This document shows, piece by piece, positions 1 to 35,556 of a DNA stretch of 35,556 nucleotides (positions are counted from its first letter, which is position 1; each line of letters opens with the position of its first letter). This stretch comes from an uncultured Lachnospiraceae bacterium (GTDB taxonomy: Bacteria; Bacillota_A; Clostridia; Lachnospirales; Lachnospiraceae), in contig CANOBT010000046.1 in assembly GCA_947564305.1 (NCBI GenBank), positions 1 to 35,556 on the forward strand, in the 5' to 3' direction. The notes beneath the pieces were generated by a model, which saw only the letters and a list, made by a program, of their open reading frames with translations, searched no databases and was not told where the DNA came from. Made by a program: the position numbers and the translations under genes.

Positions 1-92
1 AAAATTTAATAACTTTCAAATGGCTTAATTGAAGTTTGCGTTGACATACAAACGTGATTTCTCAAAAATCTATGTAAAAATGGAAAATTTTG

Positions 93-121
93 TTGTTGTT
101 TTTTTATGTATCATGTATACT
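93..121 (+). promoter_or_regulatory. Candidate promoter of the GH32 gene
   Basis: A -35 element TTGTTG (93-98) is followed after 17 bases by TATACT (116-121), 45 bases before the start codon. A second TTGACA lies at 41-46 but has no good -10 at the right distance. Upstream, AACTTTCAA (11-19) and TTGAAGTT (29-36) form an imperfect dyad that could be an operator. Inferred from consensus matching only. Confidence 0.45.
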
Positions 122-165
122 GAGGATTATTATTAAGAAGATGGATGATGAAAGGAAATTAAGTT

Positions 166-1650
166 ATGACAAGTCAGACATTAAGGGAAGCAAGAAAATA
201 TGAAGAGGCTGCCGAAAAAATGATCCGGGAAGATGAAAGACCAGAATTTCATCTGTCTACCCGTTCAGGCTGGATGAATGATCCGAATGGATTTTCTTAT
301 TATAATGGACAATACCACATGTTCTATCAGTATTATCCTTATGATACAAAATGGGGAGCTATGCACTGGGGGCATGCGGTAAGTAAGGACCTTCTGCATT
401 GGGAATACCTGCCGGCATCACTGGCTCCGGATGAGATTTATGACAAGGATGGCTGTTTCTCAGGAAGTGCGATTGAACTTCCTGATGGCAGACAGCTTCT
501 GATGTATACAGGGGTTATTGGAGAAACGCGATGGGGCATTGGACACCGCGAGACACAGAACCAGTGTATTGCTGTTGGAGATGGAGTAGATTATGAAAAA
601 TATGAATCTAACCCGGTTATTTTAGGAGAAGATTTGCCAGAAGGATTCAGCAGGGAGGATTTCCGGGACCCGAAGATATGGAAGGGAGCAGACGGCAGGT
701 ATTGGTGTGTAATCGGTAATCGTCCGGCAGATGGAAGCGGACAGATACTGCTATTTTCCAGTGACGATTGTTTCCGGTGGAAATATGAAAAGATACTTGC
801 AGAAAACCGGAATCGTTATGGAAAGATGTGGGAGTGCCCTGATTTCTTTGAACTGGATGGCCAATGGGTTCTTTTGGTGAGTCCACAGGACATGCTGCCC
901 CAGGGATTCGAGTTCCACAATGGAAACGGAACTCTGTGCATTGTAGGAGAATTTGACAAGGATACGCTGACATTTACAGAGAAGACACATTATTCGATTG
1001 ATTATGGGATTGACTTTTATGCTCCCCAGACTGTACTTACCCCGGATGGGCGGCGGATTATGATTGGCTGGATGCAGAACTGGGATACTTGTATGCCCCA
1101 TTCTCCGTATCAAAAATGGTTTGGTCAGATGAGCCTGCCCAGGGAACTGTCTGTAAAAAACGGAAGATTGTATCAGAAACCAACCAAAGAATTAGAGGAT
1201 ATGCGGAAAAATAAATCGGAATATTCAGAAGTGGTTCTGGAGAATGATACGATTCATCTGGAAGGTATCCGGGGACGAAAAATAGATATGGAGCTGTCTA
1301 TTCGTCCAGGAGAATCAGGAAAAAGTTATCGAAAATTTGCAGTGCGTTTTGCACAGAATGAAGAATATCAGACTTCTTTAAGTTTCCGTCCATATGAGTC
1401 AGTACTGAAAATTGACCGGAAATTCTCTGGTTCCAGGAGAGGACTTATTCATCAAAGAAGATGTAAGGTAAACAGCCGGAATGATGAGTTGAAACTAAGG
1501 CTTATTTTAGACCGATTCAGTGTGGAAGTTTTCATTAATGATGGAGAGCAGGTTATGTCAGCTACCATTTATACTGATTTGGCGGCGGACGGGATTTCTT
1601 TCTTTGCGGATGGGAAGATAAAGATGGATGTCCTCAAGTATGATTTGTAA
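166..1650 (+). CDS. GH32 beta-fructofuranosidase / sucrose-6-phosphate hydrolase
   Basis: A 494-residue cytoplasmic glycoside hydrolase family 32 enzyme, expected to split the fructose residue from sucrose, sucrose-6-phosphate or related fructosides. The family triad is visible: WMNDPNG near the N terminus with nucleophile D39, FRDP with D168, and WECPD with acid/base E223. The five-bladed propeller fills about residues 25-330 and the beta-sandwich the rest (SVEVFINDG near the C terminus is typical). There is no signal peptide, which fits an intracellular enzyme. The start at 166 has AAAGGA at 151-156. An alpha-galactosidase follows in the same direction, so raffinose-family sugars are a plausible joint substrate. 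Whether the substrate is phosphorylated depends on the transporter, which is not in the window. Confidence 0.93.
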   Translation: MTSQTLREARKYEEAAEKMIREDERPEFHLSTRSGWMNDPNGFSYYNGQYHMFYQYYPYDTKWGAMHWGHAVSKDLLHWEYLPASLAPDEIYDKDGCFSGSAIELPDGRQLLMYTGVIGETRWGIGHRETQNQCIAVGDGVDYEKYESNPVILGEDLPEGFSREDFRDPKIWKGADGRYWCVIGNRPADGSGQILLFSSDDCFRWKYEKILAENRNRYGKMWECPDFFELDGQWVLLVSPQDMLPQGFEFHNGNGTLCIVGEFDKDTLTFTEKTHYSIDYGIDFYAPQTVLTPDGRRIMIGWMQNWDTCMPHSPYQKWFGQMSLPRELSVKNGRLYQKPTKELEDMRKNKSEYSEVVLENDTIHLEGIRGRKIDMELSIRPGESGKSYRKFAVRFAQNEEYQTSLSFRPYESVLKIDRKFSGSRRGLIHQRRCKVNSRNDELKLRLILDRFSVEVFINDGEQVMSATIYTDLAADGISFFADGKIKMDVLKYDL

Positions 1651-1707
1651 CCAATTTTTTCTTTATTTTTCCGTATAATATAACCATTCATTTCGGCCTC
1701 GGTTCCG

Positions 1708-1716
1708 TGGTATACT
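1708..1716 (+). promoter_or_regulatory. Candidate extended -10 promoter of the alpha-galactosidase gene
   Basis: TGGTATACT at 1708-1716 is an extended -10 (TG-N-TATACT) about 40 bases before the alpha-galactosidase start. The -35 region is poor. A second TATAAT occurs at 1674-1679. It suggests the gene can be transcribed separately from the GH32 gene. Confidence 0.35.
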
Positions 1717-1756
1717 ACGTTTGCTAAATGTAAAACCACAGAACAGGAGGCCGATT

Positions 1757-3943
1757 ATGTCGATTATTTTCAATGAGCAGACGAAAACGATTACGCTGCA
1801 GACTAAAAATACATCTTATCAGATGAAAATAGGAAATTTGGATTATCTGCTGCATCTTTATTACGGACCAACCATCTATGATGCAGACATGAACTACCAG
1901 ATTATGCAGTATGACCGGGGATTTTCAGGGAATCCTTATGAGTCGAGAAATGCCAGGACTTTTTCTTTGGATGCCCAGCCGCAGGAATTCAGTACGCAGC
2001 AGCAGGGGGACTTTCGCACCACCAGTATTGAGGTTGTGAATGCGGACGGAAGCTATTCTTTTAATGGAAGAGTCGCGCGCTTCGATCTGCGGGAGGATAA
2101 ATATCAGTTGGAAACTCTGCCCTGTACTTTTGCAAACAGGGATGAGCAAGTTGATACATTGGAAATTGTATTGTCAGATGATGTCAGTCACGTTGAGGTC
2201 ATATTATTATACAGTGTATTTGAAGAGGCGGATATGATCACTCGTGCTGTAAAAGTTTATAACACTGGAAATGACTCAATTCAATTAAAGAAGATCATGT
2301 CGGTCTGCCTGGATTTTTTGAATGGCCTGAATATGGATCTGGTCAGCCTTCCAGGCCGATACGGGCAGGAGCGTCAGGTGGAACGGCAGAGGATGACGCA
2401 TCATATACATACCATCGGGAGTGTGCGCGGTTCTTCCAGTCACCAGCAGAATCCGTTTGTAATTCTGTGCGACAAAGAAGCGACAGAAGATTCTGGGAAA
2501 TGTTATGGATTTTCTCTTGTATACAGCGGCAATTTCCTTACGGAAGTGGAACTGGACCAGTATGACCAGCTTCGTCTCGTGATGGGAATCAACCCCAAAC
2601 AGTTTGTATATGAGATCAAGCCGGGAGAGGCCTTTGAAGCTCCGGAGGTGGTCATGGCATTTACAGAGCACGGTTTCACAGGACTGACTCATTTATACCA
2701 TGATTTTTATCGCACGAACCTGTGTAAAAGTAAATTTGTTTCCGAAGTGCGCCGGCCTGTTTTGATCAATAGCTGGGAAGCTGCATTCATGGATTTTGAT
2801 GATGTGAAGCTTGTAGAAATTGCAAAGGCAGCGAAAAATATGGGCGTTGACATGCTAGTTATGGACGATGGCTGGTTTGGAAAACGGGATGATGACAACA
2901 GCGGCCTGGGAGACTGGGTAGTCAATGAAGAAAAAATCAAAGGCGGTCTGCATAAACTGGTAGAGCAGATCAATAACCTGGGAATGAAATTCGGCATCTG
3001 GTTTGAGCCGGAGATGGTGTCCGAGGACAGTAACCTGTATCGAGCCCATCCTGAATGGGCAATGCAGATTCCCGGCCGCCACGCGGTCCGCAGCCGGAAT
3101 CAGATGGCATTGGACATGAGCCGCAGGGAAGTTCAGGATTATTTGATCAAAAGCATCAATGCTATTCTGGATGATGCCAATATTTACTATGTGAAATGGG
3201 ATATCAACCGTTCTCTTGCGGATATCTGGTCCAATGTACTTTCCGCAGAAAAGCAGGGCGAAGTATACCATCGTTATATTCTTGGTCTGTACCGCGTGAT
3301 GAACGAGATTATCCTGACACACCCGGATATTTTGTTTGAGGGCTGCAGCGGGGGCGGCGGCCGTTATGACCCTGCAATGCTCCATTATTATCCTCAGTAC
3401 TGGGTCAGCGATAATAACAATCCGATTGACCGTCTGAAGCTGCATTATGGGACATCCTTTGTCTATCCTATTTCTACGATGGGGGCGCATATTTCGGACA
3501 GTGGAAAATTCGTACCCCTTGAGACAAAAGCAGTGGTTGCCATGTGCGGAACATTTGGATATGAATTAAATGCAGCAGAACTGACAGAAGAGGAACAGGA
3601 AATCTGCAGGAAACAAAGTGACCTATTCCGTAAATATTATCCGATTATCTTTGGCGGAGATTATTACCGGCTGAGCAATCCGTTTGAAGTGGGGAATATG
3701 ACGGCATGGCAGCATGTGACAAAGGATAAGAAAGAGTCTTTGCTTAGTGTCGTAGTTACAAATCTGACCTGTAACGGACCTCAGGAATATGTACGGGCAA
3801 AAGGACTTGTGCCGGATGCCATGTATCAGATTAATGACGGCGAAAAAATACTTTCCGGCGCCGCACTGATGCATGCAGGGCTGCCCATTGACCGGGAAGT
3901 GCCGGAGTACAGTGCATTTCAGTTCTACCTGAAACAAGTATAA
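1757..3943 (+). CDS. GH36 alpha-galactosidase
   Basis: A 728-residue intracellular alpha-galactosidase that removes terminal alpha-1,6-galactose from melibiose, raffinose and stachyose. It has an N-terminal beta-supersandwich (about 1-330), a TIM barrel beginning near RRPVLINSWEA, and a small C-terminal beta domain. The GH36 nucleophile motif KWDINR gives D482, and the SDNNNP motif gives the acid/base D552; the family motif LFEGCSGGGGR lies between them. The reading frame stays open upstream to 1721, but AGGAGG at 1745-1750 sits 6 bases before ATG 1757, which also begins the normal family N terminus. The length fits bacterial GH36 tetrameric enzymes. Pairing with the GH32 gene suggests a raffinose pathway releasing galactose, glucose and fructose. 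Confidence 0.95.
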   Translation: MSIIFNEQTKTITLQTKNTSYQMKIGNLDYLLHLYYGPTIYDADMNYQIMQYDRGFSGNPYESRNARTFSLDAQPQEFSTQQQGDFRTTSIEVVNADGSYSFNGRVARFDLREDKYQLETLPCTFANRDEQVDTLEIVLSDDVSHVEVILLYSVFEEADMITRAVKVYNTGNDSIQLKKIMSVCLDFLNGLNMDLVSLPGRYGQERQVERQRMTHHIHTIGSVRGSSSHQQNPFVILCDKEATEDSGKCYGFSLVYSGNFLTEVELDQYDQLRLVMGINPKQFVYEIKPGEAFEAPEVVMAFTEHGFTGLTHLYHDFYRTNLCKSKFVSEVRRPVLINSWEAAFMDFDDVKLVEIAKAAKNMGVDMLVMDDGWFGKRDDDNSGLGDWVVNEEKIKGGLHKLVEQINNLGMKFGIWFEPEMVSEDSNLYRAHPEWAMQIPGRHAVRSRNQMALDMSRREVQDYLIKSINAILDDANIYYVKWDINRSLADIWSNVLSAEKQGEVYHRYILGLYRVMNEIILTHPDILFEGCSGGGGRYDPAMLHYYPQYWVSDNNNPIDRLKLHYGTSFVYPISTMGAHISDSGKFVPLETKAVVAMCGTFGYELNAAELTEEEQEICRKQSDLFRKYYPIIFGGDYYRLSNPFEVGNMTAWQHVTKDKKESLLSVVVTNLTCNGPQEYVRAKGLVPDAMYQINDGEKILSGAALMHAGLPIDREVPEYSAFQFYLKQV

Positions 3944-3960
3944 GGATAAAAGTAAATGAA

Positions 3961-4017
3961 AGCCTCCATTACGCTGCCGGACAGAAATTGTACTGTGGCG
4001 TAATGGGGGTGCTTTTA
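3961..4017 (+). terminator. Probable rho-independent terminator after the alpha-galactosidase gene
   Basis: The arms CCATTACGC (3966-3974) and GCGTAATGG (3998-4006) pair perfectly, extended outward by AGC/GCT, and are followed by TTTT. It separates the sugar genes from the carboxypeptidase gene. Confidence 0.65.
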
Positions 4018-4040
4018 AAATAACAGAAAGGTAAAAACAG

Positions 4041-5540
4041 ATGAGCAGATTATTAGAGGAATTGAAACAGTATATAACCAAGATGAACCAATATGAGTAT
4101 GTAACCACGTTATTATTATGGGATATGCAGACGAAGACTCCAAAACTGGGGCGGCCTGCCAATGTAGATGCATTGACGCATTTTTCGTCAGAAAAATTTG
4201 CATTGTCTACTTCTGAGGAATTGGGAAGGATGTTGGATAATCTGGAAACATCAGAGGAATATGAAACATTGGATGACACATGGAAATTTATTGTCCGCCG
4301 CATGAAACGTGATTTTGACCGTAACCGCCGGATTCCGGCTGACGTGTACGAGGCATTTGTGCGTGCGCAGGCGGAATCCGGCAATGCCTGGGTGGATGCA
4401 AAGAATGCTGATGACTTTTCCATTTATGCTCCTCATTTAAAGAATATGATTGAGATGAGAAAAGAAATCACAGGCTATACGGACCCAGGAAAAGAGGTCT
4501 ATGATGCTTTGTTGAATGAATTTGAGGAAGGAATGGATTCTGCCACCATTGACCGTCTCTTTGAGGACTTAAAACGGGAGCTGATTCCCCTTGTACATCA
4601 GATTATAGCAAAGACGCAGCCGGATGATACGGCATTTCATGTATACGCCGATCCCGACAACCAGAAGAAAGTTGAGAGAATGCTTTTGGACTATATCGGA
4701 TTTCGCATGGATGCGGGGGCGCTCGGTGAGACGGAGCATCCTTTTACCACAAGCTTTTCCACAAAGGATGTGCGTATCGCCAGTCATTACCATGAGTATG
4801 ACCCATTGTCCGCTATATTTTCCGCAATCCATGAGGGCGGGCATGGTATTTTTGATCAGAATGTAAATCCGGAGTATGACGGCACTGTAGCGGGAAGCTG
4901 CTGCCATATGGGAATCCATGAGAGCCAGTCAAGATTTTATGAGAATATCCTTGGGCGGAATAAAAACTTCTGGGTTCCAATCTATGATAAACTTGGAGAA
5001 TTTCTGCCTCAGTTTCAGGAAATTTCACTGGATGATTTCTATCATGAGATTAACCATGTGAGAAATAGCTTTATTCGAATAGAAGCAGATGAAGTGACCT
5101 ACTGCCTTCATATTATACTGCGCTATGAGATGGAGCAGGCGATTTTCCGCAATCACGTTCCGGTGGAAGAACTTCCGGCGCTCTGGAATCAGAAAATGGA
5201 AGAATACTTGCAGATGACTCCTGAAAATGACAGCGAAGGTATCCTGCAGGATATACACTGGTCGGATGGTTCCTTTGGATATTTCCCATCCTACCTGCTA
5301 GGGAGCATTTATGATGGAATGTATTTGGATGCCATAGAGCAGGAACTTGGCTCGGTAGACGAACTGCTTGCTGCAGGTCAGATTTCTAAAATCACAAAAT
5401 GGCTGAATGAAAAAGTCCATTGGTATGGAAGTACACGCAGACCGAAGGAAGTCATAGAAGCTGTTTGCGGCAGAGAGGTTTCGGCAGAACCTTTGATTCG
5501 GTATTTTAAGAAGAAATATACGGAAATATATGGTTTGTAA
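4041..5540 (+). CDS. M32 family carboxypeptidase (carboxypeptidase Taq type)
   Basis: A 499-residue cytoplasmic zinc carboxypeptidase of family M32, which trims residues from the C termini of peptides. The zinc motif HEGGH is at residues 264-268 (H264, catalytic E265, H268), with the family motif HESQSRFYEN from H293 supplying the third ligand region (E294). The IRIEADEVTYCLHIILRYE stretch and the WYGSTRRPKEV-like C-terminal part are typical of M32. The protein is nearly all helical and has no signal peptide. A weak AAAGG precedes ATG 4041. Length matches the usual 490-505 residues. It appears monocistronic between a terminator and the T-box leader of valS. Substrate preference cannot be read from sequence. 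Confidence 0.95.
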   Translation: MSRLLEELKQYITKMNQYEYVTTLLLWDMQTKTPKLGRPANVDALTHFSSEKFALSTSEELGRMLDNLETSEEYETLDDTWKFIVRRMKRDFDRNRRIPADVYEAFVRAQAESGNAWVDAKNADDFSIYAPHLKNMIEMRKEITGYTDPGKEVYDALLNEFEEGMDSATIDRLFEDLKRELIPLVHQIIAKTQPDDTAFHVYADPDNQKKVERMLLDYIGFRMDAGALGETEHPFTTSFSTKDVRIASHYHEYDPLSAIFSAIHEGGHGIFDQNVNPEYDGTVAGSCCHMGIHESQSRFYENILGRNKNFWVPIYDKLGEFLPQFQEISLDDFYHEINHVRNSFIRIEADEVTYCLHIILRYEMEQAIFRNHVPVEELPALWNQKMEEYLQMTPENDSEGILQDIHWSDGSFGYFPSYLLGSIYDGMYLDAIEQELGSVDELLAAGQISKITKWLNEKVHWYGSTRRPKEVIEAVCGREVSAEPLIRYFKKKYTEIYGL

Positions 5541-5580
5541 TGCTGACTAGGCATAAAATCATCGGGCGTTGTAAAACTTC

Positions 5581-5609
5581 TTGACAAAAAGGTTTTTGAA
5601 AGCTATGAT
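5581..5609 (+). promoter_or_regulatory. Strong promoter of the valS T-box leader
   Basis: TTGACA (5581-5586), a 17-base spacer and TATGAT (5604-5609) make a near-consensus housekeeping promoter. Transcription would begin near 5616, just before the T-box stem I. Confidence 0.7.
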
Positions 5610-5649
5610 ATTACTTAGCTTATTTGAAGTTAACAATTTTGTAAAATTT

Positions 5650-5975
5650 AAAGGTGTTGAAAAAGAGGAGTACATAATTACTTCCTACAGAGAGAACTGT
5701 CCATTGGCTGAAAGGCAGTTTGGGAATCAGGATTATGGAATGTGGCTTTTGAACCGGATGTCTGAATCAGGAGAAAGGCTGTCAGCGGCAGGCTTTCAGT
5801 ATTTCCGTCAGTAGGACGTCACGTGGTGGTTTACGTTACAGAACCAAGAGTTAAGTTATGGGGCGGCAGGAAAAGCGGTACACATCGTATTTTCCATGCC
5901 ACATCATAAGTATAGGAACTAAGGTGGTACCGCGGAGACTGATTCGCCCTTTACGATTGTAAAGGGCTTTTTTTA
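5650..5975 (+). promoter_or_regulatory. T-box leader (valine-specific) of valS
   Basis: A tRNA-sensing leader RNA that controls valS by transcription antitermination. The conserved T-box sequence AAGGTGGTACCGCGG is at 5921-5935, ahead of a terminator. Stem I appears to close by GGT...AAAAG (about 5653-5664) pairing with CTTTTGAACC (5746-5755), with an AGTA box at 5669-5672 and a distal element containing AGAGAG and GGCTGAAAGG. Aligned by eye with glyQS-type leaders (GAA-N-codon-purine-stem), the specifier would be GUG at 5742-5744, a valine codon, which agrees with the downstream gene. The T-box call is firm; the exact specifier is an inference. An open frame at 5581-5814 lies inside this RNA and is not a gene. 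Confidence 0.93.
5946..5975 (+). terminator. Regulated terminator of the valS T-box
   Basis: GCCCTTTAC (5946-5954) and GTAAAGGGC (5959-5967) form a 9-bp hairpin followed by eight T residues. This is the structure competing with the T-box antiterminator; uncharged tRNA-Val should favour read-through into valS. Confidence 0.9.
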
Positions 5976-6092
5976 TTATAGAAAATGTGAAAAATCCGTG
6001 AAGTACTGAGCCGGCAGGGATCGGGCTGTGTAAAGTATCGCTTAAAAGGAGATATGGGAGCTGCCTGCATTTAGAATCAGGAGGGAAAAATC

Positions 6093-8744
6093 ATGAGTAA
6101 AGAACTGGCTAAGACGTATAATCCGAAGGAAATTGAGGAAAAACTGTATGAGAAGTGGTGTGAAAATAAATATTTTCACGCAGAGGTGGATCGTGACAGA
6201 AAACCATTTACAACAGTGATGCCGCCACCGAATATCACTGGAAAACTTCACATGGGGCATGCTCTGGATAACACGCTGCAGGATATTTTAATCCGGTATA
6301 AAAGGATGGAAGGATACAACGCCTTGTGGATACCGGGGACGGACCATGCAGCCATTTCCACCGAAGTCAAGGTGACGAATCAGTTAAAGTCTGAAGGGAT
6401 TGATAAAAAAGAATTGGGCCGGGAGGGATTTTTGGAACGAACCTGGCAGTGGAAAGAGGAATACGCAGGAACCATTGAAAACCAGTTGAAGAAGCTGGGT
6501 ATTTCCTGTGACTGGGACAGAGAACGGTTTACGATGGATGAAGGCTGTTCCAAGGCTGTAGAGGAAGTATTTATTAACTTATACGAAAAGGGATACATTT
6601 ATAAAGGCTCCAGAATTATCAATTGGTGCCCGGTATGTAAGACTTCTTTATCTGATGCAGAGGTGGAGCATGAAGAGCAGGGAGGACATTTCTGGCATAT
6701 TAAGTATCCTATCGTAGGTACGGAGGACTTCCTGGAAATAGCTACCACCCGTCCGGAAACCATGCTTGGCGATACAGCCATTGCAGTGCATCCGGAAGAC
6801 GAGCGGTACAAAGAGATTGTAGGAAAAACCGTTATGCTTCCATTGGTAAACCGGGAAATCCCGATTGTGGCGGACTTTTATGTAGACAAAGAATTTGGAA
6901 CCGGTGCAGTGAAGATCACACCGGCACACGACCCAAATGACTTTGAAGTTGGAAAGCGGCACAACCTGGAAGAAATCAATATCATGAATGACGATGCCAC
7001 TATCAATGAACGAGGCGGCAAGTATGCAGGGATGGAACGTTATGAGGCAAGAAAAGCTATCGTAAAAGACCTGGAGGAGCAGGGATATCTGGTGAAAGTG
7101 GAACCTCATTCCCATAATGTAGGAACCCATGACCGCTGTGGGACGACAGTAGAGCCGCTCATCAAACAGCAGTGGTTCGTGAAGATGGAGGAACTGGCAA
7201 AGCCTGCGATTGAGGCGCTGCATACAGGAGAATTAAAATTTGTTCCGGAGCGCTTTAACAAGATTTACCTGCATTGGCTGGAAAATATCAAAGATTGGTG
7301 TATCTCGCGGCAGATTTGGTGGGGACACCGTATTCCGGCATATTACTGTGATGAATGCGGCGAATTTGTAGTGGCAAGAGAGATGCCGGAAAAATGTCCG
7401 CATTGCGGCTGTACACATTTTACACAAGATGAGGACACGCTGGACACCTGGTTCAGTTCTGCCCTGTGGCCGTTCTCCACACTGGGATGGCCGGAGAAGA
7501 CCGAAGATTTAGATTATTTCTATCCTACGGATGTACTGGTAACTGGTTATGACATCATCTTTTTCTGGGTAATCCGTATGGTATTTTCGGGACTTGAGCA
7601 TACGGGAAAATCTCCTTTCCATACAGTACTCATCCACGGACTGGTGCGGGATGCATTAGGCCGCAAGATGAGTAAATCTCTGGGAAATGGAATTGACCCG
7701 TTGGAAATTATCGACCAGTATGGTGCAGATGCGCTCCGCCTGACGCTGGTAACCGGAAATGCACCTGGAAATGATATGCGCTTCTCCAATGAGAGAGTGG
7801 AGGCAAGCCGGAATTTTGCAAATAAGGTGTGGAATGCATCCCGGTTCATCCTGATGAATATGAAAGAAAACATTATAGATGAGCCCGAAGACTTTCTGCT
7901 GAAACCTGCGGACAGATGGATTCTCGCAAAAGTCAACAGGCTGGCAAAGGATGTAACCGAGAACATGGATAAATACGAGCTTGGAATTGCCGTTCAAAAA
8001 GTCTATGATTTCATATGGGATGAATTCTGTGACTGGTATGTGGAATTGGCGAAATATCGGATTTATCATGCAGAGGAAAATTCTCAGTCTGCAAAATGTG
8101 CCCTGTGGACGTTGAAAACAGTGCTGGGGCAGGCATTAAAGCTCCTGCATCCGTTCATGCCGTTTATTACGGAAGAAATCTACGGTGCGCTGGTGCCTGA
8201 GGAAGAATCCCTGATGATTTCTTCCTGGCCGGTATACCGTACGGAATGGGAGTTCCCAATGGCGGAAGAACTGATGAACCATGTAAAAGAGATTACCCGC
8301 GGTATCCGGAATATGCGTGCAGAGATGAATGTACCGAATAACCGCAGGACGAAGGTATTTATCATCAGTCAGGACCGGAACCTGCTGAGTGGGATTGAGG
8401 CATTCAAAGAGTCTGCAAAGCCGTTGATGCTGGCCAATGATATCATCCTTCATTACGAAAAGAAGGAGATTGCAGAAGACGCGGTGTCAATCGTAGTTCC
8501 GGGAGCAACCGTGTATCTTCCGTTGGAGGATTTGGTTGATTTTGAGCAGGAACTGGAACGGCTCACAAAAGAGGAAGAAAAGCTTAAAAAGGAAATTGCA
8601 AGGGCAAAGGGAATGCTGTCCAATGAAAAGTTTCTGAGTAAGGCACCGGAGAAAAAGGTTCAGGAAGAAAAGGAGAAACTGGAGAAATATACGCAGATGC
8701 TGGCGCAGGTGCAGGAGCGGATGGCAGGACTTAAGAAGGCGTAA
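6093..8744 (+). CDS. valS: Valyl-tRNA synthetase
   Basis: An 883-residue class I aminoacyl-tRNA synthetase charging tRNA-Val in the cytoplasm. The HIGH signature is KLHMGH (H53-H56, after PPNITG) and the KMSKS loop is at 525-529. The editing (CP1) domain lies between them and contains the [12 protein letters not shown] motif. A cysteine-rich pair (CDECGEF and CPHCGCTH) in the connective region probably binds zinc. The C terminus, from about residue 815, is the charged coiled-coil arm that clamps tRNA in ValRS and separates it from IleRS and LeuRS. GGAGGG at 6080-6085 supports ATG 6093. Expression is controlled by the T-box immediately upstream. Length is normal. Confidence 0.98.
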
Positions 8745-8844
8745 GGAAGTCGGAAGATATTACGCGCATAAAAATTACTTTATGATGACACGTGAGCAGG
8801 TGGTTACAAAAGTTTGATTGGTTACAAATGGGAGAGAAGTTAAG

Positions 8845-11058
8845 ATGAAGAAGGTTCAGATCAAGAAGCCGGATTTCAGAGGCTTCTTTCACAAGATAAA
8901 AAATTTAAAAGTAGAAGACCTCAAAGCACGCTGGAGGGCAAAACGTGAGCGCCGCGCAAGGATACTTGAGGAGCGGCGCAATACAAAATTTGCGAAGAAG
9001 ATGGCGCCAGTATACCGTTTTATGAATTGGTTTTCTCTTGTGTTCCACTATCTTTTGGCATGTGTGCTAAACTTTTTTGTGGAGGTAATTTCTAGGCATT
9101 CTATTTTTAAGGCGTGGGATTATATGACGGGAACCCCGAAGGTGTTCTTGTTTAATGCCTTTTTGATTTTTGCTACATTTTCGATAGTCTATCTGGTAAG
9201 ACGAAGGGTATTTGCCAGGATACTGCTCAGTGTATTCTGGCTGTTCCTCGGCGCATGTAACGGGTATCTGCTTATAAAGCGCGTGACTCCGTTTAATGCG
9301 CAGGATTTGAAAGTACTTTCGGATGCACTTTCACTGACGAAAAATTATTTTTCTACGTTTGAATTGTGCCTGCTAATCGTGGGAATCGGCGCAGTCCTCC
9401 TGTGGGTGGTTTCTATGTGGAGACGAGGCGGACAGTTTAACGGAAAGATGCATCGTGTGCTTGCACTTATCGGAGTAGGCTGTTGGATTGGAGCCTACAT
9501 TGTACTGACAGATGCAGCAATTGAGAATCGTGTGATTTCTAATTATTTTGGAAATATTGCCTTTGCATATGAGGATTATGGATTTCCTTATTGTTTTACG
9601 GCCAGTATATTTAATACCGGTATCTCAGAACCAGCAGGGTACAGTGAAGAGACGATGCAGGCAATCAGTAAAGATGGAATGATTGCGGAAAATACCACAG
9701 AGCGGTCAGAGGACGAATTGCCGAATATTGTATTTGTCCAATTGGAATCTTATTTCGACCCGACTGAGGTGGAATGGCTGCAGTTTTCAGAAGACCCGAT
9801 TCCAAATTTACGGAAAATGTATAAGGAATATTCCAGCGGATATTTCAAAGTGCCTTCCGTGGGTGCAGGTACGGCAAATACGGAATTTGAAGTTCTGACA
9901 GGTATGAGTATGCGCTTTTTTGGGCCGGGAGAATATCCGTATAAAACTTATGCCAAGACGAAACTTCTGGAAAGCGCTGCATCAGCTTTGTCGAGTCTTG
10001 GGTATGGGGCAGAAGCGCTTCACAACAATGGAGGAAACTTCTACAGCCGTGCACAGGTATTTAACCATATGGGATTTGACCATTATACAAGCAAGGAATT
10101 TATGAATATCCTTCGGACCACTCCCAAGGCATGGGCAACGGATGATATCTTGATACCCAACATCATGGACTCTATGGATACCACGGAAGGACAGGATTTT
10201 GTGTTTGCAATCAGTGTCCAGGGGCACGGAGATTATCCTACGGAAAAGATGATTGAAAACCCTGAAATCATTGTCAGCGGCGTAGAGGATCCGGGAAGAC
10301 GCAATGCATGGGAATACTATGTAAACGAAGTGTATGAGATGGATAAATTTGCCGGAGATTTAGTGAAAGAAATCGAAAAACGGGGAGAACCGTCTGTGGT
10401 GGTCTTCTATGGGGATCATTTGCCGACTATGGATCTGCAGGCAAAAGACATGAAGAGCCGGTATCTGTATAATACCAATTATGTAATCTGGGATAATATC
10501 GGTTTAGAGAAAAAAGACGGAAATTACGCGGCATATCAGATTATGGCGGAGGTTCTGGACCGTCTGGACATCCATGCAGGGACCGTGTTCAATTATCATC
10601 AGCAGCGTCATCAAACAAAAAATTATCTGGCAGACCTGGAATTACTGCAATATGACATTTTATATGGAAAGCAATATGTGTACGAAAAAACAGGGAATCC
10701 GATTACGTCAGGCCATATGGTGATGGGTGTGAAAGACACACTGGTCACAGATCTGGTAGAACAGTTAGACGGCACCTATAGTGTGTATGGAGAGAATTTT
10801 ACGAAGCAGAGCAAGGTATATATCAATGGTGAAAAGCAGACCAGTTCCTTTTTGAATAATACAAGGATAGACTTGAAGGAATCCGTTTTGGAGGAAGGCG
10901 ATATTGTCATGGTGGCACAGGTCGGCTCCAGCAATACCATTTTCCGGACTTCAAAAGAATACAAATATAGAGACGGGCGGTTGGTAACACTGCCCAGAAA
11001 TACAACGACAGTAAAGACAGGACGCAACGCATTTATCGGGAACGATGAAGGGCAGTAA
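8845..11058 (+). CDS. LTA synthase family membrane sulfatase/phosphoglycerol transferase
   Basis: A 737-residue membrane protein of the LtaS family, which transfers glycerol-phosphate or a similar group to cell-envelope polymers. A very basic N-terminal tail (about residues 20-55) is followed by about five membrane spans (roughly 60-230), then an extracytoplasmic alkaline-phosphatase-fold domain. The active-site pieces are visible: VQLESYF (metal-binding E), GTANTEFE with the probable nucleophile T343, SVQGHGDYP and VVFYGDHLPTM. The last 150 residues form an added beta-rich segment. The frame extends back to a TTG at 8818, but ATG 8845 with GGAGAG at 8831-8836 is preferred. Whether it makes lipoteichoic acid or modifies another glycan is not decidable here; Lachnospiraceae often carry several paralogues. 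Confidence 0.88.
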   Translation: MKKVQIKKPDFRGFFHKIKNLKVEDLKARWRAKRERRARILEERRNTKFAKKMAPVYRFMNWFSLVFHYLLACVLNFFVEVISRHSIFKAWDYMTGTPKVFLFNAFLIFATFSIVYLVRRRVFARILLSVFWLFLGACNGYLLIKRVTPFNAQDLKVLSDALSLTKNYFSTFELCLLIVGIGAVLLWVVSMWRRGGQFNGKMHRVLALIGVGCWIGAYIVLTDAAIENRVISNYFGNIAFAYEDYGFPYCFTASIFNTGISEPAGYSEETMQAISKDGMIAENTTERSEDELPNIVFVQLESYFDPTEVEWLQFSEDPIPNLRKMYKEYSSGYFKVPSVGAGTANTEFEVLTGMSMRFFGPGEYPYKTYAKTKLLESAASALSSLGYGAEALHNNGGNFYSRAQVFNHMGFDHYTSKEFMNILRTTPKAWATDDILIPNIMDSMDTTEGQDFVFAISVQGHGDYPTEKMIENPEIIVSGVEDPGRRNAWEYYVNEVYEMDKFAGDLVKEIEKRGEPSVVVFYGDHLPTMDLQAKDMKSRYLYNTNYVIWDNIGLEKKDGNYAAYQIMAEVLDRLDIHAGTVFNYHQQRHQTKNYLADLELLQYDILYGKQYVYEKTGNPITSGHMVMGVKDTLVTDLVEQLDGTYSVYGENFTKQSKVYINGEKQTSSFLNNTRIDLKESVLEEGDIVMVAQVGSSNTIFRTSKEYKYRDGRLVTLPRNTTTVKTGRNAFIGNDEGQ

Positions 11059-11112
11059 GAGACAGGCAGTGGCAGTTGGAGGCTTTGTGGACTGTTATGA
11101 TAAGGAGAATGT

Positions 11113-12387
11113 ATGACATACCAGGAAGCAGTCGACTATATCCTGCAAATTCCAAGATTTACAAAAAAGAACCCGTTGGAACATACAAAAGAATTTTTGA
11201 GTTTCCTGGGAAACCCGGAACAGAACTTTAAGGTCATCCATGTGGCGGGGACAAACGGCAAAGGTTCTGTCTGTGTCTATCTGGACGCGATGCTTCGTGC
11301 ACAGGGAAAATCAACAGGGCTTTTTGTCTCGCCCCACCTGGTGAAAGTAAATGAGCGGATTGCAGTCAATGGAGTACCGGTTACGGACGGCTGCTTTCTG
11401 CAGGTATTTCAGACCGTTATGGAGAAAGTCCGGGCGATGGAGGCCGGGGGAAGGCCGCATCCCACCTTTTTTGAGATGTTGTTCGGCATGGCTGTGACCG
11501 CATTTGCACAGGCAGGAGTAGAATATGCGGTGTTGGAAACAGGACTGGGAGGCCGTCTGGATGCGACCAATGCGGTGGAACATCCCGTCTGTTCCGTCAT
11601 CACGTCGATAGGTATGGATCACATGGAGATTTTAGGGGACACATTAGAGAAAATTGCTTTCGAAAAAGCTGGAATCTTGAAAAAAAAGGTTCCGGCGTTC
11701 TATTCTGAAGGCGCGGAGATTTCGAATCATGTGTTGGAAGGATGTGCGGCGCAGCTTGGGATTTCCTGTAAAAAAATTGGGAAAAATGCGTTCAAAAATC
11801 TGAGAATTGAAGATAAAAATATTGCATTTTCCTGTACAAATGCGTATTATGGAAATACACCATGGCTTCTCCATAATACAGGCTTGTATCAGGCAGAGAA
11901 CGCGATGCTTGCGATGGAAGTAATGCGCGGGCTCTTTGGAGAGCATGGTCAGCCCGAACTGTGGAGAAAAGCACTTGCTCAGGTTGTATGGGAAGGGCGG
12001 ATGGAAGAAATACTGCCGGGAATCTATATAGACGGAGCGCATAATCTCAGTGCGGTGGAGCGCTTCGCAGAAAGCGTGAAGGCACGGGGACAGCACCGCA
12101 AGGCCGTACTATTTTCCGCTATGCAGGATAAAGACTATGAAAAAATGGCAGCCTGTCTCTGCAGGAATCTGGAGGCAGATTATTATGTTGTGACGCAGCT
12201 TGAGAACAGCCGGTCGGCAGAGGCAGCAGATTTGGCGGAGGTATTTGCCAGATATACGGATTGTCCAATCGTGGTGCGGGATTCACTTGTGGAGGCATGG
12301 GATTATATTAGAGGCTGTCAGGGGGACAGGAGGATTTACTGCCTGGGTTCCCTTTATCTGGTTGGTATGCTCAAAGAGATGGTGTAG
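11113..12387 (+). CDS. folC: Bifunctional folylpolyglutamate / dihydrofolate synthase
   Basis: A 424-residue Mur-ligase-type enzyme that adds glutamate to folates (and possibly to dihydropteroate) using ATP. The P-loop GTNGKGS covers residues 46-52, followed by SPHL and the family signature LETGLGGRLDATN. The SIGMDHMEILGDTLEKIAFEKAGILK stretch is the characteristic central motif with the metal-binding D and H. The DGAHN motif in the C-terminal domain binds substrate. AAGGAG precedes ATG 11113 at a normal distance. The carbamylated-lysine region looks intact. It is 54 bases downstream of the LTA-synthase-like gene and 33 bases upstream of a small conserved-looking gene, so the three may form one transcript. 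Confidence 0.95.
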   Translation: MTYQEAVDYILQIPRFTKKNPLEHTKEFLSFLGNPEQNFKVIHVAGTNGKGSVCVYLDAMLRAQGKSTGLFVSPHLVKVNERIAVNGVPVTDGCFLQVFQTVMEKVRAMEAGGRPHPTFFEMLFGMAVTAFAQAGVEYAVLETGLGGRLDATNAVEHPVCSVITSIGMDHMEILGDTLEKIAFEKAGILKKKVPAFYSEGAEISNHVLEGCAAQLGISCKKIGKNAFKNLRIEDKNIAFSCTNAYYGNTPWLLHNTGLYQAENAMLAMEVMRGLFGEHGQPELWRKALAQVVWEGRMEEILPGIYIDGAHNLSAVERFAESVKARGQHRKAVLFSAMQDKDYEKMAACLCRNLEADYYVVTQLENSRSAEAADLAEVFARYTDCPIVVRDSLVEAWDYIRGCQGDRRIYCLGSLYLVGMLKEMV

Positions 12388-12420
12388 AGAGAGCTTCCGT
12401 AATTTAGGAGGAAAGCAAAA

Positions 12421-12555
12421 ATGTTAAATTTTGAAGAAGAACTGAAGAAATTCAAACCGAGCCTGGAAGTGGAAGACATTGAGGATGCTGTTTACCAGGA
12501 AGATCTGTCGGACGTGTCAGATTTGTTAAAGCAGGTGATGGATCAGAAGAAATAG
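12421..12555 (+). CDS. 44-residue small acidic protein
   Basis: A short gene below common length cut-offs. It has a full AGGAGG at 12406-12411, 9 bases before ATG 12421, and ends at TAG 12553-12555, 20 bases before the next gene. The product is strongly acidic and predicted helical (starting MLNFEEELKKFKPSLEVEDI and ending in DQKK), with no membrane span and no cysteine. The strong ribosome binding site, tight packing between folC and the TPR gene, and coding-like composition support it as real. I do not recognise the family and assign no function. Confidence 0.7.
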   Translation: MLNFEEELKKFKPSLEVEDIEDAVYQEDLSDVSDLLKQVMDQKK

Positions 12556-12575
12556 AAAGAAAATGGTGAAGTTTG

Positions 12576-13940
12576 ATGGACTATACGAAGAAAATCATCC
12601 GCCAGTCAAACGCCTGGTATAATGATGGGCTGCAGAAAGCCAGGATACGGGAGATGTCCGGTGCAATCCAGTCGCTTAGGCGGAGCCTGCAGTATAAACG
12701 GGACAATATTATGGCGCGTAACCTTCTGGGTCTGGTTTATTATGGCAGGGGCGAGGTTGTAGAAGCGCTGACAGAGTGGATTATCAGTAAGAACTTACGT
12801 CCCAGGGATAATATTGCCAACGGATATATCCGGAATATACAAAATTCAGCCAGGGAACTTGAGGTCATCAACCAGGCGGTAAAGCGTTATAACCAGTGTC
12901 TCATCTACTGTCAGCAGAATGGCGAGGACATGGCGATTATCCAACTGAAAAAGGTGACGGATGCTCATCCTGCATTTTTGAAGGCCCATCAGCTTCTGGC
13001 TCTGCTTTACCTGCATACAAAGCAGTACGCAAAGGCCAGGCAGGTCCTTGCAACTGCGAGGAAGCTGGATACGACTAATGAGATCACTCTCCGCTATATG
13101 CATGAACTTACACAGGTCAGGGGAAAGAAGAAGGCGAACAAACGGGGAAGCAAGGGTACAAAAAAGAAAAAAAAGAAGAAAGAGACGATAGAATACAGCC
13201 TGGGGAATGAGACGATCATCCAGCCTGCCCATCGTATGGTGAAGGAATTGGCGGGACGTTTTACGGTTATGAATATTGTATTGGGGGCGGCAATCGGAGC
13301 GGCAATTGTGTGGTTTCTGGTGGTGCCTGCGGTGGATGAGTCCAAGACGGACAAGCGGAACAAAGAGACTATTGAGTACAGCCAGCGGATTAACGCGATG
13401 GAGGCTCAGATCAGCGCATTGACCAGAACTTTGGACAATTACCGTGCAGACAGTGCAGACTCGGAAGAGGCTGTTCAGACGGCGGCAGTTACGGCGGACA
13501 GTTATGAAAATCTGATGATAGCGTCGGAGCAGTATCATTCAGGAAACTATTCGGAGGATATGGTTGCCGATACACTTTTGAATATTAACAGGGCTTCCCT
13601 TGGGGAAAATGGGCAGACAGAGTTCGACAGTCTGACAACAGATGTATATCCGGTGGCCTGTGAAACGAAATATGATTCTGGTATTGCTTCATTAAATGTG
13701 GCAAATTACGAGACAGCTATTGAGAATCTTCTGCAGGTTATTAGGATGGATGAGTCCTACGATGACGGCGGAGCACTTTTAAGTCTCGGAAAAGCTTACT
13801 TAGAAAACGGTGATTCAGAGACGGCAACGACTTATTTTAAGCGGGTCAATGAATTGTTCCCTGATGGCGAAAATGCGGCGGAGGCAAAAGAAAATCTGGA
13901 AGCAATCGCTGTGGCCGCGACCCAGGATGCACAAGAGTAA
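12576..13940 (+). CDS. Membrane-anchored TPR protein
   Basis: A 454-residue protein with cytoplasmic tetratricopeptide repeats in about residues 10-175, a lysine-rich linker (about 178-205, including seven lysines in a row), one membrane span near 228-250 (VLGAAIGAAIVWFLVVPAV), a coiled coil (about 262-290) and further TPR-like repeats from about 370 to 440 on the other side of the membrane. TPRs bind partner proteins; none is known here. ATG 12576 is preferred to TTG 12573; the ribosome site is weak. The heptapeptide KETIEYS occurs on both sides of the membrane span and is also repeated at DNA level. It is followed by a terminator, so it probably ends the transcript that begins upstream of folC. 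Confidence 0.8.
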   Translation: MDYTKKIIRQSNAWYNDGLQKARIREMSGAIQSLRRSLQYKRDNIMARNLLGLVYYGRGEVVEALTEWIISKNLRPRDNIANGYIRNIQNSARELEVINQAVKRYNQCLIYCQQNGEDMAIIQLKKVTDAHPAFLKAHQLLALLYLHTKQYAKARQVLATARKLDTTNEITLRYMHELTQVRGKKKANKRGSKGTKKKKKKKETIEYSLGNETIIQPAHRMVKELAGRFTVMNIVLGAAIGAAIVWFLVVPAVDESKTDKRNKETIEYSQRINAMEAQISALTRTLDNYRADSADSEEAVQTAAVTADSYENLMIASEQYHSGNYSEDMVADTLLNINRASLGENGQTEFDSLTTDVYPVACETKYDSGIASLNVANYETAIENLLQVIRMDESYDDGGALLSLGKAYLENGDSETATTYFKRVNELFPDGENAAEAKENLEAIAVAATQDAQE

Positions 13941-13957
13941 TTATAGATACGAAAGAG

Positions 13958-13988
13958 AAGGATGTGTAGAAATTACATGTCCTTTTTT
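13958..13988 (+). terminator. Rho-independent terminator between the TPR gene and spoIIAA
   Basis: AAGGATGTGT (13958-13967) pairs with ACATGTCCTT (13975-13984) over 10 bp with two G-T pairs, and T residues run on through 13988. Only 29 bases remain before spoIIAA, so the spoIIA promoter must overlap or precede this hairpin; I could not recognise a clear sigma-H promoter. Confidence 0.7.
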
Positions 13989-14017
13989 GATTTTATAGCG
14001 AGGAGGAAGGAGTATAA

Positions 14018-14332
14018 ATGAAGTTTCAGGTAGAGGAGAACTGTCTTACCATCTTCCTGCCCAAAGAGGTGGACCACCATAGGGCGGAAGAAATACGGAA
14101 AGATGCGGATGCTGTAATCGAGCGGAATCATATCAAATATGTGATTTTTGATTTCGCAGAGACAGAATTTATGGACAGCTCAGGGATTGGGGCAGTGATG
14201 GGCAGGTACCGGCTGGTCCATCTGATTGGCGGCGAAGTATGGGGAGTACATGCCAACGAGAGAATCAAAAAGATTTTAACTATGTCAGGAGTGACAAAAA
14301 TAATGCAGATATATGAGGAGGAGCAAAAATGA
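14018..14332 (+). CDS. spoIIAA: Anti-sigma-F factor antagonist SpoIIAA
   Basis: A 104-residue STAS-domain protein. In the forespore its dephosphorylated form pulls SpoIIAB off sigma-F. The phosphorylation loop FMDSSGIGAVMGRY contains S54-S55, one of which (by analogy with B. subtilis Ser58) is the residue phosphorylated by SpoIIAB. The C-terminal helix carries the usual MSGVTKIMQIYE-like ending. GAGGAGGAAGG stands just before ATG 14018. The stop overlaps the spoIIAB start as ATGA, so the two are translationally coupled. Order and direction match the classic spoIIA operon. Confidence 0.96.
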   Translation: MKFQVEENCLTIFLPKEVDHHRAEEIRKDADAVIERNHIKYVIFDFAETEFMDSSGIGAVMGRYRLVHLIGGEVWGVHANERIKKILTMSGVTKIMQIYEEEQK

Positions 14333-14784
14333 GAGACACAAATGAAATGGAGGTCATATTTGACAGTTGTTCTTCAAACGAGGGATTCGCGAGGGTGGCC
14401 GTGGCTGCCTTTATGACACAGTTAAACCCTACGGTGGAGGAGGTAGCTGATGTGAAAACTGCCGTATCCGAGGCGGTGACAAATTCTATCATCCATGGTT
14501 ATGAGCAGGAGATACATAAGATTTCCGTGAAATGCCGCATTGACAACGGCGTATTTATGGTGACTGTGAAAGACACAGGAAAGGGAATCGAAGATGTGGA
14601 ACAGGCAATGATGCCTATGTATACAACGAAACCGGAATTGGACCGCTCTGGCATGGGATTTGCGTTTATGGAAGCATTTATGGATAAGGTGGAAGTAGAA
14701 TCTGTCTTGGGTGAGGGGACGACAGTCAGGATGGAGAAAACAATCGGAAAAGGAAGAAGCCTATGGACCACACGATCGCTTTGA
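14329..14784 (+). CDS. spoIIAB: Anti-sigma-F factor / serine kinase SpoIIAB
   Basis: A 151-residue GHKL-type protein kinase that holds sigma-F inactive and phosphorylates SpoIIAA. The N box is EAVTNSIIHGY, the G1 box VKDTGKGIED and the G2 box SGMGFAFMEAFMD. It starts inside the spoIIAA stop (ATGA overlap) with GGAGGAG upstream. The C-terminal tail overlaps the first 22 bases of sigF in another frame, which gives a slightly longer tail than the roughly 146 residues of the B. subtilis protein. Function from family and synteny is secure. Confidence 0.96.
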   Translation: MRDTNEMEVIFDSCSSNEGFARVAVAAFMTQLNPTVEEVADVKTAVSEAVTNSIIHGYEQEIHKISVKCRIDNGVFMVTVKDTGKGIEDVEQAMMPMYTTKPELDRSGMGFAFMEAFMDKVEVESVLGEGTTVRMEKTIGKGRSLWTTRSL

Positions 14785-15482
14785 TACAGAAATCTCACGA
14801 AGGAGATAAAGAAGCGAGAGAACAGCTGGTGAAAGAAAATGTGGGACTCATTTGGTGCGTGGTAAAGCGGTTTTACGGACGGGGGACGGAACCGGAGGAT
14901 TTATTCCAGATAGGAAGCATCGGACTCTTAAAAGCGATTGATAAATTTGATCTGTCTTATGATGTCCGGTTTTCTACTTATGCAGTGCCTATGATCACAG
15001 GGGAAATCAAGCGCTTTTTGCGGGATGACGGAATGATCAAGGTCAGCCGGTCCTTAAAGGAGCTTGCCTATAAAATACTGCAGGCAAGAGAAAAACTGAC
15101 CACAGAGTGGGGAAGGGAACCGAATATAGAGGAACTTTCAGAAACTCTTCATGTGGAAAAAGAAGAAATTGTCCAGGCAATGGAGGCCGGCGGGGAGGTG
15201 GAATCAATCTATAAGCCGATCCATCAAAAAGAAGGCAATGAAATCCGCCTGATGGACAAGCTTGAGGAAAAGGAGCGCCGAGAGGAAAAAATTCTGGACC
15301 ATATGCTGCTGAAACAGCTTTTGGATACGCTGGATAAAGAAGAAAGGCAGTTGATTTATATGCGTTATTTCCAGGACCAGACACAGTCGGCAGTCGGTAA
15401 AGCCATGGGGATTTCCCAGGTACAAGTGTCCAGAATGGAAAAAAAGATTATGGATACGCTGCGGCGTGAGGGATCGTATTAA
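14763..15482 (+). CDS. sigF: Forespore sigma factor F
   Basis: A 239-residue sigma-70 family factor that starts the forespore programme. Region 2 is clear (LVKENVGLIWCVVKRFYGRGTEPEDLF, GLLKAIDKFDLSYDVRFSTYA, MITGEIKRFLRDDG), followed by region 3 (SRSLKELAYKI) and the region 4 helix-turn-helix (QSAVGKAMGISQVQVSRMEKKI). It begins within spoIIAB (22-base overlap) with AAAGGAAG upstream, so its synthesis is coupled to its own inhibitor. The sigma-G-like promoter of the spoVA group follows 22 bases after the stop. SigG is the nearest relative; the spoIIA context decides for SigF. Confidence 0.96.
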   Translation: MDHTIALIQKSHEGDKEAREQLVKENVGLIWCVVKRFYGRGTEPEDLFQIGSIGLLKAIDKFDLSYDVRFSTYAVPMITGEIKRFLRDDGMIKVSRSLKELAYKILQAREKLTTEWGREPNIEELSETLHVEKEEIVQAMEAGGEVESIYKPIHQKEGNEIRLMDKLEEKERREEKILDHMLLKQLLDTLDKEERQLIYMRYFQDQTQSAVGKAMGISQVQVSRMEKKIMDTLRREGSY

Positions 15483-15504
15483 ATTTTCAGCTATCAAAAA
15501 TTGT

Positions 15505-15533
15505 GTATATTTTTCTTATATTTTTAGATACTA
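15505..15533 (+). promoter_or_regulatory. Sigma-G-like promoter of the spoVAA transcript
   Basis: GTATA (15505-15509), a 17-base spacer and GATACTA (15527-15533) fit the published sigma-G pattern (GHATR, 17-18 bases, CATNHTA) with one mismatch. It lies 34 bases before the 53-residue gene that precedes spoVAA. SpoVA genes are sigma-G targets in Bacillus, so the fit is meaningful although untested here. Confidence 0.65.
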
Positions 15534-15567
15534 TCCTATTATGTAAAAGAAAGGGCAGGTGTCTGAA

Positions 15568-15729
15568 ATGGAAGAGGCAAGAAGAAAAATACGGCTGTGC
15601 CTGATGAGTATTGTCCTGGCAGCGGCAGCCATTGGCGTTTTTTATTATTACTATCAAAGGACTGACACAATCCCGGGCAGTGAGGGGACATTGATTCAGA
15701 GACCGGGGGCACAATATCATGTCTGCTGA
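15568..15729 (+). CDS. 53-residue single-span membrane protein ahead of spoVAA
   Basis: A short gene between sigF and spoVAA. ATG 15568 follows AGGGCAGG at a usable distance, and the stop (TGA 15727-15729) overlaps the spoVAA start by 11 bases, which suggests translational coupling. The product has a basic N terminus (MEEARRKIRL), one hydrophobic span (about residues 9-29, ending in four tyrosines) and a short polar C-terminal tail facing outside by the positive-inside rule. It is the first gene behind a sigma-G-like promoter, so forespore expression is expected. I know no named family for it; a role with the SpoVA channel is inference from position only. Confidence 0.65.
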   Translation: MEEARRKIRLCLMSIVLAAAAIGVFYYYYQRTDTIPGSEGTLIQRPGAQYHVC

Positions 15730-16384
15730 TCAGGATACGGTTTATATCAAAGGAGACAGGGATATCGAGGTGACAAAAAGGGAAGTCACACTGGGAGATA
15801 TTGTAACATTTGAGTGCAGCAATAAAGCGGTCATTCCAAAGTTGAAAGTTCTGAAGATTTTGAAAATTCCGGATGAAGGGAAACACCGTTATGTAATTTC
15901 TATTTTAAAAATTATTGCCTGCATTCACGAGCAATATCCGAATTTGGACATCCAGAATATGGGTGAGACAGACATTATCGTCACGTATGAAGATCAAAAG
16001 ACTTCCGGCGTATTTGTACATGCAGTTAAGGCTGTTTTTGTAGCATTACTTACGTTTGCAGGTTCTGCATTTGCAATCATGGCATTTAACAACGATGCGT
16101 CTGTGTCAGATCTGTTTTCGCAGGTATATGAATTTGTGATGGGCTCCAAGTCAGATGGATTTACTATCATGGAAGTTAGTTATTCCGTAGGGATTACAAT
16201 CGGGATTCTGGTGTTTTTCAACCATTTTGGAAAAAAGCGGTTTACAGTGGACCCTACGCCTTTGGAGGTGCAGATGCGGGTCTATGAAAATGACATCCAG
16301 ACCACTCTGGTAGAAAATGCATCGAGGAAGGGGGCGGAGATGGATGTTGGGAAAGCAGATTCTGTTGGGAATCATCGGTCTTAG
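15719..16384 (+). CDS. spoVAA: Stage V sporulation protein AA
   Basis: A 221-residue SpoVAA homologue, part of the complex in the spore inner membrane that moves calcium-dipicolinate in during sporulation and out during germination. The N-terminal soluble domain (about 1-95) begins with the usual short beta segment (DTVYIKGDRDIEV), and two membrane spans follow (about 103-128 and 155-172). The start overlaps the preceding small gene by 11 bases, and the end overlaps spoVAB by 41 bases. Many clostridia keep only spoVAC, spoVAD and spoVAE, so the presence of AA and AB is worth recording. Confidence 0.92.
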   Translation: MSADQDTVYIKGDRDIEVTKREVTLGDIVTFECSNKAVIPKLKVLKILKIPDEGKHRYVISILKIIACIHEQYPNLDIQNMGETDIIVTYEDQKTSGVFVHAVKAVFVALLTFAGSAFAIMAFNNDASVSDLFSQVYEFVMGSKSDGFTIMEVSYSVGITIGILVFFNHFGKKRFTVDPTPLEVQMRVYENDIQTTLVENASRKGAEMDVGKADSVGNHRS

Positions 16385-16760
16385 CTCCGGCGTTGTCATT
16401 GCAGGAGGGTTGTTTGCCCTTATTGTAGAACTGGGAGTGATTGCAGATTTTGCGGACAGGACGCATACGGCTGACAAAATTTTATTGTATGAGGATTGCG
16501 CGGCTTTTGGGGGAGTGGCAGGCAATCTTTTATCCGTCTTTCGGCCGGAGATGGGTTATCTCGGATTCCTGCTTCCGATTTTCGGGCTTTTATCAGGAAT
16601 TTTTGTGGGATGCTGGGCAATGGCGCTCGCTGAGGTGCTGAATGTATTCCCGATATTTATACGAAGATTGAAAATTGTAAGATACAGCGTTATTTTTATC
16701 CTCAGCATGGCTCTTGGACGTGGCTTGGGAGCATTTATTTATCTGATAAAACGATGGTAA
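16344..16760 (+). CDS. spoVAB: Stage V sporulation protein AB
   Basis: A 138-residue polytopic membrane protein of the SpoVA complex. Hydrophobic stretches begin right at the N terminus (MLGKQILLGIIGLSSGVVIAGG), with further spans near 60-90 and 105-135. It ends in YLIKRW. The frame is open back to an ATG at 16317, but ATG 16344 (after GGGGCGGAG) begins the normal SpoVAB N terminus and is preferred. It overlaps the end of spoVAA by 41 bases. Instead of spoVAC in the same direction, it faces a convergent spoVAC across a terminator. Confidence 0.92.
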   Translation: MLGKQILLGIIGLSSGVVIAGGLFALIVELGVIADFADRTHTADKILLYEDCAAFGGVAGNLLSVFRPEMGYLGFLLPIFGLLSGIFVGCWAMALAEVLNVFPIFIRRLKIVRYSVIFILSMALGRGLGAFIYLIKRW

Positions 16761-16763
16761 AAA

Positions 16764-16792
16764 GGGCAGGTATTCTCATGGGATACCTGCCC
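16764..16792. terminator. Hairpin terminator between convergent spoVAB and spoVAC
   Basis: GGGCAGGTAT (16764-16773) and ATACCTGCCC (16783-16792) form a perfect 10-bp stem. Read leftward it is followed by TTTTT, so it is a good terminator for spoVAC; rightward the T-run is poor. Confidence 0.8.
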
Positions 16793-16803
16793 TTGTGCGT
16801 GAT

Positions 16804-17262
16804 TCATATGATTCCCCAGAGCCAGTACAGAAATCCGAGTATCCATGTTGTGAATATCCCATACAAAATGACGGGACCTGCAATGGTGAAGATTTTACAG
16901 CCAATCCCGAACACCTGCCCCTCTTTTTTGTATTCGATGGCCGGTGCGGCAACAGAATTTGCAAATCCGGTAATCGGCACGAGAGCGCCAGCGCCACCCC
17001 ATTTTGCAATTTTAGGATATACATTCATGCCTGTCAGTATAATGCTTAGCAAAATTAATAGCAGGGAAGTCCAGGCGCTGCATGAATCTTTGGAAAAATC
17101 CTTCAGCATACAGTAGTTATAGATGAGCTGTCCTGCCGTACAAATGATTCCGCCGGTAACAAAGGCCTTTCCCATATTCATCCAGATGTTGTGGACCGGT
17201 GTCTTTTGTTTGACATACGACTCATATTGTTTTTCCTTTTTCATTTTCTCTGTTTTATCCAT
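16804..17262 (-). CDS. spoVAC: Stage V sporulation protein AC, inverted relative to its operon
   Basis: A 152-residue SpoVAC homologue; in B. subtilis SpoVAC acts as a mechanosensitive channel subunit for dipicolinic acid release. Several spans are visible, with the family motif GGAGALVPITGFANSV near residue 90 and the EYKKEGQVFGIGCKIF and IAGPVILYG stretches. AAAGGA lies upstream of its ATG (17260-17262). In known spoVA operons AC is co-directional with AB and AD; here it is on the other strand, with a sigma-G-like promoter (17300-17328) and a terminator of its own. No frame break or missing motif is seen, so it looks functional. A plus-strand open frame over it is a shadow. Confidence 0.95.
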   Translation of the reverse strand: MDKTEKMKKEKQYESYVKQKTPVHNIWMNMGKAFVTGGIICTAGQLIYNYCMLKDFSKDSCSAWTSLLLILLSIILTGMNVYPKIAKWGGAGALVPITGFANSVAAPAIEYKKEGQVFGIGCKIFTIAGPVILYGIFTTWILGFLYWLWGII

Positions 17263-17299
17263 ATATTTTTCCTTTCTCTTTAAAAATGTTGTCTTGACA

Positions 17300-17328
17300 T
17301 AGTATCTGAAAAATCTGATATCTTATGC
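17300..17328 (-). promoter_or_regulatory. Sigma-G-like promoter of inverted spoVAC
   Basis: On the minus strand GCATA (17328-17324), a 17-base spacer and GATACTA (17306-17300) match the sigma-G pattern with one mismatch. The -10 is identical to the one before spoVAA. It lies 38 bases before the spoVAC start. Confidence 0.65.
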
Positions 17329-17335
17329 AGCCGGC

Positions 17336-17365
17336 GTATAAAATCCGGTAAATATCCTTATACTA
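17336..17365 (+). promoter_or_regulatory. Sigma-G-like promoter of spoVAD-spoVAE
   Basis: GTATA (17336-17340), an 18-base spacer and TATACTA (17359-17365) match the sigma-G pattern with one mismatch in the -10. It is back to back with the spoVAC promoter, 7 bases apart at the -35 elements, and would replace transcription from the spoVAA promoter. Confidence 0.62.
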
Positions 17366-17498
17366 TTTTTCAAAAATCAAATATGAAAGTAAATCAAGGT
17401 TTTCCTTTTATGGAATAGGAAAAAACGAAGTTATAGACGACAAAAGGATGCTTGATTGGAAATGGGGAATTTGCGTGGAACAAAAAATGGAGAGGAAA

Positions 17499-18512
17499 AT
17501 GAACCAGACTAGGGGGGCACAGAGCATCAGCTTTGAGACAGCGCCCTATGTGCTCAGCAGCAGCAGTGTTGCGGGCAGCAAGGAGGCAGAGGGGCCTCTG
17601 GGAAAATTAATTGATATGACCAACCAGGATGATTTATTCGGGGCACAGACCTGGGAGGAAGCAGAGAGTAATATGCAGAAGGAGGCCTGCGTGCTTGCGC
17701 TTGGAAAAGCACATATAAAGCCGGAAGAAGTGCGGTTTCTCTTTGGAGGAGACCTGCTGCGCCAGGGTGTAGCCACGTCTATGGGAGTAGAATCATTACA
17801 GATTCCTTTATTCGGTCTGTATGGCGCCTGCTCCACTTCCGGGGAGGCGTTGGCGTTAAGTGCAATGAGTGTGGCGGCAGGATATGGGGACTATATGCTG
17901 GCAGTCACGTCCAGCCATTTTGGAAGCGCAGAGAAGGAATTCCGTTTTCCTCTGGGATATGCAAACCAACGCCCACTCTGCGCTCATTGGACGGTCACCG
18001 GAAGCGGCGCATTTATCGTGGGAACCGAGAAATCCCATGTGCGCATTTCTGGTGTGACAGTAGGAAAAATTGTGGATTATGGATTGAAGGATTCACAGAA
18101 TATGGGGGCCTGCATGGCTCCGGCAGCTATGGATACGATTATCCGTAATCTGAAGGATTTTGGAAGAGAAGCAGAAGATTATGACAGGATTATTACCGGC
18201 GACCTGGGATATGTAGGCCAGGATATTTTGTTTGATCTGATGCAGGAGAAAGGGTATGATATCCGTGCGAAACATATGGACTGCGGAATGGTGATCTTTG
18301 ACCAGAAAACACAGGACACACATGCCGGGGGAAGCGGGTGCGGCTGCGCAGCCGTCACCTTGTCATCCTATATTCTGCCGAAAATCCGCAAAGGAGAGTG
18401 GAAACGTGTGCTGTTTGTGCCTACGGGAGCTTTGCTTTCTACGGTGAGTTTCAATGAGGGTGCAAGTATCCCGGGAATTGCTCACGGAATTGTTCTGGAA
18501 CATGTAAATTGA
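17499..18512 (+). CDS. spoVAD: Stage V sporulation protein AD
   Basis: A 337-residue soluble thiolase-fold protein that in B. subtilis binds dipicolinic acid at the spore inner membrane. Visible landmarks are GSKEAEGPLG near the N terminus, LFGLYGACSTSGEALALSAMSVAAGYGDY in the middle and the glycine/cysteine stretch HAGGSGCGCAAV near residue 285. Three in-frame starts are possible (GTG 17475, ATG 17487, ATG 17499); GGAGAGG at 17489-17495 and family length favour 17499, though its spacing is short. It is divergent from spoVAC and followed by spoVAE after 25 bases, so AD and AE probably form one transcript. Confidence 0.93.
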   Translation: MNQTRGAQSISFETAPYVLSSSSVAGSKEAEGPLGKLIDMTNQDDLFGAQTWEEAESNMQKEACVLALGKAHIKPEEVRFLFGGDLLRQGVATSMGVESLQIPLFGLYGACSTSGEALALSAMSVAAGYGDYMLAVTSSHFGSAEKEFRFPLGYANQRPLCAHWTVTGSGAFIVGTEKSHVRISGVTVGKIVDYGLKDSQNMGACMAPAAMDTIIRNLKDFGREAEDYDRIITGDLGYVGQDILFDLMQEKGYDIRAKHMDCGMVIFDQKTQDTHAGGSGCGCAAVTLSSYILPKIRKGEWKRVLFVPTGALLSTVSFNEGASIPGIAHGIVLEHVN

Positions 18513-18537
18513 TTTTTGAATTCAGGAGGAAATGAAA

Positions 18538-18894
18538 TTGGATTATGTGAAAGCATTTTTAATCGGCGGGCTGATTTGTGCCCTGGTCCAGATTTTGCTG
18601 GACAGGACAAAATTAATGCCGGGCCGTGTCATGGTATTGTTGGTATGCAGCGGAGCAGTCTTAGGCTTCTGCAATCTTTATAAGCCGTTTCAGGATTTTG
18701 CAGGGGCAGGAGCAAGCGTTCCGCTCCTGGGATTTGGAAATGTCCTGTGGCAGGGTGTAAAAGAAGCCGTGGATAAAGGCGGGTTTCTGGGAATTTTCCA
18801 GGGAGGGTTTAAAGCGAGCGCCGTGGGAATATCGGCGGCGTTGGTATTCGGTTATCTGGCTTCCATTATCTTTGAGCCGCGGATGAAGAAATAA
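18538..18894 (+). CDS. spoVAE: Stage V sporulation protein AE
   Basis: A 118-residue membrane protein of the SpoVA complex (SpoVAE/AEB type) with three or four spans; the motif AGAGASVPLLGFGNVLWQG parallels the one in SpoVAC, to which it is related. An ATG at 18532 is only 2 bases from AGGAGG (18524-18529), too close to work well. A TTG at 18538 is 8 bases away and gives MDYVKAFLIGG, the normal family N terminus, so TTG is the preferred start. No separate terminator is evident before the next gene. Confidence 0.92.
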   Translation: MDYVKAFLIGGLICALVQILLDRTKLMPGRVMVLLVCSGAVLGFCNLYKPFQDFAGAGASVPLLGFGNVLWQGVKEAVDKGGFLGIFQGGFKASAVGISAALVFGYLASIIFEPRMKK

Positions 18895-18955
18895 AGATAC
18901 TATTGCTTTTTTAGGGAGATAATGTTATCGTAAATGAGGTTTCATATTTAGAAAT

Positions 18956-18980
18956 GAAATTTTGTCCGGGACAAAATTTC
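18956..18980. promoter_or_regulatory. Perfect 25-bp palindrome upstream of the Na/Pi gene
   Basis: GAAATTTTGTCC (18956-18967), one base, GGACAAAATTTC (18969-18980): both 12-base arms match exactly. It sits 44 bases before the start codon. The one-base centre and lack of a T-run make it more like a dimeric repressor operator than a terminator. The cognate regulator is unknown. Confidence 0.7.
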
Positions 18981-19024
18981 TGCAATGTACTTCCCGGCTT
19001 ATCCGGGGCAGGAGGAGAAAGTAT

Positions 19025-20659
19025 ATGGATTACGCAGGCATTATCATCCCCTTTATCGGGGGGCTCGGCATGTTCATCTATGGTATGCAGATCATGGCAC
19101 AGGGACTTGAAAATGCAGCCGGCAGCAAAATGAAGGACATGTTGGAGGCTTTGACAAGAAACAAATTTCTGGGCGTCCTTCTGGGCGCTCTCATTACGGC
19201 TGTTATCCAGAGTTCGTCCGCTACATCCGTCATGGTGGTCGGCTTTGTGAATGCCGGTATTATGAACCTGAGCCAGGCAATGGGTGTGATTATGGGCGCC
19301 AATATTGGTACGACGGTAACCGGTTGGCTGGTATCCAGTGTGGAGTGGGCGAAGTTTTTAAGTCCGGGCAATCTGGCTCCGATTGCAATCATGCTGGGCG
19401 TTATTGTGATGCTTACAGGTACCAGACGCTCATCCAAAGATGTTTCCAGTATTATCATTGGATTTGGATTGCTGTTTGTAGGGATTACTACCATGTCATC
19501 TTCGGTTTCACCGCTGCAGGAGTCAGAAGCATTTCGCTCTGTTTTTGTGACTCTGGGACATAACCCTTTCCTCGGAATCATAGCAGGTGCGGTAGTAACG
19601 GCTGTCATCCAGAGTTCTTCGGCATCGGTAGGAATTCTGCAGAGCCTTTCCGCAGCCGGGCTGGTGCCCTTTAATGCAGCGGTCTATATTATCATGGGGC
19701 AGAATATCGGTACTTGTGTGACCGCGATCATGTCCAGTATCGGGGCAAAGAAGACGGCTAAGACGGCAGCGGTCATGCACCTTCTTTTTAATATTATTGG
19801 GACTGTAATTTTCAGTATTATAGCAATCGTATTGTTTAAGCTTGTATTCCCGACAGCGGGGACAGGTATGATTACACAGACGGAGATCAGTACGGTGCAC
19901 ACAATCTTCAATATCGGAACCACAGTTCTTCTTTTCCCGGTTTCGGATCTGATCATCAAACTGGCGAAAAAGTTAGAGAAGGAAGACGATAAAACAGAGG
20001 ACGAAAGCAGAGTGCTTCTGGATGAGCGTATGCTGGAGACGCCCGGGATTGCGGTGCAGTCTGCAGTCAGCGAGATTGCCAGAATGGGGAACATCGTGGT
20101 CAGGACTACACAGAAGGCAGAAGAAGTCATGTTTTCCAAAGATTATCAGAAAATCCTGGATATCAAGGAAGAGGAGGAAACGGTGGACAGTCTCTGCAGC
20201 GGGATTACCAACTATGTGATTAAACTAAGTTCCCTTGCTCTCAATGAGAAAGAGCATCAGCATATGGCAAGCCTGCTCCAGATTTTGTCGGATATGGAAC
20301 GAATCAGTGATTATTGTGAAAATATCTCTGAATTTGCAGAGACGCTGACAGAACGGAAGGCATCATTTACAGAAATCGGTACGGCAGAGATGAAGGAGAT
20401 GATTCAGGTCTGCTTTGACAGTTTCCGGTATGCGGTAGAGGCGTTTGCGGAAGACGACAAAGAAAAAGCTCTGAAGGTAATTGAGAAAGAGAGTCAGGCT
20501 GACGATTTGGAAATCCAGCTTCGGACGGCACATATGAAACGTCTGGCTGCCAACCAGTGTAATACGGATGCCGGAATCGTGTATCTGGATGCATTGGTAT
20601 GTCTGGAACGTATATCAGATCATTCACGTAATATTGCGGAAGAAGTACTCATGGTATAA
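19025..20659 (+). CDS. Na/phosphate cotransporter family protein with PhoU-like domain
   Basis: A 544-residue membrane protein of the NptA/PNaS family, expected to move phosphate with sodium. The inverted duplicate QSSS motifs are clear (QSSSATSVMVVGFVNAG and QSSSASVGILQSLSAAG), each with neighbouring NIGT motifs (GANIGTTVT and GQNIGTCVT). About nine or ten spans fill residues 1-320. The cytoplasmic tail (about 340-544) is PhoU-like, all helical and rich in acidic residues. The frame is open upstream to 18962, but AGGAGGAG just before ATG 19025 and the family N terminus (PFIGGLGMFIYGMQIM) decide the start. A perfect palindrome upstream is a likely operator. Some family members act as phosphate exporters, so direction is not settled. 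Confidence 0.9.
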   Translation: MDYAGIIIPFIGGLGMFIYGMQIMAQGLENAAGSKMKDMLEALTRNKFLGVLLGALITAVIQSSSATSVMVVGFVNAGIMNLSQAMGVIMGANIGTTVTGWLVSSVEWAKFLSPGNLAPIAIMLGVIVMLTGTRRSSKDVSSIIIGFGLLFVGITTMSSSVSPLQESEAFRSVFVTLGHNPFLGIIAGAVVTAVIQSSSASVGILQSLSAAGLVPFNAAVYIIMGQNIGTCVTAIMSSIGAKKTAKTAAVMHLLFNIIGTVIFSIIAIVLFKLVFPTAGTGMITQTEISTVHTIFNIGTTVLLFPVSDLIIKLAKKLEKEDDKTEDESRVLLDERMLETPGIAVQSAVSEIARMGNIVVRTTQKAEEVMFSKDYQKILDIKEEEETVDSLCSGITNYVIKLSSLALNEKEHQHMASLLQILSDMERISDYCENISEFAETLTERKASFTEIGTAEMKEMIQVCFDSFRYAVEAFAEDDKEKALKVIEKESQADDLEIQLRTAHMKRLAANQCNTDAGIVYLDALVCLERISDHSRNIAEEVLMV

Positions 20660-21081
20660 AAGGAATATAAAAGATAAGAAGTTGATGCTGAACAGCCCAA
20701 AGTTTATGGGATTTAAAGCACTGTGATTTTTGGATTTTTTATGGAACTGCCTTGTGGCCTGCTGCGGGGCAGTTTTTTGTATGGATGTATTTTTGCGTGG
20801 ATAATAAAGGTTTTTGGCTGTTTTGAAGATATTTGAACGTAGGATTTTCATGATTTTTCCTTTCAATAGAAAAGTTGGAAAATACGGATTTCTGCTTAGG
20901 AAAATTTTGCCGAATAGCCCATAATATGTATGAATAAAAGTTAGAATTCGATGCGTCATGACTTTAAAAATATGATATACTGTAACTAAGGAACAGCACG
21001 TCATCTGCTGCTATGAAAAAGCTACTCTACCGCCTGCCGTCTGCTCCGCAGATTGGCTACAAATAGAAGGAAGGAATATCC
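20660..21081. other. 422-base gap between the Na/Pi gene and the sensor kinase gene
   Basis: It contains the terminator at 20745-20778 and a candidate -10 TATACT at 20976-20981 (about 100 bases before the kinase gene) with a weak -35. A minus-strand open frame across it lacks a ribosome site and looks like AT-rich non-coding sequence. I see no RNA gene or repeat. Confidence 0.5.
20745..20778 (+). terminator. Terminator after the Na/Pi gene
   Basis: AACTGCC (20745-20751) and GGCAGTT (20768-20774) form a 7-bp stem, followed by T residues to 20778. Confidence 0.75.
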
Positions 21082-22776
21082 ATGAAAAGTAAGGTGTCCA
21101 TCAGGCTGCCGATTCGTTTTTTAGCAGTGGCTTTGATTCCGATTTTGATTTTTTTTACAATTACACAGATTTATATGACCAGAGCTGGGAAGCAGTATTT
21201 GAATGAACGCATTAACAGCAACTTAAGTATATCCAATCAGGTGTTGGATATGGTATTAGAGAAGTATGCGGGCATCCTGTATGATTTATGCACAGACCGG
21301 GATATTTTAGAGATGGTTGATTCCATCAGTGCGGCAGGAGATGTCTTTGATGAGAATATCGGAAGGCTGGGGCATGAGTTGGGTGATATATGCAATCGGC
21401 ATGAGGGAATCGAAGGGATTATGATATCCCTGGAAGATGGCAGGAATGTTTTTTATGACGGCCTGAATTCCTCGTCTGTCAGCAGTTCGTGGATAGAGGA
21501 GATGGGAATACCGAAAGTAGAAAAAGGAGATGCATATCGTGGGATTTCAGAGCCGGTCATGGACCAGGAAAGAAAAGTTTATATTTTTCAAATTGCGCGG
21601 AGTCTGAACAGTGACGGCAGCAATAGTGAGAACCAGGCTGTTGCGGCGATTAATATTAATGAGGAACAGATATGTAAAGCATTGAATTCAGGAGAAGACA
21701 GACAGAGTTACCTGTTGGATGGCAGTACTGTCCTCAGCGCCAGTGTGAAAGAAGATATTGGGCAGGATTATGGGAAACTTATGGATGTGCAGGAAAACCG
21801 GTATACTTGTTCTCCAAGCACAATGAGCGGATTTACAATTTGCAATATACAGTCTATGAAATCTTATAATCATTCTACGCGAATTCAGTACATCGGTTTA
21901 GGAATCTTTGTATTACTTTCTGTGCTCATGGTTCTGGTTCTGACATTTTCAGCGATAAAACCGTATTTAAAAACAGTGGATAATTATGTGGATGCCATGG
22001 TACGGGTAGGAAAAGGCGATTTTTCCGTACGTGCAGCAAAGCAGCGGCGGGGGCATCCTCAGATGCGCAGAATTGAAGATGGGTTTAATGATATGGTCAT
22101 ACATATCGAAAACCAGATTGAAGAAGGAAAGCAGGCCTCTTTGAAGCAGAAATATGCAGAGATGTCGGCGTTAGAGGCACAGATTACCCCACATTTTCTG
22201 TATAATACACTGGATGTGATCAACTGGAAAGCGATAGAAGATGAACAGTATGAGATTAGCGAGATGCTTGGACTTCTGGGAGACATTTTACGTTATGTTT
22301 CAAAAAATACGGGAGGCATGACGACTCTCCGTACGGAATTTGAATGGCTGGCAGATTATATCCGGCTGCAAAATGTAGAATCCGACAGGAGGACAAAGCT
22401 AGAGCTGGAGGTACCGGAGGAGATGATGGAAGTAGAAATCCATAAGCTCCTGCTGCAGCCTTTTATAGAAAATGCTTTCAAATATGCCTTTTTAAAGAAA
22501 AAGGATGATCATGTTATTATTGTAGGCGCCGGCCTGTCTGGCGGGCAGCTTCATATTACGATTGAAGATAATGGAGAAGGGATAGAGGAAAGTCTTCTTC
22601 GGAAATTGAATGACGATGCCTCGGACATGGGAGAACATGTCGGTATTGCCAATGTCCGGAAACGTCTGAAATTATACTATGGTGAGGAGGCCGTAGTATA
22701 TTTCGAGAGTGTACCGGATGATTATACGAGGATACATCTGCTTATCCCACAGTGGACAAAAGCAAACAGTAATTAA
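21082..22776 (+). CDS. Sensor histidine kinase, YesM type
   Basis: A 564-residue membrane kinase that senses an extracellular signal and phosphorylates the regulator encoded next. It has a first span near residues 12-30, an extracytoplasmic dCache-like domain (about 31-270), a second span near 272-293, a HAMP linker, the His_kinase domain with QITPHFLYNTLD (phospho-acceptor H371) and a C-terminal ATPase domain (LLLQPFIENAFKYAF, EDNGEGIEE, GIANVRKRL). This layout is typical of LytS/YesM-like kinases paired with AraC-type regulators that control sugar or envelope genes. GAAGGAAGG precedes ATG 21082. The ligand cannot be predicted. Confidence 0.93.
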   Translation: MKSKVSIRLPIRFLAVALIPILIFFTITQIYMTRAGKQYLNERINSNLSISNQVLDMVLEKYAGILYDLCTDRDILEMVDSISAAGDVFDENIGRLGHELGDICNRHEGIEGIMISLEDGRNVFYDGLNSSSVSSSWIEEMGIPKVEKGDAYRGISEPVMDQERKVYIFQIARSLNSDGSNSENQAVAAININEEQICKALNSGEDRQSYLLDGSTVLSASVKEDIGQDYGKLMDVQENRYTCSPSTMSGFTICNIQSMKSYNHSTRIQYIGLGIFVLLSVLMVLVLTFSAIKPYLKTVDNYVDAMVRVGKGDFSVRAAKQRRGHPQMRRIEDGFNDMVIHIENQIEEGKQASLKQKYAEMSALEAQITPHFLYNTLDVINWKAIEDEQYEISEMLGLLGDILRYVSKNTGGMTTLRTEFEWLADYIRLQNVESDRRTKLELEVPEEMMEVEIHKLLLQPFIENAFKYAFLKKKDDHVIIVGAGLSGGQLHITIEDNGEGIEESLLRKLNDDASDMGEHVGIANVRKRLKLYYGEEAVVYFESVPDDYTRIHLLIPQWTKANSN

Positions 22777-22822
22777 AAGGTATTAAGAGTGCGCAGACAC
22801 AGGCTGTGCCATTTTGTGAAAA

Positions 22823-22842
22823 CCGGATATGCGGGTATCCGG
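22823..22842 (+). other. Intercistronic hairpin between sensor and regulator genes
   Basis: CCGGATA (22823-22829) and TATCCGG (22836-22842) form a perfect 7-bp stem with a 6-base loop, with no T-run after it. It lies 30 bases before the regulator start and may influence translation or RNA stability. Confidence 0.4.
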
Positions 22843-22872
22843 CTTTATGCGCATGCGGGTAAGGAGGGAAAC

Positions 22873-24399
22873 ATGCGGATTGTAATAGTAGAGGATGAGG
22901 TACACATTCGGACAGGGATGGTGCGGCTTCTTCATCAGATCGACCCAAAGCATGAAGTGGTAGGCAAAGCAGATAATGGACAGACCGGATTTGAGATAAT
23001 CTGCCGGGAAAGACCCGATCTTATCATTGTTGATGTCAGGATGCCGGATATGGATGGGTTGACGATGATCCGGAAACTGAGGGAGGAAAAGGTTGTGTGC
23101 CAGATTCTGGTCCTTTCGGCATATTCGGAGTTCGAATATGCCAGAGAGGCTATCGAACTTGGTATTGTAAGCTATCTTCTGAAGCCGTTGAAGATTGGAG
23201 AGTTTAAAAAAGCCCTGGAGCAGGTGGAAGAAAAAATCCTGCAGGAAAAACATAAGGAGTATGGATTTTCACTGGATCATATTTTTCTTGGCTGCATTAA
23301 TGACCAATTGGAGCCGGACGAGCTTTTTAATGTCCAGACTTATGAAAAATATGGATTCACAGTAGAGCAGCCGGCAGAGTTATTTCTTGTATGGCTTGGA
23401 GACGGATATGAGGCACAATGTGCACGTGCAAGGGAGCTTTTGAAGCATGTGGCGGCACACACGGTAAAGTTTTCAGCTCATATCCGGGAAATGAAAAGCG
23501 GGCATATGCTGTTGATGATCTTATATCGGCAAAGGACAGGAGAAACGCAGCGAGCCTTTTTTGAAAAATCAGTCGTTCCTATGTTGTGCAGCAATCTGGA
23601 GAAGCCTGTTATTTGCGTGTGGAGGTCTATGAAGCGCCTTTTAGATGCATCGAAAGTGCTTCGGGAAATGCACAAAGAGTTGGAATGGAACCTTTGGTTT
23701 CCGGACAGAGTATTGATTCACAGGGCTGAGATCCAGAGACAGCAGATTGTGCCGGTTAAGTATCCGTTGGAACTGGAAGACAGGGCAAAATCCGCATTGC
23801 GGGAGAAAAATTGGAAAGATGTGATTACATGCTATGAGAGACTATATGCCTATCTGGTCGAGGAGCCGCATCTTCCTTCTCAGATAAAGGAAAATCTGAT
23901 CCGGTTCAACTGGAGCCTGATCAGTATTCAAAAAGAAAAGAAAGAAGAATCAGAACTGCGGATTCAGAATATTTTCCAGAAGATTGCAGCGGCGTTCAGT
24001 TGGGTGCAGATTGATGCTGCTATGAGAGAATTTATGAAGATTCTTGATTATTCTGAGCCGGAGCCGGAGGAGCAGTCGGCCAGTGATATGGTTCAGAAAG
24101 CAAAAGTACTGATTCGTAAATATTATAACCAGGGAATCACACTGGAAGAGACGGCAAGGAAGCTGTTTGTATCGGAAGAATACCTGAGCGCCCAGTTTAA
24201 AAAAGAGACTGGCAGTACATTTACGGAAACCGTGCGCAGATACCGGATTGAAAAGGTAAAAGAACTGTTGGTAGAAACCACTTTGAAAATGAATCAGATA
24301 GCAGAATTGGCAGGATATTCTGATCCTAAATATATGAGCAAAGTATTTAAAGAAGAGGTCGGGATGCTTCCCACGGAATATCGGAAAGAAGCAGACTAG
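22873..24399 (+). CDS. Response regulator with AraC-type DNA-binding domain, YesN type
   Basis: A 508-residue cytoplasmic regulator. The receiver domain (1-120) has phospho-acceptor D54 in IVDVRMPD, the acidic EDE near the start and YLLKPLK with the conserved lysine. A long linker of unknown fold (about 125-400) follows, then two helix-turn-helix motifs (about 405-505; TLEETARKLFVSEEYLSAQFKKETG and QIAELAGYSDPKYMSKVFKEEVGMLPTEYRK). The frame opens at 22789, but AAGGAGGG right before ATG 22873 and the receiver N terminus (MRIVIVEDE) decide the start. It is co-transcribed with the kinase gene upstream; no target operon is adjacent on the same strand. Confidence 0.94.
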   Translation: MRIVIVEDEVHIRTGMVRLLHQIDPKHEVVGKADNGQTGFEIICRERPDLIIVDVRMPDMDGLTMIRKLREEKVVCQILVLSAYSEFEYAREAIELGIVSYLLKPLKIGEFKKALEQVEEKILQEKHKEYGFSLDHIFLGCINDQLEPDELFNVQTYEKYGFTVEQPAELFLVWLGDGYEAQCARARELLKHVAAHTVKFSAHIREMKSGHMLLMILYRQRTGETQRAFFEKSVVPMLCSNLEKPVICVWRSMKRLLDASKVLREMHKELEWNLWFPDRVLIHRAEIQRQQIVPVKYPLELEDRAKSALREKNWKDVITCYERLYAYLVEEPHLPSQIKENLIRFNWSLISIQKEKKEESELRIQNIFQKIAAAFSWVQIDAAMREFMKILDYSEPEPEEQSASDMVQKAKVLIRKYYNQGITLEETARKLFVSEEYLSAQFKKETGSTFTETVRRYRIEKVKELLVETTLKMNQIAELAGYSDPKYMSKVFKEEVGMLPTEYRKEAD

Positions 24400-24514
24400 A
24401 AGTCTAAACTACGGGAGATATTGCCAGGAAAATACGCAAGGACAACAGGCAAAATCTGGAATCCGTCAATATCTAATAGATTAAATATTTCCACTTTTTT
24501 TGGGAAATTTCCTC

Positions 24515-24543
24515 CTTTCAAGGAAAAAAAACTATGCTATTAT
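24515..24543 (+). promoter_or_regulatory. Candidate promoter of the HPr-like gene
   Basis: CTTTCA (24515-24520), a 17-base spacer and TATTAT (24538-24543) preceded by TGC form an extended -10 promoter about 70 bases before the gene. Confidence 0.4.
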
Positions 24544-24614
24544 GATTATGCTGAATAGAGATAGAATATTTTGGAGACACTGTTAGAGATTCTATTTTGA
24601 AGGAGAGCGGAAAA

Positions 24615-24845
24615 ATGAATAGTTTTAACGTTAAATTCAAAAATCCTGATGAAATCTTAAGTTTTTTAAACATTGTTGAGAAATATGATATCGCAATGGA
24701 CATGATAAGAGGCCGGTTTGTCGTAGATGCGAAATCGCTCCTCGGACTCATGAATCTAGGGCTGAACAACGTTGCCGAACTGCGTGTGTACGGTGATGAT
24801 TGTGCTCAGCTAAGGCAGGAGATTTCCAGATATGTAGCAGCATAA
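24615..24845 (+). CDS. HPr-like protein lacking the phospho-histidine
   Basis: A 76-residue protein with the length and fold pattern of the phosphotransferase protein HPr. The second half is close to HPr around the regulatory serine: VVDAKSLLGLMNLG, with S41 at the place of HPr Ser46. The first half lacks the His15 loop, and the whole protein contains no histidine, so it cannot carry phosphate from enzyme I in the usual way. It may act as a regulator, for example through the serine, or bind HPr partners. AAGGAGAG precedes ATG 24615. It stands alone, with its own promoter and a structured region downstream. Confidence 0.8.
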   Translation: MNSFNVKFKNPDEILSFLNIVEKYDIAMDMIRGRFVVDAKSLLGLMNLGLNNVAELRVYGDDCAQLRQEISRYVAA

Positions 24846-24849
24846 AATT

Positions 24850-24879
24850 TAGTCAACCCCTCCCCCCTCATAGTACTAT
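24850..24879 (+). promoter_or_regulatory. Candidate promoter of a structured RNA
   Basis: TAGTCA (24850-24855), an 18-base spacer and TACTAT (24874-24879). It begins right after the HPr-like gene and would start a transcript near 24886. Moderate match only. Confidence 0.3.
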
Positions 24880-24885
24880 TTTTTA

Positions 24886-25045
24886 CGGATAACTCGCATC
24901 CGGTGTGCTGTTTACGGAGGAACCTGTGAACCCGTCCGTATGGGATTGTTTCCGTTGCCAGGCACGGCGGTGACTTTTCCAAATATGTATCTGGGTCTTA
25001 ATTGAAAGGCATCCCGGCGTATGGTATACGCCGGGATGCCTTTTT
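24886..25045 (+). ncRNA. Candidate structured non-coding RNA with strong terminator
   Basis: A 160-base stretch with no open frame. CCGGTGTGCT (24900-24909) can pair with GGCACGGCGG (24961-24970) at a distance, enclosing a hairpin TACGGA (24913-24918) with TCCGTA (24935-24940) and a small GGGA/TTCC hairpin (24942-24953). It ends in a 15-bp terminator. The layout, with own promoter candidate, closed core and terminator, suggests an independent small RNA or a leader. I considered 6S RNA and common riboswitches but found no decisive signature, so no family is named. Confidence 0.45.
25008..25045 (+). terminator. Very strong terminator (15-bp perfect stem)
   Basis: A perfect 15-bp stem: the left arm (25008-25022) starts GGCATCCCGG and the right arm (25026-25040) ends CCGGGATGCC, with a 3-base loop, AAA before and TTTTT after. 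It isolates the upstream region from the vsr-dcm genes and may work in both directions. Confidence 0.92.
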
Positions 25046-25119
25046 CCTATAGGAAACGTCTCTGAATTTTCCTATAAAAAAACGGGAGGATGCACGCTTT
25101 TCTCCGGAGAAATACCAGA

Positions 25120-25149
25120 TTGAGAAACGCATATAAATAAGATATAATA
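25120..25149 (+). promoter_or_regulatory. Promoter of the vsr-like gene
   Basis: TTGAGA (25120-25125), an 18-base spacer and TATAAT (25144-25149) form a good housekeeping promoter about 40 bases before the GTG start. A TCCTATAGGA palindrome lies further upstream (25045-25054). Confidence 0.65.
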
Positions 25150-25187
25150 AATATCGGAAAATAGATTCGAAAATGGGGGTGGCGTGT

Positions 25188-25637
25188 GTGGACAATCTGA
25201 CACCGGAACAGCGCCGTAAGAATATGCAGCATATCAGGGCAAAGGACACTGCAATCGAGGTAAAGTTCCGGAAGGCTCTGTGGCACAAGGGATACCGCTA
25301 TCGGAAAAATTATAAAAATCTTCCGGGGAAGCCGGATATTGTCCTTACAAAGCAGCGGATTGCAATTTTTTGTGACGGCGAGTTCTTCCATGGAAAGGAC
25401 TGGGAGGTTCTGAAACCGCGGTTAGAAAAGTCAAACAACGGGGAGTACTGGCAGAAGAAGATTTCCCGGAACATGGAGCGGGACGATGAAATCAACAAGC
25501 AGCTTTTGTTTCTGGGATGGACGGTAATCCGTTTCTGGGGCAGGGATATCATGAAAAACACAGATGAATGCATCCGGGTAGTGGAAGAGATTATTTTTGA
25601 AAACAAGATTACAGATATTGATTTTGATGAACAATGA
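25188..25637 (+). CDS. Vsr-family (very short patch repair) endonuclease, zinc-less variant
   Basis: A 149-residue endonuclease of the Vsr family, which nicks 5' of T in T:G mismatches arising from deaminated 5-methylcytosine. Catalytic positions are kept: D50 in KPDIVL (E. coli D51) and H68 in GEFFHG (E. coli H69). The family N terminus (DNLTPEQRRKNMQHIRAKDT) and the LGWTVIRFWG stretch are clear. Aligned by eye, the E. coli zinc ligands C66, H71, C73 and C117 are E65, K70, W72 and R, so the structural zinc site is absent. GTG 25188, after GGGGGTGG, starts the usual N terminus; an ATG at 25173 would add five residues. Its partners are two cytosine methyltransferases downstream, consistent with mutation avoidance at their sites. 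Confidence 0.88.
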   Translation: MDNLTPEQRRKNMQHIRAKDTAIEVKFRKALWHKGYRYRKNYKNLPGKPDIVLTKQRIAIFCDGEFFHGKDWEVLKPRLEKSNNGEYWQKKISRNMERDDEINKQLLFLGWTVIRFWGRDIMKNTDECIRVVEEIIFENKITDIDFDEQ

Positions 25638-25698
25638 AGCTATAATGTCTAAATGCTGATGTTTTATTGAAAGATTATGTTCAATTGTTAATACCTTA

Positions 25699-25726
25699 TT
25701 GAACTAAATATATTATTTTGTAATGT
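25699..25726 (+). promoter_or_regulatory. Candidate promoter of the first methyltransferase gene, with ATTGAA repeats
   Basis: TTGAAC (25699-25704), a 16-base spacer and TAATGT (25721-25726), followed 17 bases later by the start codon. ATTGAA occurs at 25666-25671, inverted at 25680-25685 and again at 25698-25703, overlapping the -35, which may mark an operator. Confidence 0.4.
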
Positions 25727-25743
25727 GTATAACAGGAGCTGCC

Positions 25744-26817
25744 ATGAATGCAATAGATTTATTTGCCGGGTGCGGTGGGATGTCCAGGGGATTTATGGAT
25801 GCAGGTTTTGACATTATTGTCGGTGTTGACAATGATCAGGCTGCATTGAATACGTTTGCTCTGAACCATAATGGTGCTGTGGCTATGAATGCAGATTTAT
25901 CGAAACAGGAAACATTTGATGCTATAAGGGAAACAGCCGGAGACCGGGAGATTGACGTCATTATAGCCGGACCGCCCTGTCAGGGTTTTTCATTGACAGG
26001 TCCAAGAAATTTTGACGATCCGAGAAATAAACTGTATCTGGCGGTGATAGAAATGGTGCGGCAGTATCAGCCGAAAGGATTTGTGATTGAAAATGTTCCG
26101 GGAATGGCTGCTATGTATGACGGACAGGTGAAAGAAGAAATACTCAGGCGGTTCAGAAAAATGGGATATAACGTTGAGTGCAGGATTCTTTGTGCAGCGG
26201 ATTATGGGATTCCGCAGATGAGGAAAAGGCTGATTTTCATGGGGATAAGAAAGGACATCGGATACCCGGTATTTCCCGATCCTGTTCTTGATGAAGAACA
26301 TTATGTGACATGCAGAGAGGCGTTGGATGATCTTCCGTCCAGAGAAAATGAATTAGGACAGGAAGAGGATGTATATATACAGGAACCACGGACCGATTAT
26401 CAGAGAAAAATGAGGGGGAATTGCCAGATTCTCCATAACCATGTGGCGACGAACCATAAGCAGTTTGTGAAAGATACGATTGCACTGGTTCCTGAAGGCG
26501 GAAATTACAAAGACCTTCCCGAGGGCTGGGGGGAGAGCAGACGGTTTCATGAAGCATGGACACGATACGATGGAAACAAACCGTCAAAAACAATAGATAC
26601 CGGACACAGGAATCATTTTCATTACCAGTACAACAGAGTGCCGACAATCAGGGAAAATGCCAGGCTCCAGTCTTTCCCTGATGATTTTGTGTTTACCGGA
26701 ACAAAAACCCAGCAGAACCGTCAGGTTGGAAATGCAGTTCCGCCAATATTGGGACAGGTTATCGGTTCTGCTCTGCTTGGAATCATAGGGGATGGAAATG
26801 GCGAAGAAAATAATTAA
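25744..26817 (+). CDS. DNA (cytosine-5) methyltransferase 1
   Basis: A 357-residue C5-cytosine methyltransferase using S-adenosylmethionine. Motif I is DLFAGCGGMSRGF right at the N terminus, motif IV GPPCQGFS with catalytic C79, motif VI ENVPG, motif VIII QMRKRLIFMG, motif IX PTIRENARLQSFPDDF and motif X QVGNAVPP. The target recognition region between VIII and IX (about 180-290) is short and carries no recognisable specificity. The start at 25744 follows AGGAG; the frame is open back to 25723. The 3' end overlaps the second methyltransferase by 20 bases. The recognised site is unknown. A linked Vsr suggests that its product is a T:G hot spot. Confidence 0.96.
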   Translation: MNAIDLFAGCGGMSRGFMDAGFDIIVGVDNDQAALNTFALNHNGAVAMNADLSKQETFDAIRETAGDREIDVIIAGPPCQGFSLTGPRNFDDPRNKLYLAVIEMVRQYQPKGFVIENVPGMAAMYDGQVKEEILRRFRKMGYNVECRILCAADYGIPQMRKRLIFMGIRKDIGYPVFPDPVLDEEHYVTCREALDDLPSRENELGQEEDVYIQEPRTDYQRKMRGNCQILHNHVATNHKQFVKDTIALVPEGGNYKDLPEGWGESRRFHEAWTRYDGNKPSKTIDTGHRNHFHYQYNRVPTIRENARLQSFPDDFVFTGTKTQQNRQVGNAVPPILGQVIGSALLGIIGDGNGEENN

Positions 26818-28036
26818 ATCAATAGATTTGTTCGCGGGTTGCGGCGGATTGATGGACGGATTTTTACAATCCGGCCATTACAAAACGGTTGCCGCCGTAG
26901 AATGGGAAAAACCTGCGTGTGAAAATCTGCGTGAGCGGCTTCGGACAAAGTGGAACCGGAGCGATGCAGATCAGATTGTCCTTCAGTTTGACATACAAAG
27001 AACAGATGAGCTGTTTGAGGGGTGGAAGGGCGACCCTGTTTACGGAACATCAAAAGGATTAGATTCTTTTGTAGCGAAAGCGAAAGGAATAGATGTTATT
27101 ATCGGCGGTCCGCCCTGTCAGGCGTACTCTATTGCGGGAAGGGTGCGCGACGAAAACGGCATGCGGGATGACTACCGAAACTACCTGTTTGAGAGTTATC
27201 TGAAGGTGGTGGAAAAGTATAAGCCAAAGGCATTCATATTCGAGAATGTTCCAGGCATCCTGACAGCCCGGCCCGGAGACAGAAAAATCATCGAAATCAT
27301 CCAGGAGAGCTTTGAGAAGGCAGGATACTGTGTATTTTCTGATATGAGCAAGGCGGTTATTGACTTTACGGAATACGGTGTGCCGCAGAAACGCAGCCGG
27401 ATAATCATTTTCGGAGTAAGTGAAGAAGCATACGGGAAGGATACCGCGTTAGAGATGGCGGCAAGGTTTTATCGGGAATTCCTTCCGGCATATAAGACGG
27501 ACAAGATGACCGTGCGCGAAGCAATCGGAGACCTTCCCAAACTTCATCCATTGGAAAAAGAGATGAAATATCAGGGCAAAAGACTTTCGCACGAACTTCC
27601 TGACCCTTTTGTGGAAAACCACATTGCAAGGTGGCAGAACGAGCGGGATATCGGGATATTCAAACTGCTGACAGAAGACATTGAATCAGGAAGGAATCAG
27701 TATGTATCAGCGGAAGCACTGAAAAAACTATACACGGAAAAGACCGGAAGAACATCGAATGTTCACAAATACTATGTGATACGGTGGGATGAGCAGAGTA
27801 ATTTGATTCCGGCACATCTGTTTAAGGACGGACTGAGACATATTCATCCGGATTCAAAACAACTCAGAACCATCACAGTCAGAGAAGCTGCAAGACTTCA
27901 GACATTTGATGATGATTACATTTTTTACGGCAGCAATGTAGATACATATAAGATGATTGGCAATGCCGTACCGCCGAAATTTGCCAGATGCTGTGCAAAT
28001 GCGGTGTATGATCTTTTGAAAAAATATGGTTTCTAG
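26798..28036 (+). CDS. DNA (cytosine-5) methyltransferase 2
   Basis: A 412-residue C5-cytosine methyltransferase with motif I DLFAGCGGLMDGF, motif IV GGPPCQAYS with catalytic C107, motif VI ENVPGI, motif VIII VPQKRSRIIIFG, motif IX ITVREAARLQTFDDDY and motif X MIGNAVPPKFA. Compared with its neighbour it has an extra segment of about 30 residues between motifs I and IV and a longer, different target recognition region, so the two are not recent duplicates and probably read different strands or sites. ATG 26798 follows AGGGGA and overlaps the first gene, giving translational coupling. Two C5 methyltransferases side by side are typical for asymmetric recognition sequences. No restriction enzyme follows. 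Confidence 0.96.
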   Translation: MAKKIIKSIDLFAGCGGLMDGFLQSGHYKTVAAVEWEKPACENLRERLRTKWNRSDADQIVLQFDIQRTDELFEGWKGDPVYGTSKGLDSFVAKAKGIDVIIGGPPCQAYSIAGRVRDENGMRDDYRNYLFESYLKVVEKYKPKAFIFENVPGILTARPGDRKIIEIIQESFEKAGYCVFSDMSKAVIDFTEYGVPQKRSRIIIFGVSEEAYGKDTALEMAARFYREFLPAYKTDKMTVREAIGDLPKLHPLEKEMKYQGKRLSHELPDPFVENHIARWQNERDIGIFKLLTEDIESGRNQYVSAEALKKLYTEKTGRTSNVHKYYVIRWDEQSNLIPAHLFKDGLRHIHPDSKQLRTITVREAARLQTFDDDYIFYGSNVDTYKMIGNAVPPKFARCCANAVYDLLKKYGF

Positions 28037-28038
28037 GA

Positions 28039-28047
28039 GGGGGGGGG
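28039..28047 (+). repeat. Run of nine G residues after the second methyltransferase gene
   Basis: Nine consecutive G bases begin 3 bases after the stop codon. Such tracts slip easily. It lies in a 136-base gap with no recognisable gene. Confidence 0.8.
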
Positions 28048-28172
28048 TGGTGCTGCGCCGGCTTATACATAACGAAATTACCAGAAAAGCTGCTGATGGC
28101 GGTTTTTTTATGTACCATAGTATCAGAAAGGCTGTCAGTGGGTGGATGCACGCATCACTCTGAACAGGGGAT

Positions 28173-29177
28173 TTACTGGAAGCGTTCACCCATAACATGC
28201 TGACGGAAATTAGCCAGAACTTCCAGTTGTCCATGCTGGCTTAACTCCAGATCCAGAAAAGGATTAAGTGCTGACTCAAGGTCTTTTCTCAGGCCTTCTC
28301 CCTGCTCTGAATAGAGCCACTGGTACAGCATTTTACATGCGGCATGTATATTGGTTCTGTAGGAAGAGAACATGGGGCTCAGCTCTGCGGCTATATTGCT
28401 TACTTCCAGGTCATAGATACGGATCTGCGGATAAAGGAAGGCGTGATAATATTGTTTCCACATTTTGATACTCGAGGAATCTTTCAGAAAAGCGGGCAGC
28501 CGTTGCTTTAGCTCTTCTGTATAAGCGACACATCCGTCCGAATCCAGATTTGCGATATAGGCCAGATGACTTTCCTGTTTTCGGAACAGAGTGGAGAGAT
28601 CCCGCTCATTAAGTGTATGGAAAAACTGATTCAGCTTGCGGCAGTCTTCATTTTCCGGAAGGCTGGTTATATGGTTTATTTTATTCCAGAGAAATTCCTG
28701 ATAATCCGTAAGTGTCTCGGGAAGAAAAACAGACCATAAAAAACGGTTGATCTGTGTATTGTCATACTGATCATAGGATTCAGTAACTTTATCAGAGGCA
28801 GGAGACGGGATATCCGCGCCTGCACTAAGATAGAAGAGTTCTGGGATATCCGGCTTTGTGGAGAGATGTTCCTGAATGGAACTTAATCCTTGGAGAATCC
28901 TGTTCAGGCGAATCTGTTCCTGCTTCAATTCCTTGATATGCTGGTTAAGAAAATAACCTGCGGATGCCGGGTCGCTGAAAATCGTGCGTATCATGGGAAT
29001 GGACATACCTGCGTTTCGCAGCGTGCGGATGAGAAGGAGTTTTTGACAGTCTTTTTCTGTAAACTCATAATATCCGTTGGGACTGCTCATAGATGGAAAG
29101 AGGAGCTTTTCCTGAATATAAAAATGAACATTTCGTTTGGTAAATCCTGTCTTTTTGCATACTTCCTGAATTTTCAT
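28173..29177 (-). CDS. MerR-type transcription regulator with large C-terminal domain
   Basis: A 334-residue regulator. The N-terminal MerR winged helix is clear: MKIQEVCKKTGFTKRNVHFYIQEKLL, then YYEFTEKDCQKLLLIRTLRNAGMSIPMIRTIF (about residues 1-68). A helix that would pair the dimer follows (75-110). The remaining 220 residues are helical and of no family I recognise; they probably bind a small-molecule effector. AAAGGGA precedes its ATG (29175-29177). It is divergent from the fusion enzyme gene. Its own promoter region carries a perfect inverted repeat, and the divergent promoter has the 20-bp spacer expected for MerR activation, so it probably controls both itself and the enzyme. Confidence 0.85.
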   Translation of the reverse strand: MKIQEVCKKTGFTKRNVHFYIQEKLLFPSMSSPNGYYEFTEKDCQKLLLIRTLRNAGMSIPMIRTIFSDPASAGYFLNQHIKELKQEQIRLNRILQGLSSIQEHLSTKPDIPELFYLSAGADIPSPASDKVTESYDQYDNTQINRFLWSVFLPETLTDYQEFLWNKINHITSLPENEDCRKLNQFFHTLNERDLSTLFRKQESHLAYIANLDSDGCVAYTEELKQRLPAFLKDSSSIKMWKQYYHAFLYPQIRIYDLEVSNIAAELSPMFSSYRTNIHAACKMLYQWLYSEQGEGLRKDLESALNPFLDLELSQHGQLEVLANFRQHVMGERFQ

Positions 29178-29256
29178 ATTAATTGTTCCCTTTCAAAAAA
29201 ACTTCCATGCAGACAGAGCTGTAAAACTATAAACGGGGTTATAACGGATTATTTTG

Positions 29257-29285
29257 ATTATAACATATTTTTTCAAAAACGTACA
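29257..29285 (-). promoter_or_regulatory. Promoter of the MerR-type regulator gene
   Basis: On the minus strand, a consensus -10 TATAAT (29262-29257) with a weak -35 TGTACG (29285-29280) after 17 bases. The -35 is overlapped by the inverted repeat at 29281-29296, which suggests autoregulation. Confidence 0.5.
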
Positions 29286-29296
29286 GCCGACTGTAC
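29281..29296. promoter_or_regulatory. Inverted repeat GTACAG-N4-CTGTAC, probable operator
   Basis: A perfect 6-bp inverted repeat with a 4-base centre (CCGA), placed on the -35 of the regulator gene and about 105 bases upstream of the fusion-enzyme promoter. The likely binder is the adjacent MerR-type regulator (inference). The 311-base divergent region holds nothing else beyond the two promoters. Confidence 0.55.
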
Positions 29297-29403
29297 AAAA
29301 GTTTCGGGGCTTTGGTTTAAAAATTAATTTTTTGTTGTCAATATGCACAAATATATACGGCGAAAGTCTGGGGTGAGAGAATAAAATTTGGTTGTTTTTA
29401 TTT

Positions 29404-29435
29404 CTTGACATCCGCTTTTATGTACGCTGCATAAT
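29404..29435 (+). promoter_or_regulatory. MerR-type long-spacer promoter of the fusion enzyme gene
   Basis: TTGACA (29404-29409) and CATAAT (29430-29435) are separated by 20 bases rather than 17. MerR-family activators work on promoters with 19-20-bp spacers. A dyad TTATG (29418-29422) with CATAA (29430-29434) lies within and over the -10. The start codon is 53 bases downstream. Confidence 0.6.
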
Positions 29436-29488
29436 GGAAGTTAAGAAGCGTAAAGTACCAAAGTGTTCGTAATGAAAGGAGAAATGTT

Positions 29489-32400
29489 ATGTTTGACAAA
29501 TTATTTTCAACGATCAAGATCAAGGATCTTGAATTGAAAAACCGGGTGATCCTTCCTGCAATGGGAACGAAATTTTCAGGGAAGGGCAGTTCGGTTACCC
29601 AGAAACTGATTGATTACCATGTTGCGAGAGCAAAAGGAGGATGCGGACTGAATATCGTGGAGGTCTGCAGTGTACATACGCCCAGCGCTCCAAGGAGATT
29701 TTTATCGATCAGTGAGGATGAATATATCCCCGGACTGAAAAAACTGACAGACGCGATTCACGCGGAAGGCGGAAAAGCAGGGCTGCAGCTCTGGCAGGGA
29801 GGACTTGCCGTATCTTCCGACAAGGCAGCACAGGTACTGCTTCCGGCGCCGATGCCGGTGAGCGCGGAAGTGACATTGCCGGGGATCACTCTGGAGACGA
29901 TGCAGGAGGTCATTGAATGCTTTGGAAAGGCAGCGGCACGTGCTGTTCAGGCGGGATTTGACTGTATCGAGTTCCATTGCGCGCATAATTACCTTCCTCA
30001 TTCCTTCTTATCAGGAGGAATCAACCACAGAACGGATGAGTACGGAGGCAGCTTTGAGAACCGTGCTAAATTTCCGCTTGCGTGCATTCGTTCCATACGT
30101 GAGAATATGCCGGAAGGAATGCCTCTGTTTATGAGAATTGATGCTCATGACGATTATCTGGATGGCGGACTGACAATAGAAGAAGTGATCCGGTTCTGTA
30201 AACTTGCCGGGGAAGCCGGTGTTGATGTGTTGGATATTTCACGTGGAAATATCCTGACTGCGGGATTGAAATTCGAAGTTCCACCGATCGACCTGCCGAG
30301 AGGGTTTAATGTAGACAATGCGGCGAAGATCCGCAGGGAAACCGGAATGGTGACGATTGGAGTAGGGCGGATCAATACGGCGGAGCAGGCAGAAGAGATT
30401 CTGGAAGCGGATAAAGTGGACATGGTTGTCATGGGACGCGCCCAACTGGTTGACCCTGAGTTCTGTAATAAATCGAAAGCCGGAAAGACAGAAGAGATTG
30501 ATTATTGTGTTGGCTGTAACCAGGGCTGTTATGATGGTTTTGAAAATATGGATATGGAATATATCACCTGCCTTCGAAATCCGGCTTTGGGATGGGAAGC
30601 GGAATGCAGGCTGGAACCGGCAGAGAAAGCAGAAAAAGTGCTGATCGCGGGCGGCGGCATCGGAGGATTAGAAGCAGCAATCATTTTACAGCAGAGAGGA
30701 CATCACCCGATTCTCTGCGAGGCATCAGACAGGCTGGGCGGCCAGTTCCTGACAGCGGGAGAGGCCCCAAGAAAAGCGGAGATGAAAAACGCGGTCATCG
30801 CCATGGGAGAAAAGGCGAAAAGACTGGGCGTGGAAATCCGGATGAATACGAAAGTAACACCGGAACTGATCCGGGAGCTCAAGCCTCATACAGTGATGAA
30901 CGCAATCGGCGCGGAACCGGTCATTCCGGATATTCCGGGAAAAGACAAAGCATTTGTGGTGAATTCACATGATGTATTGAATGGAAAGGCAGAAGCCGCA
31001 GGGAATGTAGTCGTAATCGGCGGCGGTATGGTCGGTATGGAGGCTGCGGAGTATCTGGCGGAAAAAGGCGCTAAAGTCACTGTTCTGGAGATGCTGGACG
31101 CAATCTGCGCGGATATGGGAAGCACCCGGAAAATCTGTGTTGGAGAGAGTATCTATGCGGCAGGTATCATTCCGGTGACCTCTCTGACGGTGACAGAGAT
31201 CAGAGATGGGGCGGTTGCAGGAATCAAAGATGGACAGGAACAAGAATTTCCATGTGATTCGGTAGTGATTGCAGTAGGCTCACGAAGCCGGGACGGACAT
31301 TTACTGGAAGAGGAATGCTATCAGCAGGGTATCGGTTATTTTGAAATCGGAGACGCGGCAATGGCAAGGCGTGCCATCAATGCCACCAGAGAAGCTCTGG
31401 ACGCGGCAATGACATTTGACAAGGAGGACGTACACCGGGACCGCTCCAGACCGAGGAAGGTCGTGTTCGCAACAGGAACAACAGGAATGATGGGCGGCCA
31501 GACCCTGAAACAGCTTCTTGCAAGGCCAAATCGTTTCCGCGTACGTGCTTTGGTAAGGCCATCAGAGAAGAATAAGGCATTGATGAAAAAATATGCCTGT
31601 CCGACACTGGAAGTTGTCTGGGGAGACATGGCAGATTATGAGACTGTGAAGAAATGTGTGGACGGAAGCGATTATGTTCTTCATATCGGCGCAATGGTTT
31701 CTCCCGCGGCGGATATGTATCCGGAGGAAACGCTGAGAACGAATATCGGCTCGACGTTAAATATTATTAAGGCGATTAAGGAACAGCCGGATCCGGATAA
31801 GGTTCATTTTGCGTATGTAGGAACCGTAGCAATGACCGGAAGCCGTCTGGAACCGGTACATTTCGGGCGCGTCGGTGATCCGATGAATCCGTCTATTCAT
31901 GATTATTACGCAATGTCGAAAGTATTTTCAGAGGCGGCGTTGTTTGACAGCGGATTAAAGTATTGGGTTTCTATCCGGCAGACAGGACAGCATCCAAGCG
32001 CGGAGACTGCGGCACAGGAACCGATCATGTTCCATCAGCCGCCGAACAATGTGTTGGAATGGAGCACCCAGATTGAATCTGGTATCTGTATGGCGAATCT
32101 CTGCGAAGACTGGGTTCCGGAATCATTTTGGAGAAAGGCTTACAATCTGAGCAGCGGCAAAGCCTATCGTAAGACAACCTGGGAATTCATGAATCTGAAT
32201 CTGGAACCTATGGGATTTTGTTTTGAAGATGTATATCCACCAGAAATGATGGCGCGTTTCAATTTCCATGGACAATATTATACAGATGCAGATGTACTGG
32301 AAAATTATCTGCATTTCCGCTGTATTCCTGGTGAAGAGTACTGGGCAGGTGTCAAAGAAGAGATGGAACGTATGATGAAAAATCCGATGATCGCCGCGAT

Positions 32401-32953
32401 GATGCCAAATCTGGAGGCGATGAAGGCTTCCAATGACCAGCTTGCAAGAAAAGAAATGGGACCGATTTGGGCGGAAGAAAATAATAGAACAGAGTGGATA
32501 CAGGCATTTTACGGTTCACTGGAAGAGAAGCATAAACTGATCGGTACAGAATATGAACTGCATCGTCCGAGTGAGGAAGAAACATTCCTGAATCATGGAT
32601 ATGATGAAGAAAAGGGATTGGAGAATCTGGACGTGGAGGATCTTCAGAAAGCGGCAGAATTCCGCGGAGGTGAATATCTGGAAGAGGATGTAAAGGATAT
32701 TCATACGCCGGTAAAATGGAAATGTGCGTTCGGCCATGAGTTTAATCTGTCTGTGAACGGAGCTCTCCATGGAGGACACTGGTGTCCGGAGTGTATGAAG
32801 AACAGTTGGGCATACCCGAAGATCGCGAGGAAAAATCCATTTTACGCCCAGGTATGGGATCCGCAGCATAGCCCGGAGGAAACTTATGAGATTCCGATGA
32901 GGTTTAGTGCATATGAAATACGGGAAGAAATTAAAAAGGAATTAGACTTATAA
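29489..32953 (+). CDS. Fusion: OYE/dienoyl-CoA-reductase-type flavoprotein + extended SDR + zinc-ribbon-like domain
   Basis: An 1154-residue fusion. Residues 1-335 form an old-yellow-enzyme TIM barrel (NRVILPAMGTKF; INHRTDEYGGSFENRAKF). C340, C343, C347 and C361 match the 4Fe-4S motif of 2,4-dienoyl-CoA reductases and BaiCD-like enzymes. A FAD/NAD module follows, with GGGIGG (388-393) and GGGMVG (511-516). From residue 657 an extended SDR domain begins: ATGTTGMMGG (661-670), catalytic pair Y807/K811. The C-terminal part ends in a CxxxH...CxxC ribbon (C1079, H1083, C1099, C1102). The first half should reduce conjugated C=C bonds by NAD(P)H through FAD, Fe-S and FMN; the second should reduce or oxidise a carbonyl/hydroxyl. 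AAGGAG precedes ATG 29489. Substrate unknown. No frame break or stop separates the parts. Confidence 0.9.
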   Translation: MFDKLFSTIKIKDLELKNRVILPAMGTKFSGKGSSVTQKLIDYHVARAKGGCGLNIVEVCSVHTPSAPRRFLSISEDEYIPGLKKLTDAIHAEGGKAGLQLWQGGLAVSSDKAAQVLLPAPMPVSAEVTLPGITLETMQEVIECFGKAAARAVQAGFDCIEFHCAHNYLPHSFLSGGINHRTDEYGGSFENRAKFPLACIRSIRENMPEGMPLFMRIDAHDDYLDGGLTIEEVIRFCKLAGEAGVDVLDISRGNILTAGLKFEVPPIDLPRGFNVDNAAKIRRETGMVTIGVGRINTAEQAEEILEADKVDMVVMGRAQLVDPEFCNKSKAGKTEEIDYCVGCNQGCYDGFENMDMEYITCLRNPALGWEAECRLEPAEKAEKVLIAGGGIGGLEAAIILQQRGHHPILCEASDRLGGQFLTAGEAPRKAEMKNAVIAMGEKAKRLGVEIRMNTKVTPELIRELKPHTVMNAIGAEPVIPDIPGKDKAFVVNSHDVLNGKAEAAGNVVVIGGGMVGMEAAEYLAEKGAKVTVLEMLDAICADMGSTRKICVGESIYAAGIIPVTSLTVTEIRDGAVAGIKDGQEQEFPCDSVVIAVGSRSRDGHLLEEECYQQGIGYFEIGDAAMARRAINATREALDAAMTFDKEDVHRDRSRPRKVVFATGTTGMMGGQTLKQLLARPNRFRVRALVRPSEKNKALMKKYACPTLEVVWGDMADYETVKKCVDGSDYVLHIGAMVSPAADMYPEETLRTNIGSTLNIIKAIKEQPDPDKVHFAYVGTVAMTGSRLEPVHFGRVGDPMNPSIHDYYAMSKVFSEAALFDSGLKYWVSIRQTGQHPSAETAAQEPIMFHQPPNNVLEWSTQIESGICMANLCEDWVPESFWRKAYNLSSGKAYRKTTWEFMNLNLEPMGFCFEDVYPPEMMARFNFHGQYYTDADVLENYLHFRCIPGEEYWAGVKEEMERMMKNPMIAAMMPNLEAMKASNDQLARKEMGPIWAEENNRTEWIQAFYGSLEEKHKLIGTEYELHRPSEEETFLNHGYDEEKGLENLDVEDLQKAAEFRGGEYLEEDVKDIHTPVKWKCAFGHEFNLSVNGALHGGHWCPECMKNSWAYPKIARKNPFYAQVWDPQHSPEETYEIPMRFSAYEIREEIKKELDL

Positions 32954-32962
32954 AATAAGAGA

Positions 32963-33019
32963 AAGGGCAGCGCCTGCCGTCTTCACATTAGAAAGTGAAG
33001 GCGGCGGGGCTGCCCTTTT
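32963..33019 (+). terminator. Terminator after the fusion enzyme gene
   Basis: AAGGGCAGC (32963-32971) pairs with GCTGCCCTT (33009-33017), with an inner stem CTTCAC (32981-32986) and GTGAAG (32995-33000), followed by TTTT. The fusion gene is therefore probably transcribed alone. Confidence 0.85.
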
Positions 33020-33108
33020 CACAAGTAATCTTCTGGTTTTGGAATTCAATCATTAATATTTCACGAAGCCATCGGTATATATCAATATTGCCCTGAGAGA
33101 TAGCCCTA

Positions 33109-33137
33109 TTGTATAAAATGGAGTAAAATGCTATGCT
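33109..33137 (+). promoter_or_regulatory. Candidate promoter of the AraC regulator gene
   Basis: TTGTAT (33109-33114), a 17-base spacer and TATGCT (33132-33137), about 84 bases before the start codon. Confidence 0.4.
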
Positions 33138-33220
33138 ATATATCACGAGTTTGAACCCACTGCAAAAGAACTGATTATAAAAATCATAGTTTCTTTAAGT
33201 GTATTGGAGGCCGCAGTATT

Positions 33221-34447
33221 ATGGATAGAAAAAAATATATTTTAAAAAATGTTTATGATGTGTCCTTTCTGGCGGTACGGATCCTGGCTGATAATGGGAA
33301 AATCATCATGATGCCATATGACGGATTTGAAAAAAAGGATCCTATATGCTGCAATTCAGATCTCAGAAAAGCGGTTTTTGAATGCGGAAAGAGAAATGCC
33401 TTCAAATATGCCGCATATAATGATAATGGATATTTCTATTGTATTTTCTGCAAAAAGGATCAGAATGTGATATGGGGGCCGTTTGTTTTGGAAGTACATT
33501 CAGAGCTGCAGGAGAGAATGTACCTTGCCAGAAACCAGGTGAAGCAGAAGTCTATATATATTCCTCTGCTGAATGTGGATTATATCAAAAAGCGTATTTC
33601 TTTTATCCACGGGCTCTTGTTTGAGGAGTACTTTGATAGTCAGGAGCTTTTTGAGGGCGATTGGCCGGAGGAAAAGTCGGAGGGGCTCCATGCGAGCTTG
33701 TCGGAATACATTCTGGAAAATGCAGAGCGGGAGAGGGAGCACTTTTCCTTTCAGAGGGAACAGGAATTTTTTGAGTATTTATTGAACAATAAAATAGACA
33801 TTGAGGAGGTATTCCAAAAAGCTCCGGGGGAGCTGGATGATTTCAGGGATCTGTATGGACGGCAGGGACTTATTGCAGAGTCCCAGAAAAAAAGTATAGA
33901 ATATTCGGCTGTAATCTTCATTGCGCTTCTGACAAGGCATGTGATCACGGCTGGAGTCAGCGAGACAGAGGCATATAGATTAAGTGATGTATCTTTGCAG
34001 GAACTTTCCAGAGCAGAAGATATCATAGACATCGAGCGTATTTGCAGAAACAGTATCTGGCAGTTTATCAGTATGGCCAGAGAGTACAGGGAAACAGACA
34101 AGGGAGAGTCTGCATATATTGTGCAAAGCAAGGATTATATCGCAAAGCATATTTTTGAAAAAATATCGCTTCAGGATATCGCGGATGAAGTCGGGGTTCA
34201 TCCGGCTTATTTGTCGCGCCTGTTTTCAGAGCAGACAGGAGTTGGCATACTGCATTACATTCTTCAGGAGAAAATTCGTATCTCCTGTAATCTTCTAAAA
34301 TATTCCGGAAAACCAATTGCGGTTATTGCGGAATATGTCAATTTGTCCCCCCAAAGTTATTTTTCAAAGGTATTTAAAAAAGTCATGGATGAGACTCCTG
34401 CGCAGTATCGGAAAAATCATCTGAATAAAAATTTTATAAAATCGTAA
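33221..34447 (+). CDS. AraC family transcription regulator
   Basis: A 408-residue cytoplasmic regulator. The C-terminal 100 residues hold two helix-turn-helix motifs (ISLQDIADEVGVHPAYLSRLFSEQTG and PIAVIAEYVNLSPQSYFSKVFKKVMDETPAQYRK). The N-terminal part (about 1-140) looks like a small-ligand or PAS-like sensing domain with several cysteines (PICCNSD, YCIFCKK), and a helical segment joins them. I do not recognise the sensor family. TTGGAGG stands before ATG 33221. A GPH-type symporter gene follows after 87 bases on the same strand, so it probably activates that transporter; this arrangement is common for sugar and glycoside uptake loci in Lachnospiraceae. There is no receiver domain, so it is not a two-component regulator. 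Confidence 0.88.
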   Translation: MDRKKYILKNVYDVSFLAVRILADNGKIIMMPYDGFEKKDPICCNSDLRKAVFECGKRNAFKYAAYNDNGYFYCIFCKKDQNVIWGPFVLEVHSELQERMYLARNQVKQKSIYIPLLNVDYIKKRISFIHGLLFEEYFDSQELFEGDWPEEKSEGLHASLSEYILENAEREREHFSFQREQEFFEYLLNNKIDIEEVFQKAPGELDDFRDLYGRQGLIAESQKKSIEYSAVIFIALLTRHVITAGVSETEAYRLSDVSLQELSRAEDIIDIERICRNSIWQFISMAREYRETDKGESAYIVQSKDYIAKHIFEKISLQDIADEVGVHPAYLSRLFSEQTGVGILHYILQEKIRISCNLLKYSGKPIAVIAEYVNLSPQSYFSKVFKKVMDETPAQYRKNHLNKNFIKS

Positions 34448-34495
34448 AAAACAGATAAAAAAAGTAAAAAATGAATAAGAAATATTTTGCCGGAA

Positions 34496-34504
34496 TGCTA
34501 TATT
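34496..34504 (+). promoter_or_regulatory. Extended -10 of the symporter gene
   Basis: TGCTATATT at 34496-34504 is an extended -10, with no good -35 upstream. That pattern fits an activator-dependent promoter, plausibly served by the adjacent AraC protein. Confidence 0.4.
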
Positions 34505-34534
34505 GTCCTTATTAAAAGAAAGGAGAGTATTTTT

Positions 34535-35556
34535 ATGAAGGCAAAAAAGCAACTGGGAAAAGATAAGGATGGTATTCAAAAGGTCATGTATGGAAGTGAC
34601 TATTTTGGGGATTGTCTGGGACAGTTTGCATTGAATGCGATCAGCGGACTGGTAGGGCAGCTTACCTACTTTTACACAGATAAGGTAGGATTAGCCGCAG
34701 GAGGAGTCGCCACGGCATTCATGCTTGTCAGGATCATCGATGCGTTTACAGATCTGATCATGGGGTATATTATCGATCATACGAAGCCGGGAAGAGAACG
34801 CTACAGGCCATGGATTTTAAGAATGGTTGCTCCCACAGTGATCCTGACGATCATGCTGTTCACGGTACCACAGGGAATCAGTTCTGGTCTGCAGATTATT
34901 TATATGTTTATTACCAACTTTTTATTGAGTGCAGTTGTTTATACGGCAATCTGTGTTCCCTATTCGTCATTGATCGTTGTACGTACCTCCAGTCAGGACG
35001 AAAGAAGCCGTATGGGAATATGCCGTGCGGCAGCGGGTTATCTTTGCGGCATGATCATTACAGTTGGAATTATTCCCATCACAAATATGTTGGGAGGAGA
35101 CCAGAGAGCATGGATTACGTTTAGTACGGTTATAGGCGTTCTTTCTGGGATTATGTTGTTTATCACCTATAAAACAAGCAAGGAAACCAATTCGGCTGAA
35201 GAGAGTACAGAGACGCAGCAGTCAAATGAGGAAGCAGTACCGATGCAAGAAGCGGTTAAAAATCTTTTCCATAATAAGTATTGGGTACTTGCATTGATCA
35301 TAGGTGTCTGCTCCAATGTTGTAAATGGTCTCAGCCAGTCATCAGGTACCTATTATGCAAAGTGGATTTATGGAGATGACAATTTGTCAGCGGTAATAGG
35401 AGCGGCGAGTATCTTACCGTCACTGCTTGGGTTTATCACAGTAGGAATGTTGGTAAAGCATCTAGGTGTTACAAAAACAATACGGGTTACATGCGTAATG
35501 GGATTGTTATCTCAGGCATTAAGACTGTTGAATCCCTATCATTTTATTTATAATCT
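34535..35556 (+). CDS. GPH family sodium/cation symporter (partial, runs off the window)
   Basis: The first 340 residues of a major-facilitator-type transporter of the glycoside-pentoside-hexuronide family, which imports sugars or glycosides with a cation. The N terminus KVMYGSDYFGDCLGQFALN followed by the charged loop IIDHTKPGRERYRPWIL is typical, as is the PYSSLIVVRTSSQDERSRM loop. About nine spans are present. The frame remains open to the last base, so the C-terminal spans are missing. AAAGGAGAG precedes ATG 34535. It follows the AraC gene. Whether it feeds the fusion enzyme or a glycosidase beyond the window is unknown; some GPH members near ene-reductases carry non-sugar substrates. Confidence 0.9.
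   Translation, partial: MKAKKQLGKDKDGIQKVMYGSDYFGDCLGQFALNAISGLVGQLTYFYTDKVGLAAGGVATAFMLVRIIDAFTDLIMGYIIDHTKPGRERYRPWILRMVAPTVILTIMLFTVPQGISSGLQIIYMFITNFLLSAVVYTAICVPYSSLIVVRTSSQDERSRMGICRAAAGYLCGMIITVGIIPITNMLGGDQRAWITFSTVIGVLSGIMLFITYKTSKETNSAEESTETQQSNEEAVPMQEAVKNLFHNKYWVLALIIGVCSNVVNGLSQSSGTYYAKWIYGDDNLSAVIGAASILPSLLGFITVGMLVKHLGVTKTIRVTCVMGLLSQALRLLNPYHFIYN

Follow-up and report, generated by a model that had tools for sequence, protein, structure and literature searches.

A fused reductase gene of an uncultured Lachnospiraceae bacterium very probably encoding an mf2052-type bifunctional steroid enzyme

Results

The gene studied here, carried by a window of 35,556 nucleotides (the whole stretch of DNA that was analysed) from an uncultured Lachnospiraceae bacterium, very probably encodes a member of the mf2052 type of bifunctional steroid enzymes, as judged from its anatomy, orthology and key residues. 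The same fusion, of a 5β-reductase with a 3β-HSDH/Δ5-4 isomerase, has been described by Arp et al. 2025 (PMC12238238), and the gene adds another member, not a new kind of enzyme. As reported there, mf2052 of Mediterraneibacter faecis JCM15917 was assayed, mf2052 and fp1951 led from pregnenolone to epipregnanolone, and orthologs expressed in E. coli yielded progesterone, 5β-dihydroprogesterone and epipregnanolone from pregnenolone, the assays of the fused enzymes being those of whole E. coli cells, not of pure protein (PMC12238238). By the same account, the SDR half of the orthologs acts before the ene-reductase, in the oxidation and Δ5-4 isomerisation of pregnenolone to progesterone, and also after it, in the conversion of 5β-dihydroprogesterone into epipregnanolone. 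An earlier note on this DNA had proposed that an ene-reductase and a carbonyl-active SDR work in succession on one substrate; a steroid-type substrate agrees with this proposal, which is nevertheless incomplete in that the ortholog SDR also oxidises and isomerises first. Among the substrate classes considered in that note, 3-oxo-Δ4 steroids fit the assayed orthologs (PMC12238238).

A gene of [Ruminococcus] faecis JCM 15917 (locus L001) is 80% identical to the window protein over residues 1–1154. It appears to be mf2052 itself, on the grounds of the strain name and of its being the sole intact fusion found in that genome, which contains at least one intact fusion frame and at least one broken copy (some genome searches scored just the best few first-look candidates per genome, making the counts lower bounds).

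Table 1. Coordinates of the features of the fusion gene and its upstream region.
Feature	Position	Strand	Details
Fused 5β-reductase/3β-HSDH-isomerase gene	29489..32953	+	single ORF, ATG start, 1154 aa
OYE (FMN) domain, residues 4–334	29498..30490	+	Pfam Oxidored_FMN; Asn167, Tyr168, Ser172, Asn254
Fe-S cysteines 340, 343, 347, 361	30506..30571	+	CVGCNQGC from 340, fourth Cys at 361
FAD/NAD(P)H domain, residues 383–605	30635..31303	+	Pfam Pyr_redox_2
Extended SDR core, residues about 655–968	31451..32392	+	Thr779, Tyr807, Lys811
C-terminal extension of SDR unit, residues 969–1154	32393..32950	+	HGYD 1036–1039
Treble-clef-like metal site C1079, H1083, C1099, C1102	32723..32794	+	GHW 1096–1098
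Divergent MerR-family regulator, 334 aa	28173..29177	-	C-terminal part without convincing family match
Promoter-like TTGACA-N19-CATAAT before fusion gene	29405..29435	+	intergenic alignment
Dyad GTACAG-N4-CTGTAC, candidate operator	29281..29296	.	intergenic alignment

Pfam matches and motif positions place the OYE/Fe-S/FAD unit, the extended SDR and the CxxxH...CxxC segment where the earlier note had put them (Table 1). By alignment, Asn167, Tyr168, Ser172 and Asn254 correspond to N166, Y167, S171 and N253 (ci2350 numbering), the active-site residues that mark the mf2052 type. Alignment A1, comprising the window protein together with 50 of 114 fused, 40 of 87 stand-alone SDR and 35 of 105 stand-alone OYE proteins within length limits, has cysteine at all four Fe-S positions in 50/50 fused and 35/35 stand-alone OYE rows; we take the cluster to be of the 4Fe-4S type, as is usual in the family. 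The SDR half matches Pfam Epimerase (residues 662–820) and 3Beta_HSD (38.3 bits against a cut-off of 22) and has the marks of an extended SDR, with a Rossmann fold, TGTTGMMG at 662 for TGxxGxxG and YAMSK at 807 for YxxxK. Tyr807 and Lys811 are invariant in the 50 fused and 40 stand-alone SDR rows of A1, while Thr779 is found in 49/50 and 39/40, respectively, with Ser in the other two. All 88 members of alignment A2 (the window protein plus all 87 stand-alone SDR proteins) match Pfam 3Beta_HSD (PF01073) at E 0.01, and the window protein joins an OYE/Fe-S/FAD unit to a C-terminal PF01073-like SDR, the arrangement that defines the mf2052 type.

The AlphaFold models have a pLDDT of 93.2 for the SDR module and 92.1 for the whole protein, with a pTM of 0.86 for the latter. 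A profile search of PDB sequences gave five chains at E 1e-8, all of sugar-nucleotide dehydratase types and over the first ~118 positions, and the comparisons of the SDR module by Foldseek and VIA-align barely cover the C-terminal extension (module residues 325–510). The description of the protein as a three-part reductase holds with respect to the intact fusion, but is better replaced by a two-part one, the zinc-ribbon-like end being part of the SDR unit.

The fusion is neither a chance event nor an accident of assembly, because 116 of the 120 homologues listed (out of 198 found) are 1100–1210 aa long and, of the 14 loci found in named genomes, 11 are matched over 1124 residues or more out of 1154; a twelfth fused locus (L010), matching residues 1–1096, lies at a contig end. 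The same 116 homologues of fused length rule out a frameshift or misassembly joining two genes, which the earlier note would have suspected had the two halves been separate in all close relatives. Quick trees (93 and 88 rows), built from the window protein, one in three of the fused proteins and a subset of the stand-alone ones, are compatible with a single fusion event followed by later losses.

A MerR-type regulator lies divergently from the fusion gene in 9 of the 12 fused loci, and at the JCM 15917 locus this neighbour is 48% identical to the window MerR; the AraC gene of the window has no relative within 10 kb either side of the JCM 15917 fusion gene at E 1e-10. In an alignment of ten intergenic regions, from the window and the nine loci with a full MerR gene (that is, excluding L009, L010 and L012, which gave no MerR match, the truncated L013, and L014 with a stand-alone SDR), the best -10 match stands at a spacing of 19 in 10/10, tied with 17 in L001 and L005 and counted without a shuffle control. 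MerR-regulated promoters are characterized by a spacer of 19–20 bp between the -35 and -10 elements, and the promoter-like element of the window has a spacer of this length. The divergent MerR-type protein probably switches the fusion gene on. The dyad in the same region also came up on the - strand as a terminator-like hairpin, in a scan that finds such sites no more often than expected by chance.

Discussion

In the predicted reaction sequence, the SDR unit (about 510 aa) would first oxidise the 3β-hydroxyl group of a Δ5 steroid, such as pregnenolone, with NAD+ by means of Tyr807, Lys811 and Thr779, and would then move the double bond to the Δ4 position. In the OYE/Fe-S/FAD unit, NAD(P)H would supply electrons that reach FMN by way of FAD and the 4Fe-4S cluster, and the Δ4 bond would be reduced to give the 5β product, with Tyr168 as the predicted proton donor. 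Finally, the SDR unit would reduce the 3-ketone to the 3β-alcohol, so that the net cost would be one NAD(P)H per molecule and the pathway might serve as a small electron sink. A wider reading, in which the steroid is bound by the MerR-type protein itself, which untwists the promoter with the 19-bp spacer, ketone intermediates pass between the SDR and OYE active sites of one polypeptide, and a structural Cys3His zinc domain, interpreted in published work as a rubredoxin-like iron site, holds this polypeptide together, the whole forming an inducible steroid-hydrogenation switch, is speculative and, taken together, rather unlikely.

It is conceivable, if on balance doubtful, that sterols, plant steroids or another class of enones are the physiological substrate and that the action on pregnenolone is a side activity. 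Paenibacillus and Clostridium are among the names attached to stand-alone relatives of both halves, and Neobacillus is found for the SDR half as well; phytosterols were raised by the authors of the fusion study themselves (PMC12238238), and SpiR, a steroid Δ5-4 isomerase/3-keto reductase that is 39.5% identical to the stand-alone 3β-HSDH/I dw0523, is reported to prefer cholesterol (PMC13079761). Among the matches listed, however, the fused forms with named sources come mostly from Lachnospiraceae and gut-type samples, and the fused enzymes that were assayed act on pregnenolone (PMC12238238). A steroid of the pregnenolone type remains the substrate that we favour. The gene links a gut bacterium with the steroid metabolism of the host, and its conserved MerR-type promoter could be used to ask which steroid the bacteria sense.

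The metal site at the C-terminal end most likely binds, to judge from its ligands, a structural zinc that keeps the C-terminal extension in place. Pfam DUF4379 (PF14311, treble clef) is matched with 18.4 bits by the whole protein and 20.0 by the module alone, below the curated cut-off of 24.5, and in A2 by 17/88 relatives at E 0.01. The ligands are C,H,C,C in 214 of 231 proteins (scored out of 238, seven low-scoring ones being dropped) and C,C,C,C in none. The pattern recurs in 55 of 69 further loci, again with no C,C,C,C (the 69 are drawn from 79 places listed, apart from L033 and G487, which were covered separately, and eight others). A rubredoxin-like Fe(Cys)4 centre has been proposed for SpiR, in whose AlphaFold model four conserved cysteines are arranged tetrahedrally (PMC13079761). 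That the present site is such a centre, perhaps with a redox role, appears improbable: structural zinc fits better because the ligands are Cys3His, and 12 of the 69 loci have lost three or four of these while retaining the catalytic Thr/Ser-Tyr-Lys. SpiR (WP_242941742.1) was not identified in the genome searches, nor was its Cys4 motif seen among the 231 proteins and 69 loci. The Cys3His pattern, together with the ligand-less relatives that have an intact triad, provides a cheap test of the published iron-site claim in this SDR family. The metal-site end is conserved with the SDR unit in stand-alone enzymes as well, so that a nucleic-acid role for it is rejected.

By its database model, the N-terminal half would be named BaiCD, since it scores 1100 bits on NCBIfam NF041087 (cut-off 825) with residues 2–642 matching from end to end. 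A genuine bile-acid 3-oxo-Δ4 reductase of this kind, with an attached HSDH and acting on oxidised bile-acid intermediates, is nevertheless very improbable, although the specificities overlap in that BaiCD of C. scindens shows limited but detectable reduction of progesterone (PMC12238238). A bai-operon protein (L053, one gene with L071:7502-9424), which adjoins BaiB (958 bits), scores 912 on the same model, is only 45% identical to the window protein and has S-Y-E-N where the window protein and the steroid clade have N-Y-S-N. Since the diagnostic Asn167 is replaced by Thr in the M. faecis gene of JCM 15917 and in 10/50 fused rows, only Ser172 discriminates; it is Ser in 50/50 fused rows of A1 and Glu in the bai-operon BaiCD, which makes the BaiCD label look misleading for the window protein. 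This residue speaks against bile acids, another substrate class considered in the earlier note, and so does the Pfam scan of 25 of the 56 mechanical ORFs of the window, which showed no bai-type genes. The database name may therefore mislabel steroid-hormone reductases as bile-acid enzymes. Identity with BaiO, a predicted 61-kDa flavin enzyme encoded beside baiN (PMC9645264), was rejected.

With mf2052 the window protein has the two-unit architecture in common. BaiCD, in contrast, is encoded in a bai operon and has Glu at position 171 as the main residue of the bile-acid clade, whereas the window protein carries an attached SDR unit. 2,4-Dienoyl-CoA reductase (1PS9, residues 3–542) and NCR (6QKG, residues 1–634) match the N-terminal part, presumably with the same cofactor layout, but belong to another substrate class and are without an SDR unit. 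SpiR, compared by its description, resembles the SDR unit in its Thr-Tyr-Lys triad and metal-type C-terminal domain, but is a stand-alone, cholesterol-preferring enzyme with four cysteines, unlike its Cys3His relatives found here (PMC13079761).

Results

The window fusion, an OYE/Fe-S/FAD unit (probable 5β-reductase) joined to a C-terminal extended SDR unit (probable 3β-HSDH/isomerase), is a single unbroken ORF of 1154 aa. The frame, domains and motifs that an earlier note had described from the sequence were all located in this gene, and the full-length structure model has a pLDDT of 92.1 and a pTM of 0.86.

Features of the window fusion and its upstream region
Feature	Position	Strand	Remark
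MerR-family gene	28173-29177	-	divergent from fusion
Dyad GTACAG-N4-CTGTAC	29281-29296		candidate operator
Fusion gene	29489-32953	+	
OYE (FMN) domain	residues 4-334		fusion
Fe-S cysteines, usual set	340, 343, 347, 361		fusion
FAD/NAD(P)H domain	residues 383-605		fusion
Extended SDR	from residue ~655		fusion
C-terminal metal motif	C1079-x3-H1083-x15-C1099-x2-C1102		fusion

A search with residues 645-1154 returned 198 proteins, and 116 of the 120 listed have the full fusion length (1100-1210 aa), which disposes of the assembly artefact that the note had considered. Fourteen loci in named genomes match the window fusion, including those of Coprococcus comes, several Mediterraneibacter MAGs, one Butyrivibrio MAG and [Ruminococcus] faecis JCM 15917, whose gene is 80% identical across residues 1-1154. 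The SDR unit is matched at E 1e-60 in at least 11 of 299 sampled genomes from the family of JCM 15917, the matched frame measuring 1156 aa or more in at least four of those 11; in a same-sized sample, the NCBIfam model of BaiCD, the bile-acid 3-oxo-Δ4 reductase (NF041087, cut-off 825 bits), is matched above cut-off in at least 13 genomes, and at least five of 14 matches sit in frames of 1156 aa or longer, all these counts being lower bounds because few candidates were scored per genome. The fusion is thus distributed across gut Lachnospiraceae, yet far from universal. In Mediterraneibacter agrestimuris (L013:9662-10660), sequence matching residues 223-334 of the MerR protein abuts sequence matching fusion residues 935-1154, as though a deletion had taken out the promoter region together with the bulk of the fusion gene.

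The SDR tree (93 rows) requires two label changes for the fused proteins, and a single origin on it is still tenable. On the OYE tree (88 rows), a supported branch sets the fused proteins apart, but 12 stand-alone proteins are nested among them; six label changes are required, at least five of them forced by well-supported branches, and some of the nested rows may be gene fragments. Both are quick trees, without bootstrap. The simplest reading would be a single fusion event, after which the SDR half was lost several times.

Residues 2-642 of the fusion are named BaiCD by NCBIfam (1100 bits). According to the published analysis, position 171 (ci2350 numbering) separates the clades, with Ser in steroid-hormone and mainly Glu in bile-acid reductases, and position 166 is also used (PMC12238238). 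The corresponding residues of the window fusion are Ser172 and Asn167, its numbering running one ahead. The control locus L071, from another sampled genome, contains BaiB (958 bits, cut-off 650) and BaiCD (912 bits) together with CoA-transferase-like, MFS-transporter-like and second OYE proteins below curated cut-offs, a gene set that identifies it, as judged from these matches, as a bai operon. Its BaiCD (the L053 gene), 45% identical to the window fusion, combines Ser166 with Glu171; the L068 protein, a BaiCD-like match (805 bits, slightly below cut-off), has Thr and Glu at these positions. Position 171 is not strictly two-valued, since L051 and L052, both above cut-off, carry Val and Ala, and position 166 is the weaker discriminator, because Thr occurs there in the M. 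faecis gene and in 10 of 50 sampled fused rows. As the steroid-type half of the window outscores the bai-operon protein on the BaiCD model, that database name should not stand for function.

In SpiR, a stand-alone SDR relative described in April 2026, four conserved cysteines of the C-terminal extension were interpreted as a rubredoxin-like Fe(Cys)4 centre, zinc being judged unlikely (PMC13079761). The second ligand is His in the relatives examined here: the pattern is C,H,C,C in 214 of 231 scored proteins, at least one ligand is absent in 17, and C,C,C,C occurs in none of the 231. Zinc, not rubredoxin iron, is the typical occupant of Cys3His sites, and the fusion presumably contains a structural zinc. 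Among 69 further loci (family of genome G528), the pattern is C,H,C,C in 55 and C,H,C,D in two, and three or four of the ligands are gone in the remaining 12; the SDR triad (Thr or Ser, Tyr, Lys) is retained in all 69, and the GHW segment beside the metal site reads GHW, GYW, GYF or GFW. This loss of three or four ligands is seen in stand-alone relatives of the SDR unit (L104, L105, L115-L120, L126, L128, L131 and L133; also L034-L036) that keep the surrounding sequence, the triad having been checked in the first twelve. This joint disappearance of the ligands while the triad persists argues for a structural rather than a catalytic metal. Against the zinc reading, SpiR, compared here by its published description, may be a genuine Cys4 variant, and the window match to DUF4379, a Pfam treble-clef family, lies under cut-off.

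Of the 12 loci where the fusion match is long, nine (L001-L008, L011) have a relative of the divergent MerR gene in the same place (28-48% identity); none was found there in L009, L010 or L012. The ~220 C-terminal residues of the MerR-type protein of the window, without a convincing family match, are a candidate ligand domain. Alignment of ten intergenic regions (the window and the nine MerR-bearing loci) reveals a TTGAC box; in all ten the best -10 match lies at a spacing of 19, and in L001 and L005 a spacing of 17 scores equally well. MerR-activated promoters characteristically have spacers of 19 or 20 bp, and the fusion may well be activated in this manner. The window contains a single copy of the dyad and 100 shuffles contain none; a loose pattern finds comparable dyads in six of the other nine regions. 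The window dyad was also listed as a minus-strand hairpin of terminator type, which stays a viable alternative reading. No fixed place among the compared loci was found for the downstream AraC gene (33221-34447). Adjoining MerR, AraC and AcrR regulators have already been reported for 5β-reductases, promoter detail not being found in the consulted sections of that paper (PMC12238238).

Elsewhere, the window encodes a Vsr endonuclease followed by two overlapping C5-cytosine DNA methyltransferases (25173-28036), a PhoU-domain Na/Pi cotransporter and, after it, a histidine kinase and an AraC-type response regulator (18962-24399), and a sporulation cluster of STAS, anti-sigma-type ATPase and sigma factor genes, then spoVA genes (14018-18894).

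Discussion

In the predicted mechanism, the SDR unit would oxidise and isomerise a Δ5-3β-alcohol, the OYE unit would then reduce Δ4 to 5β, and the SDR unit would finally reduce the 3-ketone to 3β-OH, for a net consumption of one NAD(P)H. The reaction products were demonstrated by others for orthologs, and the residues and fold are established here; by analogy, the electron path would be that of 2,4-dienoyl-CoA reductase, and the physiological substrate is likewise a presumed one.

This fusion has already been described by Arp et al. (2025), who found a 3β-HSDH/Δ5-4 isomerase at the C-terminus of the steroid 5β-reductase in 61 of 257 homologues. When expressed in E. coli, two fused genes, mf2052 of M. 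faecis JCM15917 and fp1951 of Floccifex porci, each converted pregnenolone to progesterone, 5β-dihydroprogesterone and epipregnanolone (PMC12238238). The separate SDR dw0523 converts pregnenolone to progesterone only, and also reduces 5β-dihydroprogesterone to epipregnanolone (PMC12238238). The JCM 15917 genome contains one intact fusion frame (C6), which, being the only one, is very probably mf2052, as judged from the strain name; the second copy (G001:C10:14169-17078) is broken into several matched pieces, with an internal stop codon in the last. The window fusion is an intact, conserved enzyme of a type that has been in the literature since 2025; it is unremarkable as a discovery and of use for testing the metal claim and for naming.
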